A stretch of DNA of 64,000 nucleotides from Zhaonella formicivorans (GTDB lineage Bacteria; Bacillota; DUOV01; Zhaonellaceae). Position numbers and translations under genes: made by a program. The notes under the pieces were generated by a model. That model worked only from the letters and a program-made list of their open reading frames with translations. It had not been told where the DNA came from and did not search any database. Each line of letters opens with the position of its first letter. Positions within the stretch are counted from its first letter, which is position 1. Of the stretch, positions 1 to 64,000 are shown in pieces. The stretch is taken from NCBI RefSeq assembly GCF_004353525.1, contig NZ_CP085524.1, positions 1,770,142 to 1,834,141 on the forward strand. The letters are read 5' to 3'.

Positions 1-587
1 AGAGGGGCAATACCCATAACTTCTTCAACCTTGCCGTCAATCTGCAGGTTGTTGTAGTCAACTATAGCACAGACATTATCCAGCTTATAGTGGGGGGCAG
101 TCATCATCGCTTCCCAGATTTGGCCTTCTTGCAGCTCACCGTCGCCCATCAGACAGTAAACCCGGTAGTCCTTGCCGTTTAGTTTCGCGGCCAGGGCCAA
201 CCCGTTGGCAATGGATAACCCCTGCCCCAAAGAACCGCTGGAACTCTCCAGGCCGGGAAGCGCCTTGTAACTGGGATGGCCTTGCAGCCTGCTGCCAAGC
301 TTGCGCAAGGTCAAGAGCTCTTCCACAGGGAAATACCCGGTGCGGGCCATCACCGAATAAAGCACGGGGCAAACATGGCCCTTGGAGAGAATAAAGCGGT
401 CCCTGTCAGGCCAGCTTGGGTCCTCAGGACGGTGTTTTAGAACATTAAAGTACAGGGCGGTCATCAGCTCTACAGAAGAAAGGCTTCCACCAGGATGCCC
501 CGAACCTGCTTCTGCAGTCATGCGCACGATATCAGCCCGGACATCTTTGCATATTTCCTTGAGCTTTTCTACACTTTGCGGACTCAA
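1..587 (-). CDS. transketolase, N-terminal (TPP-binding) subunit, partial
   Basis: Reading the minus strand from a TTG at 587 gives an open frame that runs off the window edge (about 195 codons). It carries the transketolase N-half signatures: SGHPGGSLSS near residue 33, SKGHVCPVLYS, LGQGLSIANG, and the TPP/Mg motif GDGELQEGQIWEA followed by VDYNNLQIDG. The start is a TTG with AAGGAG nine bases upstream; no in-frame ATG precedes it. Many Firmicutes and archaea split transketolase into two genes, and the C-terminal subunit would be expected just beyond the left edge. It transfers two-carbon ketol units in the non-oxidative pentose phosphate pathway. The split form is inferred from family knowledge because the 3' end is not in view. 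Confidence 0.9.
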   Translation of the reverse strand, partial: MSPQSVEKLKEICKDVRADIVRMTAEAGSGHPGGSLSSVELMTALYFNVLKHRPEDPSWPDRDRFILSKGHVCPVLYSVMARTGYFPVEELLTLRKLGSRLQGHPSYKALPGLESSSGSLGQGLSIANGLALAAKLNGKDYRVYCLMGDGELQEGQIWEAMMTAPHYKLDNVCAIVDYNNLQIDGKVEEVMGIAP

Positions 588-842
588 TCCATTCCACTCC
601 TTTTTACAACAATGCAAATTCAACGGAATTAATTATAGCATAAAATACCAAAAATGTTACGCCATATAGGAAAAATAATTCAAAGGCACAGCATAAATAT
701 GGCAATCATCGGATTAGAATGTTATTTACTGTCCGAGCTTCACCGGCTTTACAATCAAAATCAAGCCCTGAAGCCATTTGCCACCGGGCATACAAATGAT
801 ATATATCCTGACGTTTTCAGGCAAGAACTGATAAGAAATCTA

Positions 843-861
843 AATCGGTGATTTTATCACC
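843..861 (-). terminator. weak stem-loop after pgi
   Basis: A 6-bp stem GGTGAT/ATCACC with a 3-base loop lies a few bases beyond the pgi stop codon on the minus strand. The following sequence is T-rich but interrupted (GATTTAGATTTC), so this is only a tentative terminator. Confidence 0.35.
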
Positions 862-868
862 CTAGGCG

Positions 869-2182
869 TTATTCCGGTTTACCCAGGAGTTTAAACATGT
901 TCTTTTTATATGCCTCTACCCCCGGTTGGTCAAATGGATTGACTCCCAGGAGATAGCCGCTTAGTGCACAAGCTTTTTCAAAAAAATAGACCAGCTGCCC
1001 GTAATAATAGGGCGTAACCCGGGGTATGGTTATTTTCAAGTTGGGAACACCACCCTCGGTGTGAGCCAAGATAGTTCCTTCAGCAGCTTTACTATTAATA
1101 AAATGAAGCGATTTTCCTTCCAGGTAGCCAAGACCGTCGGCATCGTCACCCAGCGCGGGAACAACCAGTTCTTCTTGGGGCTCCTCTACCCATAAAGTAG
1201 TAACAAACAGATCCCTGCGGCCCTCCTGAATGTATTGTCCCAGCGAATGCAGGTCGGTAGTAAAGTTTGCGCTGGCGGGAAAAAGGCCCTTCCGGTCTTT
1301 CCCTTCGCTCTCTCCAAAAAGCTGTTTCCACCATTCTGCAAAATAGGTAAGCGCAGGCTCGTAAGCAGCCAGGAGTTCAATGGTCTTACCTTTATGGTAA
1401 AAAATATTCCGCAAAGCGGCATACTGGTAACTGGGGTTTTTGTCCAATTCCCGCTGGCCGTACAGCTCAAGCCCCTGGCAAGCCCCTTTCATCAACTCGT
1501 CAATATTAATGCCGCTTGCAGCTATAGGCAGTAAACCTACCGGAGTCAAGACCGAATACCTGCCGCCGATGTGGCCGGGCACTGTAAATGTTTGGTACCC
1601 CTCCTCTTCCGCCAGCTTCTTCAAAGCTCCAGTAGCCCGATCAGTAGTGGCAATGATACGCTCCCTGGCGCCTGCTTTGCCATACTTCTCTTCGAGCAAT
1701 TGGCGAAAAATCCGGAATGCAACCGCCGGTTCCAGAGTGGTTCCTGACTTGGAAACCACATTGACAAAAATACTCCGATCTTTTACCAGCTCCAGCAAAT
1801 GCGCCAGATAGGAGGAGCTGAGGTTGTGCCCCGCAAAGTAAATTTCGGGTCCTTGGCGCCTGTCCCGCTCCATCCGGTTATAAAAAGTATGCTGCAAGAA
1901 TTCTATGGCCGAGCGGGCCCCAAGGTAGGAGCCGCCAACACCAATTACCAGCAGCACATCGGCTTTCTCCCTGATTTTTTCCGCTGTAAACTTGATACGT
2001 TTAAATTCTGCCTGATCAAAGGCAAGGGGCCAATCCAGCCAACCGCTGTACTCGTTGCCAGGTCCTTTACGCTGATGTAATAAATCGTGGGCCAGTTCCA
2101 CTTGAGGAGCCATATAATCAAGTTCTTTAGCTGCTAAGAATTTGTTTGCAAAGCTGTAATCAAAAGAGATTTCTGTACTCAT
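869..2182 (-). CDS. pgi: glucose-6-phosphate isomerase
   Basis: It interconverts glucose-6-phosphate and fructose-6-phosphate in the cytoplasm, linking glycolysis/gluconeogenesis with the pentose phosphate pathway. About 437 aa, the usual length of the short Firmicute PGI. Visible motifs: [12 protein letters not shown] (about 84-95), the sugar-phosphate SIS-type VVSKSGTT (143-150), [14 protein letters not shown], the catalytic Glu region [10 protein letters not shown] (291-300) and the His region TDLHSLGQ (310-317). Two ATGs stand in tandem. AGGAGG lies only two bases from the first but five from the second, so the second (2182) is the better start. The transketolase subunit is next downstream on the same strand but about 280 bases away, so co-transcription is uncertain. 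Confidence 0.95.
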
Positions 2183-2397
2183 CATGTCCTCCTGTGTTCA
2201 AAACTTTGCAATTTTTTCACGTTGGACTACATAGCTTTATTCTCTCACTTTTTTCAATTTATACCCTTATTTTTGCTGATAACAATATAGCCCTTGAAAA
2301 AAGAGCTATGGAAGGTTAAATTGAAGTGTTCCCCTGGTCCATCAGACTCTGGCAACTCTAACCAAGGTTTACCTCACTTTAATATTATCATAATCAT

Positions 2398-2431
2398 TTT
2401 AAAAAATAATTGGAGTGATTACACTCCAATT
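2398..2431 (-). terminator. rho-independent terminator of the ornithine carbamoyltransferase gene
   Basis: A perfect 10-bp stem AATTGGAGTG/CACTCCAATT with a 4-base loop begins just past the stop codon and is followed on the minus strand by ATTTTTTAAAA. Confidence 0.85.
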
Positions 2432-2433
2432 CC

Positions 2434-3420
2434 TCATAAGGTGGCAACCATTACCGCCTTGATGGTGTGCATTCTGTTTTCCGCCTCATCAAATACAACT
2501 GAATGCCTGCTTCTAAAAACTTCATCGGTCACTTCGCGGATGTCCAATCCTTTTTCCTTGGCATCTTTTGCCATGGTGGTTTCAAAATCGTGGAATGAGG
2601 GCAGGCAATGCATAAAGACTACATCGGGATTGCCCGTCCGCTTAAGCATTTCCATATCTACCCGATAAGGAGTCAAAAGTTTAACCCGTTCAGAAAGCTC
2701 TGCTTCTTCTCCCATCGAAGCCCATACATCTGTATAAATAACATCAGCCCCCTGGACAGCTTCCAATTCATGGGCCACTTCAATTACAGCACCTGTTTCT
2801 TTGGCTACTTCCCTGACTTTTTCCACAATTTCCTGATTGGGGCCCAGTTCTCTGGGGCCCAAAGCCACAAAATGCATGCCCATTTTAGCGCAGCCGTACA
2901 TCCACGCATAGGCCATATTGTTTCTGGTGTCACCAACGAAAACAACCTTTACTTTGTTTAGAGGTTTAGCTACATGCTCCTCAATAGTCATTAAGTCAGC
3001 AAGGATCTGGGTAGGATGATCAACATCGGTTAGCCCGTTCCAGACAGGAACCCCCGAAAATTTAGCCAGGTCTTCCACAACTGACTGCTTAAATCCCCTG
3101 TATTCTATCCCGTCGTAAAATCTTCCCAAAACTTTGGCGGTATCCTCCAAAGATTCCTTTTTACCCATCTGGGAGCTGTTTTGGTCCAGGAAAGTCACGT
3201 GAGCGCCCTCTTCCAGTGCGGCAACTTCAAAAGCGCACCTTGTCCTGGTGGACGTCTTTTCAAAGAGCAGCACAATATTTTTGCCCTTAAGTAAGTAGTT
3301 ATACACTCCCATCCGCTTTTTGGCTTTCAAATCATGAGCCAAGTCCAGCAAGTACCTGATTTCCTGGGGTGAAAAATCCATCAGTGTAAGCAGACTTCTT
3401 CCTTTAAGATTAACTGCCAT
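2434..3420 (-). CDS. argF: ornithine carbamoyltransferase
   Basis: It carbamoylates ornithine to citrulline, or runs in reverse in arginine fermentation. 328 aa. Visible motifs: the carbamoyl-phosphate loop STRTR (57-61), the HPTQ motif (135-138), [12 protein letters not shown], and the ornithine-binding HCLPSFHD near 272. [15 protein letters not shown] matches the SMG loop of ornithine, not aspartate, transcarbamoylases. Anabolic (ArgF) and catabolic (ArcB) forms cannot be told apart by eye. It stands alone here, with no arginine deiminase adjacent, and carbamate kinase is 5.5 kb away in a different cluster. Two ARG-box-like sites lie about 80-110 bases upstream, so control by an ArgR/AhrC-type repressor is likely. 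A terminator follows directly. Confidence 0.93.
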
Positions 3421-3498
3421 AAAACAACTCTCCCCTCGTGTATTTTATGCTGTTGATTAAGACCAATTCATTAACTCAGTTGTCACGCCAACCGTTGT

Positions 3499-3532
3499 TG
3501 AATATTTATTCGTGATGTTGTATATTTATTCA
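3499..3532. promoter_or_regulatory. tandem ARG boxes (ArgR/AhrC operator candidate)
   Basis: Two 14-base elements, TGAATATTTATTCG and TGTATATTTATTCA, start 20 bases apart. Each differs by one base from the E. coli ARG-box core TGAATWWWWATTCA. They lie in the divergent gap between argF (minus) and the DMT transporter (plus), so either gene could be controlled; argF is the expected target. Confidence 0.75.
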
Positions 3533-3705
3533 TTAATATGTTACCACAATATAAAGGGCTATTGCAAGTAGGATTGTGCTTAAAACAATACTTCGCTTGT
3601 CTATATAAAATTTGATTCCGTCCCACAAGGAATTAGCATAAACTTGAAGAAGTATAAAGGGTTTGAAAGTATAAAGTATTCGTTTTTGTTAAAGGACTTG
3701 TTGCC

Positions 3706-4596
3706 ATGGAAAAAATACTGGTTCCAACTGCACCGGACAAAGAAATCAAGGCCTTGTATAAAGCCTACCTGCAAATGCTCTTTACTGCTTTCAGCTGGGC
3801 TTTGAGCACTATTCTCATCAAGCTTTACATCGGCTCTGTTCCGCCCTTTCACCTGCTGATGGGCAGGGCACTAATCGGTGCTGCCGTAATCTCGGCTGCC
3901 TTCCCCCAAAAGGTGAAAGCTATCACCAAAGGGGATATAAAAGCGGGTCTGGTGCTGGGGCTTTTCATTTTTCTCGCCTATGCAGCAGCCATTATCGGCC
4001 TTAAGTATACCACCGCTTCCAAAGCAGGCTTTTTAATTGCGCTGCCGGTCTTATTTATTCCCTTAATCCAAATAGCCCTTAAGAAGAAACTACCTTCCAA
4101 GTGGATTGTGCTGAGTGTTGTCAGCTCCATTGCCGGCCTTAAGCTGATTTCAGGAATGAACGGGACCGGTTTCAATGCCGGTGACGCGCTGTCCATCGCC
4201 TGCGCCCTCTTCTACTCTGTTTATATCCTGCAGTTGGACCGGTTAGGCAAAAACAAGGATGAAATAGTGCTTACCGTGCTCCAACTTGCGGTAATTGCCA
4301 TTACCGCCTTGCTGGCAGCTCTTTTCTTTGAAGGTTTTAACCCGGGCTATTTCCGGGCAGGTTTGCTGCCCATCATCATTATCGGAATTATCGGTACGGG
4401 CCTGCCCACCCTTTTTCAGACCCAGGCCCAAAAGGTGGCCAGCCCTGAAAGCATAGGAATTTTGCAGCTGGCTGAACCGTTATTTACCCTGCTTCTGGCC
4501 TACCTCATCCTCCATGAAACCATCCTGCCGGTCGGGTTGGTGGGGAGCGCTCTAATCCTCTGCTCCCTTGTTCTGGCAGTGGTAAAGAAAGTTTAA
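3706..4596 (+). CDS. EamA/DMT-family membrane transporter
   Basis: A 296-aa protein with about ten hydrophobic segments in two homologous halves, the pattern of the drug/metabolite exporter superfamily (10 TM, two EamA domains). The first half runs from about residue 20 (LYKAYLQMLFTAFSWALST) and the second starts near 155 (GDALSIACALFYSVYI). The end shows the typical EamA signature LAEPLFTLLLAYLILHE. Substrates of this family are metabolites or amino acids and cannot be read from sequence. It is the only plus-strand gene in the first 10 kb and is divergent from argF. Possible co-regulation through the ARG boxes would hint at amino acid export, but this is speculation. Confidence 0.85.
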   Translation: MEKILVPTAPDKEIKALYKAYLQMLFTAFSWALSTILIKLYIGSVPPFHLLMGRALIGAAVISAAFPQKVKAITKGDIKAGLVLGLFIFLAYAAAIIGLKYTTASKAGFLIALPVLFIPLIQIALKKKLPSKWIVLSVVSSIAGLKLISGMNGTGFNAGDALSIACALFYSVYILQLDRLGKNKDEIVLTVLQLAVIAITALLAALFFEGFNPGYFRAGLLPIIIIGIIGTGLPTLFQTQAQKVASPESIGILQLAEPLFTLLLAYLILHETILPVGLVGSALILCSLVLAVVKKV

Positions 4597-4597
4597 C

Positions 4598-4657
4598 AAA
4601 GCCGCAGGGACAGTCCCCTTGGTTTGATCACAGGGACAGTCCCCTTGGTTTGATCAC
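4598..4657. repeat. dispersed palindromic repeat, two tandem copies
   Basis: Two head-to-tail copies of a unit whose core is the palindrome GGGACAGTCCC followed by CTTGGTTTGATCAC; the first copy also carries AAAGCCGCA in front. The same unit occurs at 7537 and 8868. It resembles REP-type extragenic elements. Confidence 0.8.
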
Positions 4658-4673
4658 CATATTAATTAGCCTC

Positions 4674-7421
4674 TTATTCTGAAACCTTATATCCGGTTTC
4701 TGCAAAAAATTGCTCTAATTTCTGCCTGGTTTCGTCATTTATAGGTTCCTCAACAACTATTTTGATTTCCCGCCTGTCTTTAAATAAACTGGGATTTTTC
4801 TTTACTGGCAAAATGCTTCTAACTTTTTGAAATAGTGCGGATGCGTTAGGTTCCAGATAAATACTGATGGCATATCCTGTTTCCTCTTCCAGCTTGCTCA
4901 GTACCTGTTTATATGGCTCAGCTGCCTGAGGTGTGATAAATTGAACCCTTATGGAGCCCTCAACTAATGATGTTTTATATATTTCTGCCCCTTCAGCCTT
5001 AAGCCTTGTCTTGATATAGTTAAATGCTGCATTAATCTCCATTTTGCCGCCGGTTGTTTTTGGAACTTCCATGATAGCAGGTTGGCTTTCTGTTTCCACT
5101 TCGAGTTTCCATCCTGTCGCCTTATTAAAATCCAGCATTATTCTTTGCCACCGGTGCTGTTCTGGATTACTTGGTGACATTACCTTTATTTTTACTTTAT
5201 TTTCTTCCCGGTAAACTGATGGTTCTTTAAGAAGCGAAACTCCCTCCGGCATTAATTCAACCAACTTTAATTTCAGCGCCTCCAGATTAGTCTCCTGATT
5301 AATCCGCCAGGTCCAACCGGTTTCCTTCAGCAATTCAAGGAGCAGGCCGTTTATTGCTTCCGGTAAAGCTCGCGGAAAGTAAAAATAAATTATCACTTCA
5401 CCGGTCTCAGGATTCATCCCTACTTTATTCAAACCATAATTTTTCAGGGCAGCAATAAATATTTCCCGTGCTTGATTTTGCTCCAAACACAAAAACTTTG
5501 GCTTTGCCAAGCCTGTCAGCACTCTCCATGTATCAAACACCTTAATCCGCAAGTCTTGCAGAGAGGATTCTTCCTGGTTAAATAATAATTCTAACCAGTT
5601 ATTATTAACATTTTCCAGCTGACTTTGTGACAAGGTCCCGCAAATACCAATAATATCTTCCGCTTTTATATATACCTGTTCAGCCTGGCCGGGTATTTCA
5701 ACATTGATCCCATAGGCATCCTGAGAGATGCAATAGGACAAACACGAGTTATTTTCACAGGTAACTGCAATTAACTTGTTTGTCAAATTACCTAAGTTAT
5801 CCATCAGTTCTTTTCTTTTGCTCTGTAAAGCTATTTCCTCTTCAGACAAGGGGACCCAAACATTCTGATAAATTTCCTTAAACAAGCCGCTCTGTTTAAG
5901 TCTTGTCTGCAGCGAACCGGTATCACAACCAATTTTGGCTGCCATTTCATCTAAGTGATACTCTTTGATACCGTTAGAAAGTAAGGTGTTTTTCCAAAAG
6001 GCTACCACATCCCCTTCAGCAGCTGCTTTAGCAATATTCTGCCTTCTCGTATATTGGCCAAATGTAAACTCCAACACTTCTCCATTATTTGGCAGGTAAA
6101 CTGCCAAACGGTTTCTTAGGGCTGCTGCCAAAGTTTCCCTGGCCTCTGCCTGGCCATGGGTTAATATGACTCTTTTCGGTTTGAGGGCTGTTAAAAAACC
6201 AAATATTTCTTGCTGATCGGCATGGGCAGAAAGATTATACTTTTCTACTCTACATTTAACAGTTATCTCCTGCCCGTTTAGCAAAATTCTTTTCTCTTCA
6301 GCCGGCTTGTCCAGTAATTCAATCAACCTTCTCCCAGGGCTTTCTTCATCCTGATAGCCAGTTAATAAAATGGCATTTTTTTCACCGCTTAAGAGTTTTT
6401 CAGCGTAATAGGCGCTGGCTCCGCCAGTTAACATCCCTGAACTGCTGATAAAACATGCAGGTTTTCCTGCCAGGGCTGCTTCTCGCTCATTTTTAACAGG
6501 GTTACCGATAGCCCTGACAGAATCACTGTAAAATGGATGCTGCCCATTATAAACCCTTTTTTGCAAGAATTTTGATAATTGGTTAATATGATTTAAATAT
6601 ACTGTATTTATGCTTCTAACTAACCCGTCAACCCATATTGGAAATTTTTCATTGTCCTTTTGTCTCAAACGGGCTAAACGAAGCAAATATAATATTTCTT
6701 GTGCCCTACCTTGTGCAAAAGCAGGAACCAGAACATGTCCGCCGTCTCGGATCACTTGAGAAATTTTATTTACTAAATTGTTTTCTTCACGTTTACGGTC
6801 CGCATGATGGCGGTCACCATAGGTAGCCTCGGTAATGACAAGATGGGGGGAAAATTTAGGTAATGCCGCCGGCATTATTGTTCTAGTCCCAGATACAGAA
6901 AAATCTCCTGTGAAAAGAACTCTCCCCTCAGTGGTTTCCAACCCGATCATGGCAGCTCCCAGGATATGTCCTGCCCGGAAAAAATGCGCCTTTGTACCGT
7001 CAGGCAACAATACAAAACTTCCCAGGGGTACGGGCCGTAAACAATTCAATGCCTCTTTAACTAATTCCTCATCATAAAGGGGAACTTCTCCCTCTCGCAT
7101 ATCCATCACTTTGAGGCTGTCAAACAAGAGCACACGGGTCAAATCGCATGTGGCAGTTGTAGCGTAAACAGGTGTTCCCGGATAAGCCTGACAGATCAAT
7201 GGCAGGGCGCCAATATGATCAAAGTGGGAATGGGTCAAAAAAATGGCTGTCAGTTTTTGGCCTTTAAGCAGGTCTTGCAGTAATGCAAAATCTGGCAAGG
7301 GACGATCAGGACAAGCCTGTCTCTGACCACAATCCACCAGGTAAGCACTGGCGCCTACTAAGAGCAAGTGAGCTGAAGCCCCTATCTCATCTGCCCCACC
7401 TAATGGTATATATTGCATCAT
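4674..7421 (-). CDS. beta-CASP metallo-beta-lactamase RNase-like protein with repeated C-terminal module
   Basis: About 915 aa. The N-terminal 450 residues are an MBL/beta-CASP nuclease of the CPSF73/Ysh1-like family: LTHSHFDHIG metal motif (68-76 counted from an upstream ATG at 7436), GHILGAAMI, TGDFS, the beta-CASP elements VLVPAFAQGRAQEIL and ISSSGMLTGG, and the last His motif YNLSAHADQQEI / ILTHGQAE. Such enzymes are zinc-dependent RNA endo/5' exonucleases in the cytoplasm. The following 450 residues are unusual: a winged-helix-like stretch near 480-530, then about four units of roughly 60-75 residues, each ending in a helix with ETGW or ETGY followed by a strand. I know no named domain for these; a KH-like RNA-binding fold is possible. 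The start at 7421 is preferred because GAGGTGG lies six bases upstream; an ATG at 7436 lies within that ribosome-binding region. Confidence 0.85.
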   Translation of the reverse strand: MMQYIPLGGADEIGASAHLLLVGASAYLVDCGQRQACPDRPLPDFALLQDLLKGQKLTAIFLTHSHFDHIGALPLICQAYPGTPVYATTATCDLTRVLLFDSLKVMDMREGEVPLYDEELVKEALNCLRPVPLGSFVLLPDGTKAHFFRAGHILGAAMIGLETTEGRVLFTGDFSVSGTRTIMPAALPKFSPHLVITEATYGDRHHADRKREENNLVNKISQVIRDGGHVLVPAFAQGRAQEILYLLRLARLRQKDNEKFPIWVDGLVRSINTVYLNHINQLSKFLQKRVYNGQHPFYSDSVRAIGNPVKNEREAALAGKPACFISSSGMLTGGASAYYAEKLLSGEKNAILLTGYQDEESPGRRLIELLDKPAEEKRILLNGQEITVKCRVEKYNLSAHADQQEIFGFLTALKPKRVILTHGQAEARETLAAALRNRLAVYLPNNGEVLEFTFGQYTRRQNIAKAAAEGDVVAFWKNTLLSNGIKEYHLDEMAAKIGCDTGSLQTRLKQSGLFKEIYQNVWVPLSEEEIALQSKRKELMDNLGNLTNKLIAVTCENNSCLSYCISQDAYGINVEIPGQAEQVYIKAEDIIGICGTLSQSQLENVNNNWLELLFNQEESSLQDLRIKVFDTWRVLTGLAKPKFLCLEQNQAREIFIAALKNYGLNKVGMNPETGEVIIYFYFPRALPEAINGLLLELLKETGWTWRINQETNLEALKLKLVELMPEGVSLLKEPSVYREENKVKIKVMSPSNPEQHRWQRIMLDFNKATGWKLEVETESQPAIMEVPKTTGGKMEINAAFNYIKTRLKAEGAEIYKTSLVEGSIRVQFITPQAAEPYKQVLSKLEEETGYAISIYLEPNASALFQKVRSILPVKKNPSLFKDRREIKIVVEEPINDETRQKLEQFFAETGYKVSE

Positions 7422-7536
7422 ATTATTCCACCTCATTGTAAAATAAGCATACCAATATTATACAATATTTTTTTAGAGTTTTATGATATTTCCCCAGATC
7501 TTGCTACCCACTAAAAAAAGCCCCACCCCGGTTTAA

Positions 7537-7574
7537 GCCGCAGGGACAGTCCCCTTGGTTTAACCCTTGGTTTA
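7537..7574. repeat. dispersed palindromic repeat copy, with partial second copy
   Basis: GCCGCA, then the GGGACAGTCCC core and CTTGGTTTA, followed at once by a truncated CCCTTGGTTTA. It has the same orientation as the copies at 4598 and 8886. Together with the 4598 pair it brackets the beta-CASP gene. Confidence 0.75.
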
Positions 7575-7699
7575 CATATCGGCGCAGCACCTATCGGACC
7601 AAGCGAACTGGGTCATAATTCCAGATACGTTTTTGCGCTTCGGTGGGACTTCAGGTTGATTTAACATTCCAATAAAGAGAGAAACATAAATAATTCTAT

Positions 7700-7954
7700 G
7701 CCGAACTCAACGTCCAGTACAAGAGGGGCATCAAATACCACCACGCCGCCGCAATGCTCAAGGATAAACCGTCAGAAACCACAACAGAGTTTACCTTGAC
7801 AGTTACAGGCGTATCCTTATCCCAGTACCTCTTTGCCGCATCAGTAATGGTGTACCTTCTTCGGTCAAGGCTGCCGGTGTAGCTTCCTCAGAAAATGAAA
7901 CAGGAGCGTCTGCCGTTTGCACGAACACCGCTCCCTTTTGCCTGATAGTGCCAT
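7700..7954 (-). pseudogene. decayed phage structural (tail-protein-like) gene
   Basis: No long frame is open here, but joining minus-strand frames reconstructs one protein. ATG at 7954, with an AAAGGGGG ribosome binding site, opens MALSGK; after a frameshift comes GAVFVQTADAPVSFSEEAT; after a second, YTITDAAKRYWDKDTPVTVKV; and after a third, EHCGGVVVFDAPL. From memory this order (GAVF..., YTITDAAKRYWD, GGVVVFDAPL) matches small structural proteins of Firmicute prophages. At least three frameshifts make it a relic. No other phage gene is near, so it is probably what remains of a deleted prophage. The phage assignment rests on recall and is not a search result. Confidence 0.6.
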
Positions 7955-7976
7955 TTTTATACCCCCTTTAGGCATG

Positions 7977-8008
7977 AAAAAAGCCCAATGGGAATTTCCC
8001 CACAAGGC
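7977..8008 (-). terminator. terminator-like hairpin downstream of the toxin-antitoxin pair
   Basis: On the minus strand GCC...TGGG/CCCA...GGC forms an interrupted stem followed by TTTTTT. It lies about 115 bases past the toxin stop codon and just before the phage relic. Confidence 0.55.
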
Positions 8009-8124
8009 ATGCAAAAGTTTAAATTAACCATGAAGGCTGTCAGAAAAGGCGGCCCACTAACATAAATTGTAACGAGCCTTTCAACCCTTGCATAAATATT
8101 GCTCAACTATAACAATGGTAATTC

Positions 8125-8385
8125 TTACGGGTTCTTGAGAGTCTTGTCATGCTCTCCGATATTCCGCAGCAAAATACTGTCCTCGGTGTATTGCCATGTT
8201 AAACGAATATCCATGGTGACACTTGCCTCAAAGATGTTGTCCTGTCCCTGAATCTTCTTAGTGCGGAGGGAAGGATGCCTGGGGTTTTCCATCATTAGCT
8301 CTAGCTTCTTTTTCAAGGCGCGCTTCACTTCTATTGGAAGCTGCTTGACTTTGTCAGCAAAAAGGTCGGAATAGTAAATGTTCAT
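8125..8385 (-). CDS. RelE/ParE-superfamily toxin of a type II toxin-antitoxin system
   Basis: 86 aa, typical for the superfamily. The pattern is a helix-rich N-half (FADKVKQLPIEVKRALKKKLELMMENPRHPSLRTKKIQG) followed by strands with the ParE/RelE-like FEASVTMDIRLTWQY and a C-terminal HDKTLKNP. Family members cleave ribosome-bound mRNA or poison gyrase; the Arg/Tyr set of RelE RNases (R-L-T-W-Q-Y) is partly visible. It overlaps the antitoxin gene by four bases (ATGA), so the two are translationally coupled. Autoregulation by the antitoxin-toxin complex at the promoter before 8660 is expected from the family. Which target it attacks cannot be told from sequence. Confidence 0.85.
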   Translation of the reverse strand: MNIYYSDLFADKVKQLPIEVKRALKKKLELMMENPRHPSLRTKKIQGQDNIFEASVTMDIRLTWQYTEDSILLRNIGEHDKTLKNP

Positions 8386-8660
8386 ATTTCATCCAGTCCC
8401 AGGCCTTTGAACAATTCCTCTTTGCTTTTTGCCGTTTTCACCCGGCCTTCCCGTATTTGTTGCTCCACCTTCTGCTCATCCGCCTGCCATTCCTTAGAAT
8501 AAAACCACATTTGAGCCCGCGGAATAACCTCAACGGGGGTAATAATCAGGCAACCGTCCTTTTCTTCGACTTCCAATTTATCGCCGGGCTTAAGTTTAAG
8601 TTTTTTCACCAGTTCACTAGGAATAGTCACTTGGGATTTTTGTTTTAATTCCACCAACAT
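8382..8660 (-). CDS. AbrB/MazE-fold antitoxin
   Basis: 92 aa. The first 45 residues are a SpoVT-AbrB swapped-hairpin DNA-binding domain: LKQKSQVTIPSELVKKLKLKPGDKLEVEEKDGCLIITPV. The tail from about 50 to 92 is charged and helical (EWQADEQKVEQQIREGRVKTAKSKEELFKGLGLDEI), as expected for the toxin-wrapping part. ATG at 8660 follows GGGGATGAGAAC. It lies immediately upstream of and overlaps the toxin gene. AbrB antitoxins are most often paired with MazF or VapC; pairing with a RelE-fold toxin is also known. The pair may be stabilising a region scarred by mobile elements. Confidence 0.85.
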   Translation of the reverse strand: MLVELKQKSQVTIPSELVKKLKLKPGDKLEVEEKDGCLIITPVEVIPRAQMWFYSKEWQADEQKVEQQIREGRVKTAKSKEELFKGLGLDEI

Positions 8661-8867
8661 GTTCTCATCCCCATATAATAAAGTTCAACTTTCTAACTTT
8701 ATTATATTCTAACCCGAGGAAGATATCCACTATATTAACGAAAAATATCAACTTCCTTTAAACCTGCTCTGAATAATAAAACTGAAAGTCCATATTAATG
8801 TAGAACGTGCCTGTGTCAGACTCATAACCATCTGACTCACCCTCCAGCAACACTCCGCCAACGAAAG

Positions 8868-8937
8868 GACAAAGCCGCAGGGGACAAAGCCGCAGGGACA
8901 GTCCCCTTGGTTTGTTGGTTTGCATCCCCTTGGTTTA
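8868..8937. repeat. dispersed palindromic repeat, one full and two broken copies
   Basis: A broken AAAGCCGCAGGGGA is followed by a full copy (AAAGCCGCA plus the GGGACAGTCCC core plus CTTGGTTT) and then by a truncated CATCCCCTTGGTTTA. This looks like array decay or slippage. The rest of the 8661-8956 gap shows nothing else recognisable. Confidence 0.75.
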
Positions 8938-8956
8938 GGTACCTCATAAGGAAGTT

Positions 8957-9895
8957 TTAAGGCACAATTCTAGTACCTGTTTTTCCTTCAAGGGCAGCAA
9001 CTAATTCCGTTGGCGACGTAATGATGCCTTCCTTGCCGCCATTCTTAAGGTACCTTAGCAAGGCCATAATCTTTGGACCCATGTTTCCTGGTGGAAAATG
9101 TCCTGCAGCCATGTATGCTTCTGCTTCGGCTATTGTTAGCCTATCCAGTTCTTTCTGGTCAGGTTTGCCAAAATTTATGGCAACTTTATTTACACCTGTA
9201 GATATTACAAGAACGTCAGCTTCAATCTCCTTAGCTAACAACGAGGAAGCATAATCTTTGTCTACAACAGCAGCAACCCCTTCCAGGTTGCCCTCCTGTT
9301 CTACTACAGGTATACCGCCCCCTCCTACACAAATGACAATATATCCGTCATCAATCAAATCTTTAATAGCTTTGATCTCAACCATCGCTTTGGGTTCGGG
9401 GGAGGGTACTACCCGCCGCCAGCCTCTGCCAGCGTCCTCCACTACCTTCCAACCGTCTTCTTTAATATGCCGTTGAGCTTCTTCCCTGGTCATAAAACTG
9501 CCGATGGGTTTAGTGGGGTTCTGAAAAGCCTCATCGTTTTGATCAACTACTACTTGAGTCACAATCGTAATGGCCTGCCTTTTAATCCCTCTGCGGCGAA
9601 ATTCATTCATTAATGACTGCTGGATCATATAACCTATTGCTCCCTGGGTATCAGCCACTGCAAACTCCAAAGGTATCAGCGGCAATTCACCACACGCCAG
9701 TTCCGCACGGCGAATTAAAAAGCCCACCTGTGGTCCGTTGCCATGAGTAATTACAACATTCCAGCCCTTTTCGACCACATCTGCAATATCACGGCAGGTT
9801 TCCCTCATTGTTGCTAGTTGGTCATACAAACCAATGAGTTTTTTGTCTTTAATCAAAGAATTACCGCCTATAGCTATTACTGCCAACTTTTCCAT
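8957..9895 (-). CDS. arcC: carbamate kinase
   Basis: It makes ATP and carbamate (then NH3 and CO2) from carbamoyl phosphate and ADP in the cytoplasm. 312 aa, the standard length. Amino-acid-kinase-family motifs: AIGGNSLIKD at the N-terminus, VITHGNGPQVG near 50, GGGGIPVVEQ near 212, AVVDKDYASSLLA, and a C-terminal GNMGPKIMALLRYL. Start ATG with GGAG upstream. In purine and pyrimidine ring degraders the enzyme is paired with a transcarbamoylase that releases carbamoyl phosphate. Here DUF1116, FdrA and DUF2877 lie upstream on the same strand, but an IS110 element now separates the kinase from them. A role in arginine fermentation with the distant argF is a weaker alternative. Confidence 0.95.
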   Translation of the reverse strand: MEKLAVIAIGGNSLIKDKKLIGLYDQLATMRETCRDIADVVEKGWNVVITHGNGPQVGFLIRRAELACGELPLIPLEFAVADTQGAIGYMIQQSLMNEFRRRGIKRQAITIVTQVVVDQNDEAFQNPTKPIGSFMTREEAQRHIKEDGWKVVEDAGRGWRRVVPSPEPKAMVEIKAIKDLIDDGYIVICVGGGGIPVVEQEGNLEGVAAVVDKDYASSLLAKEIEADVLVISTGVNKVAINFGKPDQKELDRLTIAEAEAYMAAGHFPPGNMGPKIMALLRYLKNGGKEGIITSPTELVAALEGKTGTRIVP

Positions 9896-10306
9896 GTTTA
9901 ACTCACTCTCCTGTTAAATTTTGTTTTTTATTTACTCGACTTTCGCAGATAAGAAACTGCCTTAAAGCCATGGAATTACTAGCTTTTTAAATAAAAACAC
10001 CCCTTGTTTTGGTAAAATAGGTATAGCCAATAACTAAATAACCATCCATGTTTGTAAAACACAACCAGGAATGAAAATAAGTTAGATGACTTGCAAAGGC
10101 TTAATTTTTTGCTACATTGAAATTATCAGGGACAAAGGTTGATTTTATTTTGATGGTATAACCTCGTTAAATAACCTAACCTGATTGCTTTTGAGCACAG
10201 CCAATTGTCGCCCCTTGTTCTTAAGGACTTGGGAACAGCACGGGTGTTAAACTTCTTTCTTTCTCGGGCAATCATCCCTGAAATCCAATGAAGCAGGAGG
10301 AAACTC
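9896..10306 (+). other. non-coding region; candidate IS110 left end with guide (bridge) RNA
   Basis: No gene is supported in these 411 bases. The last 180 bases before the transposase contain several short complementary blocks (for example CCCTTGTTC/GGGAACA-type pairings around 10215-10240). In the IS110 family the non-coding end upstream of the transposase can encode a structured guide RNA that pairs with target and donor DNA. This assignment is by position and family only; no boundary or core dinucleotide could be fixed by eye. Bases 9896-10100 show nothing else. Confidence 0.35.
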
Positions 10307-11553
10307 ATGCAAGACATCCTGGAAATATGTTGTGGTCTTGATGTCCACAAGGAAACAGTTGTTGCTTGCCTCTTGAAAGGCAATCTTAGTGGGGAACCGG
10401 TTAAAACTATCCGCACCTTTTCCACCCTTCTTGCCGGGCTAGATGAACTGAAAGTTTGGCTAGAAAATGAGAACTGTCGGCATGTTGCAATGGAAAGCAC
10501 CGGCATCTATTGGCAGCCTGTATATAACGTGTTGGAAGAAGCCTTTGACGGCAGTATGGTTTTGATTGTTGCCAATGCCCGACATATGAAAAATGTACCC
10601 GGTAAAAAGACCGACATGAAAGACGCCGAATGGATAGCCACCCTTTTGCGCGCCGGATTGTTGGAAGGAAGTTTTATTCCCTCCAAACCTATCCGGGAAC
10701 TCCGTAATCTGACCCGGTACCGCAAAAGTATTATCGAAGAGATTGCGTCGCAAAAGAACCGCATCGAAAAACACTTACAAAGCTGCGGCTTTAAGCTCTC
10801 CACCTTCCTCACCGATATCTTCGGCGTATCGGGCCGGGCGATTATGGACCACCTTTGCCGTCACGGGAAAATATCCGCCCGGGAAGTAGAGAATTTTGTA
10901 AAGGGGCGTGCTAAGAATAAGCTCCATGAGATCAAACAGGCGGTCAATGGCAAAATGGATGTTCATCAAAGAGAGTTCCTAAAGCTATTGTTGGGTTGGC
11001 TAGATCAGCATTACGAGCATCTCCGTCAAGTAGAGCAAAACTTAGAAGAAAAACTGGCTCAGTATCAAAGACAACTAGAGCAACTAGACGGCATACCGGG
11101 CATTGATAAAACTGCAGCAGCAGCCATTTTGGCGGAAATCGGAATTGATATGAGTCGTTTTAAAACCGCTGAACACATCTGTTCTTGGGCAGGCTTAACC
11201 CCCGGTAACAATGAAAGTGCAGGAAAAAAAAGTCCACTCGTACCACCAACGGTAACACCTATTTAAAACGGATCCTATGTGAAGTTGCTTGGTGCATCAC
11301 CCGAATACGTCAAAGCTACTTATCATCCTGGTATTGGAAAATCAAACAACGCCGTGGCGCCAAAAAAGCTCTTGTTGCATTAGCCAGAAAAGTTCTCGTA
11401 ATAATATACAACCTGTTAAAAAATGATGCTGATTACGATGAAACATCCTTTGAAAAAGCCAAACAAAAACAGGAAAAGTTTCGAGTTAAAAGGATTATTG
11501 CTGAAGCTAAGAAACTAGGTCTGGAGGTAATAGAACCTCACGAGGTTGCCTAA
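10307..11553 (+). pseudogene. IS110-family DEDD transposase, frameshifted
   Basis: The first frame (10307-11266) encodes an N-terminal RuvC-like DEDD domain: GLDVHKETVVACL (catalytic Asp), AMESTGIYWQP (Glu), KTDMKDAEWIA (two Asp). Next come a coiled-coil middle and the C-terminal Transposase_20 domain (GIPGIDKTAAAAILAEIG, WAGLTPGNNESAGKK). At a run of eight A residues (11224-11231) the frame breaks and stops early. One extra A restores a continuous frame through STRTTNGNTYLKRILCEVAW to TAA at 11553, giving the normal length of about 415 aa. It could be an inactivating indel, a sequencing error in the homopolymer, or slippage that makes a full product. It has a good ribosome binding site (GGAGGAAACTC before ATG). 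It is inserted antisense to the catabolic cluster. Confidence 0.88.
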
Positions 11554-11949
11554 CAGCTACAATGGTTTTTCCAAAAGAATTAATTTCACTGATGCAAGAT
11601 CTGCATTGGCTAGTTAATTATTACCTTTTTACGGGTTATCCTGGTTGGCATATGCAGTTGTTAAAGAACATTTCAAATTTATTTTCGTGTTAATACCAAA
11701 ACAGAAAGGGAGTTCTTGTAACGTCAATTTTACCAATAAGTACGACCGATAGAAATAAGGAGGCCGGCTTTCCCGTTGGTTATCCGTTTGTACGCCTTAG
11801 TGCATTTTCCCATTATTGTTAGTATCGTAAAAGCAAAACTGGTGAGCCTGTAAACACTTAACATGGTATTCCCCATGTCACAGGTCTGGGCTTTGCCCCG
11901 ATTAAAAACCGCAATAAAAGTTTACCAACATGAAACAACGGGGAAGCAT
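11554..11949. other. non-coding gap, IS110 right flank
   Basis: 396 bases between the IS transposase stop and the NCS2 permease stop. It must contain the IS right end, but no inverted repeat or coding frame with a ribosome binding site is visible. No convincing terminator for the permease was found, which fits an operon originally continuing to arcC. Confidence 0.4.
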
Positions 11950-13248
11950 TTATTTTTCTTTCTGTCTTTGAGGCAATACCTGATTAAGTATAATGGCTGT
12001 TATACCCCCTACCACAACACCGGATCCTAGGATGATCGTAAGGTAAGATGGCAGATGTTCTAATGCACCTTCTGAATGCAGCCCAAAACCCATCCCTAAA
12101 GCAACTGAGATAGCAAAAATGAACATCTCACGTTCCCCAAAGCCTTTCGCTTCGCGGAACTGTAAAATACCTGACCCTGCAATTGAGCCAAACATTACCA
12201 AGGCAGCACCACCTAGTACTGGCGCAGGCATACTAGCAATCAGAGCCGCAAATTTTGGTACAAGGCCCATAAGCAATAATATAATGCCACTGACAGCTAC
12301 GGCAAAGCGACTGGCTACTTTTGTAATGCTTATCACACCAATGTTCTGACTAAAGGAAGTGATTGGTAACCCATTAAATAAAACTGCAATTGATGACATC
12401 AAACCGTCAACACTGATTGCTCCGGATAACTCGCGCCGACCTATTTCCTTATTAGCTACCACACCTGTTGCATAAGTATCACCTATAGTTTCCAGCATTG
12501 AGGCAAATTGCGCTACCAGAACCGCTAAGATCGCAGGAAATGAAAACATTGGCATCCCAAAGGAAAATACTTTTGGTACAGCAAACCATGTTGCCTCCTT
12601 GACCAGTCCGAGATTCAATACACCAACGATACCTGCAGACAGGTAACCTATAACAATAGCCAGAGCAACAGATATAGAAGGCCAAAATCCCTTTGTAAAT
12701 TGGTTTACCAAAATCAAAGTCACTAAAACCAATCCACCAATAGCAAAACTTATTGGCTGACCAAACAGTGGGCTTTCCCCACCTGCTAACCAAGTAAAAC
12801 CTAGGGGCATCAATCCCATACCAATCAAGACTACAACAGTTCCTGTAACAACCGGAGGTACATATTTCTGAATACGCCAAACGAAAAAACTAAAAACAAA
12901 CTCCACAATACCGGCCACAATTGCTGCTCCAAAAATAGCCTGGATACCCAATTGAGAACCCACGCTTATAAATGGAGAAATAAAGACAAATGCTGTACCC
13001 ATACATATAGGGAGGCGAGCACCAAGCCTACCAATACCAAGGGATTGAACTAATGTCCCGATCCCACTGGTTAAAAGCGAACCTTGAACGAGAATAGTAA
13101 TCTGTTCGCCGGGTAATTTTAAAGCAGCGCCAACCATTAGTGGTACAGCTACGATGCCAGCAAACATAGCCAGGACATGCTGGATCCCATACATAATTAG
13201 GTATGGGAGGGCAGGTTTTTCGTCTACACCAATAAAATGACGACTCAC
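11950..13248 (-). CDS. NCS2-family nucleobase permease (uracil/xanthine type)
   Basis: 432 aa with about 12-14 hydrophobic segments. It opens with the NCS2 hallmark YGIQHVLAMFAGIVAVPLMVG and holds the transport-core motif QFASMLETIGDTYATG (Glu in TM8) and the second half-helix GLPITSFSQNIGVISITKVASR with the family Asn-Gln. It imports a purine, uracil or a related cyclic amide in symport with a cation. Exact specificity is not readable, although the QNIGVI variant is common in xanthine/urate and uracil carriers. The start is GTG with GGAGG seven bases upstream. As the next-to-last gene of the cluster it is the obvious candidate to import the ring substrate opened by the neighbouring amidohydrolase. 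Confidence 0.92.
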   Translation of the reverse strand: MSRHFIGVDEKPALPYLIMYGIQHVLAMFAGIVAVPLMVGAALKLPGEQITILVQGSLLTSGIGTLVQSLGIGRLGARLPICMGTAFVFISPFISVGSQLGIQAIFGAAIVAGIVEFVFSFFVWRIQKYVPPVVTGTVVVLIGMGLMPLGFTWLAGGESPLFGQPISFAIGGLVLVTLILVNQFTKGFWPSISVALAIVIGYLSAGIVGVLNLGLVKEATWFAVPKVFSFGMPMFSFPAILAVLVAQFASMLETIGDTYATGVVANKEIGRRELSGAISVDGLMSSIAVLFNGLPITSFSQNIGVISITKVASRFAVAVSGIILLLMGLVPKFAALIASMPAPVLGGAALVMFGSIAGSGILQFREAKGFGEREMFIFAISVALGMGFGLHSEGALEHLPSYLTIILGSGVVVGGITAIILNQVLPQRQKEK

Positions 13249-13341
13249 TGTTTTTCCTCCTCTTCATATATCACCTTATTCAAGTAATTTATGGCAATAA
13301 GGGTGTCCATCTAGCTGCTGGAGTCTTGAATGACAGAGGGT

Positions 13342-13788
13342 CTACCTGTGAATTACTAGGTTTACACCAATTAATAAAAAGATTATGCCAATGAAACGCA
13401 TTGAGTCTAAAGCTATTCGAGGAGCGCCTAATAGACCATAATGATCGATTACTGCTGCCATAATCAGTTGACCCGTAATCGCCGAAGAAAGTACCCCTCC
13501 CGCACCGAGTTTGGGAATAATCGTCGTCATTCCAAGTACGACAGCAGCACCGATTGCCCCTCCCATATAATAAATAGGGTTGACCTGGTTAAGGACGGCA
13601 AAATTGAAAGGTTCTTTAGCAAAACAACGATAAATCACGACTGATATTATCAGCAGCAATGAACCAATAAAAAAAGAAATTGTGGAAGCCATCAGGGGGC
13701 CAGTTGTTCGGGCCAACCCAGCATTTATCACCGGCTGAAGCGCCCATATAGCTCCGATGCTAAGGGCCAAAAAGAAAAATACGAGCAT
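13342..13788 (-). CDS. YdcZ/DUF606-family membrane protein
   Basis: About 148 aa with five predicted membrane segments, the size and pattern of the half-length DMT-related YdcZ family. Diagnostic stretches are ALQPVINAGLARTTGPLMASTISFFIGSLL in two consecutive blocks, GGAIGAAVVLGMTTIIPKLGAG, and FIGIIFLLIGVNLVIHR at the C-terminus. Members act as small exporters or as half-transporters that dimerise; substrates are mostly unknown. ATG at 13788 is chosen because AAGG lies eight bases upstream; the frame also allows a GTG nine bases earlier. It lies between the ring-opening amidohydrolase and the NCS2 permease on the same strand, so it may export or exchange an end product of the pathway. That role is inference. 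Confidence 0.85.
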   Translation of the reverse strand: MLVFFFLALSIGAIWALQPVINAGLARTTGPLMASTISFFIGSLLLIISVVIYRCFAKEPFNFAVLNQVNPIYYMGGAIGAAVVLGMTTIIPKLGAGGVLSSAITGQLIMAAVIDHYGLLGAPRIALDSMRFIGIIFLLIGVNLVIHR

Positions 13789-13867
13789 GACCTTCACCTT
13801 AATCTAGTTATGTTAAGCTACAAAATACCATTCAGGGGGCCATTGATAATGGGCCCCCCTTTCCTTC

Positions 13868-14971
13868 CTACACTCTGGCAATAACAGCTATTGGACCGCC
13901 GCCATCAGGTCCTTGGTGCTCTGCACCACCTGAAACGTAAACCATGGGATCTCCTACCACGCTGGCAATAACAGCATTTACTACCGCTCGTGCCGATCGA
14001 GTATGATTAATATCAGAATCATCAAGCATAGTGTTACGACGACCCCTAACTGTACCAGAAGATGAAGCCTCAGCCTTTGCCAATACATTTACGATCTTAG
14101 CAAGCTCTTCGGCTGGCGGGCAACAATCGAATTTTAACCCGGCATCTTTAAGGGCAGTGCGTACTGCATCAGCGTCAATGGCATCCTTCATAACAGAGTG
14201 CCCAATAACCAAATCGCTGGCACTATTGGTAGAGTTTCCTACTACGATAATTTCATCATTAAGGAGTTCAACCCCGGCTGACGTCGAAGCCACACTGGAG
14301 TAGAGATTCCAGTCATGACAAATGGCTTCATTGCTAATCTTATCCGCAGATATCTCGCCCAGTGCAAGAGCAACTCCGAGAGCTGAAGCTCCACGTGAGT
14401 AAGCCATTGATTTATAGGTGTCGTTTACCGCAACATCTTTTCCACGTCGCTTGGCATCCTCAATTCTTTCAGCAGTCAAAAGCGGGCACTTAATCTGAAC
14501 AAAGTGAACATCGCGGGGATCATCTATTTGGGCATCTTTCATAGCCTCTTTTACAGCTCGAGCCACTTCGTTTACCTGTTCCATGCGGCCCAATTCTTCC
14601 GGCAAAAAATCCCGCGTAAAAGCTACGCCTACTGCCAAGCGTTTTCCCGGCTTAGCCGGTTCCTGGACATCTTTTCGGACAAATACAGTAAGGTGCGGCG
14701 TCATGACACCCTCAGTACCACCTGACATTATAAACGCAACTTTTTTCACAACTTCTTCGTAACTTATTCCCAATTTTTCTGCTACATACAACGCTAAAGA
14801 CTGGGTGGCAAAACCGCGAGTAAAATCGTTAACACAGCCATTACCTTCTGTTTTGCCCAGAATAGCAACAATTTCAGCCGGATTAATCTCCCCTGAATCA
14901 ATCAAAGTAGCCAACCCGCTTATATCATCAGGTGAGGCTGTTGGGATACGAAAAACTTCAACTTTTTGCAT
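13868..14971 (-). CDS. ring-opening amidohydrolase, cyanuric acid hydrolase/barbiturase family (AtzD/TrzD-like)
   Basis: It hydrolyses a cyclic imide ring: cyanuric acid to carboxybiuret (then biuret and CO2), or barbiturate to ureidomalonate. 367 aa, the family length, built of three similar domains. Three Lys/Ser pairs of the unique Toblerone-fold active site are visible: Lys40 (LGKTEGNG) with Ser83 (SGGTEG), Lys161 (KCPLL) with Ser231 region (SVASTSAG), Lys299 (AKAEASSSG) with Ser347 ([14 protein letters not shown]). From memory it is very similar to the characterised Moorella thermoacetica cyanuric acid hydrolase; an alignment is needed. ATG follows GAGGGGG. It is followed by a permease and preceded by DUF1116/FdrA/DUF2877, so its product probably feeds a carbamoyl transfer. 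Confidence 0.93.
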
Positions 14972-15005
14972 GTTAAAACCCCCTCATTTTTTAATAAACT
15001 CATTG

Positions 15006-16427
15006 TTAGCCAACTGTTAAAATAATTTCAGCAAGACGACGCAGTGCTGCTATAAAACACTCCATTGGTGCCCGGACAAGACCGGCCCCGACCTGTCCCA
15101 CACCTGCCTCACGGTGGGCAATACCTGTATTGATGATCGGGTTAATGCCTGTTTCAACAACCTTTAAAACATCAATCCCTGTTGGGGTTGACCGAAAACC
15201 AAGGTTGGGAATAGTGTAGGCAGGGTTTGAGGTCAAAGTAATATTGTACATCTCTAGGGTATAGTTAAGGGCATCCTGAGGGGTACCCCCTACAAACTGC
15301 ACAATAGCTGGTGCCGCTGCCATAGCAAAACCGCCAAGACCGCACGTTTCAGTAATAGCGCTATCTCCTAGATCAGGGTTAGCATCTTCATCATCGTACC
15401 CAGGAAAATAGAGCCCTTTAACATATGGTGCCGGGGATGTAAACCACTCATTACCAAGCCCGCTGACGCGAATACCAAACTCTACCCCATTTCGTGCCAT
15501 AGCCGTAACAAGTGTACTCCCTTGGATTCCATGTGCAGCATCGAGGGTTGCCTTACAGGCGGCCATGGAAATATTGAGATAGAAGTGATCATTTTTCGCC
15601 AGGAAAGAAACAACCTCCTCCAGTTTATTAGGTGGATAGGTCTTAACTAACGCAGGCATCAAAGTACGTATCAATAAGGAAGTTGCCGCCAGGTTGCGAT
15701 TGTGGCATTCATCTCCCATCTGGAGAGCTTTAGCAGTAAGAGTCTTTAGGTCTATACCACCACATGCCAAAATGGCATCGCGTAACGCCGGTGCTAGGAC
15801 ATCACGAATCCAACGCAAACGCTCTATTATTTCAGGAGAATTGGCCCCGAAACGCAGGACCTTGCCCAAGCCTTCATTAAAGTTTGAGTATGCCCGGTTT
15901 CCAGCGGCTTCATTTTCAACAACAAAAACTGGCATAGAAGCTGAAATAATCCCGGACATTGGACCGACAGCGCTATATTCATGACAGGGAGCAAACTTTA
16001 TTTCGCCGCTAGCAGCCAATTTCTCAGCTTGCTCTGCATTATCTGCCAGGCCTTCATAGATAAGAGCGCCAATAACAGCACCACGCATAGGGCCGCACAT
16101 TTTACTCCATGTAATCGGGGGGCCAGAGTGCAATATCATATTACGTTCGAAGCCAGGAATTACGTCGCCAGCAAGCTTGACATCAACCAGTTTCGGTTGT
16201 GCTTCTAGTAAACGATTGATAGCTTTTTGATTGGCAGTGTTAATTACATCAATATTTTGTTCAATTAAGGCCAACAGTCTGACAAGATGCGGGTCGCCAT
16301 TGGCAGGCGGTCTCCATTCTACATGTATATTAGCGACGCCCAGCGAAGTCAAGTTATTGGCAAAAGAATCAAGCCCCACATTAACAACCTTGACAGGGCC
16401 ATTAATTAAATTTCTACTTAAAGTCAT
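15006..16427 (-). CDS. DUF1116 protein, AllG/YlbE-like carbamoyltransferase subunit
   Basis: 473 aa, whole-length DUF1116 family (E. coli YlbE/AllG, YahG). Conserved family stretches seen: HVEWRPPANGDPHLVRLLALIE near the start, IPGFERNMILHSGPPITWSKMCGPMRGAVIGALIYEGLA (about 120-160), CHEYSAVGPMSGIISASMP, DECHNRNLAATSLL and NGVEFGIRVSGLG. In E. coli the trio FdrA (AllF), YlbE (AllG) and YlbF (AllH) forms the oxamate carbamoyltransferase that phosphorolyses oxalurate. Start ATG with GGAGGG upstream. It follows fdrA with a two-base gap and precedes the ring-opening amidohydrolase by 34 bases, so translation is probably coupled. Substrate here is inferred from context to be a linear ureide from the ring opener. 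Confidence 0.9.
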   Translation of the reverse strand: MTLSRNLINGPVKVVNVGLDSFANNLTSLGVANIHVEWRPPANGDPHLVRLLALIEQNIDVINTANQKAINRLLEAQPKLVDVKLAGDVIPGFERNMILHSGPPITWSKMCGPMRGAVIGALIYEGLADNAEQAEKLAASGEIKFAPCHEYSAVGPMSGIISASMPVFVVENEAAGNRAYSNFNEGLGKVLRFGANSPEIIERLRWIRDVLAPALRDAILACGGIDLKTLTAKALQMGDECHNRNLAATSLLIRTLMPALVKTYPPNKLEEVVSFLAKNDHFYLNISMAACKATLDAAHGIQGSTLVTAMARNGVEFGIRVSGLGNEWFTSPAPYVKGLYFPGYDDEDANPDLGDSAITETCGLGGFAMAAAPAIVQFVGGTPQDALNYTLEMYNITLTSNPAYTIPNLGFRSTPTGIDVLKVVETGINPIINTGIAHREAGVGQVGAGLVRAPMECFIAALRRLAEIILTVG

Positions 16428-16429
16428 GA

Positions 16430-17992
16430 TTAAACCCTCCGGTTCTCGTGTAACTTGATAATCCTGCCCGCCGTCCGAGCTGCTTCCGCATTGGATGGTA
16501 AGACAAAAATTCCTTCTTCTTCGAGGACTTTAACCTGTTCACTAAGAGGTTGCGGGTCGGCTTCGGTACCACACACAAAGGCAATTACTGCCGGATTATT
16601 GCTCGGATAAGCATCCCGGGCACGGGCCACTGCGCGGGCCAGTTCCCCTGCCGGGTCAGCGTGACTCCCGTAACCAGTTACTACATCACAAAGGATAACT
16701 CCTACCTCCGGATCAGCATACTCCTGCATTAAACGTTCGTTGCGAGGAAAGGGATCAATCATTGGATGTGGACGCCCTCTTGTAAACTCGTCATCCCCTA
16801 AATCCACAATGGTATGCTTGTGGCTTTTCCTTGCTGAAGGTAATTTTAGTTCTGGTTTTAATGGGATATTGGAGAAGATATCCCCGATGATATCGCTGAG
16901 TATCACCATTGCCTCGTCGGCTAGGGTGCCCCCCGTAAACAGGCCCCGTATATAACGCTGGTTCGGGCACAGCTGGCGCTCCAACACTGCCATCTGTTCT
17001 GAATAATCCCCCCAGTAAGTTTCCGGTATGGAAACTGCTTCTTCTCCATTGGCCAAAGCGACTGCCTTATAAGCCGCATCTTCGATGGTTACTGCACCCA
17101 CAAAACCAGCTGACCTAATGATATTCATATCGCCTTTTAGCAAATTTACTATTACGGGTTTCTTACACTGCTTAACCCTATCCAGTATTTTTTTAGTTGT
17201 CTGTGGTCCAGCAGGTTTTGAAATCAATAAAATAACCTCAGTCGAAGGGTCATTTTCAAGAAGATCAATACCGAGAAGCATCATTTGCCCACCAACTTCA
17301 TCTAAGAGGTCTCTGCCTCCGGTTCCTATGGCATGGGAAATGCCTCCTCCCATACGCTCGATCAGAACAGTTGCTTCTTGAATACCGGTTCCTGAAGCAC
17401 CAACTATCCCTATTTTGCCACGAGAAACAACGTTGGCAAAAGCAAGGGGCACGCCATCAATAATTGCCGTACCGCAATCCGGCCCCATTACCAGCAATCC
17501 TTTCTTAGTTCCGATTTGCTTAAGCCAGACCTCATCTTCCAGGGAAACGTTATCACTAAATATATGCACGTTAAGTCCCAGGTTTAGTGCTTTAAGCGCC
17601 TCTGTTGCTGCATATATTCCTGGCACAGAGATAAGGGCTAAATTAGCACCTGGTAAAGCCTCTACTGCGCTTCGTAAGGTCTTAGGAGATTGCTGTTTAG
17701 TCTCACCCTGTTGTACTTCGGCACGGTTGAGAAGTTTTTCCGCCAATTCCAAAGCTTTTTGTGCCTGCTTTTCTGTATCTGACGCCACGATTATCGCCAG
17801 ATCATCGGCATTGGCAGCAGCAACTTCAGGTACCAACATCCCTATATTTTCTAAAGTGCTCTTGTTCAACTCCGTCGCCATAATTACAGAAGCATGCTTT
17901 ATCCCCTCTTGCTTACTGAGTTCAGAAGATAACTTCATTAGTTTTACAGAATCCTGATACATCTTTGGTTTAATTAACCATCTAATAACCAC
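16430..17992 (-). CDS. fdrA: FdrA-family protein, AllF-like carbamoyltransferase subunit
   Basis: 520 aa, typical FdrA length. It resembles succinyl-CoA synthetase alpha in architecture: an N-terminal domain with YQDSVKLMKLSSELSKQEGI, a Rossmann-like segment GKIGIVGASGTGIQEATVLIERMGGGISHAIGTGGRDL (about 195-235), and ligase-like VILLISKPAG and PVIVNLLKGD. A C-terminal part has LFTGGTLADEAM, DEFTRGRPHPMIDPFPRNERL and CGTEADPQP. It is a subunit of the AllFGH oxamate transcarbamylase in enterobacteria. The start is GTG overlapping the end of the DUF2877 gene by 11 bases, with GGAG upstream. A CoA-ligase role is unlikely given the constant partnership with DUF1116, DUF2877 and carbamate kinase. 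Confidence 0.92.
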   Translation of the reverse strand: MVIRWLIKPKMYQDSVKLMKLSSELSKQEGIKHASVIMATELNKSTLENIGMLVPEVAAANADDLAIIVASDTEKQAQKALELAEKLLNRAEVQQGETKQQSPKTLRSAVEALPGANLALISVPGIYAATEALKALNLGLNVHIFSDNVSLEDEVWLKQIGTKKGLLVMGPDCGTAIIDGVPLAFANVVSRGKIGIVGASGTGIQEATVLIERMGGGISHAIGTGGRDLLDEVGGQMMLLGIDLLENDPSTEVILLISKPAGPQTTKKILDRVKQCKKPVIVNLLKGDMNIIRSAGFVGAVTIEDAAYKAVALANGEEAVSIPETYWGDYSEQMAVLERQLCPNQRYIRGLFTGGTLADEAMVILSDIIGDIFSNIPLKPELKLPSARKSHKHTIVDLGDDEFTRGRPHPMIDPFPRNERLMQEYADPEVGVILCDVVTGYGSHADPAGELARAVARARDAYPSNNPAVIAFVCGTEADPQPLSEQVKVLEEEGIFVLPSNAEAARTAGRIIKLHENRRV

Positions 17993-18887
17993 TACTCAGC
18001 ATCTCCTTTCCGTTTTCCAGGGCCAACAGCAATCCAATAGCTGTATCTGTACCTGAAGATGCACCCCTTGCTAGCAATTTTTTCATGCTAACGCCAACTG
18101 CTTCTGGCTCTCCCTCCGCAATTGCCTTTAGCAAGGCTGTGAGCGGTTCCATATAGTACCCTCTACAAGCCCACCTGATATGTGTTTGGCTAATTTCGTT
18201 TGTACGTGCAAGGGATGACAGCACTTTAGACTGCATCATTTTTTTAATCTCCCAGGCGCGGGAACTTATGGCAGATATTAAATCCAACCCGCTCATGTAA
18301 CCCACAAGCAGATCATCCCCAGATGGAGTCAAACCTGGTCCCAAACCCAATAAATTTTTAACTGCTTCATCCGCAATAAACTGCCATTCATTTCGGTTCC
18401 AGTTTATCCGGAGGAGATCGATGCCCTGCTTACCTCTTTGCATTACAACCTTATCGAAAGGGTCACTGGTACAGGGAGCACCGCCGTTAAGGGCGCAAAG
18501 CATTGGACCCTTACCGTAAGTAAATAAATGTGACCACAAGGAATCCAGACACAAAGACTTAAGGCCAAAATCGCGTGGCGGGTCAATACGTGCTGCATAA
18601 ATGCATCTCCTCATTAACAAAACCTTGTTGATGCCAGAAGTTGGAACTTTAGTAAAAACTAAGTGTTCCCCAGCAAAGATGCGATTGTATAAGGAGTTCC
18701 ATTCATGTTCGCTCAGCAGCACATTAATGGGTCCATGCCCTATAGACTGGCTACCTACACAAATGAGTCCAGCCGGGGCTCGGCAATACAATGAACTTTT
18801 AAATATGGAAATTACTTCAGTAGAAGTCTGTTTTTCTATAGTCCTCCAGGCCCCTATACCTACAGAAAGAGCCTCCAAAACATCCAC
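17982..18887 (-). CDS. DUF2877 protein, AllH/YlbF-like carbamoyltransferase subunit
   Basis: 301 aa. Family features: SQSIGHGPINVLL in the N-terminal domain, and the strongly conserved LLGLGPGLTPSGDDLLVGYMSGL around 196-218, followed by SQTHIRWACRGYYMEPLTALLKAI and a C-terminal GASSGTDTAIGLLLAL. The GxGLTPSGDD block is the hallmark of DUF2877. It is the third member of the fdrA-DUF1116-DUF2877 trio. The reading frame opens with GTG at 18887; a TTG nine bases further on has a better-spaced AAAGGG, so the start is uncertain by three codons. It is overlapped by fdrA and preceded by the permease by 11 bases. Confidence 0.9.
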   Translation of the reverse strand: MDVLEALSVGIGAWRTIEKQTSTEVISIFKSSLYCRAPAGLICVGSQSIGHGPINVLLSEHEWNSLYNRIFAGEHLVFTKVPTSGINKVLLMRRCIYAARIDPPRDFGLKSLCLDSLWSHLFTYGKGPMLCALNGGAPCTSDPFDKVVMQRGKQGIDLLRINWNRNEWQFIADEAVKNLLGLGPGLTPSGDDLLVGYMSGLDLISAISSRAWEIKKMMQSKVLSSLARTNEISQTHIRWACRGYYMEPLTALLKAIAEGEPEAVGVSMKKLLARGASSGTDTAIGLLLALENGKEMLSSGY

Positions 18888-18898
18888 CCTTTCTTCAC

Positions 18899-20137
18899 TT
18901 ACAGGAAGAGACCTAATATAACCAACAACACAAGAACCCCTAGCACATATGGCGCATTATTGCGTACAACTCTTTCAATTTCCATTTGGAATGTCTGGGA
19001 GAGAGCAGCAACATTAATCTGAACAGGACTCATCTGCGTTCCCATACCGATCGCCAGGGCCACAAGTCCCATTTGTAAAGGAGTAAGGCCGACAGCAGCA
19101 AGAACGGGAACCACCAGGCTAATTACGCCAACGCTATACGCTCCAGCAGGTACAGCTACAATGAAGCCAGCTAAAATTGCTGTCGATACAAAAACAAAAG
19201 GTGGGGCACTAGCCGCAATCTGAGCTATATATTTAAAGGTACCAATTTCTGAAAGAATATTTATAAAACCAAGGAAAACACCGATTGTAAACAACCGCGT
19301 CAGGATGAAAGATGAACCTTGAACTAAATTCTCAGCCATATTATCTATTGAGTATTTTGTTAAAATTGTTGCCAGAACAATAGTGGTGATCATGTTAAAA
19401 GGTGGTGTAAATACATGGTAACCGCCAAATAACATATTGTTTAAATACTTACCGGCGACAACTACAACAATAAAGTAGAGAGGTGGAAGAGCAGTTCTTA
19501 TTAACTGGCCCATGGGCATGGGTTCATTGTTTTCTTCATTCAAAATATGTCCCCGCCGCCAAACTCCATAAGATGCCAGGGCAATACCAATTATCCAAAA
19601 TAAGATCGTAAATGGAAACATTGTGTTAACATAGGTGCCAACATCTATCCCTGCAATTTTAGCAATTGTGGCACTCTCGGCAGAAGCTGGGGATGTCTCA
19701 AAACTCGCTGCTGTTGCAATCGCCATACCTGCAATTAGCTCAGGAACTGCTCCTACAGCAGCAAATGCCAATGGACCTGTTACCATTGTATTTCCTGCAC
19801 CAAGACCAGCAGCGTAAGTTGCTAGTGCCTGAATGAGCACAATAGCACCAGCGACTAGATATACTCTATTGCCGGTGATTTTCCGACTTAGCCGAAGCAG
19901 AGCATCAAACCCTCCTGTCTTGGCAACAGCAAGGGCCGTCGCGGAATACATAATTGGTGTTGTCATAGACATCATACCGGGAATAGCGTCCATGATTATT
20001 TTTGTTGCTGACGCCAGACCCATATGACCGATAATCATAGCAACGATTGCACCGCTGATACCCGCGACTATCATATGCTTTTTCATAACAAGGACGACAA
20101 TGATAACAAGAAGCGGCAAAAGTACAATTGCACTCAT
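18899..20137 (-). CDS. ion-transporter-superfamily permease (DcuC/CitMHS/GntP-like)
   Basis: 412 aa with 11-12 hydrophobic segments and a short cytoplasmic loop after residue 190 (WRRGHILNEENNEPMPMG). Re-entrant-type motifs in both halves are GLGAGNTMVTGPLAFAAVGAVPELI with SFETSPASAESATIAKIAG, and VPAGAYSVGVISLVVPVLAAVG with IGMGTQMSPVQINVAALSQ. These match the IT superfamily of dicarboxylate, citrate and gluconate carriers. ATG with AGGAGG seven bases upstream. First gene of the cluster behind the PucR regulator gap. A likely job is import or antiport of an anionic substrate or product such as oxamate, malonamate or an organic acid, but no substrate can be read from sequence. Confidence 0.8.
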   Translation of the reverse strand: MSAIVLLPLLVIIVVLVMKKHMIVAGISGAIVAMIIGHMGLASATKIIMDAIPGMMSMTTPIMYSATALAVAKTGGFDALLRLSRKITGNRVYLVAGAIVLIQALATYAAGLGAGNTMVTGPLAFAAVGAVPELIAGMAIATAASFETSPASAESATIAKIAGIDVGTYVNTMFPFTILFWIIGIALASYGVWRRGHILNEENNEPMPMGQLIRTALPPLYFIVVVVAGKYLNNMLFGGYHVFTPPFNMITTIVLATILTKYSIDNMAENLVQGSSFILTRLFTIGVFLGFINILSEIGTFKYIAQIAASAPPFVFVSTAILAGFIVAVPAGAYSVGVISLVVPVLAAVGLTPLQMGLVALAIGMGTQMSPVQINVAALSQTFQMEIERVVRNNAPYVLGVLVLLVILGLFL

Positions 20138-20569
20138 TTTTTATCCTCCTAACAAAATCCGTTTTAAATACAACCGTCTATTCTTCCATTTTTTATTTTT
20201 AAAACTTAACCCTCCCAAAAGAACGACTCGTTATTATATCTCCTCCCCTTAACCTCTGCGTGCCTATGCAATCTAACTGTACGTCGACATCTACACGAAA
20301 CACATAAGATTGGTATTCCATGGGCCACAGCCTGTTCTTCAGCGCGGCGAACCCGAGGCTATGATATTATTCACCTCCGCCGCAAAAACATTTCTGGTAA
20401 TTAGATCCAATTACCTATATCCGGACATTTGTAGTTTAACACTGCTAAGTCAACCACTCTATGTCAAATACATACAAAAGACAACGCTTTAATTAGTCAA
20501 ATATCAACAAGTTAAATCATAATATAAATAAAAAACACCACCGAATAAACGGTGGCCATATACTTAAAG
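20138..20569 (-). promoter_or_regulatory. regulatory gap of the ring-cleavage cluster
   Basis: 432 bases between the permease start and the pucR stop. A TATAAT lies on the minus strand at 20233-20238, about 95 bases before the permease ATG, but no good -35 accompanies it. This would suit an activator-dependent promoter under PucR. Apart from the terminator at its right end nothing else is recognised; no purine riboswitch aptamer was seen. Confidence 0.4.
20527..20555 (-). terminator. terminator of pucR
   Basis: Stem CCACCG/CGGTGG with a 6-base loop followed on the minus strand by TGTTTTTTATTTA, placed 15 bases after the pucR stop codon. Confidence 0.88.
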
Positions 20570-22231
20570 TTAATTTCCTTTCATGTGCAGGATTTTAAGG
20601 GCAAGCTGCAGGTTCAAACGATCATCCGGAAACTTTAAATCAAGACCAGTAAGTTGTTGTATCCGGTTTATGCGGTATCTCAAAGTATTATAGTGAATAA
20701 ATAAGGCATCAGCTGTTTTCTGTAGGTTCATATCATTAGCAAACAGCATCTCCAACGTTGCAATTAGACCGGCTTTATTTTTTTCATCGTATGAGACCAG
20801 TTGGCCTAAGATATCGTCAAAGAAACATCGCATCTCTACCGCATCAGAAGACAATAAAATGCGGTATACGCCCAAGTCGTCAAAGTGTAAAACTTGGGCA
20901 CATTCGTAAGCACGCCTCCCGATTTCCAGGGCCTGTTGGGATTGGTTTATGCCTTCAGCAATCTTCATGGGGTCGGCAATAAAGCGGCTAATCCCAACTA
21001 GTATTCGTGTGTCTAACCGCTTTGTTAACTCTTTACAACAGGAACGGGCCAAAGTCTCAGCATTTCTCCGCAACTGTTTAGTATCTTTACCTGGCAGAGG
21101 GCGGTGCAGGACCATTAACCGTCTTCCCATCTCGACAACCGCTGATCCCGGAGATAATGAAGCAACAGTTGTATTTACTATCTCCATCATCTTAAGCCGT
21201 TTCTTACGGGCAAACAATGGCTCCTGATCGTAAAGCGATTGCAAATCATCACAATCAAATAACATGACTGTAAAACCATTATTAATTTCCCACCCAAATC
21301 TTTCGGCCAAAATGATCGCATCTTCCTTTGAGGTAATTTTACCATCCACGAGATATTCAATGAAGCTGCTTTTAAACCTGCACTCTACATCAAAGACAGC
21401 CCGTTGCTTGCTTATTTCCAAAGCAATTACAGTAACTGCCTGATCGATACCGGTTTTATCCCGTTCAGAAATAGGCTTTTGGGGTTCCCAGATAAACAAG
21501 TATGCATAAATTTCCTCGGCAACTGTAACAGGGCGACATCTGGCATATAACCCACCGGCATAATTGAATACCAATTGTTCCCTACCATCCTTACAGGCTT
21601 CTGCCAGCTGTTTTCTATCATTTACCAGTTCAGCCAGTGCCCGGTTCTTATCAGTACCAAAATCGCGGGGCTCTAACCACGAAGCTATCTTACGGAAAAA
21701 AGGATCATGAATGGAAACCGGCAGTCCCAGTAAGCCGGCTAAAGTCCTCGCGATCTCAGCCAGCCCTCCGCCATGTAGAACTATATCGGTTAAGGCTTTG
21801 CTAAGTTGTTCATTCCTTTGCAGGATGGCTGCCTGGCGGTTTAAAATTTCAGCCAAAATAGGATTTATAATTTCATTAAATGATGCGCTGTTGGGCAATT
21901 TAATCAAGGGAAACTTGTATTGGTTGGCCTGCTTAATCATAATCTCTGGAATCTCGCAGATATAGCGTTCCGGCTTTATAGCCAGCGCAGCCAATCCACA
22001 TTTGTTTAGTTCGGGTATCAAATTTTCTAGAGCTTTGAAATCATCTTTAATAGGATAAGCGGTTGTCAGCAAAAGCTCTGCGGGTTTTATATAACTTCCT
22101 ATGTCTGGTACTTCCATGATGTTCACAGAATTGATTATACGATCAAGTCCCTGTTCGCCGCCAACCAGTACTGCTCCCTCCATCTGAGGCAAGCTCAGCG
22201 CCTCTCTTACAGTAATTCCCATCATCAGCAT
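20570..22231 (-). CDS. pucR: PucR-family transcriptional regulator
   Basis: About 553 aa. The N-terminal PucR ligand-sensing domain occupies residues 5-130 (GITVREALSLPQMEGAVLVGGEQGLDRIINSVNIMEVPDI, TTAYPIKDD). A middle GGDEF-like PucR domain lies at about 285-420, and the C-terminal HTH_30 at about 490-550 (MNLQKTADALFIHYNTLRYRINRIQQLTGLDL). In Bacillus PucR activates purine degradation in response to ring breakdown intermediates. Here it stands immediately upstream of the fdrA/amidohydrolase cluster on the same strand, with its own terminator, so it is the probable regulator. The start is placed at the ATG 22231, five bases after AGAAGG; a GTG six bases earlier and two further ATGs are possible. 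Confidence 0.92.
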   Translation of the reverse strand: MLMMGITVREALSLPQMEGAVLVGGEQGLDRIINSVNIMEVPDIGSYIKPAELLLTTAYPIKDDFKALENLIPELNKCGLAALAIKPERYICEIPEIMIKQANQYKFPLIKLPNSASFNEIINPILAEILNRQAAILQRNEQLSKALTDIVLHGGGLAEIARTLAGLLGLPVSIHDPFFRKIASWLEPRDFGTDKNRALAELVNDRKQLAEACKDGREQLVFNYAGGLYARCRPVTVAEEIYAYLFIWEPQKPISERDKTGIDQAVTVIALEISKQRAVFDVECRFKSSFIEYLVDGKITSKEDAIILAERFGWEINNGFTVMLFDCDDLQSLYDQEPLFARKKRLKMMEIVNTTVASLSPGSAVVEMGRRLMVLHRPLPGKDTKQLRRNAETLARSCCKELTKRLDTRILVGISRFIADPMKIAEGINQSQQALEIGRRAYECAQVLHFDDLGVYRILLSSDAVEMRCFFDDILGQLVSYDEKNKAGLIATLEMLFANDMNLQKTADALFIHYNTLRYRINRIQQLTGLDLKFPDDRLNLQLALKILHMKGN

Positions 22232-22512
22232 ATACACCTTCTACCAATAGAATCCGGGCCACCTGTTAATTTAAAAAATACACTAAATCGGCTCTTTGCT
22301 ACTTTTATATGAGCCTTTTGCATAATTTTGGGGCTCAATTTTTACATCCAAAATTATTTTAACATAAAACACCTACACAGCCTATTAAACCCTATTTGAA
22401 CTTAAGGATGGAAAAGCTTCCCAGAGATTTTTGCCTTTCACTAAGTTATACGAATTGAGTCCACCATTTTGCTTCTTTTAAGTTTCTGTTTAGCCTCCCC
22501 AAAACCTCTTTA

Positions 22513-23721
22513 CTATCCTTTCACCACTGCCAGCGTCTTCAGCTTCTTGACCGGTTTCACCAGATCCAGCTCCTGGCTGATTACGAAGTCGATGTCCTTG
22601 TAGGCAAACCTGCTCTCCTCCGATATATCAGCTTTTTTCTGCTTGCCCAGGACCACTCCCAGTTCTTTTAAATCAGCCATGGTTTTCTCTGCAGGGATCT
22701 CACGCAACGCCTCTTTTCTGCCCATTTTTCTCCCGGCACCATGGGAACAGGAATAAAATGATTCGGGGTTGCCCAGCCCCTCAACTATATAGCTGAAGCT
22801 GCCCATGGCACCGGGCACGATCCCCATTTCTCCTTTCCTAACCCTGATGGCTCCTTTTCTGTGCACCCAGACATCCTCACCATAATGGTTTTCCAAGGCA
22901 GCGTAATTATGGTGGGCATTTATTTCATTGTGAAATTCTATGCGCGGAAAAGCTTGCGCTAAAATATCTTTAACCACCAGGAGCATCTTGTCCCTGTTTT
23001 CCCTGGCAAAGTCCAGGGCTAAATCCATCCAACGCACGTAACTCTGCCCTTCTTCCGTATCTACAGGTAAAAAGGCCAGGTCATATTCACGGGGAACAGG
23101 AGCAGACATTTTGCGGTTCAGCTCTTTGGCCACTTCATTAAAATGCCGTGCTATCTTGTAGCCGAAATTCCTGCTGCCGCTGTGGATCATTATACAGACC
23201 ATGCCTTGCTCATCTTCCTGCAGTTCAATAAAATGATTTCCCCCTCCCAGAGTACCTACCTGATAATAGCCGCTTTCCACTTCCTCCCATAAAGCTCGGT
23301 CCAAAGGAGAGCTATGTTCGCCCAACACTTTTTTAAACCTCTCAATGGCACGGCATTCCTGCCGCTTTTTATGGTGGCTAAAGCCAGTGGGGATGTCTCT
23401 CATGATATTGCCGACTATAGTTTGCAACATATCCATTGTTAAATCTGATTTATGCAGATTTGTTTCCAGGTAGGCCATACCGCAGCCGATATCCACGCCC
23501 ACAGCATTAGGGATGATAACTCCCTCGACAGCAATCACCCCTCCGATGGGCATGCCAAACCCTTCATGGGTATCAGGCATTAACGCTACCCACTTGTGCA
23601 GGAAGGGCAGATTAGACAAATTTATGGCCTGCTGTAGGCAACCAGACTCTATTTGTACCGGTGCTTCCAACCATACCTTAATTGGAAATTTCTGCAGGCC
23701 ATGATTATAAAGTTGAAACAT
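22513..23721 (-). CDS. rtcB: RtcB-family RNA ligase
   Basis: It joins 2',3'-cyclic phosphate or 3'-phosphate RNA ends to 5'-OH ends using GTP and Mn2+, in RNA repair. About 402 aa from ATG 23721, the size of the shorter bacterial RtcB. Motifs: MPDTHEGFGMPIGGV, GVDIGCGMAYLET (Cys metal ligand), MIHSGSRNFGYKIA, INAHHNYAA, GSFSYIVEG and the guanylylation His region SCSHGAGRKMGR. An ATG 81 bases upstream is in frame, but GAAGGA lies at the chosen start and the upstream residues are a non-conserved hydrophobic run. It is divergent from rubrerythrin; no archease gene is next to it. Confidence 0.93.
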   Translation of the reverse strand: MFQLYNHGLQKFPIKVWLEAPVQIESGCLQQAINLSNLPFLHKWVALMPDTHEGFGMPIGGVIAVEGVIIPNAVGVDIGCGMAYLETNLHKSDLTMDMLQTIVGNIMRDIPTGFSHHKKRQECRAIERFKKVLGEHSSPLDRALWEEVESGYYQVGTLGGGNHFIELQEDEQGMVCIMIHSGSRNFGYKIARHFNEVAKELNRKMSAPVPREYDLAFLPVDTEEGQSYVRWMDLALDFARENRDKMLLVVKDILAQAFPRIEFHNEINAHHNYAALENHYGEDVWVHRKGAIRVRKGEMGIVPGAMGSFSYIVEGLGNPESFYSCSHGAGRKMGRKEALREIPAEKTMADLKELGVVLGKQKKADISEESRFAYKDIDFVISQELDLVKPVKKLKTLAVVKG

Positions 23722-23880
23722 CTTTTTCCTTCCCCCAACTATTGCAGAGAAATTTAACAGTATGACTATAGAACAATTTACTGACAATAGCAAGAGCATC
23801 ATAATGTAAAATATGGGTTGGCAATAATTGCTTATGCTTTATATAGAATGTCGTTACATAATTTTTATTTGTTTTTATTA

Positions 23881-23934
23881 TTGATAATAGTTACTTCTAG
23901 TGATATAATCAATCTAGAAGTCGTAATTCTAGAA
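23881..23934 (+). promoter_or_regulatory. sigma-A promoter and operator of rubrerythrin
   Basis: TTGATA (23881-23886) and TATAAT (23904-23909) are separated by exactly 17 bases, 51 bases before the ATG. A perfect 8-bp inverted repeat ACTTCTAG...CTAGAAGT (23893-23921) embraces the -10, and a second palindrome TTCTAGAA follows at 23927-23934. A repressor, probably peroxide- or redox-sensing, could block RNA polymerase here. It is not a standard PerR box. Confidence 0.8.
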
Positions 23935-23960
23935 AACAAGAGATATGGAGGTATGTCAAA

Positions 23961-24509
23961 ATGAAAAAGTTTGTGTGTGCAATTTGCGGTTACGTACATG
24001 AGGGGACCGAACCACCGGTAAAATGCCCGCAGTGCGGCGCTCCCGCTGAAAAATTCAGTGAAAAGACTGAGGGTAAATTGGAGTGGGCTGATGAACATAA
24101 AATCGGCATTGCCAAGGATATCGACCCTGAAGTTATCGAAGGGCTAAAGGCTAACTTTGTCGGTGAGTGCACCGAAGTTGGCATGTATTTGGCCATGAGC
24201 CGCCAGGCAGACAGGGAAGGTTTTCCCGAAATTGCAGAAGCATATAAGAGAATTGCCTGGGAAGAAGCTGAACATGCTGCCAAGTTTGCCGAACTTCTGG
24301 GCGAGGTAGTTTGTGCCGACACCAAAAAGAACCTTGAGATGCGGGTTGAAGCGGAGTTTGGGGCATGCAAGGGCAAAAAAGATTTAGCTACAAAAGCTAA
24401 GCAACTCAATTACGATGCTATTCATGACACCGTCCATGAAATGTGCAAAGATGAAGCAAGACACGGCGCCGCTTTCCAAGGCCTTCTCCAGAGATACTTT
24501 GGCAAATAA
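23961..24509 (+). CDS. rbr: reverse-type rubrerythrin (rubredoxin domain first)
   Basis: 182 aa. The N-terminal 35 residues are a rubredoxin-like iron site, [10 protein letters not shown]...[11 protein letters not shown]. The rest is a ferritin-like four-helix diiron domain with the Glu/His ligands [43 protein letters not shown] and [11 protein letters not shown]. In the reverse order typical of clostridia such proteins act as NADH-linked peroxidases that detoxify H2O2 and O2 in the cytoplasm. ATG with GGAGG nine bases upstream. Monocistronic between its own promoter and a strong terminator; the operator over the -10 suggests induction by oxidative stress. Confidence 0.95.
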
Positions 24510-24520
24510 CAATTTATGAT

Positions 24521-24557
24521 AAAAAACCTGGGATTAACTAAATCTCCCAGGTTTTTT
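24521..24557. terminator. bidirectional terminator between rubrerythrin and the zinc-ribbon gene
   Basis: Stem CCTGGGA/TCCCAGG with an 11-base loop, flanked by AAAAAA on the left and TTTTTT on the right, so it can stop transcription from both convergent genes. Confidence 0.9.
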
Positions 24558-24750
24558 ATTCATCCAGTTTATGTTCAAGGCCGTATTGTATCAACTTCCG
24601 GCACTTGGGACATTGGATTTCTAAACCTACAGGCTTGCATTTGGCTCGAAAAAGCAACTTCCCGCATTCGCAGTTATATTCTTCCCACTTCCTGCTAATG
24701 AACAGCCGGAATTTTGTTGCATCTTTTTGCATTGCTAACACAGACAACAA
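24556..24750 (-). CDS. small zinc-ribbon protein
   Basis: 64 aa with four cysteines in two pairs: CECG near 28 and CPKC near 47, a compact zinc ribbon (CxC-x18-CxxC). It resembles the small Com-like zinc-finger proteins found in phages and Firmicutes, which have no clear function outside phage Mu. The start is TTG with GAGGTG four bases upstream. A plausible promoter lies at 24784-24813, and the shared terminator overlaps the stop codon. It is not obviously part of the xanthine dehydrogenase operon whose last gene ends 97 bases upstream. Confidence 0.6.
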   Translation of the reverse strand: MLSVLAMQKDATKFRLFISRKWEEYNCECGKLLFRAKCKPVGLEIQCPKCRKLIQYGLEHKLDE

Positions 24751-24783
24751 GTCTCACCTCACCGCTGCCCAATTGTTGTCCTT

Positions 24784-24813
24784 ATTGTACCACCGTTCAG
24801 GTTGTACTGTAAA
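24784..24813 (-). promoter_or_regulatory. candidate sigma-A promoter of the zinc-ribbon gene
   Basis: TTTACA and TACAAT on the minus strand, 18 bases apart, about 35 bases before the TTG start. Confidence 0.45.
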
Positions 24814-24847
24814 CGATTTTATAGTGCTTTTTATGACAAATAGAACT

Positions 24848-25336
24848 TTATTTCGGGCGTGAGTTTTGTATTAGAATTCTACTTGCCTTTTGCACAGCCG
24901 CCACAATCCGCTGATACCCGGTACAGCGGCAGAGGTTGCCTGAAATTCCAGTGCGAATTTCTTCAATTGAGGGATTAGGATTACTATCCAGCAGCGCTTT
25001 TGCGGAAAGAATCATGCCGGGCGTACAGTAGCCGCATTGAATGGCTCCCTCCTCAACAAACGCCTGCTGTAAGGGATGTAGGTTTCCCGGGCTGCCTAAC
25101 CCCTCAATAGTAGTAAGCTCCCTACCAACGGCTTGCACAGCCAGTACCAGGCATGAATTAACTGCCTTGCCATCCAGGAGAACGGTACAAGCCCCGCAGT
25201 CGCCCTCTCCGCAACCTTCTTTTGTGCCCTTTAAACCAAGGACCTCCCTGATGAAATAAAGCAAAGTTCGATGTTCCTCTACCTGAGCTCGAATTTGCTT
25301 GCCGTTGACAGTCATAGCCAACTCAACCAACGCCAT
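24848..25336 (-). CDS. xanthine dehydrogenase-type hydroxylase, [2Fe-2S] subunit
   Basis: It carries electrons between the molybdopterin and FAD sites of a three-subunit Mo-hydroxylase. About 162 aa. The N-terminal plant-type ferredoxin cluster is CGEGDCGACTVLLDG plus C (NSCLVL). The C-terminal helical cluster domain has QCGYCTPGMILSAKALL and GNLCRCTGYQRIVAAV. ATG at 25336 is preferred because GGGGGG lies seven bases upstream; it overlaps the FAD-subunit gene by 14 bases. It is the last gene of the purine operon. The Mo subunit is encoded about 6 kb upstream in the same operon. Substrate is most likely xanthine/hypoxanthine by context, though other heterocycles are possible. Confidence 0.94.
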   Translation of the reverse strand: MALVELAMTVNGKQIRAQVEEHRTLLYFIREVLGLKGTKEGCGEGDCGACTVLLDGKAVNSCLVLAVQAVGRELTTIEGLGSPGNLHPLQQAFVEEGAIQCGYCTPGMILSAKALLDSNPNPSIEEIRTGISGNLCRCTGYQRIVAAVQKASRILIQNSRPK

Positions 25337-26198
25337 AATTATTCCCCCCAAGTCCCGCTAAAGCATATAAGGCACGGCCTGCCAGCACTTTGGCCAACTG
25401 CCGCCGGTAGCTAGCTTCTGCCCTGATGTCGGAAATGGGACAAATGTCACTGTCCACCAGTTCCTGAGCCTGTGCAATTACAGTGTCATCTATTTTTTGC
25501 TGCAACAAATAGGATTCAACCCTTTTTGCCCTTACCGGTGTAGGCGCTACAGCACCCAAGGCAATTCCTGACCCGGTGCATCTCCCCTCAGGGTTCAGTT
25601 CCAGGTAGGCAGCCAGGTTAACGACAGAAATAGCCAGTGCGTTTCTTTTGCCGCATTTATAAAAAATGGACTTGCCGCCGGGATTGGCCCTGATGGTCAC
25701 CTTGCTGATCAGTTCCGTGGGTTTTAACAGGGTTTTCCCCGGTCCAAGGAAAAATTCAGCAACCTTTACTTCCCTTGAACCTTCAGCGCTTACCAGCGTT
25801 AAGACTGCATTCAAGGCCAGTAGCGGGGAAACTGCATCAGCCGCCGGAGAGGCACTCTGCAAATTGCCGGCCAACGTGCCCCGGTTTCTGATTTGCGGCC
25901 CCCCCACTACCCTTGCGGCCATCCGCAAAGCAGCAAAGGGGCCCATTAAAAGCGGGCTTGCCGCCAAATCCGCATGGGTAACCAGGCCGCCAATTTCCAG
26001 CATATCGCCGGTGAATCTTATTTCCCGCCATTCCTCAAGCCGAGATAAATCAACCAAAACTTGAGGAGCTACTTTACCACGGCGCAGATCCACCAGCACA
26101 TTGGTCCCTCCCGCTACCGGCAGCAATTCCCCCCGGTTTTCCCGCAGCAGTTCCAAAGCCTCGCAGGCGGTTCGTGGGGTTAAGGTTTGAAAGCGCAT
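25323..26198 (-). CDS. xanthine dehydrogenase-type hydroxylase, FAD-binding subunit
   Basis: About 291 aa, CoxM/XdhB-type. Two FAD-binding motifs are visible: LPVAGGTNVLVDLRRGK near 30 and RNRGTLAGNLQSASPAADAV near 105, followed by the C-terminal CO_deh_flav_C domain (GIALGAVAPTPVRAKRVE). It passes electrons from the iron-sulfur subunit to NAD+ or ferredoxin. The start at 26198 is chosen for AGGAGG just upstream; an in-frame ATG 36 bases earlier has no such site. It overlaps the [2Fe-2S] gene and follows the 147-aa hypothetical gene by 46 bases. Confidence 0.93.
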   Translation of the reverse strand: MRFQTLTPRTACEALELLRENRGELLPVAGGTNVLVDLRRGKVAPQVLVDLSRLEEWREIRFTGDMLEIGGLVTHADLAASPLLMGPFAALRMAARVVGGPQIRNRGTLAGNLQSASPAADAVSPLLALNAVLTLVSAEGSREVKVAEFFLGPGKTLLKPTELISKVTIRANPGGKSIFYKCGKRNALAISVVNLAAYLELNPEGRCTGSGIALGAVAPTPVRAKRVESYLLQQKIDDTVIAQAQELVDSDICPISDIRAEASYRRQLAKVLAGRALYALAGLGGNNYGVG

Positions 26199-26244
26199 CT
26201 TCCCCCTCCTCGTCTCGCTACTTTTAAGTTCCAAAACATGGTAA

Positions 26245-26688
26245 CTATTTCAGGGCCTCAAACTTATGTAAATAGCTGCCATCAGCTATATCCCGGAAAG
26301 CTTCAATATAGTATTGGCCCTTGGTATAGATAAGTTTAACCCGCATCTTTTCTCCAGGCAGGCGGGCAGCCACAGTAAGAAGTGCCTCCCCTGAACGCCG
26401 GTCGGAGCTTAACTTCACTTCATCCAGGTATAGATACAGCGGGGTAAGGTAAGGGTAAGACCTTTCCTTGGCGAAGTTGTGGCGGAACTCCTCCCGGCTA
26501 AGCATCGCCTTCAGTTCTGGAGTCAGAAAAAGATAAACATCTCCTGGCCGGTTAGCGTTAACCGCTTTGATAAAAGCATTCACCCGCCATTCCGCCTGCT
26601 TTTTTCCCGGCCAGGACCAGGGACCGACAGCTATGAAGAGCAGTAGTACACAGAAGCCTAACCAAAAGTATGACGCCGTTTTTTTCAT
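26245..26688 (-). CDS. membrane-anchored NTF2-like hypothetical protein
   Basis: 147 aa. An N-terminal hydrophobic anchor (residues 6-24, YFWLGFCVLLLFIAVG) has no lipobox Cys at its end. The extracytoplasmic part has a helix (WRVNAFIKAVNANRPGDVYLFLTPEL) and then strands (VKLSSDRRSGEALLTVAARL, KVKLIYTKGQYYIEAF-like), an alternation typical of NTF2-like proteins. I do not recognise a named family. Its ATG overlaps the stop codon of the upstream permease gene by one base, so it is coupled to the nucleoside transporter. A small accessory role at the membrane, for instance with the transporter, is possible but unproven. Confidence 0.75.
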   Translation of the reverse strand: MKKTASYFWLGFCVLLLFIAVGPWSWPGKKQAEWRVNAFIKAVNANRPGDVYLFLTPELKAMLSREEFRHNFAKERSYPYLTPLYLYLDEVKLSSDRRSGEALLTVAARLPGEKMRVKLIYTKGQYYIEAFRDIADGSYLHKFEALK

Positions 26689-27632
26689 CAGCGCTCAGCC
26701 CTGGAATAAGGAATTGTATAAGCAGCGGGGAACTCAGCTTTCTTGGAAACGCTAATCAACACCAGCACGGTTAAAACATAGGGCAGGGCCAGAAGGAACT
26801 GGTGGGGGATAGCCACTCCCATGGCCTGCAACCTCAACTGCAGCGCATTAGCCCCCCCGAATAAAAGCGCTGCACCCAAAGCACGGTAGGGATTCCAGCG
26901 GGCAAAGATTACCACAGCCACGGCTATAAATCCCCGTCCCGCTACCATCTGGTCAAGGAAAGTATTCATAAACCCGATGGAAAGAAAGGCGCCGCCCAAA
27001 CCGGCATAAATCCCGCCAATGGCCACACAGATGTAACGAATTAACTGTACGTTAATGCCTTTGGAGTCAGCGGCTCGGGGGTGCTCCCCTACGGCCCGGA
27101 CTTTTAAGCCAAAAGTGGTTTTTTCCAGAATGACCGAGGTAACGACCACTAAGATCAGTGTTAAATAGACTAAAGCGTTATGATTGAATAAAATCGGTCC
27201 TAAAACCGGCAGGTCGCTGAGCAGCGGAAAATTCAAAGCTTGAAATGTTTCCACCTGGGGAGGAAGCTTTTTGATACCCAGGAGGGCCCGGTACAAAAAT
27301 GTGGAAAGACCTGTGCCCAAAATAGTTAAAGCAGTCCCGGCAATAACCTGGTTGGCTTTAACAGTGATGCTTAAAAAAGCCATAATCAGGGAAAACAGCA
27401 AACCAACAGCCATAGCCAGGAAAAGTCCCACCCACAGGTTATGGCTAAAATAGACTCCTATAAAACCGCCGAAGGCTCCCATCAACATCATGCCCTCCAG
27501 CCCCAAGTTGAGAATCCCCGAACGCTGGGTATAGATTTCTCCTAGAGCTGGCAGCAGGATGGGAACACTCATCCTAATAGCTCCCGCTAACAGACTTATC
27601 AGAAACCCCTCGGTTAAAATGTTTGACAGCAA
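26688..27632 (-). CDS. nucleoside-type ABC transporter permease (YufQ/BmpD-like)
   Basis: 314 aa with about 8-10 membrane segments. The start of the conserved BPD_transp_2 domain has LGEIYTQRSGILNLGLEGMMLMGAFGG, and the coupling region is GVNV-like EHPRAADSKGINVQLIRYICVAIGG. This is the second permease of a BMP-type purine nucleoside importer. The start is TTG with GGAGGG six bases upstream, inside the end of the preceding permease gene (59-base overlap). The tail overlaps the next gene by one base. Gene order BMP lipoprotein, ATPase, permease, permease matches Bacillus yufNOPQ. Confidence 0.92.
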   Translation of the reverse strand: MLSNILTEGFLISLLAGAIRMSVPILLPALGEIYTQRSGILNLGLEGMMLMGAFGGFIGVYFSHNLWVGLFLAMAVGLLFSLIMAFLSITVKANQVIAGTALTILGTGLSTFLYRALLGIKKLPPQVETFQALNFPLLSDLPVLGPILFNHNALVYLTLILVVVTSVILEKTTFGLKVRAVGEHPRAADSKGINVQLIRYICVAIGGIYAGLGGAFLSIGFMNTFLDQMVAGRGFIAVAVVIFARWNPYRALGAALLFGGANALQLRLQAMGVAIPHQFLLALPYVLTVLVLISVSKKAEFPAAYTIPYSRAER

Positions 27633-28668
27633 GCCTATCCCTCCATTGAGTGTAAACCACCCGGCTGATTACAAAAATAATTACCAGTCCTTGAATGACA
27701 TCTACTAGGGAAAAAGGAATTCCCACCAGGCGCTGCATGGTATTTCCGCCAACAATCAGCGCCGCAAAGAAAAAGGAGGATATTATGATTCCAAATGGTT
27801 TTAAATCGCCCAGCAAAGCCACCACTATGGCCAGGCTGCCATAGCCCGCTGCCAGGTCATCCAGCAATCGATAGTGGATTCCAAACACTTCACTCCAACC
27901 GGCCACCCCTGCCAGCCCAGCCGAGATAACCATGGTCAAGACAATAGTTTTCGGCACTATGATCCCGCTGTATTGGGCTACATGCTCGCTTTCACCCACC
28001 AGCTCAATGGTGAATCCCAGGGTTGACCGCCAAAAGATGTAGCCTGCAAAAATGATCAATAAAGCTATAATCAAACCAAAATGGAGTCTTGTGCCGGGAA
28101 TTAATACGGGAAGACGCAAAGCCTCGCCGATTAACGGGGTCTGAGGAAAACCATGCCCCTTGGGATCAATCATAGGCCCCCGCACCAGCCAGGCCAATAA
28201 ATATAAAGCTACATAGTTGAGCATTAGGGTAGTGATCACTTCGTTGGCGTTAAATTTGGCCCGCAGCACCCCAACAAGGCCGCCCCACAATGCCCCGCCC
28301 AGGAATGCCGCCAGAAATGTTAGCGGTAAAAGCAACACTGCCGGCAAAGGAAAATTTAAGGCTACAAAAACGGCAAATATAGCGCCTAAGATAAATTGTC
28401 CATCTCCGCCAATATTCCAGATTTGGGCTTTAAAAGCAACGGACGTGCCTAAAGCCATAATCATGAGCGGCGTGGCCTTGACCAACGTCTCCGCCATGCG
28501 GTGGGCAGAGCCAAAGGCTCCTCTAAACAATGTCTGATATGCCCGTAAGGGGTCATTTCCAGCAAGCAGCAGCAAAAGCGCCCCAACCAGGAAAGCCAGG
28601 CCGATAGTGAGCAAAGCGGGAAGCAGGCTGGCAAAAGCCCCTCTTAAATAAGTCTTGATTTTCAGCAT
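27574..28668 (-). CDS. nucleoside-type ABC transporter permease (YufP-like)
   Basis: 364 aa, about ten membrane segments. Typical YufP-family stretches: LLLLAGNDPLRAYQTLFRGAFG at the N-terminus, VAFKAQIWNIGGDGQFILGAI, FNANEVITTLMLNYVALYLLAWLVRGPM, and GFTIELVGESEHVAQYSGI as the ATPase-coupling region. It forms the translocation pore with the second permease. It overlaps the ATPase gene by seven bases at the start and the second permease by 59 bases at the end. Located between xanthine dehydrogenase subunit genes, so it likely imports purine nucleosides or bases for degradation. Confidence 0.92.
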   Translation of the reverse strand: MLKIKTYLRGAFASLLPALLTIGLAFLVGALLLLLAGNDPLRAYQTLFRGAFGSAHRMAETLVKATPLMIMALGTSVAFKAQIWNIGGDGQFILGAIFAVFVALNFPLPAVLLLPLTFLAAFLGGALWGGLVGVLRAKFNANEVITTLMLNYVALYLLAWLVRGPMIDPKGHGFPQTPLIGEALRLPVLIPGTRLHFGLIIALLIIFAGYIFWRSTLGFTIELVGESEHVAQYSGIIVPKTIVLTMVISAGLAGVAGWSEVFGIHYRLLDDLAAGYGSLAIVVALLGDLKPFGIIISSFFFAALIVGGNTMQRLVGIPFSLVDVIQGLVIIFVISRVVYTQWRDRLAVKHFNRGVSDKSVSGSY

Positions 28669-30191
28669 GCTTCCTTACCCCCGCTTTCTACGCCAGCCAT
28701 TAACAAACCTATCTCTTCAATGCTAGCGTTGTTGTCCAAAATACCCATAATTCGTCCCTCATAAATTACTGCAATCCGGTCTGACAGCTGCATGATCTCC
28801 TCCAGATCTGCAGAAATCAGCAGCACAGCCACGCCTTGGGCCCGTTGTTCAAGAAGCTTTTGCCTTACATATTCAGTAGCCCCTATATCCAGTCCCCTGG
28901 TCGGCTGGTTTGCTATGAGCACCTGGGGGGAAGAACTGATCTCCCGCGCCAAGATAACCTTCTGCTGGTTGCCACCCGAAAGGTTCTTGGCTTTTTCCTC
29001 GTGACCTGTAGCCTTAACCTTATATTCCGCTAAAAGCCTCTCTGCATTGGCTTTAATTGCTTTAAAGTTCAATAAACCTCTCCGGGAGAATTTAGGCCCG
29101 TTAAACTCTTTGATAATCAAATTTTTGCTTAAACTTAAATTCATAGCCAAACCGGTCTTATGCCGGTCTTCTGGGATATGGGCAATACCTTTGGTAATAA
29201 ACTCCTTAGGTTTGAGACCTACCAGATCTGTCCCGTTCAGCAAGATCTTGCCAGCCAGCGCAGGTCTGAGGCCTGTGAGCACTTCGCACAGCTCCTTTTG
29301 CCCGTTACCATCCACACCTGCCAAACCCAAAATTTCACCGGACCGGATTGAAAAGCTCACATTGTTGAGAGCCAGCAGGCCTTTATCATTTTCAGCCCTT
29401 AAATTTTCCACCGCCAGCTTTACGTCCCCAGGCTCTGTTTCCTGGCAACTAAAATTAAAAAGCACATCCCGGCCAACCATCATCTTGCTTAAATCCCTCT
29501 TGGTCGTAGACGAGGTCACCTTAGCCCGGCCTACCAAGTGCCCGTCCCGCAGCACCGTCACCTCATCGGCAATAGTTAAAATCTCTTCCAGCTTGTGACT
29601 GATTAGGATGATGGATTTACCATCCCGCCGCATCATCCGCAAGACCTCGAAAAGCTCCTTTGTTTCCTGAGGAGTGAGCACAGCTGTTGGTTCATCCAGA
29701 ATCAAAACCTCAGCGCCCCTGTACAGAGCAGACAAGATTTCCACGCGCTGCTGCTCACCCACTGACAGCTGCCAAACCTTGGCCTTTGGATCAACTTGCA
29801 GTTTATATTTACGTGACAATTCCAGCAATGTCTTTTCCACATTGCTAGTGTCCAAAAACGGAGCCCGTTTGGAGGGTAGCCCCAACATGATATTTTCCAC
29901 CACGGTCATGGGCCGGACCAGCATAAAATGCTGGTGGACCATACCGATGCCCAGGCTCATGGCTTTGGAAGGACTGTCGATTTTCACCTCTGACCCCTTG
30001 ACGATAATTTTTCCCTCTTCAGGCTGGTACAGACCGTAAAGTACATTCATCAGGGTAGTCTTACCGGCTCCATTTTCACCTAATAGCCCGTGAATAGATC
30101 CTATAGCCAAGTTGAAGTCCACCCTGTTATTTGCCACTACGCCTTTGAAAGCCTTGGTAATCCCCTGCATCTGAACAGCTAAGTTATCCAT
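28662..30191 (-). CDS. nucleoside-type ABC transporter ATPase, duplicated domains (YufO-like)
   Basis: About 509 aa with two ABC domains. The first has Walker A GENGAGKTTLMN, signature LSVGEQQRVEIL and Walker B VLILDEPTAVLT. The second has degenerate Walker A GVDGNGQKEL, signature LSGGNQQKVILA and VLIANQPTRGLD, as usual for this sugar/nucleoside subfamily in which the second site is inactive. The start at 30191 (GAGGTGAGGCT before ATG) begins MDNLAVQMQGITKAF; an upstream in-frame ATG gives a proline-rich, non-conserved extension. It energises uptake together with the two permeases. Confidence 0.93.
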   Translation of the reverse strand: MDNLAVQMQGITKAFKGVVANNRVDFNLAIGSIHGLLGENGAGKTTLMNVLYGLYQPEEGKIIVKGSEVKIDSPSKAMSLGIGMVHQHFMLVRPMTVVENIMLGLPSKRAPFLDTSNVEKTLLELSRKYKLQVDPKAKVWQLSVGEQQRVEILSALYRGAEVLILDEPTAVLTPQETKELFEVLRMMRRDGKSIILISHKLEEILTIADEVTVLRDGHLVGRAKVTSSTTKRDLSKMMVGRDVLFNFSCQETEPGDVKLAVENLRAENDKGLLALNNVSFSIRSGEILGLAGVDGNGQKELCEVLTGLRPALAGKILLNGTDLVGLKPKEFITKGIAHIPEDRHKTGLAMNLSLSKNLIIKEFNGPKFSRRGLLNFKAIKANAERLLAEYKVKATGHEEKAKNLSGGNQQKVILAREISSSPQVLIANQPTRGLDIGATEYVRQKLLEQRAQGVAVLLISADLEEIMQLSDRIAVIYEGRIMGILDNNASIEEIGLLMAGVESGGKEAC

Positions 30192-30216
30192 AGCCTCACC
30201 TCTGAGGAATGATGGA

Positions 30217-30236
30217 GGGCCTGGCCTCCCAGGCCC
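30217..30236 (-). other. intercistronic stem-loop between BMP lipoprotein and ATPase genes
   Basis: Perfect 8-bp stem GGGCCTGG/CCAGGCCC with a 4-base loop and no T-run, just past the lipoprotein stop. Such hairpins protect the upstream mRNA end and raise binding-protein output over the membrane subunits. Confidence 0.7.
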
Positions 30237-30246
30237 CGTATTAACA

Positions 30247-31287
30247 TTACTTGTCAAATTTAGGCATCTCGATGGTGCCTTCAGCTAAACCTTTTTTGAC
30301 CTCTTCCAGCTTGGCTTTAACGTCATCCGGGACTTGACTTTCCAGCCCGTGGAACGGAGCCACCACTACCCCGCCGTTTGCTGCAGAGAGCCAGTAGTAC
30401 TTGTTATCCCGGTTGGTGAAATTGTCGTTAAGAATATCATCAATAATCTGTTTGACTACAGGAGTCCAGTTGTAAACAATACCCGATAAAACGTTATTAG
30501 GTGCAAGCACATTCTGATCGGCCACGTTGCCTAAGGCTAATTTATTCTTTTCTTTAGCTGCATCTACAACACCTAAGCCAATGCCGTCGCCGGAATGCCA
30601 AATAATGTCCACGCCAGAATCATACATGGAGATTGCGCCTTCCTTAGCTTTAGCAGCATCTCTCCAGTCACCGGTATAAAGTTCCTGAATTTCTACGTTG
30701 GGGTTAACTTTTTTAGCAGCAAATTTGAATGCTTCGTGTCCCCGGTAGATTTCCGAAACGTCAGCGCCACCAATAACCCCGATCTTGTTGGTCTTGGTTA
30801 ATAACCCTGCCAGCGTTCCCATTAAATACCCGCCGTCTTCCAGCTTAACATCGTAAATAGCAGTGTTCGGCAATGTTTTAAACCCGGTGCCCAAAGCAAA
30901 TTTTGTATTTGGAAACTCAGCCGCTACTTTAATTATCGGCTCCATGAACTGGAAGCCATGTCCGAAAATCAGATCATACCCTTCCGAAGCAAAATCCCTC
31001 AATGCCGGCTCAATGTCAGCAACTTCATACACTTCTTCCGTATATGTAACCTCAATTTTTCCTTTATATTCCTCTTCCAAAGCTTTCATACCCTCGTACA
31101 TAGCCTGATTCCAGGATACATCGTCGATTTTGCCCGGCAGAATCAAAGCTACCTTTAACGGCTTTTCTTTTTGCTCTCCCCCGCCGGCACCCTCCTGTCC
31201 CGCAGTCTGTTCTTTTTGCCCGCAGCCTGCCACCAGCAAACTGACAACTAACATGGCAACCAACAACAAACTAACTTTTTTCTTCAT
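30247..31287 (-). CDS. BMP-family substrate-binding lipoprotein
   Basis: About 346 aa. A signal peptide ends in the lipobox LVAGC (KKKVSLLLVAMLVVSLLVAGC-type, cleavage before Cys20), followed by a Gly/Glu-rich linker. The mature part is a periplasmic-binding Bmp (PnrA/Med-like) fold: LILPGKIDDVSWNQAMYEGMKAL, DLIFGHGFQFMEPI, GVIGGADVSEIYRGHEAF, WHSGDGIGLGVVDAAKEK. Members of this family bind purine nucleosides. ATG at 31287 has AAAGGAGG upstream, better than an in-frame ATG 42 bases earlier. First gene of the transporter block, following the Mo-subunit gene after a 101-base gap that may hold an internal promoter. Confidence 0.94.
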   Translation of the reverse strand: MKKKVSLLLVAMLVVSLLVAGCGQKEQTAGQEGAGGGEQKEKPLKVALILPGKIDDVSWNQAMYEGMKALEEEYKGKIEVTYTEEVYEVADIEPALRDFASEGYDLIFGHGFQFMEPIIKVAAEFPNTKFALGTGFKTLPNTAIYDVKLEDGGYLMGTLAGLLTKTNKIGVIGGADVSEIYRGHEAFKFAAKKVNPNVEIQELYTGDWRDAAKAKEGAISMYDSGVDIIWHSGDGIGLGVVDAAKEKNKLALGNVADQNVLAPNNVLSGIVYNWTPVVKQIIDDILNDNFTNRDNKYYWLSAANGGVVVAPFHGLESQVPDDVKAKLEEVKKGLAEGTIEMPKFDK

Positions 31288-31388
31288 TATGGAACCTCCT
31301 TTTCTTCTGAACCTTAAAATGAGATCCAAACACGAGATTCACTGGCTATGATTTTTCTATTCTACCACCTCACTTTCAACTGGTATTT

Positions 31389-33509
31389 TTATTGCTTATT
31401 TGAGCTCACAAACTCAGCAATTTTTTGTCTGGAAACAGGGAGTTCATTTAGTGGCACGGGGATAACATCGTTAATAGCTGCAGTAATGGCTGGTGCGATA
31501 GCGACTGCTGCTACTTCCGCAGCCCCTTTCAGGCCTTGGGGGCCGGATTCTTCGTAGCTGTCCACAGTCCTATTGGAGATGTTTGGCAGGTCTAAACTAG
31601 TAGGTATCAGATAGGTTGATAAATTGTTCTCTCTTGGTAAACCCCTGGTAAACTTAATTTCTTCTGTCAGGCAGTAACCCGCGCCCATTGCAATGCCACC
31701 GTGAATTTGCCCGTCCAATGACATAGGATTTACAACGCGCCCTGCTTCGGTAACGGCAAAAATATCGAGGAGCCTAACTTCCCCTGACAACGGGTCCACT
31801 TTAGCCTTCACGGCCTGGGCAATGAAAGTATACATGCTGTGGGGTAGACCAATTCCAAGGTCTGGTTTCTCCACCTCTGGAAAAACCGCTTCCCCTATTC
31901 CTTTTGGATTTTCCACCCCAGCCGCTTTCTGCTTTTTCAGGTCCTGGACGGCGGCTAAAAGCGCATTTCCGCAAATATAGCCTGTACGGGAAGCTGCAGT
32001 GGAGCCACAGTCGTGGGTTAGCCCTGTATCACCCATAATTACAGTAATCTGAGAAAGGGGCACACCCAAAGCCTCCGCTGCTAACTGGGCAAACAGGGTG
32101 TTGCTGCCCTGACCGATTTCTACGGTACCTATTTTGACCTGGTAGTTTGGCCCTGGCAGTTCTTCTATTTCCACCCTGGCCTGATCAGGAATACCTTTGC
32201 CCATGCCGCAGCTCAAGTAACCGGCAGCCATGCCATAGCCTATATGAGGGTCTTTATTGGTGCTCCTTTCCTGCCAAAGGGGTGAGTCTTTTAAAATCTG
32301 CAGTGCCTCTTTTAACCCCACCGCATGCCCCATGGGTTGCCCCAAAGAGCCTTCCGCCCCTTTAACCAGGGCATTTTTCAAACGCAAATCCACAGGGTCT
32401 ATCTTGAGCATTTTTGCCGCCTTGTTTAACAGGGTTTCAGTGGCAAAAGCTGTCTGGGGAGCGCCAAAGCCCCGCATGGCGCTGGCCGGAGGCTTGTTGG
32501 TATAGCAGAGGTATCCATTCAGCTCCACGTTTGGAATAATATACGGACCGGCAGCGTGTTCCACACCTAGTCCAAGAACGGCCGGACCCAGGGCTGCGTA
32601 AGCTCCTGTATCGAAATAAATACCGGCCTGGTAGGCGGTAATTTCACCTGCCGGGGTAAATCCTATTTTAACCTTAATTTTTGCTGCATGTCTTTTATAT
32701 GAAGCAACCAGTGACTCTTCCCGCGTGAAAACCAGCCTGGCCGGCCTCCCTGTTTTCCAGGTGACAAGAGCCAGAAAGAGCTGTACGGTATTCCCGTCTT
32801 TACCGCCAAAACCACCGCCGGTATTGGCAGTTTTAACCCTGACTTTTTCAGGAGGTATCCCCAGACAGCGGCATATTTCCTCCCGGTCGTAAAAAGGATT
32901 TTGCGTGCCTGCAATTATATTCAAAACACCATTCTCATCCAGAAAAGATACTCCCGCTTCTGTCTCTAAATATAAATGGTCCACTACGGGCAAAGTAAAT
33001 GTATCCTCCAGGACCAGGTGGCTTTGCTCTAAAGCTTCTTGTACGTTACCTTTGGCAAAGGAAATGTGCTGGAGTACATTTCCACCGTCATGTATTTTCG
33101 GACTTTCTGCCAGCATTGCCTCCTCGGGACCGGCAACGATGCCTAAAGGCTTGTATTCCGCTTTGACCATCTTAGCGTATTCCTCAGCTTTTTCCGGGCT
33201 GTCCGCCGCAATCACTGCCACCGGTTCCCCGTAAAACCTTACTTTATCCCAGGCTAAAACCGGCTGGTCCTTTAAAATATTGCCATGGCTGTTTTTCACC
33301 AAATCTCTGGCCGTAAAACAGTAGACTCCAGGGACACCTTGCAAAGCGTCTGTATCAATTTTGTTGATCAGTGCGTGGGCCTCAGTTGATCTGACTAATT
33401 TCACATGCAGCATGCCTGGAAAACTATAATCACTAGCATACAACGCCTGTCCTGTGGCTTTACTTACCGCATCTATTCGAAGTACAGAATACCCAATTAC
33501 TCCCTGCAT
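31389..33509 (-). CDS. xanthine dehydrogenase-type hydroxylase, molybdopterin subunit
   Basis: 706 aa, somewhat short for the family (about 750-790). N-terminal Ald_Xan_dh_C domain (about 17-125: DAVSKATGQALYASD, MVKAEYKPL), then MoCo-binding domains with GGFGGKDGNTVQ, PASAMRGFGAPQTAFATE, KIGTVEIGQGSNTLFAQLAAEALGV, GSTAASRTGYICGNAL and the C-terminal GAAEVAAVAIAPAITAAI carrying the catalytic-Glu-type segment. It hydroxylates a heterocyclic carbon, presumably hypoxanthine/xanthine. It lies 12 bases after the adenine deaminase gene. Its electron-transfer subunits are 5-6 kb downstream, behind the nucleoside ABC transporter genes. Confidence 0.93.
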   Translation of the reverse strand: MQGVIGYSVLRIDAVSKATGQALYASDYSFPGMLHVKLVRSTEAHALINKIDTDALQGVPGVYCFTARDLVKNSHGNILKDQPVLAWDKVRFYGEPVAVIAADSPEKAEEYAKMVKAEYKPLGIVAGPEEAMLAESPKIHDGGNVLQHISFAKGNVQEALEQSHLVLEDTFTLPVVDHLYLETEAGVSFLDENGVLNIIAGTQNPFYDREEICRCLGIPPEKVRVKTANTGGGFGGKDGNTVQLFLALVTWKTGRPARLVFTREESLVASYKRHAAKIKVKIGFTPAGEITAYQAGIYFDTGAYAALGPAVLGLGVEHAAGPYIIPNVELNGYLCYTNKPPASAMRGFGAPQTAFATETLLNKAAKMLKIDPVDLRLKNALVKGAEGSLGQPMGHAVGLKEALQILKDSPLWQERSTNKDPHIGYGMAAGYLSCGMGKGIPDQARVEIEELPGPNYQVKIGTVEIGQGSNTLFAQLAAEALGVPLSQITVIMGDTGLTHDCGSTAASRTGYICGNALLAAVQDLKKQKAAGVENPKGIGEAVFPEVEKPDLGIGLPHSMYTFIAQAVKAKVDPLSGEVRLLDIFAVTEAGRVVNPMSLDGQIHGGIAMGAGYCLTEEIKFTRGLPRENNLSTYLIPTSLDLPNISNRTVDSYEESGPQGLKGAAEVAAVAIAPAITAAINDVIPVPLNELPVSRQKIAEFVSSNKQ

Positions 33510-33521
33510 TTCCTTCCCCCA

Positions 33522-35285
33522 TTATGCAGTCTCTATGATCACGGGTATCACACAATGCCCCAACACATCAATGAGCCCCTGATCAGTTAAACCAAGTTCA
33601 GGTACAGTAGGCAAAGATACAAAAGAAAGAGTCATGAAAGGCGCCGGTAAATCGGTGCCTAAAACTTTAGCCACTTCGTTCAACTTATTGATTTGCTCCA
33701 TGACCTGAACAGCCGGCAGAGGACTCATTAAACCTGCGATAGGCAGGGGCAAAGTGCCTAGGACTTTCCCGTTCCGCACTGCTACAAAAGCTCCCTGGTT
33801 TCTTTCAATTTCCCTGGCGGCCAAATACATATCCTGGTCGTTGGTACCCACAATCACGATGTTATGGTGGTCATGGGAAACCGAGGAGGCTAAAGCCCCA
33901 GAATTCAACTTAAAACCGCGGACAAAGCCCACACCTACCCAGCCGTTTTTCCCGTATCTTTCAACCACGGCCAGCTTTAAAATATCTTTTTCTACATCTA
34001 TCTGCACTTGGCCGTTTTTGATTTCCAACCATTCTTCGGTGGTAAAATTGATAATCTGATCGGGATAGAGGTTGATCACCCTCACTTTTGCCTGTTTACC
34101 GGAAGCAGGAACAGCAAAGTCAGCAGGCTTAAAGTCAGGCGAAAGTTTAACGGTAGAATTCAAAAATTCCGGATACTTACCGGTCAATTCTTTCTTGAGC
34201 TGCCCCCGCTCGGCTACCAGCTGGCCCTGCTTAAAAACATAAACGGGTTTAATTTGTTCCAAACTTTCCAGCAACACCAAGTCGGCATAACGGCCAGGGG
34301 CAATTGCACCAATTTGATGGTCAAGCCGGAAATGCTTGGCGATGTTTATGGTAGCCATTTTTATGGCTGTAATTGGTTCTAGCCCTAAGTCAATAGCCTT
34401 TTGAATGTTATAGCTGATATGCCCTTCTGCAAAAATGTCGTTCACGTGTTTGTCGTCTGTGCAGAAAAGCAGGTTTTCGGTAGGCAAGTTATGAGCTATG
34501 ACCCCTTTCATTAATTCTTCTAAATTACGCTCGGTGCTGCCCTCCCTGATTAAAGCTTTGATGCCTAAACGCAGCCGTTCGAACAGCTCTTCGTAGACTA
34601 CAGATTCATGGCAGTCGGAGAGGCCAGCTGCAGCATAAACATTTAACTTGTCCCAGTCTAAGCCGATGGCATGCCCGTTACATACCTTGCCGTTAGCCCG
34701 GGCGCTTAAAATTTTAGCCAGGTATTCTTCCCTACTACTTAAAACCTTGGACGGGTCTAACTCTCCGAGACTTGCGGCCAGATCCGATCCTAACAGCTCT
34801 GTTACTTCTTCCACCCCCAGCACACCGCCGGTAGTTTCCAAACCTGGCGCAGTCGGGACCCGGGATGGAACTTCAAGATAAATGCGGAAAGGCAGGCTGG
34901 CATTATTGTGTACTAAAGCCTTTAGGCCCTCCAGTCCTGCAACATTGGCAATTTCCATGGCATCTACAAACATTGTGGTGGTCCCCCAGGGCACTATAGC
35001 ACTGGCCAGGGCTTCAGGGGTTAGAAGAGTTGTTTCGATATGGACGTGGGCATCCATAAAACCAGGTACGGCATACATTCCCTGCCCGTCGAATGACTCC
35101 CGGGCTTGGACGTGCCAACCGGGATTGATGGCAACTATTTTTCCGTTTTTAATAACCAGTGAACCGGGATAAACTGTGTCTGTGAATACATCCAAGATGT
35201 GAACATTTGTGACGTGCAGGTCTGCGGGTTCTTGTCCGGAAGCGGTCCGTAGCTCTTGTACAAGTGCTTGCAGTTGCTCTTTCAC
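33522..35285 (-). CDS. ade: adenine deaminase
   Basis: It converts adenine to hypoxanthine and ammonia. 587 aa, the usual Ade length. Amidohydrolase metal motif VPGFMDAHVHIETTLLTPEALASAIVPWGTTT (about 72-103), then EVPSRVPTAPGLETTG, NGHAIGLD, and LLFCTDDKHVNDIFAEGHI with catalytic Asp. The C-terminal domain has SGALASSVSHDHHNIVIVGTNDQDM. ATG with a purine-rich GAGGTGATGG upstream. Together with the guanine-type deaminase just upstream it converts adenine and guanine to the oxypurines used by the dehydrogenase encoded 12 bases downstream. Confidence 0.96.
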   Translation of the reverse strand: MKEQLQALVQELRTASGQEPADLHVTNVHILDVFTDTVYPGSLVIKNGKIVAINPGWHVQARESFDGQGMYAVPGFMDAHVHIETTLLTPEALASAIVPWGTTTMFVDAMEIANVAGLEGLKALVHNNASLPFRIYLEVPSRVPTAPGLETTGGVLGVEEVTELLGSDLAASLGELDPSKVLSSREEYLAKILSARANGKVCNGHAIGLDWDKLNVYAAAGLSDCHESVVYEELFERLRLGIKALIREGSTERNLEELMKGVIAHNLPTENLLFCTDDKHVNDIFAEGHISYNIQKAIDLGLEPITAIKMATINIAKHFRLDHQIGAIAPGRYADLVLLESLEQIKPVYVFKQGQLVAERGQLKKELTGKYPEFLNSTVKLSPDFKPADFAVPASGKQAKVRVINLYPDQIINFTTEEWLEIKNGQVQIDVEKDILKLAVVERYGKNGWVGVGFVRGFKLNSGALASSVSHDHHNIVIVGTNDQDMYLAAREIERNQGAFVAVRNGKVLGTLPLPIAGLMSPLPAVQVMEQINKLNEVAKVLGTDLPAPFMTLSFVSLPTVPELGLTDQGLIDVLGHCVIPVIIETA

Positions 35286-35306
35286 ACCATCACCTCGCTT
35301 ATTTTC

Positions 35307-35789
35307 TTATTTCCAGTACCCCTCATGCACTGCAGCTGCTTCGTCTTCCAGCAGGGGACCGACCACTGTGATATTTTTTTGTCCCCTGGCAAAAACTTCA
35401 CGACAAGGAAGCATGAAAGTAGGATTCTGAGGGTTATTTCCTGTTAATGCCAAGAGTCTTTCTTCACTAAGACCGTAGACCACCCTGCCCACATTCCCCC
35501 AGTAAATGGCGCCGGAACACATGGCGCAAGGTTCCGCGCTGGTGTAAAGAGTACATGTCCAAAGAAAACCTTTGTCATATGCCCGTGAAGCCCGGCGCAT
35601 CAGGGCAGCCTCAGCGTGACCGGTACAATCGTGTTCCGTGACCTCAATATTTTCTTGTTCCATTAAAATAGTACCGGAGCTATCCACCAAAATGGCGCCA
35701 AAAGGTGTATTCCCGTGCTCCCTTGCTTTGCGGGAAACCTCGATGGCCTTTCTAAGATAAAACAGGTCTCGTTCCAACATCTTCTTCAC
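35307..35789 (-). CDS. nucleobase deaminase, guanine deaminase-like
   Basis: 160 aa cytidine-deaminase-fold zinc enzyme. HAEAALMRRAS (catalytic His-Ala-Glu at about 78) and PCAMCSGAIYWG (Cys ligands near 107-110) form the zinc site. The C-terminal LLALTGNNPQNPTFMLPCREVFARG and VVGPLLEDEAA resemble B. subtilis GuaD-type guanine deaminases more than the tRNA adenosine deaminase TadA. Context also points to guanine to xanthine. Start ATG with AGGTGAAGAAG upstream. 12 bases after gntR and 21 before adenine deaminase, so one transcript is likely. Confidence 0.88.
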   Translation of the reverse strand: MKKMLERDLFYLRKAIEVSRKAREHGNTPFGAILVDSSGTILMEQENIEVTEHDCTGHAEAALMRRASRAYDKGFLWTCTLYTSAEPCAMCSGAIYWGNVGRVVYGLSEERLLALTGNNPQNPTFMLPCREVFARGQKNITVVGPLLEDEAAAVHEGYWK

Positions 35790-35801
35790 CTCGGATTGCC
35801 T

Positions 35802-36548
35802 TCAAATTTTACGCCTCAAAACCGTTAAATGGAATATGCCATTACGATAATATTCTTTGGACCAAAGAACAGGTTTTTGTTCCAGGTTGTATCCCATTTC
35901 ATCCAGGAATAGCAGAGGTAAACCTTTATCTATGCCAAAAATTTGGGATAGCGAATCATCGGCCAGGCAAGGCTGGATCTCTGTCAAGTCCATTTCCACC
36001 TTTGTCCTGCAGCGTTTCTCCAAAAATTCAAAGATCGGCGCATTCAGCTCTTCCAGACTGTATTCGCTAACGATGAGATTTTCGGGAATATGGTCAATGC
36101 AGTAGATTGCCGGAATACCATCGGCCAGCACAAGCCGGTCCACAACCAGCACCTTTTCTCCGGGCCGGATCCCAAATCGTTTAACAGCTTCCTCATCCGC
36201 CGGGACAGAATTCACGTTGACAAAGGCAATTTGGGGCTCATAACCAGCTTCACTCACCATCTCCAAAAATTCTGCTTCCAGGTCCAACCTGGATGTTACA
36301 TTCAAAACATGCTGGTTAATTATTGTTCCTATACCCCGGCGCCTTGTAATAAAACCTTCGCTTTCAAGACTAGCCAGCACATCTCTCAGTACAGTACGGC
36401 TGATTCCCATGCTCTGGGCAAGAACCTCTTCGGGCGGCAGCTTGCCCGATTCGGCAAAGACTCCCTCCCGCAACATGGCTAAAAGAGTTTTCCGTACTTT
36501 TATTGACAGTTCTTCTGTATCAATTTTCGGTATAATCAGCATGTTCAT
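35802..36548 (-). CDS. GntR-family regulator with UTRA effector domain
   Basis: 248 aa. N-terminal winged helix at about 8-80 (KLPPEEVLAQSMGISRTVLRDVLASLESEGFITRRRGIGTIIN). C-terminal UTRA domain at about 95-245 (RPGEKVLVVDRLVLADGIPAIYCIDHIPENLI, LSQIFGIDKGLPLLFLDEMGYN, YYRNGIFHLTVLRR). HutC-subfamily regulators sense a pathway metabolite and usually repress their own operon. As first gene of the purine operon with a 16-bp palindrome directly upstream, it is probably its purine-responsive autorepressor. Two in-frame ATGs (36548 and 36542) are possible starts; the second has GGGTG at better spacing. Confidence 0.9.
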   Translation of the reverse strand: MNMLIIPKIDTEELSIKVRKTLLAMLREGVFAESGKLPPEEVLAQSMGISRTVLRDVLASLESEGFITRRRGIGTIINQHVLNVTSRLDLEAEFLEMVSEAGYEPQIAFVNVNSVPADEEAVKRFGIRPGEKVLVVDRLVLADGIPAIYCIDHIPENLIVSEYSLEELNAPIFEFLEKRCRTKVEMDLTEIQPCLADDSLSQIFGIDKGLPLLFLDEMGYNLEQKPVLWSKEYYRNGIFHLTVLRRKI

Positions 36549-36559
36549 GCACCCAACTT

Positions 36560-36575
36560 AGTAATACTTATTACT
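36560..36575. promoter_or_regulatory. palindromic operator candidate upstream of gntR
   Basis: Perfect palindrome AGTAATACTTATTACT, 12 bases before the gntR start, with a further TTATTACTT repeat overlapping to 36583. A dimeric GntR/HutC regulator would bind such a site. Confidence 0.6.
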
Positions 36576-36719
36576 TATTACTTAAAATATAGCACAAGTT
36601 TTCCAATTATGCCGCCATATCCTGGCAGCATGCTGGCTTATTTAGCTCAGTTTCACCAGATTTTTATTGTTAAATCTTGCCTCTCGTCCTTATTTCGCCA
36701 TTTTTGAATAGCTTTTATA

Positions 36720-36748
36720 AAATAAAGAAAACTTGGCTTGCGCCAAGT
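36720..36748 (-). terminator. terminator of the amidohydrolase gene
   Basis: Perfect 7-bp stem ACTTGGC/GCCAAGT with a 4-base loop immediately after the stop codon, followed on the minus strand by TTTCTTTATTTT. Confidence 0.85.
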
Positions 36749-36749
36749 C

Positions 36750-37958
36750 TTAGTGTAAACAAATCATTAATTCTACATGCTGCAGGGCTTGGGGGTTTTT
36801 CAACGGATTTTCGGAAACGGCTATCAGCAATGGCTTCTTCCCCGGCCTGATAGCCCCCAGTTCATTTTCCAAACCTATTATTTTCGCTCCGTTTAAAATT
36901 GCCGCCTGGAGTATGGCTAAATTAGGAAGACCCGCAGCTTTAAAAAGCTTTAGTTCCTGAAAGTAGGATTCCCCGTGCATAACGCCTGCGGCGCCGGCAT
37001 CGGTCCCTATACCTAACATAACACCTAGAGAAGCCGCTTTCGCAATCCGTTCCAGCTGGAGTTTATAGGTCCGCTCAATTATATTAAACTGCTCGGAAGA
37101 AAAAGCATGCTTCCACGGCTCTAAGGTCTGCATATAAACAGGTACTACCGTCGGTACCCAGGGGATTCCCCTCTCCGCCATCAGTTCCAGTGACGCTTCG
37201 CTGCTAAAATAGCCATGTTCGATGGAATCTACACCGGCTTCAATGGCAGTCCTTACAGCATGGTCAGAGCTGGCATGGGCCATTACTTTCAGCCCATAGT
37301 TATGGGATATCTCTACAATTGTTTTTAGCTCCTGCAGAGTGAACTGGATTGCCCCCACTTTGGCGTATTCTTTAAAGCTGACTATACCGGAAACCAGTAC
37401 TTTGATTTGGTTTACCCCCAGCTGTATCAATTTTTTTATTCTGGTTTTTACCTCCGCTATTTCTTTTATCCCTTCCCCCAGAAATGAGCCGTAATACCCT
37501 TCCTTACGGATGGCAAATCCGCTGGCCCGCACTATAGGGGAGGGTTCATTGGGAAATTGGTCCCTTGCTTTAAGCCCTATACATTCTTTGTCCCCACCGT
37601 CTCTGACCGCTACTATGCCATGCTGCAAGTATGCACGTATAGATTGGGATATGTTTTCTGCCATCGCCTCGTCATTTTCCCAGCGGCACATTGCCTTTTG
37701 AAAACCTGTACCGTCTATTGCCAGGTGTACATGGCAGTCAACCAGTCCCGGCAAAAGGACTAGGCCTTGCAAATCTATGATTTTAAACTTCCCGCGTCGG
37801 GTTAGCTCGCCGATTTCACTTTTTTCAACCAACTCATTAATTCGGCCTTCCTTAATCACTACCGCCTTGCCGGTTATTAAGCAACCGGAAGAGATATCAA
37901 GTATCCCGCCGGGCAGCAGGATATAGTTCTCCGAGGAAGCCAGCGTTAAAACAGCCAT
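36750..37958 (-). CDS. amidohydrolase-superfamily protein (imidazolonepropionase/prolidase-like)
   Basis: About 402 aa. The metal-dependent amidohydrolase barrel shows LLPGLVDCHVHLAIDG (HxH, about 77), Lys in QIKVLVSG (190s), LKVMAHASSDHAV and DSIEHGYFS (two His), and GIGTDAGAAGVMHGES (Asp). The family includes Xaa-Pro dipeptidases and imidazolonepropionase-like enzymes; exact substrate unknown. ATG 37958 has GGAGAAAAAAAT before it and replaces an ATG 15 bases upstream. It is monocistronic, with its own terminator. Placement behind the purine operon and the presence of a second amidohydrolase at 43-44 kb fit a region devoted to C-N bond hydrolysis. Confidence 0.85.
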   Translation of the reverse strand: MAVLTLASSENYILLPGGILDISSGCLITGKAVVIKEGRINELVEKSEIGELTRRGKFKIIDLQGLVLLPGLVDCHVHLAIDGTGFQKAMCRWENDEAMAENISQSIRAYLQHGIVAVRDGGDKECIGLKARDQFPNEPSPIVRASGFAIRKEGYYGSFLGEGIKEIAEVKTRIKKLIQLGVNQIKVLVSGIVSFKEYAKVGAIQFTLQELKTIVEISHNYGLKVMAHASSDHAVRTAIEAGVDSIEHGYFSSEASLELMAERGIPWVPTVVPVYMQTLEPWKHAFSSEQFNIIERTYKLQLERIAKAASLGVMLGIGTDAGAAGVMHGESYFQELKLFKAAGLPNLAILQAAILNGAKIIGLENELGAIRPGKKPLLIAVSENPLKNPQALQHVELMICLH

Positions 37959-38141
37959 ATTTTTTTCTCCCAAATAGTTTTTCAGCGCTCTACTATTTAA
38001 TTATGCAATGCCACGCTGCAATAGTCAAAAATTAAATCCTGTAGAAATGTCCAGTGGTAAAAACAAAGCCATAACCCCTTAAACATTGCCTAAGGTTATG
38101 GCCAAACGCGAATATATTGATATTAATTATCACAGACCAAC

Positions 38142-38276
38142 CTACTTTCTGAAGTCTTTTACAATTTCCATTTTAATGTTTTTATGACCTTTATCATGCA
38201 GTATTTTATTTAATTCTCCGTATTCCTTTACCTCCCTTTCAATTAATTTTTGTGCAAATTTGTCGTTCATAAACAT
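38142..38276 (-). CDS. 44-aa conserved-looking microprotein, unknown function
   Basis: A small frame reading MFMNDKFAQKLIEREVKEY at its start and ending KMEIVKDFRK. It is charged and predicted mostly helical with a basic second half. AAGGAGG sits eight bases before the ATG, and a sigma-A promoter (38320-38348) precedes it by about 45 bases, so expression is well supported. No cysteine cluster, signal or membrane segment is seen. I do not recognise a family. No terminator was found after it. Confidence 0.7.
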   Translation of the reverse strand: MFMNDKFAQKLIEREVKEYGELNKILHDKGHKNIKMEIVKDFRK

Positions 38277-38319
38277 TTGATAGCCCTCCTTGTTGATAAA
38301 TATTTTCATTTACATCTTT

Positions 38320-38348
38320 ATAATAATTTACCCCTGTTAAATAGTCAA
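38320..38348 (-). promoter_or_regulatory. sigma-A promoter of the 44-aa gene
   Basis: TTGACT (38343-38348) and TATTAT (38320-38325) on the minus strand with a 17-base spacer, ending about 45 bases before the start codon. Confidence 0.7.
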
Positions 38349-38424
38349 GGGTTTAAAAAAAATTTTAAAAAAAATTTTTTTCTCTAAAATTTGTTTCCAA
38401 AGATTTTTCCATAAACAGACGGAC

Positions 38425-38464
38425 AAAAAAACCCTGGTAGCAGCAGTTTGCCACACCAGGGTTT
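38425..38464 (-). terminator. terminator of the PHP-domain gene
   Basis: Stem ACCCTGGT/ACCAGGGT with a 16-base loop, followed on the minus strand by TTTTTT, 37 bases beyond the stop codon. Confidence 0.88.
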
Positions 38465-38500
38465 AATAAGTACTGATTGTTTACTTTTTAAGCTTGATGT

Positions 38501-40835
38501 TTACTTGGATACAACATTGACCCAGACGGGATTAGTAACGGCACGGTTGCCGTTAACATCTTCCACGATAAACGAGTACCATGTTGTCCCTTCCGGAGAA
38601 AGTGCAAAAGTCATGTGTTCCTTGTCTGTTTTGCCTTCAAAATTGCGCAAGGCAACTACTTTTCCTTCGCTGATTACCATAACTTTTTTTACCCCGTCTA
38701 CTGCCAGCGCTTGAATTCTTATTGTGAACTTGCCGCCTTTTTCAACCGTAAAAGTTTCCCCGAACATTTTGCTTGTTTCTACTAACGGGCCTTCTGTCAC
38801 GTAGGAGTTGCCGGCTTTCAAAGCATTGATATAGCCTTCCGGAGTCGGTTCACCCTTGATATAAGCATAGGTCCTAATTCTGCCTGATACTGAATTCCAA
38901 ACATCATGGGTGTCAGTGCCACCGGTTAAATAGTATTTTTTGTATTTGCTGTCCAAACTTTCATTCCAGAGACTCCAGACTTTTGCCAACGTTTTTTCAT
39001 CGGGGCTGTTACCTTTGCTAGTAACTTTTGTGGATTGAAGCTCAATCAAATCAAAATTAGGATCATACCCCCCAGGAATCTTGTCGGCTTCTGCGCTGTA
39101 AAAATATCCGTAAGCAATGTAAGGATGGGCAAGCGAAATTACCGCACCGGCCTGATGAGCCTGATTTATAATTTCCGTTGCAGTACCTGTAGGGTCAATA
39201 GCCAGTGGCTTCGTAAAATCTAAGGGCAGCACAACAAAATGAGCCCATATTGGAGAGACCTCCACAGCTGAAATGCTGGGTACTTTTCTAGTCGAGGAAA
39301 TATCGCTGATTTCCTTGTTATTTTTAATAGAATCATGATCGCTGACAAAAGTAAAATCCAACCTTGAAGCAAGCTGCGACTGCACCAAAGCAGTAGGGTC
39401 AGTTATACCATCAAGGATGTTGGAATGGTGGTGCAAATCACTGCTAAACCAGCCGTATACGCTGGGGTAGAAGCGCGTCTGAATTTCGGCCTTAACTTGA
39501 ATGTCCTCTCCAGGCTTAATTACGACAGGGATAACTTGTTTCCTTGTCAAGAATTTTTCCCCGGATGTAACTTCTAATTGATAATCGCCCGGGACCAGCT
39601 TAAAATTGGCGATACCTGGATTCTTTAGATCAGTAAAAAACGTGCTGGCACCCAGAAAACCAACTACCGGAGGTGTGCCTCCTGTTACCTTAATCCTGGC
39701 ATTCACGGGAATTTGGGAATCCTTCCCGGTTACTGTAACCGCAACATTACTGGCGGCCAAAAGATCCGAAAAATCTTTTTTGAGGTTCTGTCCTTTAACT
39801 ACCGTAACAGGTACCTTAACAGAAGGTGAGTAATCTTTCGCAACCGCATATACAGTATAATCCCCTTCAGGCAAATCGATGGAATACAATCCATCCTTAC
39901 CGACTACCCAGGCCAGGGGCTGGTTATTCTTTTCCACCACCAAGATAGGGTTGGCTACAATGGTCGCACCCTTTGGCTGAATTGTGCCGGAAATTGTACC
40001 AAAAGAATCGCCTTTTTGCTCAGCTGCAGTCTTTAAGAACGGAGAAGTGCTGGCGCCCGGTTCAAACTGTACTACAGATTCAAATACTTTCTCCTCGCCT
40101 GGACTGAAAGTAACTTTTTGGTAAAGGTCCTTCCATCCGGTTCCACCGTCATGAAAGTTGGCGTTAGCAAAGTGCATTCCAATGGCGTAACCCTCATCGT
40201 AACCGAGAACATATTTGCCATATGGTTCATTCACTTCATTGTATCCTAAATCGTTTTTTGCACTGCTTAAACCGTATGGCCCAAACATGTAGCCACCCGT
40301 GGTACAGAACGAGTAGCCTGGATATAAATCCTTGTAAACCTTGCCCTCCGGTGGATTTGTAGCTACTGTTTTTATTTTAACGTACTTACTTCCTTTTTCT
40401 AAAGTATAGGTGGTGACCAGCCGTATTTCATTATAATCACGTTCTACTTTGATTACGCCACGTTCCGGCGTGTTTTCTGCAATAGTTACCTTTTGGTAAG
40501 TATTTGGCCAAGCCGCCCATGCATTAGGAAGAAAATCAATCAACGTAATCTTATTCTGATTGCATCGCACCATTTTGAATAACGGCGGCATCCAATATAC
40601 TTCCTTTCGGCACCCCCCAAGGTGGCGCCGTGTCCACTGCAATCGAAATGGCTAAGTTTTCGTTGAACATAGTCAGGTCGTTAGCCCCCAGGGCACTGCC
40701 GTTAATGATAGGGGTTGGTCCTACCACAATCTTAACCCCGGCATTTTCAGCCCAGGCCGCTGTTGGCACCAACAATGCTAATAAAAAAATGAACAATACA
40801 ACAATTTTAATACTTTTGTTGAACTGTTTTTTCAC
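38501..40835 (-). pseudogene. exported CehA/McbA-type PHP-domain metallohydrolase, frameshifted near the N-terminus
   Basis: Two overlapping frames make one protein of about 775 aa. The first (40835-40551) starts at GTG with AGGAGG seven bases upstream and encodes a Sec signal peptide (IKIVVLFIFLLALLVPTAAWA) and 70 mature residues. The second (to 38501) continues from about 40575 with NKITLIDFLPNAWAAWP. A one-base shift between 40551 and 40580 joins them. Downstream are Ig/carboxypeptidase-regulatory-like beta domains (GTISGTIQPKGATI, GLYSIDLPEGDYTVYA) and a PHP metal domain (YGWFSSDLHHHSN, FVSDHD, ISLAHPY, GTDTHDVW). The protein would act outside the membrane on an unknown phosphoester or amide substrate. 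Frameshift or sequencing error; the long intact remainder argues for recent change. Confidence 0.8.
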
Positions 40836-41060
40836 CTTGCATCCTCCTAACCGTTCTTTATTTATTTCTTAATAAGGTAAATCAGTATAAATTGGTTAAG
40901 CACCAACCTCCCTTCATAACATAATTGCTGTTTTTGAAACTAACTCAGCTTACCAATCCCCTAAATCATAGTGTCACAATGCTATAATCCGCCTGGTATT
41001 TTTCTGCAATTCTGTTTTTTCCGACAATTCATAGGGTTGATATACTGAAAAAACTTTTAC

Positions 41061-41105
41061 TGCAAAAGCCGTGTGCCATGATCATTTAATGCAAAAACCG
41101 TGCCA
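41061..41105 (-). promoter_or_regulatory. sigma-54 promoter candidate, duplicated element
   Basis: Minus-strand TGGCACGGTTTTTGCA (41090-41105) has GG and GC exactly ten bases apart, as in -24/-12 promoters. A near-copy TGGCACACGGCTTTTGCA follows at 41061-41078 but with two extra bases. It points towards the PHP-domain gene, 240 bases downstream. Confidence 0.55.
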
Positions 41106-41333
41106 TGTTTAACAGACCAGTACATATTAGGAGTTCAGCTCGCACCAGTAACAAAAATTAAGTTTAATAAATCATTTTTGACTTTTTTAAAGTCATTTTT
41201 GTTTTAATTTCATTGGTTGCTGTAAGCGTTTAATATGCTGAAAACTACAATAAATAAATAATCACTTTTCTAATCCGTAAAAACATTTGTCACCAGCAAT
41301 ATTTTCCTTATTAAACTGACCGGCAGGTGAAAA

Positions 41334-41406
41334 AATGGCTAAGCGTCCTTGCCCTGCCTGATTAAAATGTACTACTCCGAAATTTAATAAGGACGCAAAG
41401 CCCATT
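41334..41406 (+). other. long imperfect hairpin, structured RNA or element end
   Basis: AATGGC-TAA-GCGTCCTT pairs with AAGGACGC-AAA-GCC(C)ATT: an 8-bp and a 6-bp stem separated by a symmetrical 3x3 loop, with a 38-base apical loop. GGACGCAAAGCC recalls part of a c-di-GMP-I aptamer, but the rest of that motif is absent. Confidence 0.4.
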
Positions 41407-41563
41407 GCCTTAAACATATAAACATAGTGTTCAACAGGATTAACTTACAATAGACCTTTGCAAACAAATTTTTACCTGAATTTTTTCCTGAATTAATTAG
41501 GCAAATGCAGAGAACAGCCATCAATCCAATAAGTGAAGCTAGGATTCAAAACTTTGACACACT

Positions 41564-41596
41564 AAAAAAACTCTGGAAAAAATAAATTGCCCAGAG
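41564..41596 (-). terminator. orphan terminator-like hairpin
   Basis: CTCTGG/CCAGAG stem with a 14-base loop followed on the minus strand by TTTTTTT. No minus-strand gene ends here, so it may limit antisense transcripts entering the region. Confidence 0.4.
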
Positions 41597-41627
41597 CAGT
41601 CCGGGGAAAAGGTGTTAATACTAGCTT

Positions 41628-41656
41628 TTGCAATTATTAAACCGGCAATATATAAT
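41628..41656 (+). promoter_or_regulatory. sigma-A promoter of the DUF362 gene
   Basis: TTGCAA and TATAAT separated by exactly 17 bases, with the -10 ending 68 bases before the ATG. Confidence 0.72.
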
Positions 41657-41724
41657 AATTCTAGTTCCTGGCAATTTGCCCTTTTATTTTTATTACTTTG
41701 ATATTTAGAGAGGAGTTAAAGTAA

Positions 41725-42843
41725 ATGAAATCAAAGGTATATTTTTGCAACATGAGAGCTACAAAAGCCTCCCAGAGCATTTCCTCCAAAGTTTCAAAAC
41801 TATTTGATATAGCCGGTTTTAAAAACATCATCTCAGAAAATGACCTTACAGCTATAAAAGTGCACTTTGGTGAAAAAGGAAATAATGCCTATATCAGCCC
41901 TATCTATGTTAGGCAAATTGTGGATAAAGTAAAGTCGAGCGGAGGCAAACCATTCTTAACTGATTCCAATACACTCTATAAAGGCAGTCGCTCCAATGGG
42001 GTTGATCACCTTATTACCGCAATAGAAAACGGCTTTGCGTATTCTGTTGTCAATGCCCCAATTGTAATTGCTGATGGCATATACAGTAAAGATTCCCTTG
42101 ATGTTGCCATACACAAAAAGCATTTTGACTCGGTAAAAATTTCATCCAATGTTGTCCGTGCTGATTCGATGATCGTGCTGTCCCATTTTAAAGGACATGA
42201 AATTGCAGGATTCGGTGGAGCTATTAAAAATCTTGCAATGGGCGGCGCGCCGGCGGCAGGTAAACAGCAGCAGCATTCTACTGTTCAGCCTAAAGTTGAA
42301 GCAGACTGCAGAGCCTGCAAAATGTGCCTCAAAAATTGCCCGGAAGAAGCTATTACAATGGTCGATGGGGCTGCATACATAGATCCTGATAAATGTATCG
42401 GCTGCGGGGAATGTATTTCAGTTTGTACGTTTGATGTCATTAAGCCCCAGTGGGGAACGGAAATGGATAAGTTTATAGAAAGAATGACGGAATATGCTTA
42501 TGGAGCTTATATTACCAAAAAAGAAAAAATTGCTTTTATGAATTTTGTAATTAATGTTACACCTCTTTGCGACTGCGTTCCTTGGAGTGATGCGCCAATT
42601 GTCCCCGACATAGGAGTACTGGCTTCCTTTGATCCTGTTGCCATCGATCAGGCCAGTTTCGATCTTGTAAACAGTCAGACAGGCCACTTGTCGAGTTTCC
42701 TTGGCGACAAAGGGCATGGAATCAACCCCGGCGAGGATAAATTCAAAGCAATTCACCCTAAAACCAGAGGGGAACTGCAGCTTGAGTATGGGGAAGAACT
42801 TGGCTTGGGTACAAGAGATTATGAGCTCATAGAAGTAAAATAA
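41725..42843 (+). CDS. DUF362 protein with two [4Fe-4S] clusters
   Basis: 372 aa. N-terminal DUF362 domain (about 1-175: NMRATKASQSISSKVSKLF, DLTAIKVHFGEKGN, LTDSNTLYKGSRS, VLSHFKGHEIAGFGGAIKNLAMG). Next is a bacterial ferredoxin insert with CRACKMCLKNCPEEAI and CIGCGECISVCTFDVI (about 192-235), and a C-terminal part of the same domain (CDCVPWSDAPIVPDIGVLASFDPVAIDQASFDLV). This fused arrangement is common in anaerobes; function is unknown, with proposed redox or metal roles. ATG follows GAGGAG. Monocistronic, with its own promoter and a shared downstream hairpin. Confidence 0.9.
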   Translation: MKSKVYFCNMRATKASQSISSKVSKLFDIAGFKNIISENDLTAIKVHFGEKGNNAYISPIYVRQIVDKVKSSGGKPFLTDSNTLYKGSRSNGVDHLITAIENGFAYSVVNAPIVIADGIYSKDSLDVAIHKKHFDSVKISSNVVRADSMIVLSHFKGHEIAGFGGAIKNLAMGGAPAAGKQQQHSTVQPKVEADCRACKMCLKNCPEEAITMVDGAAYIDPDKCIGCGECISVCTFDVIKPQWGTEMDKFIERMTEYAYGAYITKKEKIAFMNFVINVTPLCDCVPWSDAPIVPDIGVLASFDPVAIDQASFDLVNSQTGHLSSFLGDKGHGINPGEDKFKAIHPKTRGELQLEYGEELGLGTRDYELIEVK

Positions 42844-42866
42844 AACATACGAATAACACAGAGCGA

Positions 42867-42895
42867 AAGGCGCTTTTCCACTTGAAAAGCGCCTT
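42867..42895. terminator. bidirectional hairpin between convergent genes
   Basis: Perfect 12-bp stem AAGGCGCTTTTC/GAAAAGCGCCTT with a 5-base loop lies between the stops of the DUF362 gene and the amidohydrolase. No long T-run on either side, but stem strength and position argue for termination in both directions. Confidence 0.75.
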
Positions 42896-42903
42896 AAAAC
42901 AAG

Positions 42904-44241
42904 CTAAATACCGGCTTTTGCAGCTATTGATTTTATTCTTTTCTTGTTTTCATATAAAACTCTTTCCTCATCAATGGTCAACACTTCTCTGTTTTTCATC
43001 ACCACTTTACCGTCAATGATCACATCCTGTACATCATTACCGGTTACGGCTTCCACTAAGGTGTTTATCAGATTGTGCGTCGGACTGATATGCGGCTGAT
43101 CAATGTTAATCAGAATAAGATCCGCTTTTTTCCCTACCTCAATGGCCCCTATTTCATTTTCCAAAAGCAGCGCACGGGCTCCACCTAATGTAACCATTTT
43201 GACTAATTCCTTGGCAGGAAGAACTACCGGGTCAAAAATTGGTATTCCCCAAAAAGCATGAATGCCCGAGCGAAAAACCCTAATCTCATCAAATAAACTT
43301 AAACTTGCGCCGGCTGCCCCGTCACTTCCAATTCCTATGGACATCCCTAATTGTACCATGCGCGGGGTTTTGGGAAATCCATGATTTCCAAAGTTGCTGC
43401 GCGGGCAATGGACAATCTTTACATCTCGTTCTTTGAGCAATTCTACTTCGCTCTCAGATAAAGCCACATTATGGGCAGTGAGTAAGTTGGACCCTAAAAC
43501 GCCCAAGGAATCCAGGTATTCAGCAGGCCTTTTTTGGTACTTCTGTAGGCAAAAACTGACTTCGTCCCGATGTTCAGCCAGATGAGCATGGATACCGGTT
43601 TGGTATTCCTTTGCTTTTTCGCCCACCATCCGAATGAGTTCCGGAGAACATGTCATCACTTGCCTGATAGCAAACCAAATGCTAATCCTGCCTTCACCGG
43701 CACCATGGTAACTATCATATAACTGCTCAATTTTCTTTATAGCTGTATCAGCAGTATCCTTCATGCTATCGGGAATGAAAGCTCCCATATCCATCGTAGA
43801 CCGGGTAATTGCAGCCCTCATTCCTGACTCGACTGTTGCCTCTACAACTTTAGGCATGTGCAGGCCGCCTGAATCAGCAAAGGCAGTGGTTCCCGATTTA
43901 ATCATTTCCAGACAGCTAAGCTGTGCGCTGTAATATACATCTTCTTCGTTTAAATTACTTTCAAAAGGAACCAGGATCCGGGCCCACACCATGGGATATT
44001 CATCCATTGTTCTGCCCCGAAGCAACTGCTGACAGGTATGGGTATGGGCATCTACCAAGCCGGGCATAAGAAGTTTGCCCTTGCCCGAAATAATGGTTTC
44101 CGCTCCATATTTTGCAGTTAACTCTGTGCTTGGTCCAATCTCCGCAATTTTAGTGTCTGTGATTGCTACAGCTTGACCCTCGACAATATTCAGCTCGGGT
44201 GTCATCAGCGCACAGTCTTTAATCAAAATGTCACATTTCAT
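42904..44241 (-). CDS. amidohydrolase, TrzA/AtzA-MTA/SAH deaminase-like
   Basis: 445 aa aminohydrolase of the chlorohydrolase/5-methylthioadenosine deaminase subfamily. Zinc motif LMPGLVDAHTHTCQQLLRG (about 61-80), GIHAHLAEHRDEV with second His and Glu (about 222-234), LLTAHNVALSE, VHCPRSNFGNHG and GIGSDGAAGASLSLFDE with catalytic Asp. Typical substrates are aminated purines, S-adenosylhomocysteine and triazines, hydrolysed at a ring amino group; which one applies here is not readable. Last gene of the IclR-DUF3100 unit, 19 bases after the small membrane gene, so its substrate is probably taken up by the DUF3100 pair. Confidence 0.88.
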   Translation of the reverse strand: MKCDILIKDCALMTPELNIVEGQAVAITDTKIAEIGPSTELTAKYGAETIISGKGKLLMPGLVDAHTHTCQQLLRGRTMDEYPMVWARILVPFESNLNEEDVYYSAQLSCLEMIKSGTTAFADSGGLHMPKVVEATVESGMRAAITRSTMDMGAFIPDSMKDTADTAIKKIEQLYDSYHGAGEGRISIWFAIRQVMTCSPELIRMVGEKAKEYQTGIHAHLAEHRDEVSFCLQKYQKRPAEYLDSLGVLGSNLLTAHNVALSESEVELLKERDVKIVHCPRSNFGNHGFPKTPRMVQLGMSIGIGSDGAAGASLSLFDEIRVFRSGIHAFWGIPIFDPVVLPAKELVKMVTLGGARALLLENEIGAIEVGKKADLILINIDQPHISPTHNLINTLVEAVTGNDVQDVIIDGKVVMKNREVLTIDEERVLYENKKRIKSIAAKAGI

Positions 44242-44260
44242 TTAAAATCCCCCATACTGT

Positions 44261-44707
44261 TTAAATTGCACCTGTTAAAGATAATACAACTTGCGCAACG
44301 ATTGCCGACAAAACAAAGGTACCGGTAAAGACCAGAATCCCAACAATTAACATTCTCCAACTCTGCTCTTTAAAAGTTTGAAAATCTTTCCCCATAGAGA
44401 TTCCTGCAAAGGCACCCACTACCGTAACAGGGGCCATAAATGAAATTTTGGAAGTATACTCAATCACCGCCTTAGATACCGGGGAAACAGGGCTTGCCAA
44501 AAGTAATCCTAACATGGAAACATATAAGATCATGGGTAATTTTAGAGGTATTACTTTACCTAAAATCACCCCGGCCAATGCAATGCCTGCCAATATTAAA
44601 ACACCGGGTATAGACTCGCTAATTGGAGTTTTATAACCAATTAGATTAGAAAGAATGGTTATTAGCGAAGTAATTGTCAATAAAAATATCCAATCCCGAT
44701 ATTTCAC
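44261..44707 (-). CDS. small membrane protein partner of DUF3100
   Basis: 148 aa with four or five hydrophobic segments (WIFLLTITSLITILSNLIG; GVLILAGIALAGVILG; MILYVSMLGLLLASP; APVTVVGAFAGISMG; IVGILVFTGTFVLSAIVAQ). I do not know a named function. Its start overlaps the stop of the DUF3100 gene by four bases, the mark of a two-component membrane complex. The GKDFQTFKEQSWRM loop separates the last two segments. Likely a transporter subunit for the substrate of the following amidohydrolase. Confidence 0.78.
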   Translation of the reverse strand: MKYRDWIFLLTITSLITILSNLIGYKTPISESIPGVLILAGIALAGVILGKVIPLKLPMILYVSMLGLLLASPVSPVSKAVIEYTSKISFMAPVTVVGAFAGISMGKDFQTFKEQSWRMLIVGILVFTGTFVLSAIVAQVVLSLTGAI

Positions 44708-45543
44708 TTTTCAACACCTACCTTTAAGCTTTTCTTTGGACTTATTTTAGGCTCCAACCAATCGTACAATTTATTGGCGATTGGCAAAGCAAGGAAAAGC
44801 CCTACGTAAATACCATCCAGGCCGGATAGCATGTCACTGGCTCCGGCAAGCATTAGAATGTCATTAGAAAATTGAGGATAAATATTAGCCAATACCCCTG
44901 AGGCAGCTGCCATCATACTACCGCTGCCCACACCTGAGGCCATGGCAAGAGCAAAGGGATGGAACAGTTGCGTAGACGCCACTAGACTGGCTAAAAAACC
45001 TATATAGATTGTCCCAATAATATAACCGATTACATAGATGGAAAGAGCTCCCCTCATTTCCTCGGAATCTGGACCATATACGTGAGTAATTAAGCCAAGG
45101 TTCGTTTCCCTGCAGATAGAATGAGTGGCTCCAACAGCTTCCCTTTTTAGGCCTAACATTATGGCCACGGGTAAAGCAAAAAAAATGGTGCCTAAATTAC
45201 CTAATTCCTGTAACACTAAAGCCGGTCCTACCGCTACCAATTTCGAAAGGTTTGCTCCCCCCAATATACCCAACTTTGCCATAAAAGGCGTAATTGCCAC
45301 CAATACAAGGGGAGAAGCCGCTTTTACCTCCTCCATTTTGAAAAAGCCAAGTAGCTTAGGGCCAAGAAGAGTTCCGAAAATAAGACCATAGAACATGGGG
45401 AAAATTACCATCATCCCCGGTCCTATTTTAAACTTGTGAGTACCTATGAGTTCCGCAATAATCACAATCAAAAATGCCACAATATAAACCCTGTACTCTT
45501 CTTTACACCTGTCTAGCAAAGTACGCTCATTTGAGCTTGCCAT
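44704..45543 (-). CDS. DUF3100 membrane protein
   Basis: About 279 aa with eight or nine hydrophobic segments and family stretches such as FKIGPGMMVIFPMFYGLIFGTLLGPKLLG, GGANLSKLVAVGPALVLQELGNLGTIFFALPVAIMLGLKREAVGATHSICRE, and GVGSGSMMAAASGVLANIYP. Members are uncharacterised permease-like proteins that occur beside amidohydrolases. ATG at 45543 is preceded by AAGGAGG; an in-frame ATG 27 bases upstream lacks a site. It follows iclR by 123 bases. The GAGATHS/GREAVGATHS region with conserved Gly and His may be a substrate site, which is inference. Confidence 0.85.
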   Translation of the reverse strand: MASSNERTLLDRCKEEYRVYIVAFLIVIIAELIGTHKFKIGPGMMVIFPMFYGLIFGTLLGPKLLGFFKMEEVKAASPLVLVAITPFMAKLGILGGANLSKLVAVGPALVLQELGNLGTIFFALPVAIMLGLKREAVGATHSICRETNLGLITHVYGPDSEEMRGALSIYVIGYIIGTIYIGFLASLVASTQLFHPFALAMASGVGSGSMMAAASGVLANIYPQFSNDILMLAGASDMLSGLDGIYVGLFLALPIANKLYDWLEPKISPKKSLKVGVEK

Positions 45544-45666
45544 ATATATCCCTCCTTGGAATATTAGCATTCTTTGATTTTCACCTGTCCCTTAATTTTA
45601 GAAACGACTTGACCTCCTTTCCGTTCTTATTTAAGGGACATTGTTCTTTCTCATAGGTAAAAAAAA

Positions 45667-46431
45667 CTACATGCCCCCTAATTGTTGCGAAATGGCAGCA
45701 GCAGCAGATTGGCAATACAACAGAAACTGGTTTATTTTGTCCGCGACTCTAAACTCTGGTCCAACTACACTTATAGCTGCTATGACCTTACCTTCGTGAT
45801 TTCTGATTGGAAATGCTATCCCCAGGGAGCCAAGGTCAAGTTCACCATTAGATATACAGTAACCTTTTTGGCGAATTTCTTCCAGCTGATTCCGCAGTAT
45901 ATCCGGTTCCGTAACAGTCGACTCGGTAAATTTTTGCAGTCCTTGCTCGATAATCTGTTCAATTTTTTCAGCGGGGAGATATGCCATTAATATTTTTGTA
46001 GGTGCACCGGCATGAAGGGGCACTCGTTTGCCAACTTGCGAAGTACATTTCATGCTTTGGGAGCTTTCCACCTTCTCTATGCACAAGCCATGAAACCCAT
46101 CTACCACTTCCAAAATAACAGTTTCATCAGTTTGTTTGGCAAGTTCTTCCATAATAGGTTTGGCAACATTCCGTAAATTCATTTGACCGGCCACAACCAT
46201 ACCTAATTCAAATACCTTCAAACCTAACCCATATTTTTTTGTAACAGGATTTTGGGAAACAAAACCTCTATTTTCAAGAGTTACTAGCATGCGATGCACT
46301 ACACTCTTATATAAGCCCAATTTTTCACTTAGTTCTGTAACACCCCATTCGGGTTTGCTTAAAGTAAAGCATTCCAAAAGCATCAGCAGCCTATCCCCTG
46401 TTTCCAGCTTTGCAGTCTTTTTCGAAACCAT
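45667..46431 (-). CDS. IclR-family transcriptional regulator
   Basis: 254 aa. N-terminal winged helix at 10-75 (TGDRLLMLLECFTLSKPEWGVTELSEKLGLYKSVVHRMLVTLENRGFV). C-terminal IclR effector domain at 90-250 (LRNVAKPIMEELAKQTDETVILEVV, VGKRVPLHAGAPTKILMAYLP, GYCISNGELDLGSLGIAFPIRNHEGKVIAAISVVGP). These proteins bind small carboxylates or aromatics and repress or activate an adjacent catabolic operon. Its target is most likely the DUF3100/amidohydrolase genes downstream and itself. A palindrome overlaps its own putative -10. Confidence 0.92.
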   Translation of the reverse strand: MVSKKTAKLETGDRLLMLLECFTLSKPEWGVTELSEKLGLYKSVVHRMLVTLENRGFVSQNPVTKKYGLGLKVFELGMVVAGQMNLRNVAKPIMEELAKQTDETVILEVVDGFHGLCIEKVESSQSMKCTSQVGKRVPLHAGAPTKILMAYLPAEKIEQIIEQGLQKFTESTVTEPDILRNQLEEIRQKGYCISNGELDLGSLGIAFPIRNHEGKVIAAISVVGPEFRVADKINQFLLYCQSAAAAISQQLGGM

Positions 46432-46461
46432 TGATACATTCCCTTCTTCGTCCTTAAAATA

Positions 46462-46481
46462 AGAACATAGTTCTGATTATA
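46462..46481 (-). promoter_or_regulatory. iclR promoter region with palindrome
   Basis: AGAACATAGTTCT (46462-46474) is a perfect 5+5 palindrome immediately beside a minus-strand TATAAT (46476-46481). A wider inverted repeat, ACATAG...CTATGT, spans to about 46497. It is a good autoregulatory operator candidate; the -35 is weak. Confidence 0.5.
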
Positions 46482-46613
46482 ATGAATAATTCTATGTATT
46501 TTAAAAATTTCCTTCTTAGAAAAAAAAAAAATAACTACCATCTGTCAGTCCAACCCACACTACCGTCGCCCAAAGACTCAATTGGATTCAAGGGTAACGG
46601 GATTTGCCAACAT

Positions 46614-46832
46614 TTAGTGACGTATACGTTCTCCAGTACGTTTACGGTGTACATGCGGTAGTAGCTTGAGATAATCTGCAACGCTAATAATAGTGGCACC
46701 CATGTTAGCCATATCTCTTATGTTTAACGCTTGAATTTCCGGTGCATTGGAAGAGAAACAATCTTCAATCACAATAACTTCGTAACCCAAAGAATAGGCA
46801 TAGTTTGTTGTAGAATATACAAGTGACTTCAC
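46614..46832 (-). pseudogene. isochorismatase-family hydrolase, C-terminal remnant
   Basis: 72 aa matching only the last third of cysteine hydrolases of the isochorismatase/nicotinamidase type: YAYSLGYEVIVIEDCFSSNAPEIQALNIRDMANMGATIISVADYLKLL. The catalytic Asp, Lys and Cys of the family lie in the missing N-terminal two thirds. The frame starts at a GTG directly abutting AAAGGA, which is not a usable spacing. A remnant of a deleted gene is the simplest reading; biuret hydrolases belong to this family, but so do many other hydrolases. Confidence 0.7.
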
Positions 46833-46892
46833 TCCTTTCGGGGATTTCTGGTTTAGTCACTTGAAATCTACTCAAATAAAAATTTAAGACAT

Positions 46893-46928
46893 AAAAAAAA
46901 AAAAAACTGGCAGCAAGCATTTGCCAGT
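46893..46928 (-). terminator. terminator of cshA
   Basis: Stem ACTGGCA/TGCCAGT with a 9-base loop followed on the minus strand by a run of thirteen or more T residues. Confidence 0.93.
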
Positions 46929-46956
46929 AACGAAATTAATGTTTTACAGTCTAAAG

Positions 46957-48357
46957 CTACTTACGCGTATAGGATCTACTTCCCGAGCGTTTTTTACCAT
47001 CCGCCGGCTGGAAAGCCCTCTTATTTTTTACCTTCTTCCAAATAGGGGGTTCTTCAGTTAATTTCACCGGAGTAACGCCAGTTTCTTTTGTCAGCAGTTT
47101 TAAAGCGGCGGATAAAAGAGAAACAGAATCGACTTCCACTAACAATTCCTCAGCCAGCCCTACATATTGCAGATTATCTCCCGCTTCAATTGCCTTCAGC
47201 AACTTCTCTACAGTTAATCGCTGCTGACCTTCTATGGCCTCTGTTAGTGTAGGAACAGGTTTACGTCTTATTCTGCGTTTTATTACCTGTTCAATTAGTT
47301 TCAATTGCCCGATCTCCCTGGGAGTTACGAAAGTTATAGCCAAGCCTGTTTTACCCGCCCTCCCGGTGCGGCCAACTCGGTGCACATAGCTTTCCGGATC
47401 CTGTGGAATGTCAAAATTATAAACATGAGTAACCCCGCTGATATCCAACCCCCTGGCTGCCACATCAGTTGCGACCAGTATCTCGATCGTGCCTTCCCTA
47501 AAATGCCTTAATACGGTGTCTCGCTTAGCCTGAGTCAAATCACCATGAAGGCCTTCAGAGGAATACCCGCGCTTTGTCAAGGCTTCCGATAGTTCATCAA
47601 CCCTCCGTTTGGTTCTGCCAAACACAATTGCCAAATCCGGGGATTGAATGTCCAGCAACCGGCATAGAACATCAAATTTCTCGTTTTCTTTAACTTCGAT
47701 ATAGTTTTGCTCCGTATTGGCCACAGTCACTTCTTTTGTTGTTATACTAATTAACTCAGGATTCTGCATAAACTGCTGAGCTAAATTCCGAATGGGTTCA
47801 GGCATTGTGGCAGAGAAAAGCAATATTTGCCGCAGATTAGGGATATGCCGCAGAATTGTCTGCACATCCTCAATGAACCCCATATTTAACATCTCATCGG
47901 CTTCATCTAAAATAGTTATTTGCACCTGCTCAAGTCGGATGGTTTTTCTTTTGAAGTGGTCAATTAAGCGCCCTGGAGTGCCCACGATGATGTGGGATCG
48001 GTTTTTAAGTGCTTTGATTTGCCGGTTAATATCCTGCCCGCCGTAAATAGGTAAAGCACGAACTCCCTTAAACTGCCCAATTTTATTTAATTCTTCAGCA
48101 ACCTGGACAGCCAATTCCCGGGTAGGGGTTATAACTAACCCTTGGACAGCTTCTGTACCTGCATCCACTTTTTCTACTAAGGGAATGCCAAAAGCGACTG
48201 TTTTGCCGGTTCCGGTCTGGGCCTGTCCGATAATATCCCGTCCTTTCATTATTAAGGGGATTGTCTTTTCCTGAATAGGTGTAGTTTCTTCAAACCCCAT
48301 GCTGGAGATAGCCCGAAGCACAGGGTGACTTAGGTTTAGTTCATAAAAAGTTGGCAT
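46957..48357 (-). CDS. cshA: DEAD-box RNA helicase, CshA type
   Basis: 466 aa ATP-dependent RNA helicase acting in mRNA decay, ribosome assembly and cold adaptation. Ordered motifs: Q-motif [13 protein letters not shown] (about 18-30), Walker A AQTGTGKT (44-51), [20 protein letters not shown] (around 148), SAT, then the second domain with [19 protein letters not shown] and [10 protein letters not shown]. The C-terminal tail is basic ([26 protein letters not shown]), as in CshA. It lies downstream of a cold-shock gene on the same strand but is separated by two terminator-like hairpins, so it probably has its own promoter. Confidence 0.94.
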
Positions 48358-48435
48358 AGCAAATTATTCTCCTTTTACATTTTTAACTATAATCTACATT
48401 TTTGCTAATTAACATTCTTAATAATAAAGCAAATA

Positions 48436-48479
48436 TAAAAAACTGGGCTTGCACCTAGCCTCCACGTGGGTGTAAGCCC
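48436..48479 (-). terminator. second terminator-like hairpin between csp and cshA
   Basis: GGGCTT-ACACC/GGTGC-AAGCCC stem with a 13-base loop, followed on the minus strand by AGTTTTTTATATT. It could act as a backup terminator or an attenuator in the cshA leader. Confidence 0.65.
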
Positions 48480-48507
48480 TGGTTAGCTTGCACTTGCTTT
48501 TTTCAAG

Positions 48508-48547
48508 TAAAAAGGGAGAGCATTTCCAGTACGGAAATACTCTCCCT
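48508..48547 (-). terminator. terminator of the cold-shock gene
   Basis: AGGGAGAG/CTCTCCCT outer stem extended by TATTTCC/GGAAATG, then TTTTTACTT on the minus strand, 14 bases past the stop codon. Confidence 0.88.
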
Positions 48548-48560
48548 AAAATACCCTTTA

Positions 48561-48758
48561 CTACATAACGGTTACATTAGCTGCTTGAGGTCCCCGGTTT
48601 CCCTGGACTATATCAAATTTTACACTTTGACCATCTTCCAGTGTTTTAAAACCATTCCCCTGGATAGCGGAATAGTGGACGAAAACATCTCCACCCTCAC
48701 GGCTTTCAATAAATCCATACCCTTTTTCGGAGTTAAACCATTTAACTTTTCCTTGCAT
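48561..48758 (-). CDS. csp: cold-shock protein (CspA family)
   Basis: 65 aa single-stranded nucleic acid binding OB-fold protein. RNP1 KGYGFIE and RNP2 VFVHYSAI are intact, with the usual start [13 protein letters not shown] and end [12 protein letters not shown] at 48758 has AGGAGG seven bases upstream; a longer in-frame version adds ten non-conserved residues. A promoter 110-140 bases upstream implies a long 5' leader, as is common for cold-inducible csp mRNAs. It neighbours the cold-linked helicase gene cshA. Confidence 0.96.
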
Positions 48759-48873
48759 TCTGAAGCCTCCTAAGCTTAAATTCATCAAAAAGCGGAATAA
48801 CTTTTATACCTATCGTCCTTAGCTTAGCTAGAGGCCTCAAGATTATCAAGTTGTTCTCCACATTTCAATATTA

Positions 48874-48902
48874 ATAATAACATAAACAACATACACTTAC
48901 AA
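48874..48902 (-). promoter_or_regulatory. sigma-A promoter of csp, long leader
   Basis: TTGTAA (48897-48902) and TATTAT (48874-48879) on the minus strand with 17 bases between; predicted start site near 48867 gives a leader of about 110 bases. Confidence 0.65.
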
Positions 48903-48962
48903 TAAACTGTGAAAACAAATTTAGAAAATTTCCCTTCTACAACCCAATTCCAACCGGTTAGA

Positions 48963-48996
48963 CATAAAAGCCAGGTGAGCAAAAAGCTACCTGGCT
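48963..48996 (-). terminator. hairpin downstream of butyrate kinase
   Basis: AGCCAGGT/ACCTGGCT stem followed by TTTATG on the minus strand; 115 bases past the buk stop. The T-run is short, but it is the only terminator candidate for the operon. Confidence 0.6.
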
Positions 48997-49110
48997 AATA
49001 GCGATTAAGATTAAAATTGTCAGATTAAAATCCTAACTATTCTTAGCTTATTTATTGGGCACAGCTGGTTTAAAACCAGCGAACTATTATATATGAACCA
49101 GATTTATTAG

Positions 49111-50208
49111 TTAAGCATATTCTTTAACCCTTTCTTCCCCTTTTAACACTCGCAGGGCACCTGCTGCTAGTGCACAAAGTTCTTCCTCTCCAGGCTTAAT
49201 GACAACCGGAGCAATCCAATTAACCCGGCTAATAATTTTCGAGGTTATAAAGTCGGAATAAGCGATGCCACCTGTTAAAATAATCTTGTCCACTTTTCCC
49301 TGTAACACAGTAGCCATGGCACCTATCTCTTTGGCTGTTTGATAAGCCATTGCCTCTAAAACCAGCTCTGCCTTCTTATTTCCTTGCTCAGCAAATTTTT
49401 CCACTTCTCGGACATCTTTAGTGCCAAAGTAGGAATAGAGGCCACCCTCTTTATAAAGCTTGGAGAGCATTTGTTCCCGGGTATACTTACCCGAAAAACA
49501 TAGTTCTGCCAATTCCGCAGAAGGTAGTCCACCGCAACGATCAGTAGCAAAAGGACCTCCGCTCATTGGGTTATTTACATCTACCATCCGGCCTGTTTGG
49601 TGGGGAGCAACAGATATGCCGCTTCCCAGGTGGACTACAATAAAATTCACTTCATTATAATTTTTCCCCATTTCAGCAGCTACTTTGCGAGCAACTGCCT
49701 TCATGTTCAGAGCATGCGACAGGCTCTTTCTTTCCAATTCAGCCAAACCGGAAATTCTAGCTACGGGTTCCAACTCATCCACCGAAACAGGATCTACTGT
49801 AAATGCCGGTATTTTTAATTCTTTTGCCAAGTCATAAGCAATGAGGCCCGATAGATTTGAAGCATGTTGACCCTGAATGCCTGCTTTCAGGTGTTCTGCC
49901 ATTTTTTCATTAATTCTATAGGTCCCGCCCTCAAGGGGCAACAGCAGCCCTCCTCTGGCCACAATAGCATCAAAGGCATTCATTGGGATCCCAGCAAGTT
50001 GCAAGGTATCTAAAATAATGTTTTTGCGATAACAGTATTGCTCGTTGATATCGATATAGGACTGCAAGTCGCTTTGGGAATGCTCGATTTTACGAGTGAA
50101 AACCTCTTCGTGATCTTCAAAAACTGCAAATTTGGTGGAAGCTGCTCCCGCATTTATTACCAGTATCCGATACTTGTTAGTCTGCTCAAGCTGGTTTATA
50201 GTTGCCAT
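49111..50208 (-). CDS. buk: butyrate/branched-chain acyl kinase
   Basis: It makes ATP from acyl phosphate. 365 aa, standard length for butyrate kinases of the acetate-kinase/ASKHA fold. Motifs: RILVINAGAASTKFAVFED at residues 14-32 (phosphate 1), AFDAIVARGGLLLPLEGGTY, the central HLGSGISVAPHQTGRMVDVNNPMSGGPFATDRCGGLP, and DKIILTGGIAYSDF near the C-terminus (adenosine motif). As last gene of the leucine dehydrogenase/2-oxoacid oxidoreductase operon, its natural substrates are probably isobutyryl- or isovaleryl-phosphate. The matching phosphotransacylase (ptb) is not in the window. Confidence 0.94.
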   Translation of the reverse strand: MATINQLEQTNKYRILVINAGAASTKFAVFEDHEEVFTRKIEHSQSDLQSYIDINEQYCYRKNIILDTLQLAGIPMNAFDAIVARGGLLLPLEGGTYRINEKMAEHLKAGIQGQHASNLSGLIAYDLAKELKIPAFTVDPVSVDELEPVARISGLAELERKSLSHALNMKAVARKVAAEMGKNYNEVNFIVVHLGSGISVAPHQTGRMVDVNNPMSGGPFATDRCGGLPSAELAELCFSGKYTREQMLSKLYKEGGLYSYFGTKDVREVEKFAEQGNKKAELVLEAMAYQTAKEIGAMATVLQGKVDKIILTGGIAYSDFITSKIISRVNWIAPVVIKPGEEELCALAAGALRVLKGEERVKEYA

Positions 50209-50262
50209 ATACTCTCCCTTTCAGGTTATTGACACACTTTAATGGAGCTCCAAGCTCCTTTT

Positions 50263-50799
50263 TCACATAGTCAATTTTTTGCCTTGCTCCAATGCTTTGA
50301 GGTTTAGCTGGAAAAGCTCCTCGCTTTTCCCCCTTAGCAATGTACTCAACCCCTTAATAATTGCATCCCAGTCTAACAGCGCTTTCTTCTGGAGATAAGC
50401 ACCTAACATCACCAAATTGGTGACCTTGCCATTTCCGATGGATTCAGCGATAGTCTGGGCGTCGATCCAATAACTAAATAAATCATTCCGAGAATTCTTA
50501 TTGCTTACAACAGAGCTATTTGCAAAAAGCAGGCCATTGGATTTAATTTTTGGTAAAAATTTTTCCAGCGAAGCTTGGTTTAAAATTAATGCACTATCAG
50601 GTTCGTCAACCACTGGCGAAGCTATAACGCTATCAGAAAGAACAACTGTACAGTAAGCAGTGCCGCCTCTCATTTCAGGGCCGTAAGCAGGGAACCATGC
50701 CACTTCTTTACCTGCTAACATGCCTGCGTAAGCCAAAAGTTTACCGGCAAAGAGAACTCCCTGGCCTCCGTGGCCGGCTAAAATCACCTTTTCTAGCAT
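50263..50799 (-). CDS. 2-oxoacid:ferredoxin oxidoreductase, gamma subunit
   Basis: About 178 aa. The gamma signature KVILAGHGGQGVLFAGKLLAYAGMLAGKEVAWFPAYGPEMRGGTAYCTV lies at the N-terminus, followed by DSALILNQASLEKFLPKIKSNGLL. It helps bind CoA and completes the four-subunit enzyme. ATG at 50799 is preferred (GGAGGAGTTGAG before it), directly after the beta-subunit stop. A longer in-frame ATG would lie inside the beta gene. Confidence 0.93.
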   Translation of the reverse strand: MLEKVILAGHGGQGVLFAGKLLAYAGMLAGKEVAWFPAYGPEMRGGTAYCTVVLSDSVIASPVVDEPDSALILNQASLEKFLPKIKSNGLLFANSSVVSNKNSRNDLFSYWIDAQTIAESIGNGKVTNLVMLGAYLQKKALLDWDAIIKGLSTLLRGKSEELFQLNLKALEQGKKLTM

Positions 50800-50800
50800 C

Positions 50801-51544
50801 TCAACTCCTCCCCGGTAACTTGAACTCACCTAAAGGGTAAATGGGGATCATTTTTTCCTCCAGCCATTTTAGAGCCTGAATTGGGGTAAGGCCCCAATTG
50901 ACCGGACAGGTAGACAGAATTTCCACCATAGCAAAACCTTCATTATTTATTTGTGTCTCAAACGCCTTACGGATAACCTTTTTAGCACGAACTACCATGC
51001 TTGGCTTGTGCACCGAGGTACGGGCTAAAAAGGCCGGAGCACGCAAGGTAGCTAGCATCTCTATAATGTTTAGAGGATAACCATCTATGTTCTCCCGTCT
51101 TCCTAACGGAGAAGTAGTTGTTTTCTGTCCTAAAAGCGTTGTTGGAGCAAGCTGCCCCCCCGTCATCCCGTAACAAGAGTTGTTCACGAAGATAACTGTA
51201 ATCTTTTCTCCCCTGGCAGCTGCGTGTACTATCTCTGCTGTACCAATAGAAGCCAAATCTCCGTCTCCCTGGTACGTGAAAACAACCTGCTCCGGAAGTA
51301 CCCGCTTAACACCTGTAGCTACAGCGGGTGCTCTGCCATGAGCCGCTTGAACAACGTCCAGATTAAAGTAATTATAGGCCAATACTGAGCAGCCAACGGA
51401 AGCAATGCCAACAGTATTTTCGCGTATACCCAGTTCATCAATTACTTCAGCTACCAAACGATGAACAATGCCGTGGGTACATCCCGGACAATAATGAAAA
51501 GCCTTATCCGTCAGGGCTTCGGGCAGATTTAATGCTAAAGACAT
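50801..51544 (-). CDS. 2-oxoacid:ferredoxin oxidoreductase, beta (TPP) subunit
   Basis: 247 aa. Cys motif [22 protein letters not shown] near residue 18. The TPP/Mg motif is [39 protein letters not shown] (about 98-137), with Asn-Asn in place. No further cluster domain, so the electron path goes through the separate delta subunit. It decarboxylates a 2-oxoacid to an acyl-TPP intermediate. Lies 11 bases after the alpha gene. Confidence 0.94.
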
Positions 51545-51555
51545 CTTGTGACCCC

Positions 51556-52626
51556 CTAACCACAGGCAAAAAGTGTTTTTTGAGCTATCAGACTTTCTAT
51601 TTTGTTATACACATCTTTAGCCTTTGGCAAAATACCTCCGGTGCATCCTAGAAAATCAACCGGTATACGGTCTCTTAAACTTAACCTTACATCTTCCACC
51701 ATTTGTCCAGTATTTAATTCCAGGGTAAGAACTCTCTTAGCCTGTCCAGTCGCCTCTATCAACCCTTTCTCCGGATAAGGCCACAGGGTAACTGGCCTGA
51801 ATAGCCCAACTTTCATCCCCCTTAAGCGGCAATCATCCACTACCTGACGGGCTATCCTGGCGGCTGTGCCAAAAGCAACAACTACAAGTTCCGCATCTGT
51901 AGTCAGGTAATTGTCATATCTCTGTTCATTTGCTTTAATTCTGTTATATTTCTCTTGAAGGCGGTCATTGAGTTCGGCTAGTTCTTGTGGATCTAAATAT
52001 AACGAGTTTACAATGTTTCTGTTTCTTCCCTTGCAACCGGTAGCAGCCCAAGGTTTGTCTACCTGAATGTTTACCGGTGGTGGGAGTATAACCGGCTCCA
52101 TCATCTGCCCTAATATTCCGTCACCCAAGATCATAGCAGGATTACGGTAGTGATCAGCCAAATCAAAAGCCAATAGGGTCAAATTTACTAACTCTTGAAC
52201 CGAATTAGGAGCTAATACAATTAAACGGTAATCACCATGTCCGCCGCCTTTGGTAGCTTGAAAATAGTCCCCTTGAGCAGCTTGAATTCCGCCTAATCCT
52301 GGGCCACCCCGCATCATATTTACGATCACACAAGGCAATTCGGTAGCGGCAAGAAACGAAATGCCTTCCTGCTTAAGACTTATGCCGGGACCTGAAGAAG
52401 AGGTCAAAACCCTTGCACCGGCAGCAGCTGCACCGTAGACCATATTAATGGCAGCAACTTCACTTTCCGCCTGTAAAAATACACCGCCATGCTCCGGGAG
52501 ACGCCTTGCCAAATATTCCGGTATTTCATTTTGCGGTGTAATAGGGTAACCAAAAAAGTAACGGCACCCGGCTCTGATGGCTGCTTCTGCCAATGCTTCA
52601 TTTCCCTTCATTAATACTTTGCTCAT
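51556..52626 (-). CDS. vorB: 2-oxoacid:ferredoxin oxidoreductase, alpha subunit (VOR type)
   Basis: 356 aa, matching the stand-alone alpha subunit of 2-oxoisovalerate or 2-oxoglutarate oxidoreductases: [34 protein letters not shown] at the start, [69 protein letters not shown], and the second domain with [17 protein letters not shown]. Context with leucine dehydrogenase and butyrate kinase favours branched-chain 2-oxoacids (VOR). The ATG overlaps the delta gene by 29 bases, so coupling is strong. Confidence 0.93.
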
Positions 52627-52846
52627 CGGCTACGCTCCCTTCTAAATACAGTGCAAGGTCGGGGCACATTAAAACACATGCCCCGCAACCGTTGCACCGT
52701 TCATGGGATAAGAGACTAACAGGCCGGTACCCCTGCTGGTTAAAAGTGTTTGAAACCGACAGCAGCTGCTTATTACAAAAACTCAGACAAATTTCACAGC
52801 CCTTGCAGCGTTCCGGACGAATTATTAGCCGTGTTTTACTAGCCAA
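52598..52846 (-). CDS. 2-oxoacid:ferredoxin oxidoreductase, delta (2x[4Fe-4S]) subunit
   Basis: 82 aa ferredoxin. Two cluster motifs: [14 protein letters not shown] (residues 14-27, with Asn replacing the usual Pro after the last Cys) and [13 protein letters not shown] (about 53-65). It relays electrons from the TPP site to soluble ferredoxin. The start is TTG, eight bases inside the preceding dehydrogenase gene, with a weak ribosome binding site, so it probably depends on translational coupling. Confidence 0.92.
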
Positions 52847-53903
52847 CTTTACTCACTTCTGTTTTGGCAGCTGCCAGTCTTTGCTCTGCTACACGGTCCG
52901 CAGCCAGATAAGTTGCAATATTTTCTTTCTCGGCTAATTTAAGTACATTGACACAGTTGTCATAAATTTTCAGCACTTTGTTCCTGACAATTTCCTGATC
53001 GTAGCCATAGAGCTGCTGTGCCACATTGATCAGACCGCCGGCATTAATAACGTAATCGGGCATATAAAGAATACCGGACTTATGGAGTAAGTCGCCGTGC
53101 CGCGGTTCAGCCAGTACATTATTTGCGCCTCCGGCGATGATTTTACATTTAAACTCAGGGAGCGTTGCATCATTTACAACCGCGCCAAGGGCACAAGGGG
53201 CAAAAATATCGCAGTCAACACCAAAGATTTCCTGGGGGCTGACAACCTCCACCTCGAATTTTTCTTGTGCTCTCTCAAGTGCACCTGTATTAATATCGCT
53301 AACTATCAACCTGGCACCTTCCGAGGCCAGATACTGGCAGAGGTAATAACCTACGTTGCCCACTCCTTGCACTGCTACAACCTTTCCTTTTAAATCCGTT
53401 GTGCCATAAACCTTTTCTACTGCTGCTTTAATGCCTTGATAAACTCCTAAGGCAGTAAACGGCGAGGGGTCACCGCTCCCACCCCGTTCCGGTGCTATAC
53501 CTGTTACATATTTAGTCTCCTGAGAAATAATATTCATATCTTCCTGGCAAGTACCCACATCTTCGGCTGTAATATATCGTCCTTGCAAACTGTCTACAAA
53601 TTTTCCAAAAGCTCTAAGGAGCTTTTCGTTTTTGTCCTTTTTTGAATCACCGATTATGACAGCTTTCCCGCCGCCAAGGTTAAGTCCTGCAACAGCAGCT
53701 TTATAGGTCATTCCTTTTGAAAGACGCAGTACATCTTCGATTGCATCTTCTTCCGAATCGTAAGCCCACATCCGCGCGCCACCCAAAGCAGGGCCAAGAA
53801 CGGTACTATGGACTGAAATTATTGCTTTAAGACCGCTGTCGCTGTCCCGATAAAAAACCACCTGCTCATAGCCAGCTTTGTTAATCTGTTTGTACAGTTC
53901 CAT
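52839..53903 (-). CDS. leucine (branched-chain amino acid) dehydrogenase
   Basis: NAD-dependent oxidative deamination of leucine, valine and isoleucine to 2-oxoacids. 354 aa, standard LeuDH length (GluDH subunits are longer). Catalytic regions: [50 protein letters not shown] (about 36-85, Lys in TYKAA), [15 protein letters not shown], the dinucleotide motif [17 protein letters not shown], and [11 protein letters not shown]-type [21 protein letters not shown]. First gene of the operon, 48 bases after the predicted sigma-54 start site. It supplies substrate to the oxidoreductase encoded next. Confidence 0.95.
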
Positions 53904-53961
53904 ACTTATCTACCTCCGTCTACATTCTTTGAGTAAGAAGTATCGTTTGCCACTCAGTTAT

Positions 53962-53977
53962 AGCAAAAAGCGTGCCA
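53962..53977 (-). promoter_or_regulatory. sigma-54 (-24/-12) promoter of the leucine oxidation operon
   Basis: Minus-strand TGGCACGCTTTTTGCT matches the consensus TGGCACG-N4-TTGCT, with GG and GC exactly ten bases apart. Predicted start near 53951, 48 bases before the leucine dehydrogenase ATG. B. subtilis bkd genes of the same pathway also use sigma-54 (SigL). Confidence 0.9.
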
Positions 53978-54039
53978 CAAGTGATAGTTGGGAAATATCC
54001 CAAATTGCTTTACCTTTTTAGTCATACAACTGCATTTTT

Positions 54040-54052
54040 TTGCACCGTGCAA
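54040..54052. promoter_or_regulatory. activator-binding palindrome upstream of the sigma-54 promoter
   Basis: TTGCACCGTGCAA is a perfect 6+6 palindrome, about 65-75 bases upstream of the -24 element, a normal distance for an enhancer site of a sigma-54 activator. Confidence 0.6.
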
Positions 54053-54121
54053 TTTTCTGCATGCATTTTTTGTATCTAATCCAAACCTCAGAGCTTCTGA
54101 AACATCTTTTTGTGCTGTATT

Positions 54122-54150
54122 AAATAAAAAAGGTGCCTAAAAGACACCTT
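54122..54150 (-). terminator. terminator of the UroD-like gene
   Basis: Stem AAGGTG/CACCTT with a 9-base loop followed on the minus strand by TTTTATTTA, directly after the stop codon. Confidence 0.85.
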
Positions 54151-54157
54151 AGTATAA

Positions 54158-55306
54158 TCAATACTTACCATATTCTTCCCAGGCTTCCCACATCGCCATG
54201 TAGTTTTCAGGAGGAACGTCGGCCTGGACATTGTGTACCGGTGTAAATACAAATCCCCCGCCTGGCGCAAAATCTTCTATGCGTCGTTTTACTTCATCCT
54301 TAACCTGTTGGGGAGTACCATGGTTCAGGATGCGTTGGGTATCTACTCCACCTCCCCAGAAAGTCAGCACATCACCAAATTCTTTTTTGAGCTTTTTGGA
54401 ATCCATGTTCGTTGCACTGACCTGTACAGGATTAAGTGCGTCAACCCCAACTTCTATTAGGTCGGGAATAATGTTATAGACGGAACCACAAGAGTGGAAA
54501 CAAATAAAAGCCTTCGAATTTTTCTTGATGGTGTCAAATAATTCCTTTTGTCTGGGTTTAATAAATTTTCGATACGTATCCGGAGAAATAATCATTCCAT
54601 ACTGGGAGGCAAAATCATCAGCCTCCACAACAACATCAATAAGATCCCCCAATAGCTGCAGAGCCTTTTCCCAATACTTTATTTTAATCTCAACAGTCTT
54701 ATCCAGGATAGCATGGGCCATTTTAGGGTTTGAAGCAAGATCAATAAAAAATTGTTCATATCCCCTTAACCAGTAGGCCATTTCCATAAAACCTGCGGAA
54801 ACACCTGCCAAACACAGGGCAGCATTTGTTGAATCAGCCAGCTGCCGTGCTTCTTCCGCTACACCATCTAGCCGCGCCGGATCTGTTGGATCTGGCACCC
54901 GATAATTAGCTACTTCTTCCGGGCTTGTAAAATTTGCCCAGGGATGAGACTCCAGATCGTAGTACAGTCCTCCGTCTTTGGGCATACGCCAGCCGATACC
55001 CCACTGATCTATAAAATGGGTGTAGTAATCGTCCTCTTTAAATTCGGGGTACCATCCGGACGGCAGCTTTGAAAATACGGGACGAAAATCTACTTTTAAC
55101 CTCTGCAGGACATCTTCGTGTACTGCCGCCAACTGCTGGTGAATCTCAGCTACTTTAACCTCTTCTTTAGAAATACCTAAGTAATTCAACAAATTTTTAT
55201 ACGCAATATGGTGAATCCCGGTAGTAACAGTACCAGCCAGATCAAAGGGGATACGGTCCGGTTCTTTGTGCTGTAAGGCCATTAAAGCTCTTTCTCTAGA
55301 ATTCAA
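54158..55306 (-). CDS. uroporphyrinogen decarboxylase-family protein (MtaA/CmuA-like methyltransferase class)
   Basis: 382 aa UroD-fold TIM barrel. Start stretch SRERALMALQHKEPDRIPFDLAG and the mid-barrel FICFHSCGSVYNIIPDLIEVGVDALNPVQ (about 265-300) are typical of the non-heme UroD branch. That branch contains corrinoid methyltransferases with a zinc site His-x-Cys...Cys. The HxC pair (H-S-C) is present, but the later Cys is not evident (LTFWGGGVDTQRIL), so methyl-transfer activity is uncertain. TTG start with GGAGAGG upstream. Last gene of a sugar-type ABC transporter operon, 38 bases after the permease, which suggests it handles the imported compound. Confidence 0.85.
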   Translation of the reverse strand: MNSRERALMALQHKEPDRIPFDLAGTVTTGIHHIAYKNLLNYLGISKEEVKVAEIHQQLAAVHEDVLQRLKVDFRPVFSKLPSGWYPEFKEDDYYTHFIDQWGIGWRMPKDGGLYYDLESHPWANFTSPEEVANYRVPDPTDPARLDGVAEEARQLADSTNAALCLAGVSAGFMEMAYWLRGYEQFFIDLASNPKMAHAILDKTVEIKIKYWEKALQLLGDLIDVVVEADDFASQYGMIISPDTYRKFIKPRQKELFDTIKKNSKAFICFHSCGSVYNIIPDLIEVGVDALNPVQVSATNMDSKKLKKEFGDVLTFWGGGVDTQRILNHGTPQQVKDEVKRRIEDFAPGGGFVFTPVHNVQADVPPENYMAMWEAWEEYGKY

Positions 55307-55344
55307 TATTATCCTCTCCTTGCCTTATTCAGGATAAATTTATT

Positions 55345-56289
55345 TTAGTCCTTAGGCTGCCCGGTAGCCGTCAAAGCTACAGCAGCAAGGATTATTAACC
55401 CTTTTAAAATATCCTGGAAGAAATACTGAACCCCTAAGAGGTTTAATCCATTTACCAATACACCCATTATTAGAGCACCGAAAAAGGTACCCATGATATG
55501 GGGTTCACCCTCCTTAAACATGGTCATCCCCAGGAAAACCGCTGCCAGGCCGTCCATTAAAAAACCATCGCCGGCAAGCGGCTGGCCGGATCCCAACCTG
55601 GATGTTACTATTACTGCCGTTAGACCTGCTGCCGCACCGCCAATAATAAAAGTTAAAATTCTTATCCAGCGCACATTAATACCGGAAATTTTAGCAGCTA
55701 CCTTGTTACCACCCACTGCATAGATCTGCCGCCCAGTTACCGTATGATTCATAAAAATATACAGGCAAATTAAAATTACAAACATAATGATGACCGGATA
55801 ACCGATCAAGCCAATTTTTCCTTGTCCAATAATTTTAAACTCTTGAGGAATACCCATAAAAATTGGGTCGCCCTTAGTGTAGAAATAGTTAAGACCCCTG
55901 GCAATAGACATAGTAGCCAATGTTGCCACAAAGTCGGATATTCCTACCACGGTTACCAGAAGACCATTAATGCTACCCATGAATGCGCCTATAAGTATAC
56001 CAATGAATATTGCTAAAACTATAGGCACCCCTTTCACTAACATGCCGGCTACAAGCACACCGACTAAACCGCAAACTGCACCAAAGGACATGTCAAAGCC
56101 GCCGGCAGCCATTACCGCCGTTGTACCTAAAGCAATAATCGTTAACATGCTGCCCTGCAGCAATACCATCGTCAGGTTAGAAACCGTTAAAAACACCGGA
56201 GAAAGGAGGGAAAAAATGATACATAGTATTACAAAGCCTAGTATAGTTCCATATTTCTTTAAAATCCGCATGCTATTCATTTTGCGCAT
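55345..56289 (-). CDS. sugar-type ABC transporter permease (RbsC-like)
   Basis: 314 aa with about 8-10 membrane segments; BPD_transp_2 family. Signatures: GSMLTIIALGTTAVMAAGGFDMSFGAVCGLVGVLVAGM, GSINGLLVTVVGISDFVATLATMSIARGLNYF, and the coupling stretch VGGNKVAAKISGINVRWIRILTFIIGGAAAGL. It forms the channel of an RbsABC-type importer. It overlaps the ATPase gene by 17 bases. Substrate unknown: ribose-type systems also carry autoinducers, inositol and other polyols. Confidence 0.92.
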   Translation of the reverse strand: MRKMNSMRILKKYGTILGFVILCIIFSLLSPVFLTVSNLTMVLLQGSMLTIIALGTTAVMAAGGFDMSFGAVCGLVGVLVAGMLVKGVPIVLAIFIGILIGAFMGSINGLLVTVVGISDFVATLATMSIARGLNYFYTKGDPIFMGIPQEFKIIGQGKIGLIGYPVIIMFVILICLYIFMNHTVTGRQIYAVGGNKVAAKISGINVRWIRILTFIIGGAAAGLTAVIVTSRLGSGQPLAGDGFLMDGLAAVFLGMTMFKEGEPHIMGTFFGALIMGVLVNGLNLLGVQYFFQDILKGLIILAAVALTATGQPKD

Positions 56290-57787
56290 TATTCTCCTTT
56301 CTCATCGCATATTCCAAGATCTTATTTGCTGTAGCTTCTTCTCTCCTTAAGCTTTTCACTATCTTTCCCCGGACCATAACCAAAATTCTATCACTTAAGT
56401 TAAGCAGTTCTTGCATATCGGACGAAATCAATATAATACCGGCTCCGTTTTTTGCCAAATCGTCAATTAGCTGATGGACTTCCGCCTTTGAGCCCACATC
56501 AATTCCCTGTGTAGGTTCATCAAATATAAAAACCTTCGGCTTCTTTCCAGCCAGCCACTTGGCTAATACTACTTTCTGCTGGTTGCCGCCACTGAGGTAC
56601 TTGGTCAACCTGCCGGGCACTCCCGGCCTGATGGAGAGCGAATTGATCAAGTTCTTGACAACCTGTGCTTCCCTTTTATGTTGGATTAAACCACCGCGGG
56701 AAAAGTCTTTTAAGCTGACCATGGTAATGTTTTCTTTAACATTTAAACTGGTCACCAGACCTTCAGAACGCCTGTTCTCAGGCACTAACGCCAAGCCTGC
56801 CTTAATAGCTCTCCCGATGGAATTTTTTGTTAAATCCTGCCCGTCTACTTCGATGCTTCCTCTGGTCAACTGGTCTATGCCAAATAAAAGCCGGGCTACT
56901 TCTGTCCTTCCGGAGCCGACAACTCCGGCCAGGCCCAGGACCTCTCCCTCGTGGAGCTCAAAACTTACATCTTCCACGCCGGTATCAGAGGAAAGTCCAC
57001 TTGCCTTTAACAGCACTTTTTCTGTTACACAGCTTGCTCTACCTCCATCGCTGACCATTTCCTTGCCCAGCATTTTGTTGATGATCTGCTGCACTGTAAC
57101 CTCACGGATATTATATACTCCTGCCATTTTTCCATCCCTTAATACTGTTACACGGTCAGCCAGCTCAAAAATCTCCTCCATCCGGTGAGAAACGTAGATC
57201 ACAGAAGTTCCTTTTTCTTTTAAGGAACGTATTACTTTAAAAAGATTTTCTACCTCAGTACGGCTTAAACAGGCAGTAGGTTCATCGAAAACAACCAGCT
57301 TTGCTCCCCTCGACAACCCACGGCCTATCTGCAGCAACTGCTGTTGGGCCACACTCAGTTGGCCCACAGGTTTATCCACCATATCCTGCAAACCAACAAC
57401 AGCTAACATTTCCCGGCTTTGCTTGTTAAGTTCTTTCCAGTTAACCAGGCCGAAAGCGTTCTTGGGCGGTTTTCTTCCCATGAATAGGTTTTCAGCTACA
57501 CTCATATAGTGCACAAGGTTTAAATCCTGGTGAATAATACTTATTCCAACGTCTGCTGCTTCTCTTGGACTTTTATACTCTACTTTTTTACCTTCGACTA
57601 AAATTTCTCCGCTATCATAAGAATAAACTCCACCCAGAATTTTAATTAAAGTCGATTTCCCAGCGCCATTTTCACCAACTAAAGCATGGATTTCCCCTTT
57701 TCGCAAAGAAAAATTAATACTATCCAGAGCTTTAACACCAGGAAACAACTTGGTTATTGCGTTCATTTCAAGAATGTTGTCCTGCAA
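56273..57787 (-). CDS. sugar-type ABC transporter ATPase (RbsA-like)
   Basis: 504 aa with duplicated ABC domains. First site: [48 protein letters not shown]. Second site: [51 protein letters not shown]-type motifs. The frame starts at TTG with AAGGGGG seven bases upstream and reads [21 protein letters not shown]. It follows the binding-protein gene after an 84-base gap that contains a strong hairpin. Confidence 0.93.
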   Translation of the reverse strand: [504 protein letters not shown]

Positions 57788-57811
57788 AGCATTGCCCCCT
57801 TGCTAATAAAA

Positions 57812-57860
57812 TTTGTGCCCAACAAGATCCAGTTACAGATTAGGCTTTGTTGGGCACAAA
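57812..57860 (-). terminator. intercistronic hairpin/attenuator between binding protein and ATPase genes
   Basis: Perfect 14-bp stem TTTGTGCCCAACAA/TTGTTGGGCACAAA with a 21-base loop, followed by TTTTATT. It lies 12 bases past the binding-protein stop and probably lowers transcription into the membrane subunits. Confidence 0.78.
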
Positions 57861-57871
57861 AGCTTAGTAAC

Positions 57872-58888
57872 TTACTCGGCTGCTGGAACGTTTTCCTGGG
57901 TAATTACCGGGCCGTCAATAAAAATCATCTTTGTTGGCGGTTTTTCACCTTGAGCCAGCTTAAAGGCCCACTCTACCGCTTTTTCAGCCATTCCTTTTAG
58001 ATCATGGGCTGCAGTGGCAGCAAATGCCCCTTTATTCCTCATATTCTCGTAAGCAGCAGGATCACCGTCGACACCTACTACGAAGATCTCGTTACGGCCT
58101 GCGGCTTCAATCGCTTGAACAGCTCCCATGCCCGCTCCGTCGAATGCTGCAAAAACAGCGCTAATGTCGCCGGGGTTAGGATATTTTTGCAATATAGTTT
58201 CCATATATTTTCTTGTATCATCCAAGAAATTGGGCCAAGCATAAGAGTGTCTTTCAACAATTTGAATTTCCGGATATTCCTTTAACACAGCGCGTAAACC
58301 CTCAGCTCTAGCCCTGGTAGGCATAATCAAGTCGCCATAAATTTCTACGATTTTCCCTTTTCCACCCAGTCTGGCAGCCAGGTAAGCACCTATCTTAGCG
58401 CCGTTAGCCCAATCATTAGAGTCAATTTGCAAGTCTACTAAAGGATGAAAACCACTGGCCACGCTTATCCATGGTATATTCTTTTCTTTAGCCTGTTTTA
58501 AAGCCGGTTCCAGGAAAGTAGGGTCGCCTAAAAGCACAATAATCGCGTCCACATTCTGTTGAATAAGGCTTTCCAGGTCACTTAACATTTTTTCACGCTG
58601 GCCAAGGCTGTCCAAAGCGACAGGAGTGCCGCCCATTTCTTTAACTAACCGGATGGTTTCTTGATAGATACCGGTATTAAAAAAGTTTCCTTGACCATTT
58701 ACAACAATTCCAACTTTAATATCCTTATTCCCCTTGGGTGTTTCTCCTTGTGACTTGTCCGACTCCTGCTGGGTCTCTGTTCCGGTTGAAGTAGAGTCAC
58801 CGGCGTTGTTTGCAGTTTGGGCTGAACAGCCAACGATTGACAAAACCAACACGAGAACCATAATAATTGAAAACCATTTACGCAACAT
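57872..58888 (-). CDS. sugar-type ABC substrate-binding lipoprotein (RbsB-like)
   Basis: 338 aa. Signal peptide with lipobox SIVGC (Cys21), a Ser/Thr/Glu-rich linker to about 50, then a type I periplasmic-binding fold: DIKVGIVVNGQGNFFNTGIYQETIRLVKEMGGT, SLIQQNVDAIIVLLGDPTFLEPALKQAKEKNIPWISV, DSNDWANGAKIGAYLAARLGG, and AVFAAFDGAGMGAVQAIEAAGRNEIFVVGVDGDPAAYENM. ATG follows GAGGAGG. It captures a small sugar-like solute outside the cell. Ribose-, inositol- or AI-2-type ligands are all possible; the site cannot be read by eye. Confidence 0.93.
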   Translation of the reverse strand: MLRKWFSIIMVLVLVLSIVGCSAQTANNAGDSTSTGTETQQESDKSQGETPKGNKDIKVGIVVNGQGNFFNTGIYQETIRLVKEMGGTPVALDSLGQREKMLSDLESLIQQNVDAIIVLLGDPTFLEPALKQAKEKNIPWISVASGFHPLVDLQIDSNDWANGAKIGAYLAARLGGKGKIVEIYGDLIMPTRARAEGLRAVLKEYPEIQIVERHSYAWPNFLDDTRKYMETILQKYPNPGDISAVFAAFDGAGMGAVQAIEAAGRNEIFVVGVDGDPAAYENMRNKGAFAATAAHDLKGMAEKAVEWAFKLAQGEKPPTKMIFIDGPVITQENVPAAE

Positions 58889-58991
58889 TTTTTTAACCTC
58901 CTCAAATATTTTTATTTGGTTTTAAGACGCAACTCACTTCTTACGACAATTAAGGTTATCCCCTCCTTTTCAGAGTATTTGCGGGTAGAAA

Positions 58992-60401
58992 TTAACCAGG
59001 ACCTTCTAATTCCAACCCATAAGTTTTCAGTTTATAGTGCAAACTTCGTATTGAAATACCAAGGCTTTTAGCAGTTGCAGTCCGGTTACCGTTGTGAGCT
59101 GCTAAAACTTTTTTTAGCAAATCCCTCTCCCATGCTTCTTTTAACTTGCGAAAAGTTTCTCCGGTATATCCTTGAGGGTCAGAATCCACTTGTTGCCTGG
59201 CTGCCCCCAGAGGGGGCAAATGTTCTAACCCTATCGTTGTTTCCTGCATCTGCATATTGATAATTGCTCGTCCCAGCACATTTTCCAGTTCTCTCACATT
59301 TCCCGGCCACCAATACCTGTCAAGGTAATCAATAGCCTCCGGGGTAATCCCCTCTACCATACGGCCATATTCTCTGTTGAGCTTGTTTATTAAAACCCGG
59401 GAGAGTACCGGGAGATCCCCTTTCCTTTCTCTTAAAGGAGGTATATAAATAGGCATCACATTAAGTCGGTAAAAGAGGTCTTCCCTGAACTCGCCTTTTT
59501 TTATTTTTTCTTCCAAGTTAGCATTGGTGGCAGCTATAACACGTACATCAACCGCACGCGCCTTGTTGCTACCAATGCGAACAATCTCTTTTTCCTGCAG
59601 GGCTCGGAGCAGCTTGGCTTGAAGGTTAACAGGGATTTCCCCAATCTCATCCAGAAACAGTGTACCCCCGTCTGCTTCCTCAAAATAACCTTTTCGCCCT
59701 CCCTTTCTGGCTCCGGTAAAAGCACCCTCTTCGTAACCAAAAAGCTCACTCTCCAGCAAGTTATCCGGAACAGCTGCACAATTAACCCTAATAAACGGTT
59801 TGCTGCTTCTGTTGCTGGCCTGGTGAATGGCATGGGCAAACAGTTCTTTTCCCGTACCGCTTTCGCCCCTCAACAAAACTGTAGCAGGAGTTCCTGCCGC
59901 CCGCAGGGCTTCTTCTTTTGCTCTGATAATTGGTGGACTAATACCCGCAATATCTTCCATCGTGTACTTAGCCTCAAGCCGCCTGATAATGCTTTTTGCA
60001 CGGTCCAATTCATCAGAAAGGCGCCGGATCTCAGATACATCATGGATCACTGCCACGCTGCCCTTTAACTTTCCGTTAACTATTAATGGAGCTACGTCCA
60101 CCAGCACTTCCTTTTTAGCTGGTCCCACTTTCATCTGTGCACCTTTTATAGCCTCTCCCGTCTTAAGAACTTTGAGGTGCACACTCTCACCCTCAGCAAT
60201 ATCCACCGTAGCAGGCTTATGAAGAACTTCCTCCTCAGTAAGTCCAATGAGTTTGGTATACGCAGGATTGATTAAAAGACCCATTCCATTTTCATCTACC
60301 ACGGAAATAGCATCCTGAGTAGATTGGATAATAGCCTGTAACAATTCATGAGTTTCGTTTAAGCTTACAGGTTCTTTCCGTTTTTGCGAGCTCTGAGTCA
60401 T
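58992..60401 (-). CDS. sigma-54-dependent activator (PAS, AAA+, Fis HTH)
   Basis: 469 aa bacterial enhancer-binding protein. PAS domain at about 22-130 ([38 protein letters not shown]). AAA+ domain at about 150-380 with Walker [16 protein letters not shown], the sigma-54 contact loop [10 protein letters not shown], Walker [13 protein letters not shown], and RVIAATN. C-terminal Fis-type helix-turn-helix at about 425-465 ([25 protein letters not shown]). ATG with GGAGG seven bases upstream. It lies between the KDG genes and the ABC transporter. The best sigma-54 promoter in the window is 5 kb downstream, before leucine dehydrogenase, with a matching palindrome; that link is plausible but unproven. 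Confidence 0.94.
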
Positions 60402-60479
60402 TGACTTACCTCCATGGCCTGTGTCACAGCTTCAATCACTGCTGACTCTCTGACTCTACTTTTCTCTCCCCAAATAGGC

Positions 60480-61109
60480 TCACTGAATTGCTCGAACAAG
60501 TGTTGCAGCCCTTTGTGTAATTTCCTGATAATTACCTTCAGTCAATAGGCGCCTGTCAGTTAAACTTCCACCTATGCAAACGGCAGCAGCACCTGCTTCA
60601 ATATATTGTTTTAGATTGTGCTCACTAATGCCGCCGCTTGGGACTAACGGTAAATTGCTTAAAGGACCCCTCAAAGCCTTAAAATACTCCAGCCCCAAAT
60701 TGGCCGGAAATACCTTCACAAGGTCAGCACCATTCTGATAGGAATTTATTATCTCCGTAGGGGTCAGGGCTCCTGCTATTGACACCTTACCATGTTTGTT
60801 TGCCAGCGCTACCGTCTCCTGATCATATACAGGACTTACAATAAACTCCGCACCAGCTAATATTCCCTTCAGGGCAGTACCCGCTTCCAGCACAGTACCT
60901 AAACCTACTACAACACTGTCCTTATATTCATTAACTACTTTTTCAACTGCAATTACAGCCCCTGGAGTATCAGCGGTTATCTCTACAATGCTTATTCCTC
61001 CCCGTAAAAGAGCTTGTACAACAGGAAGGATTTCATTAGGCCCAATGCCCCGGCATACTGCAATTATTTTCTGCCCGTAGATCTTTTGCAAAATTTTTAT
61101 TTTTGACAT
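60480..61109 (-). CDS. KDPG/KHG-type aldolase, copy 1
   Basis: 209 aa class I aldolase of the Entner-Doudoroff Eda family, cleaving 2-keto-3-deoxy-6-phosphogluconate to pyruvate and glyceraldehyde-3-phosphate. Active residues: Glu in SIVEITADTPGA (about 41), Schiff-base Lys in GADLVKVFPANLG (about 133), and the phosphate site VPSGGISEHNL. The TADTPG segment (where most have TLRTP or TFNTP) and YDQETV differ from copy 2. ATG with GAGAGGG upstream. Twelve bases after the KDG kinase gene. Confidence 0.92.
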   Translation of the reverse strand: MSKIKILQKIYGQKIIAVCRGIGPNEILPVVQALLRGGISIVEITADTPGAVIAVEKVVNEYKDSVVVGLGTVLEAGTALKGILAGAEFIVSPVYDQETVALANKHGKVSIAGALTPTEIINSYQNGADLVKVFPANLGLEYFKALRGPLSNLPLVPSGGISEHNLKQYIEAGAAAVCIGGSLTDRRLLTEGNYQEITQRAATLVRAIQ

Positions 61110-61121
61110 AACTATCCCTCT

Positions 61122-62072
61122 CTATCGGTCCACTTGCTTCCTTGTACCCAGGAACGACTCTAACTGCTCCAGAGTGGGAAGGGCTTCAATATCGCCTTTG
61201 ACCGTTGTGGCAAAAGCGCCAACTGCGTTGGCTATCCGGACTGCTTCTTTCAAAGTTGTACCTTTTAAGATCCCAGCTATAAAACCTGCGGCAAAGCCAT
61301 CCCCCGCTCCTACATTATCAATTACTTGCGGCAAACGAAACCCGGGCTCCAAGCCCTCTTCATCAGGTGAGGCGTAATAAGCGCCCCCGGCCCCAATCTT
61401 CACCACCACTATCTGGGCTCCAAGACCCAGCAACTCTTTTGCTATGTCTTCCGGTGTGTTTTTCCCCAGAAGTATTTCACCTTCACTCAAACCAGGCAAA
61501 ATGATATCTGCTTTAGAACAGAGTTCAAGTATAACTTTTCTTGCCTCTTCTTTGCTCCAAAGTTTTAGTCGGATGTTCGGGTCCAGGATTACCTTGACCC
61601 CTGCTTCTTTTGCCATATTTACAGCAGCTTTAACAGTTTCATAACAGGTAGGGCTAAGGGCCGGGGTAATGCCCGTAATATGCAGGTACCGGGCTCCGGC
61701 AATATATTCCCTGTCTAAATCTTCCGGCTTAAGGCGGCTGGCTGCTGAATCCCGGCGGTAGTAATATACTTTTGTTTCACCTAACCCAAGGCGTTCTTTA
61801 AAGAATATTCCCGTAGGTGCCGCAGGGTCAAACTTCACCTGCGAAACGTCAACTCCTTCGCCTCGCAGGAAATTATAAATATACCGGCCGAATTCATCAT
61901 TGCCCAGTCTGCTGATCCACCCTACACTATGTCCCAATCTTGTTAAACCGATAGCGACGTTAGATTCCGCTCCGGCCACATGCTTAGAAAAATAGTGCAC
62001 ATAGCGCAAGGGGCTGTTTTCAACAGGGTTGAACAAAACCATGGTTTCTCCTAATGTTACGACTTCAGGCAT
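61122..62072 (-). CDS. kdgK: 2-keto-3-deoxygluconate kinase (PfkB/ribokinase family)
   Basis: It phosphorylates KDG to KDPG with ATP. 316 aa, standard. N-terminal VTLGETMVLFNP and GAESNVAIGLTRLGHSVGWISRLGNDEFGRY signature. Substrate region YYYRRDSAASRLKPED, then the C-terminal PfkB signature with the catalytic base in DNVGAGDGFAAGFIAGIL (Asp, about 262). It overlaps copy 2 of the aldolase by eight bases, showing one operon. KDG would come from uronates, pectin or gluconate. Confidence 0.94.
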   Translation of the reverse strand: MPEVVTLGETMVLFNPVENSPLRYVHYFSKHVAGAESNVAIGLTRLGHSVGWISRLGNDEFGRYIYNFLRGEGVDVSQVKFDPAAPTGIFFKERLGLGETKVYYYRRDSAASRLKPEDLDREYIAGARYLHITGITPALSPTCYETVKAAVNMAKEAGVKVILDPNIRLKLWSKEEARKVILELCSKADIILPGLSEGEILLGKNTPEDIAKELLGLGAQIVVVKIGAGGAYYASPDEEGLEPGFRLPQVIDNVGAGDGFAAGFIAGILKGTTLKEAVRIANAVGAFATTVKGDIEALPTLEQLESFLGTRKQVDR

Positions 62073-62724
62073 TTATTCCCCCCCTTTTGGCCCTCGCCTC
62101 TTGTATTTGGGTGAAAAATTTTTTTGCCTTTAACGTTATGGCTTCATAATCACCTGCTGTCAAAGCTTTCTTGTCCACTAGTTCGCTGCCCACTCCTAAG
62201 GCGGCGCTGCCGGCTTCGATAAATTGGCCGGCATTGTTTAGCGTTACTCCGCCAACAGCCATTATTTCCACCGGAGCAAGCGGCGCTAATGCCGAAGCTA
62301 TAGTTTCTGCGCCTAAAGTGGCCGCTGGAAAAACTTTTACCATCTCTGCTCCCGCCTTCCAAGCTTCCACAAACTCGGAAGGTGAGAAGACTCCCGGAAT
62401 TACAGGTATGCCGGCACTATATCCAAGTTCAATTATTTGTGGGTCCAAATGGGGGCATAACATAAAACGTGCTCCGGCTTGAATCGCAATTTTTGCTGTT
62501 TCAACATCTAATACAGTCCCCGCGCCGACCATAATCTCAGTTTCAGGTAACTTACTTAAATACCGGATCATTTCTTCCGCCCCCGGAGTGTTAAAGGTTA
62601 CCTCCAGTACCCTAACTCCTCCGGCAGCCAGGCTTTGCACAGTATGCTTTATGGAGTCAATATTAATACCCCTGATAATTGCTACTAAACCAGTATCCTT
62701 AATAATATCAAGAACCTTTTGCAT
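62065..62724 (-). CDS. KDPG/KHG-type aldolase, copy 2
   Basis: 219 aa Eda-family aldolase. Glu in VLEVTFNTPGAEEM (about 41), catalytic Lys in AGAEMVKVFPAATLGAE (about 132), and AVGGVTLNNAGQFIEAG at the phosphate site. The FMLCPHLDPQII segment is typical of the archetypal KDPG aldolases. It precedes and overlaps kdgK. Having two aldolases around one kinase suggests two substrates (for instance KDPG and KDPGal or a hydroxy-ketoglutarate) or an unphosphorylated route. Confidence 0.93.
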   Translation of the reverse strand: MQKVLDIIKDTGLVAIIRGINIDSIKHTVQSLAAGGVRVLEVTFNTPGAEEMIRYLSKLPETEIMVGAGTVLDVETAKIAIQAGARFMLCPHLDPQIIELGYSAGIPVIPGVFSPSEFVEAWKAGAEMVKVFPAATLGAETIASALAPLAPVEIMAVGGVTLNNAGQFIEAGSAALGVGSELVDKKALTAGDYEAITLKAKKFFTQIQEARAKRGGINA

Positions 62725-62730
62725 ATTCTT

Positions 62731-63702
62731 CTACTCCCGGGGAAGTTCCTCAGCGAAAAGCTTCCCATTATCCATTATTATTTTGCTGTCTATTTTTACT
62801 GTAGGGTTTAAGATAATGCCGTCTACATGAAAATCCACTTCGACATTGCCTCCAAAGGTATGGTTGGCCCCCAGGGCAACATGAACTGTACCCAGCACTT
62901 TTTCATCTTCCAGGATGTTGCCTGAGAGCTGCGCTTTGTCATTGGTCCCAATGCCAAACTCTCCAATGTTCCTGGCAGCAACAGGCTTTTGCTTCAACAT
63001 TCTTTCCAACGATTCTTTGCCCTGGCCCCCGGAAACGACTTTCTGAACGTAACCATCTTTCACCTCTAAGACCAGTGGCTCTTTTAACAGACCCACGCCG
63101 GCCAAGGAACCGTCAAAAACCAGTATTCCTTGAGCCGTACCTTCAACAGGGGCTATAAATGCTTCTCCAGCCGGCAGGTTGCTGCTCATTCCGGGTTTGT
63201 CCAAGATACCCGTATCCAGCTCGGCTGTCCGGCCTGCAATGGAAAACGTCAAATCTGTTCCTGCCGGGCTGGTGATTTGTACAAAATTACCTTTGGATAA
63301 AAATTCCCCATATAATTTTGTTCGTTTTGCAATCCCATGGTAGTCGGCGGCCATGGCTCTCAGAAAAAGCTCCATTGTGATCGTGGGCATGCTGGCTACC
63401 CGGGCCCCTTTGGCACATGCATTTTTTCGAGCATTGGTATGACTTAGGGATTTGTCAGTAGGCATTACGATCACATCACTGGCCGCCATGGCTGCTGCTA
63501 CAGGTGACGGCGGCTCTTCACCATGATTTTGCCTGGGCTTGAATTTTATAAATGCAGGCTCAGCCCCTAATTTCTCCGCTGCCTGGTATAAAGCCAGAGC
63601 CACCTGGCAGTCTGTCCGGTCTGATACTACCAGTGCCTTTTCGCCTTTTGAAATTTTTAAACACCCACTCAACGCCTTTTCTGCCGCTTCCAAGACCTGC
63701 AT
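62731..63702 (-). CDS. M29-like aminopeptidase family protein
   Basis: 323 aa, resembling the aminopeptidase T (M29/AmpS, COG2309) family: LKISKGEKALVVSDRTDCQVALALYQAAEKLGAEPAFIKF at the N-terminus, PAGTDLTFSIAGR, NLPAGEAFIAPVEGTAQGILVFDGS, and C-terminal IGEFGIGTNDKAQLSGNILEDEKVLGTVHVALGANHTFGG with DFHVDGIILNPTV. Conserved Glu and His metal ligands are visible (GEAFIAPVEG, ILEDEK, GANHTFGG, DFHVDG). True M29 enzymes are around 370-410 aa, so this is a shorter branch whose activity is uncertain. ATG with AAAGGGAG upstream. It lies six bases before aldolase copy 2. Confidence 0.8.
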   Translation of the reverse strand: MQVLEAAEKALSGCLKISKGEKALVVSDRTDCQVALALYQAAEKLGAEPAFIKFKPRQNHGEEPPSPVAAAMAASDVIVMPTDKSLSHTNARKNACAKGARVASMPTITMELFLRAMAADYHGIAKRTKLYGEFLSKGNFVQITSPAGTDLTFSIAGRTAELDTGILDKPGMSSNLPAGEAFIAPVEGTAQGILVFDGSLAGVGLLKEPLVLEVKDGYVQKVVSGGQGKESLERMLKQKPVAARNIGEFGIGTNDKAQLSGNILEDEKVLGTVHVALGANHTFGGNVEVDFHVDGIILNPTVKIDSKIIMDNGKLFAEELPRE

Positions 63703-63714
63703 TGTACTCTCCCT

Positions 63715-63978
63715 TTAACCTCCAGCCAACAACGGCATGATGGTGATTGTTCCATCTTCCTGCAATGTTGTCTGGTAGCCGTCTAAATACCGTATATTTT
63801 TGCCGTTTAAAATCACCAGTTTAGCGTTAAAAAACTGTTCCATTTTCTCCCCTTGCAAGCCAGATAGAAACTCCAGCACCTTGCTAACTGGAGTATGCTC
63901 ATCCAATTCCAGTTCTGCCGGCGCATTAACTAAGTGTTGTTCCACCCCTGCCAAGTATTTGAAAACAATTTTAATCAC
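63715..63978 (-). CDS. MoaD/ThiS-like ubiquitin-fold protein with C-terminal Gly-Gly
   Basis: About 87 aa ending in LLAGG, the di-glycine tail that is adenylated and thiocarboxylated in sulfur carriers. The body (IKIVFKYLAGVEQHL, TPVSKVLEFLSGL, LVILNGKNIRYLDG, DGTITIMPLLAGG) fits the beta-grasp fold. The start is GTG; of three GTG codons (63987, 63984, 63978) the last has AAAGGGG at eight bases. In anaerobes such proteins commonly accompany tungsten/molybdenum aldehyde oxidoreductases, whose gene could lie just beyond the right edge. That is inference. Confidence 0.85.
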   Translation of the reverse strand: MIKIVFKYLAGVEQHLVNAPAELELDEHTPVSKVLEFLSGLQGEKMEQFFNAKLVILNGKNIRYLDGYQTTLQEDGTITIMPLLAGG

Positions 63979-64000
63979 CTGCACCACCCCTTTGATGGAA

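Follow-up and report, generated by a model that had tools for sequence, protein, structure and literature searches.

One gene of the window, the whole stretch of 64,000 nucleotides of Zhaonella formicivorans DNA analysed here, encodes a protein in which a beta-CASP nuclease is followed by a long C-terminal tail, and the locus raises the question of what this tail is and what it could do for the nuclease. The initial annotation had described the tail as a fourfold repeated, possibly KH-like array that might confer binding of RNA or of a partner. Neither Pfam nor NCBIfam has a model for it, which leaves about 270 residues of each such protein without annotation. The gene and the parts that precede the tail are:

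4674..7436, minus strand: whole gene, 920 aa with an ATG start, stop codon counted in; full-length homologues at 78-92% identity
6066..7418, minus strand: MBL / beta-CASP / RMMBL nuclease core, residues 7-457; Pfam PF00753, PF10996 and PF07521 above cut-offs, and superposition of the model
7215..7232, minus strand: metal-binding motif 2, HSHFDH, residues 69-74; H69, H71, D73 and H74 invariant in 22 relatives
5847..6017, minus strand: helical region, residues 474-530, possibly winged-helix-like; predicted helices 474-486, 495-502 and 506-516, then a strand pair
5631..5789, minus strand: small predicted beta domain, residues 550-602; five predicted strands, common to some relatives only

The window gene is intact, its full-length homologues being 92, 88, 81 and 78% identical. 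PF00753, PF10996 and PF07521 each exceed the Pfam gathering score in the window protein, in agreement with the beta-CASP nuclease core proposed at the outset. MBL motifs 1-4 and beta-CASP motifs A, B and C are all intact, motif C being the His of the RNA type, and the residues D35, H69/H71/D73/H74, H157, D178, E203, H405 and H427 are invariant across 22 relatives. Sequence comparison placed the core at about equal distance from aCPSF1, IntS11, CPSF73 and TTHA0252 (181-187 bits), no nearer to aCPSF1 than to the other three, and structure superposition of the predicted core model on CPSF73, aCPSF1 and TTHA0252 gave Z values of 44-47. The core thus belongs to the RNA-type beta-CASP nucleases in the CPSF group and is predicted to be active. 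Thermus TTHA0252 and related bacterial CPSF-type RNases have the same core as the window protein (184.6 bits; Z about 45.8), but TTHA0252, with 431 residues in the PDB, ends after the core and carries no tail.

The helical region gave no Pfam match, and the beta domain between nuclease and tail, which is missing in many relatives, is likewise without a Pfam family match; judged by eye, the sequence of residues 550-602 recalls Sm/SH3-like barrels. The same genome encodes a second CPSF-type beta-CASP protein (L002 / L057, G000:C1:871434-872816, a 587-aa frame), which is 29% identical to the window core and has no KH-like tail, as well as an RNase J-like protein (L003).

The tail itself divides into four units of two kinds, A and B:

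5289..5489, minus strand: tail unit A1, residues 650-716; alpha-beta-beta-alpha-beta, matches the KHb stretch of TIGR03675 and aligns to A2 with hhalign
5091..5288, minus strand: tail unit B1, residues 717-782; aligns to B2 with hhalign and superposes on FttA 76-144 (KHb)
4848..5051, minus strand: tail unit A2, residues 796-863; aligns to A1 with hhalign and superposes on PH1404 78-146 (KHb)
4677..4847, minus strand: tail unit B2, residues 864-920; aligns to B1 with hhalign, predicted alpha-beta-beta-alpha-beta

The four alike unit ends reported in the initial annotation were found at residues 702, 770, 849 and 911, each preceded by the Pro-containing turn described there (residues 687, 754, 835 and 897); the array, said to extend from 5474, is indeed located there, but its start at residue 650 (about 5489) lies slightly upstream. 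Single-sequence self-alignment gave a score of 67 for unit 2 versus 4 (shuffle mean 25) and 41 for unit 2 versus 3, neither of which was reached by any of 1000 shuffles. The score of 39 for unit 1 versus 3 was reached by 4 of 1000 shuffles, those of 1 versus 2 and 3 versus 4 were equalled by 26/1000 and 33/1000, respectively, and unit 1 versus 4 was not significant against 1000 shuffles. When unit profiles built from 24 homologues per unit were compared by hhalign, E values of 7.5e-21 for A1/A2, 2.5e-15 for B1/B2 and about 2e-6 to 2e-5 for the A/B pairs were obtained. All six unit pairs are significant with profiles, each beating the best of 60 column shuffles (28-98 score units for real pairs, at most 13-17 for column-shuffled profiles). 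Type A units usually start with MExN and end with TGW or TGY, and type B units usually have (K)xPS ahead of the second strand. The tail is a duplicated pair of two alternating unit types in the order A1-B1-A2-B2; the fourfold repeat claimed earlier is real and its units are related, but they alternate (ABAB) and are not four equal copies.

Two AlphaFold2 runs, of the full-length protein (pLDDT 83) and of the tail alone (pLDDT 88), both predicted alpha-beta-beta-alpha-beta for each of the four units, reproducing the helix-strand-strand-helix-strand rhythm read from the sequence. The two halves of the tail are joined by a low-confidence linker (~783-795), and the short helix that precedes the GxxG position in KH type II is absent or irregular in the predicted units. 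With a pTM of 0.48 for the tail-alone model, the packing and relative orientation of the units are uncertain, which keeps whole-tail TM-scores low (about 0.2); superposition was carried out unit by unit instead. In a Foldseek search of the PDB, the tail matched most strongly (E=2.9e-7) the entry 2ycb, an archaeal beta-CASP nuclease aCPSF1/FttA with an N-terminal KHa-KHb, followed by FttA 9bct, 2xr1, 3af5 and NusA KH proteins (2xr1, 3af5 and NusA at 3e-5 to 1e-4). The ring-building domains of type III secretion appeared near these KH matches (CdsD, E=6.7e-6). Predicted B1 superposed on FttA KHb (76-144) with 1.9 A over 65 residues (Z 8.7), and predicted A2 on PH1404 KHb (78-146) with 1.9 A over 63 residues (Z 7.8). 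Such unit-level Z values alone are not decisive, because eS7 ribosomal proteins and LarE score similarly.

The units might form a separate alpha-beta-beta-alpha-beta family that converged on the KH topology and resembles aCPSF1 by chance. The unrelated eS7, LarE, PrgH and CdsD show the same topology in fold searches, common arrangements give Z values not far from the 8-9 obtained at the unit level, and the Pfam KH models leave the tails unmatched: none reaches its cut-off on any of 24 tails (one tail hits KH_1 with E=0.11), and the genuine aCPSF1 KH pair is recognised in the control. We nevertheless consider convergence improbable, since a beta-CASP nuclease once more leads the structural matches and a sequence link points to the same protein. 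Weak matches to TIGR03675, the aCPSF1 profile, were seen in 8 of 24 tails, more than to any other family, and in all six tails inspected A1 aligns to one consistent place, TIGR03675 positions about 67-142 (KHb), with E of 0.003-0.02. By hhalign, A1 matched KHb of four solved aCPSF1 proteins with E=1e-4, above all 40 shuffles, and the A1-B1 pair aligned to KHa-KHb in the same order over 112 columns with 16% identity. A2, B1 and B2, compared singly with the aCPSF1 KH domains, stayed within the shuffle range or exceeded it only marginally, and the profiles of the tail and of the type-A unit gave no convincing match among PDB sequences. Scattered Pfam matches of the tail (Carbam_trans_C, SecD-TM1, EF-Ts_N and others) and an NCBIfam SPIN match on unit B2 were all below cut-off and were rejected.

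The KH-like reading of the tail is the best one because the top Foldseek match and the weak TIGR03675 match agree, and we hold it likely, with good confidence, that the window protein tail has a KH-like fold. The array suggested by the initial annotation is consistent with the predicted fold and with a KH-bearing beta-CASP nuclease as top PDB match; the suggestion is weakened by the close scores of secretion-ring modules and by the lack of the GxxG loop that characterises KH domains binding RNA, GxxG being absent at the expected loop in all four window units. GxxG-like letters occur at the loop position only in unit B1 of three related relatives (L053-L055), and they were set aside as KH proof, since they are missing in L052 and L095-L097.

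The archaeal aCPSF1/FttA (MTH1203, PH1404; TIGR03675; KH part PF17214 + PF07650) is likewise a CPSF-type MBL/beta-CASP nuclease with an adjoining KH pair, with ~68 residues in each domain. In aCPSF1/FttA, however, the pair is N-terminal and single and its KHb has GxxG, whereas in the window protein the pair is C-terminal, duplicated and devoid of GxxG. The window protein has no aCPSF1-like N-terminal KHa-KHb pair, its MBL domain beginning at residue 7, and with 292.7 bits against TIGR03675 (curated cut-off 580.2) it falls outside the aCPSF1 equivalog. KH-bearing beta-CASP nucleases have been described as unique to MTH1203 (aCPSF1) and its archaeal orthologues (PMC3095777). A literature search on beta-CASP, KH domains and Firmicutes found no paper with such an architecture among open-access papers, to which it was confined, and is hence weak evidence. 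The earlier statement that no beta-CASP RNase with such a tail is known has to be narrowed in view of the KH domains of aCPSF1/FttA, but it retains its point in that the archaeal pair is single and N-terminal. What appears to be new is the C-terminal, duplicated, GxxG-less KH-like pair on a bacterial nuclease; the union of beta-CASP and KH was already known from archaeal aCPSF1/FttA.

Two further systems share part of this architecture. NusA, an RNA-binding protein of bacteria, carries KH domains in tandem, comparable to the tail (Foldseek E about 8e-5), but its array is not tied to a nuclease, and no sequence link to the tail was found. Type VII CRISPR Cas14 has, as the window protein does, a beta-CASP core with a C-terminal extension; the window protein scored 262.5 bits against NF045584 (Cas14), over the core only and short of the cut-off of 800 bits. 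A Cas14-type adaptor was rejected, as the C-terminal domain of Cas14 resembles Cas10 (PMC10910872) and the window gene is surrounded by ordinary metabolic genes.

Most likely, the window protein is a CPSF-type bacterial RNase whose duplicated, degenerate KH-like C-terminal pair would position the substrate by binding RNA or, alternatively, a partner. The whole explanation, to which we give slightly better than even chances, is a probably active RNA-type beta-CASP metallo-nuclease with four KH-type-II-like domains derived from one duplicated KHa/KHb-like pair. The tail would act as an arm on which several individually weak KH-like domains hold single-stranded RNA and guide it into the active site, paralleling the N-terminal KH pair of aCPSF1/FttA but from the opposite end of the enzyme and without GxxG. 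In archaea, the aCPSF1 KH pair binds U-rich terminator RNA, to which it directs this general nuclease of transcription termination, and is required for termination (PMC8716108). That the tail binds RNA we favour by a little; like KH descent of the fold and substrate positioning by the tail, it is an inference, whereas the repeats, their ABAB order, the predicted fold, the constant linkage to the nuclease and the purifying selection are computed results.

The main rival, which we judge possible but rather unlikely, is that the KH-like tail makes protein contacts and not RNA contacts, by dimerisation or by docking to a partner (RNA polymerase or another RNase), analogous to KH domains without GxxG or to ring-building modules. 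It would suit the lack of GxxG in every window unit and the net charges of the units, which are near zero or negative (-2, 0, -1 and +2, with no net positive charge overall). GxxG is likewise missing from the KHa of aCPSF1, for which no nucleic-acid binding is predicted, yet KHa is an accepted KH domain (PMC3095777). CdsD and PrgH, whose ring-building domains rank high among the Foldseek matches (E 6.7e-6 to 1e-3), point in the same direction: these proteins of the type III secretion inner-membrane ring have repeated small alpha/beta domains like the tail, but they are membrane-ring scaffold proteins and no sequence link to the tail was found. Protein contacts fit less well with the closest match being the KH pair of an RNA-processing nuclease, a KH fragment of which binds RNA (PMC8716108), and with the lack of a conserved neighbour gene as partner candidate, none being present near the nuclease across 24 loci. 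An EamA-type transporter was dismissed as partner, for it is a neighbour in the window and one clade only, which is too little.

If the KH-like reading is true, a scattered bacterial family has the same kind of nuclease core and KH combination, assembled in another way than in archaea, and offers a good test case for the role of degenerate KH domains on a nuclease. A much stronger version, in which these proteins are bacterial factors for RNA 3'-end formation or transcript cleavage that form a lineage of their own, work like aCPSF1/FttA and arose by attachment of a duplicated KH pair to the C-terminus of a CPSF-type nuclease, appears very doubtful to us; such factors may possibly act on nascent or U-rich transcripts.

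The tail was detected in 31 of 398 genomes (17 of 266 genera) sampled from the phylum and also in one Planctomycetes bin, and at the loci read with their flanks it always adjoins a nuclease core or a core remnant. No tail relatives were matched in plasmid records or viral contigs at the sensitivity used. Compared with four close relatives, dN/dS is 0.07-0.23 for the tail and 0.06-0.12 for the core, and the tail is under purifying selection. Decayed copies of the gene are present in G358 and G273 and, as second copies beside an intact one, in G204 and G086; the gene is therefore dispensable in places. The decayed copies in these four genomes comprise core and tail fragments with broken frames (L092 5979-7370, L093 3415-6074, L094 5989-6942 and L037 9957-10388).

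In one complete genome (L046, 8451-8526), nuclease and tail are encoded in two overlapping frames with a stop/start overlap GTGATG, and one base is missing at the junction versus the otherwise near-identical L045. A natural two-subunit form was not accepted for L046, as with this one-base difference a natural split and a sequencing error are indistinguishable, nor for L040, where the split lies beside an assembly gap.

The surroundings of the window gene hold several minor features. An 18-nt repeat, CAGGGACAGTCCCCTTGG, occurs on the plus strand in four copies of one orientation that flank the gene on both sides (window 4605-4622, 4631-4648, 7541-7558 and 8893-8910), and three of the four places have 27 nt, AAGCCGCAGGGACAGTCCCCTTGGTTT, in common. 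The repeat is absent from the relatives' loci, and a search with its 17-nt core found no further copy in the 3.3-Mb genome. Two small genes upstream of the nuclease look, by eye from their translations, like a RelE-type toxin and an AbrB-type antitoxin (window 8125-8660, minus strand), and a transposase-like ORF of 319 aa, of the IS110 type by eye, is located at window 10307-11266 on the plus strand.

Follow-up and report, generated by a model that had tools for sequence, protein, structure and literature searches.

A predicted phosphorolytic route for cyanuric acid breakdown in a horizontally moving gene cluster of Zhaonella formicivorans

Described systems and gene content of the cluster

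Cyanuric acid forms the core of the triazine herbicides, arises from melamine and serves as chlorine stabiliser in pools and disinfectants. In the arginine deiminase and agmatine pathways, phosphorolysis yields carbamoyl phosphate, from which ATP is then made by carbamate kinase; the cluster considered here would follow the same logic, although its transferase family is unrelated and its substrate different. At least two hydrolytic cyanurate routes have been described, including AtzD-BiuH of Rhizobium and atzDGEHF of Pseudomonas ADP (available text of PMC6219798). Among ring openers, the cyanuric acid hydrolase of Moorella thermoacetica has been solved (6bum and others), and a text search of the accessible part of one paper on it returned neither "operon" nor "gene cluster" (PMC6557486). 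The AllFGH oxamic transcarbamylase of E. coli was assayed with oxamate and carbamoyl phosphate (PMC11326118, in the portion available). In comammox and AOA, allFGHK is located beside biuH; the authors, in the sections available, found no atzD there and read allFGHK as a separate use of oxalurate (PMC12625717).

The cluster lies in a stretch of 64,000 nucleotides, here called the window, and probably codes for a third way to degrade cyanuric acid, phosphorolytic and not hydrolytic, in which the ring-opened product would give carbamoyl phosphate and, from it, ATP. The first step and the substrate would be common to the routes of Rhizobium and Pseudomonas ADP, whereas the later steps of those routes are hydrolases without energy capture, and the genome of the window has no match to BiuH and none above the cut-off to AtzF, two hydrolases of such pathways, in which AtzE/AtzG can stand for the second step. 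Three protein families and a carbamate kinase are shared with E. coli AllFGH and AllK (PMC11326118, as far as its available text goes), but the trio of the window differs in its tree position, in having no allantoin genes alongside and in being paired with AtzD and transporters.

All genes named in the earlier note were found on the minus strand, at the positions it gave (Table 1); the IS110 transposase and the YdcZ-type protein are additions to its list. AllF, AllG and AllH are all three in the cluster. Solved relatives exist for AllF (3dmy) and for AllG (3clq, annotated "uncharacterized protein"); for AllH none was detected by sequence, and its predicted model gave no fold match at E 0.001. 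The carbamate kinase is one of three in the genome above the TIGR00746 cut-off. The NCS2 permease is the probable cyanurate importer, and a copy of the YdcZ-type protein, 84% identical, is found in the related locus L183, there also between NCS2 and AtzD. PERM has no Pfam match at thresholds up to E 10; its model (pLDDT 78.8) suggests a resemblance to VcINDY/TRAP-type transporters. It occurs in just 6 of 398 genomes of the phylum, every one of which carries AtzD, and is a marker of the module.

Table 1. Features of the cluster, in window coordinates
Feature	Position	Strand	Support
Carbamate kinase (ArcC/AllK type)	8957..9895	-	NCBIfam TIGR00746, 385.8 bits vs cut-off 358.25
IS110-family transposase, between NCS2 and carbamate kinase	10307..11266	+	Pfam PF01548/PF02371
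NCS2 nucleobase-type permease	11950..13248	-	PF00860; TIGR03173, 455 bits
YdcZ-type small membrane protein	13342..13797	-	PF04657
Cyanuric acid hydrolase (AtzD family)	13868..14971	-	NF052395, 590.5 bits vs cut-off 360
AllG/DUF1116, subunit of predicted carbamoyltransferase	15006..16427	-	PF06545, 332.6 bits
AllF/FdrA, subunit of predicted carbamoyltransferase	16430..17992	-	NF004760, 513 bits vs cut-off 433
AllH/DUF2877, subunit of predicted carbamoyltransferase	17982..18887	-	PF11392, 90.2 bits
PERM, anion-transporter-like membrane protein	18899..20137	-	10 hydrophobic segments
PucR-type regulator	20570..22237	-	PF07905, PF13556

The ring-opening enzyme and the hydrolases of the genome

Over its full length, the AtzD-family enzyme aligns with 727 bits to 6bum, a solved structure of the Moorella cyanuric acid hydrolase, and its Lys/Ser dyads K42/S85, K162/S233 and K296/S344 are intact in the alignment to AtzD of pADP-1. 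Cyanuric acid hydrolases are marked by R195/T321/R325/G345/G346 and barbiturases by N195/H321/K325/V345/S or A346 (PMC3758960); the window's enzyme carries the cyanurate residues at five of five positions and does not show the barbiturase signature. Alike in full-length sequence, dyads and specificity signature, it is, as judged from its sequence, a Moorella-type cyanuric acid hydrolase. The earlier note had also considered barbiturate, with the amidohydrolase acting as a barbiturase and the trio cleaving ureidomalonate. Ureidomalonate is indeed chemically a close analogue of oxalurate, both enzymes belong to one family and the barbiturase 5hwe is matched with 333 bits, but the equivalog NF052395 that the protein matches stands for cyanuric acid hydrolase, and the 727-bit match and the signature point the same way. 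Moreover, barbiturate is a tight-binding inhibitor of the Moorella enzyme (PMC6557486, available text), so that the barbiturate branch loses its support. Sequence, signature and the published inhibition all speak against it, and we reject it as scarcely credible.

The remark in the earlier note that no biuret or allophanate hydrolase is intact in the window agrees with BiuH and TIGR02713 searches of the genome as a whole. The BiuH of Rhizobium, used as query against the whole genome including the window, gave no match, and the allophanate hydrolase model TIGR02713, which is related to AtzE, caught one amidase only, a GatA-like frame of 492 aa that scores 214 bits where the cut-off is 511. No broken copy of the biuret or allophanate hydrolase genes was seen, although the word "intact" hints at one, and urease alpha had no match in the whole genome.

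AllG is present in 16 of the 17 genomes with AtzD, and allophanate hydrolase above the cut-off occurs only in the remaining genome, where it lies some 2 kb from AtzD. Nine of the 16 (G000, G015, G211, G236, G208, G399, G404, G405 and G406) contain nothing closer to BiuH than 34% identity and therefore, by the BiuH and TIGR02713 searches and with some of the genomes being drafts or metagenomes, no known next step. The remaining seven possess a relative of BiuH with 52-60% identity, so biuret hydrolysis is possible there and the trio may act later, on allophanate, or on another compound. Urease alpha was matched at full strength in one of the 17 (G399, 194.7 bits) and partially, with 24-26 bits, in three more.

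Co-occurrence, phylogeny and mobility of the module

The co-conservation of amidohydrolase and trio in relatives, on which the earlier note had staked its idea, was checked and found, and it supports the functional link proposed there between the AtzD-family enzyme, the AllFGH-type trio and carbamate kinase. Among the 398 genomes of the phylum, AtzD occurs in 12, AllG in 59 and both in 10 (Fisher p 1.3e-7), an association well beyond chance; 8 of the 12 genomes with AtzD have the two genes at most 4 kb apart. In 80 named loci, AllF/AllG flank AtzD in 8 of the 11 loci of the window's AtzD clade, PERM in 9 and carbamate kinase in 8, against none of 69 elsewhere for each, clade membership being taken from the AtzD tree and the 11 including L048, a contig of 3.8 kb. 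Of the three clade loci without flanking AllF/AllG, L045 and L056 carry AllG at another place in their genomes. Gene context defined the "linked" set before the AtzD tree was made, yet after the anaerobe loci were apparent. The idea that hydrolases adjoin AtzD in all other bacteria was discarded, since AtzE, AtzF or BiuH flank just 12 of the 70 non-linked loci (a count that includes the short contig L048); the contrast thus consists in the presence of AllF/AllG, PERM and the kinase, and not in hydrolase adjacency.

In the concatenated AllG+AllF tree, built without L190, L181 and one of the two AllG copies in each of L187-L189, the link to AtzD was gained or lost at least four times, with L193 (G162) and L202 (G400) scored as linked although the AtzD of their genomes lies on a different contig. 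Descent of the AtzD-linked trios as one clade is rejected (p-AU 2.75e-79, in a test that additionally left out L046, L184, L044 and L171, near-copies or half-empty rows, and added Aminobacter sp. SR38). None of them groups with the oxalurate trio of E. coli (L127), which forms a clade (100 SH-aLRT) with L195 of Enterococcus aquimarinus, L182 and L197 to which the window does not belong. L127 and L195 stand amid several allantoin genes and L182 has an AllC relative only; L197, with no allantoin marker in its 18-kb stretch, was labelled allantoin-linked after the grouping was seen. That allantoin-linked trios form one clade had to be softened, as L172 (allantoinase relative, 31%), L187 and L188 fall elsewhere in the tree; this slightly lowers the probability of the phosphorolytic reading and slightly raises that of an ordinary oxalurate enzyme.

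For AtzD itself, a quick tree of 95 rows gave 98 SH-aLRT to a set of 21 rows that included three degenerate, AtzD-like ones and L048; in a careful tree of 42 rows (41 picked from the 95, without the three degenerate rows, plus SR38) the linked clade received 80/78 and SR38 fell outside, which weakens the case for a single linked AtzD clade. Position 207 of AllG is Ile or Leu in 16 of 16 AtzD-linked rows and Met in 26 of 30 others. As a specificity residue it was dismissed, being a post hoc choice for which a sign test with four pairs cannot reach 0.05; with SR38 (Met) and an AllF-AllG fusion of E. faecalis (Ile) as counterexamples, it is a weak lead on specificity.

The gene set is self-contained and moves horizontally. 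Positions 8940-22310 align at 89-95% DNA identity with L183 and L184, from two genomes that GTDB assigns to another family, except for the IS110 part, where the likeness is lost from 9933 to 11858, around the transposase. Comparison of window positions 4001-26000 with the 20-kb relative loci gave no match outside this block, the ends of which are probably the limits of a transferred cassette and agree with the bounds drawn in the earlier note. Relatives of the module are carried by plasmids of Citrobacter, Klebsiella and kin, and the module moves as a unit: among the 50 plasmid records that match, at least 80% of it is present in 47 and pieces in the other three. These plasmids come from nine genera, their modules being all at least 95% identical in DNA to one another's type; 36 of the 50 are predicted to be conjugative, and 3 bear an additional, separate biuret/guanylurea/allophanate hydrolase cluster. 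Several records are labelled shower or drain.

The soil alphaproteobacterium Aminobacter sp. SR38, an aerobic atrazine degrader, carries the same module on a plasmid. The term "fermentative" used in the earlier note is hence too narrow; a restriction to fermenters, prompted by the lifestyles of the organisms with the named loci, was weakened by this plasmid, and the ATP-saving argument is weaker in SR38. The atzC gene of the atrazine plasmids pADP-1 and pTC1 has a piece of AllG, a carbamate kinase and a relative of PERM around it, module-like neighbours that make the origin of atzC testable.

The proposed route and its alternatives

In the proposed route, NCS2 and/or PERM would handle cyanurate or a product, and the hydrolase would open the ring to carboxybiuret, as published for its near relatives. 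The AllFGH-type carbamoyltransferase would then, with Pi, convert the terminal ureide of the ring-opened product into carbamoyl phosphate, a step suggested by gene context and by the general scheme R-CO-NH-CO-NH2 + Pi -> R-CO-NH2 + carbamoyl phosphate, known for oxalurate in E. coli. The earlier note had put forward this step for ureidomalonate, derived from barbiturate, and for biuret from cyanurate; gene context supports it for the ring-opened product of cyanurate, not for a barbiturate route. Carbamate kinases turn carbamoyl phosphate and ADP into ATP, NH3 and CO2, and the kinase of the cluster, above the TIGR00746 cut-off for catabolic carbamate kinase, would do the same. BiuH, where present, would rescue biuret arising from decarboxylation and supply allophanate. 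No account of a phosphorolytic cyanurate pathway was found in one open-access library, which does not include the original description of the Moorella enzyme, the AtzD family survey or a study of cyanuric acid breakdown by way of biuret.

As to the substrate of the trio, we favour carboxybiuret and/or allophanate, both carboxylates as oxalurate is, over biuret. It is nevertheless quite possible, if short of probable, that the pathway is the same and free biuret the substrate: the AtzD product would decarboxylate and AllFGH would form urea, to be excreted, and carbamoyl phosphate. Carboxybiuret decays within minutes (PMC6557486, available text), and with 9 of 16 genomes lacking a close BiuH and all 16 lacking an allophanate hydrolase over the cut-off, biuret to urea would be the simplest single step, in keeping with a full-strength urease in just one AtzD genome. 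The BiuH relative kept in the other seven would however be needless if the trio used biuret well, and the only measured member of the family takes a carboxylate, oxalurate/oxamate (PMC11326118, portion available). The co-presence of BiuH and trio in these seven AtzD genomes might instead mean that the trio phosphorolyses allophanate only, from BiuH or another enzyme, and replaces AtzF alone; G033, which has BiuH, the kinase and AllF/AllG 73/72% identical to those of the window but no AtzD, would fit, but the nine genomes without close BiuH would need another source of allophanate, and we regard this as rather unlikely. Of comparable, low probability is a bolder scheme in which the trio acts twice (carboxybiuret + Pi -> allophanate + carbamoyl phosphate; allophanate + Pi -> carbamate + carbamoyl phosphate): AtzD, AllFGH and carbamate kinase alone would break each cyanuric acid ring down to 3 NH3 and 3 CO2, gain two ATP from it and permit anaerobic growth on cyanurate as energy source, conjugative plasmids would be carrying the module through human-associated bacteria, and such a module would have been the source of atzC of the atrazine pathway.

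The trio could, on the other hand, be an ordinary oxalurate (oxamate) carbamoyltransferase, its AtzD neighbourhood reflecting shared regulation of ureide nitrogen use. Its protein families are identical to those of E. coli AllFGH, the comammox allFGHK beside biuret genes was read as oxalurate degradation in a metagenome study (PMC12625717, sections available), an E. faecalis record has PERM and an AllFGH-type set beside ureidoglycolate dehydrogenase (AllD) without AtzD, and the degenerate AtzD-like loci L187 and L188 have relatives of AllB (allantoinase) and AllC. Yet no AtzD-linked row groups with the allantoin-gene trios of E. coli and E. aquimarinus, and the latter keeps three trios, one AtzD-linked, one among allantoin genes and a third. 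Allantoin or ureidoglycolate genes are likewise missing from the cluster and from the flanks of L183-L185, AllB-E markers from the flanks of the 14 AtzD modules checked (L043, L044, L046, L047, L049-L052, L056, L183-L186 and L192), and allantoin genes from the module in the three plasmid records read in detail; we consider an ordinary oxalurate enzyme unlikely.

If the phosphorolytic route is true, cyanuric acid would be an energy source, and the use of cyanuric acid hydrolase in many anaerobes would be explained. The newly found AllFGH carbamoyltransferase would gain a second class of substrates, and there would be reason to re-examine allFGHK clusters that have been interpreted as oxalurate genes.

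Layout of the cluster and its ring opener

Gene and family calls confirm that the cluster described in the earlier note lies on a single strand; from the permease (20137) through NCS2 (11950) the genes overlap or are separated by short gaps, and a YdcZ-type membrane protein and an IS110 transposase, both absent from the first list, can be added.

Coordinates of the features discussed, in the window and in loci (L-numbers) cut from other genomes and plasmids
Feature	Sequence	Coordinates	Remark
Ornithine carbamoyltransferase	window	2434-3420	other flank of cluster
Described cluster	window	8957-22237	
IS110 transposase	window	10307-11266	strand opposite to cluster
YdcZ-type membrane protein	window	13342-13797	
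AllG	window	15006-16427	
PERM	window	18899-20137	membrane protein
Xanthine dehydrogenase-type subunits, adenine deaminase, ABC transporter	window	24848-38000	upstream of cluster
AllF and AllG	L127, E. coli	13681-16617	
DUF1116, carbamate kinase, cytosine permease, LysR	L161, E. coli ColV plasmid	10282-15275	
Allophanate hydrolase, ABC transporter, formamidase, BiuH, second cysteine hydrolase	L213	8883-17750	cluster in 19 enterobacterial plasmid records
atzC and carbamate kinase	L126, pADP-1	7798-12704	
atzC and carbamate kinase	L214, pTC1	4862-10080	
Paired membrane proteins (501-519 aa) around BiuH relative	L180	5051-9134	
Same	L049	1245-4967	
Same	L056	7082-10779	

The ring-opening amidohydrolase (AtzD) matches the NCBIfam cyanuric acid amidohydrolase family with 590.5 bits (cut-off 360), and its nearest solved structure is the Moorella cyanuric acid hydrolase (727 bits, full length), as against 333 bits for the barbiturase 5hwe. 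The three Lys/Ser dyads, together with R195, T321, R325, G345 and G346, which are described as a hallmark of cyanurate enzymes (PMC3758960), are all present in the window enzyme, in each of 14 further AllFGH-linked enzymes compared with it, and likewise in AtzD of Aminobacter sp. SR38. Barbiturate is reported to bind the Moorella hydrolase tightly and inhibit it (PMC6557486). The scores, the residues and this inhibition overrule barbiturate, which the earlier note had allowed as a substrate, and point to cyanurate instead.

Degenerate AtzD-like proteins (K42Q, S85I, K296N; R195K, R325K, G345A) occur in L187, L188 and L189 beside two tandem AllG genes, AllF and AllH, and in L187 and L188 also beside allantoinase and AllC relatives. 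Locus L190, from genome G326, holds an AtzD relative with T345/R346, the signature given for the uncharacterised group IV (PMC3758960).

AtzD, the AllFGH trio and the fate of the ring-opened product

Co-conservation of the amidohydrolase and the trio, set beforehand as a test, was borne out among 398 genomes of the phylum, in which AtzD (PF09663) was found in 12 and AllG (PF06545) in 59, with 10 of the 12 AtzD genomes holding both (Fisher p 1.3e-7). The two genes lie less than 4 kb apart in eight of the 12, including three with a degenerate AtzD-like protein (G137, G217, G367) and four that are close kin for the cassette (the window genome, G015, G211, G236). In G162 they are on separate contigs, with AllF, AllH and PERM adjoining AtzD (L192), in G326 12 kb separate AtzD from its strongly divergent AllG, and G218 and G348 have AtzD without AllG, that of G348 being only a fragment.

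Species-genome loci were taken as the best 80 of 564 confirmed (at least 595 candidates), and thus represent the nearest relatives rather than a full survey. In a quick AtzD tree of these, 11 fall in the window's clade, namely Enterococcus aquimarinus, Huaxiibacter chinensis, MAGs of Tepidimicrobium, Acholeplasmataceae, Rubneribacter and Erysipelothrix, three Amphibacillus, Proteiniclasticum, and L048, a 3.8-kb Actinomycetota contig too short for neighbours. Within these best 80, the flanks hold AllF or AllG in 8/11 window-clade loci, PERM in 9/11 and carbamate kinase in 8/11, each against 0/69 of the others; hydrolases of the AtzE, AtzF (allophanate hydrolase) or BiuH (biuret hydrolase) kind flank 12 of the 70 loci counted as non-linked. 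The named window-clade organisms we take to be fermenters or facultative anaerobes, and most of the 69 others presumably live by respiration in soil and water. Outside the clade are Cohnella and Paenibacillus, also Bacillota, whose AtzD loci have relatives of AtzF and BiuH close by.

Whole-genome searches of 17 AtzD genomes found AllG in 16, and an allophanate hydrolase over cut-off in one, G218; this is the sole genome that lacks AllG, and its hydrolase gene is roughly 2 kb away from AtzD. Urease alpha passed the Pfam cut-off of 23 bits in four, of which only the full-length Huaxiibacter protein (194.7 bits) looks real, the other three, partial matches of 24-26 bits, being taken as other amidohydrolases. 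A BiuH relative, 52-60% identical to the Rhizobium enzyme (533 bits to the solved BiuH 6azo), is present in seven of the 16 genomes with AtzD and AllG; the same search gave nothing, or at most 34% identity, in the other nine, including the window genome. In these nine, some of them drafts, the searches for BiuH and allophanate hydrolase left the trio as the sole known enzyme for the product of their cyanuric acid hydrolase.

In the route proposed, AtzD would open the ring, the trio would phosphorolyse the product and carbamate kinase would make ATP. E. coli AllFGH is reported to convert oxalurate in the cell to oxamate and carbamoyl phosphate, the assay having been run in reverse from these two compounds (PMC11326118). 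The AtzD product, carboxybiuret, is described as lost within minutes (PMC6557486), and as consumed before decay in Pseudomonas ADP (PMC6219798). The candidate substrates oxalurate, carboxybiuret, biuret and allophanate all have the same -NH-CO-NH2 end, and the carboxylate of oxalurate is also present in carboxybiuret and allophanate.

Biuret as the trio substrate is argued against by BiuH in seven genomes, which suggests that biuret is used poorly, and allophanate alone by the absence of BiuH from nine; with the shared carboxylate, this distribution favours carboxybiuret and allophanate, with modest confidence. Genome G033, which has BiuH, the kinase, PucR and the AllF/AllG nearest to the window's beyond the Moorella type, and in which AtzD is absent, fits use of biuret or allophanate by a trio of the window's type. 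These readings of the exact substrate are compatible with phosphorolysis of the AtzD product, not exclusive of it.

In one open-access library, a single paper, PMC12625717, brought together cyanuric acid hydrolase and carbamate kinase, or cyanuric acid, biuret and carbamoyl phosphate, and its authors found no atzD; no paper there combined biuret with carbamoyl phosphate and phosphorolysis. Within that library the pathway, which the earlier note had called little described, and its plasmid module appear undescribed.

Probable exchange of the cassette and its plasmid relatives

Window 8940-22310 aligns piecewise at 89-95% DNA identity to G015 and G211, genomes of another family that are, judged by their AtzD, probably Moorella. 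The alignment is interrupted at the IS110 element (9933 to 11858) and, against the roughly 20-kb relative L183, additionally at 20206-20375; beyond the block, window 4001-26000 showed no similarity to the 20-kb loci. The cluster's proteins share 84-98% identity with their counterparts in G015 and G211, where the window helicase finds only ~25% matches; from this difference, with similarity confined to the block, the cassette was probably exchanged between lineages. In G236, of the same genus as G015 and G211, the module is at 74% DNA identity with PucR inverted, and the helicase at 70%.

By tblastn, AtzD is found in 132 plasmid records. An 8.9-kb block of K. pneumoniae plasmid p19-10_02 (PERM-AtzD-NCS2-AllH-AllF-AllG-carbamate kinase), used as query, matches 50 records; at least 80% of the block is covered in 47 and part of it in three, at an identity of at least 99% in 47 and 95-99% in three. 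Predicted conjugative plasmids make up 36 of the 50, and the hosts are Citrobacter (18), Klebsiella (11), Enterobacter (8), Leclercia (5), Raoultella (4), and Escherichia, Aeromonas, Shewanella and Serratia (one each). IS26 or Tn3 elements lie close to the module in the three records examined, and among 5,426 complete E. coli genomes searched at near-identity there was no match. A separate biuret/guanylurea/allophanate hydrolase cluster is carried by three of the 50. On the IncP plasmid of SR38 the order is PERM-AllF-AllG-AtzD-kinase-amidohydrolase-ABC transporter-DUF2877.

On p19-10_02 a hydrolase cluster of the L213 type and the cyanurate module are ~16.5 kb apart, and a further allophanate hydrolase on this plasmid is annotated as two pieces. 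In the tree, the L161 trio and the trio of the plasmid module are sisters, and the window AllG matches at least 96 Escherichia plasmid records.

PERM was assigned no family in the Pfam search. Its predicted model is fair (pLDDT 78.8), and its fold resembles divalent-anion and TRAP transporters weakly but consistently, with 19 matches at E <=0.001 (from 1.1e-6 to 7.3e-4; TM by query 0.37-0.68). It occurs in six of the 398 genomes, all with cyanurate-type AtzD and AllG, and in 57 plasmid records; these comprise the enterobacterial module, whole or in fragments, pSR8 (46%), pADP-1 with its twin record, pTC1 and an Agrobacterium leguminum plasmid (37%), short pieces in two Paenarthrobacter records, and an E. 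faecalis cluster with AllD. From the E. faecalis cluster AtzD is absent, which shows that PERM is not tied to cyanurate alone. The paired membrane proteins around BiuH relatives (L180, L049, L056) are 42-57% identical to each other, with no Pfam family at E 0.001.

On pADP-1 and pTC1, atzC, a gene of the atrazine pathway, adjoins a carbamate kinase (49% to that of SR38), with the PERM relative (38% to the window protein) beyond an IS5 element and, on the kinase side, an AllG remnant. On pADP-1 this remnant spans 68 aa at 74%, and on pTC1 it is a truncated ORF of 174 aa at 62-63%; pieces of AllF or AtzD were found in neither region. Five amidohydrolases within AllFGH or PERM clusters share 30-35% identity with AtzC, and atzC was probably captured from a module of this type.

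Descent of the trio

The first ~50 residues of the window AllG match positions 506-553, at the C-terminal end, of FdrA model NF004760, and compared with the window proteins the E. coli subunits differ in length, AllF being longer and AllG shorter, as if this segment had shifted between subunits.

A 49-row AllG+AllF tree places E. coli AllFG in a separate clade (SH-aLRT 100) with the E. aquimarinus trio that lies among allantoin genes, with L182, which has an AllC relative close by, and with L197, which has no marker in its neighbourhood and was given its grouped label after the tree had been seen. L172, L187 and L188, which have allantoinase or AllC relatives, are placed elsewhere, so allantoin use does not correspond to a single clade. 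Besides the trio just named, E. aquimarinus carries one with AtzD and a third one. The 16 AtzD-linked rows are scattered over four places, enforced by supported branches, and forcing 14 of them into one clade lowers the log-likelihood by 688.7 and is rejected (p-AU 2.75e-79). This topology indicates that the pairing of AtzD with the trio arose, or was remade, several times, and for such repeated pairing selection for a joint function would fit better than hitch-hiking.
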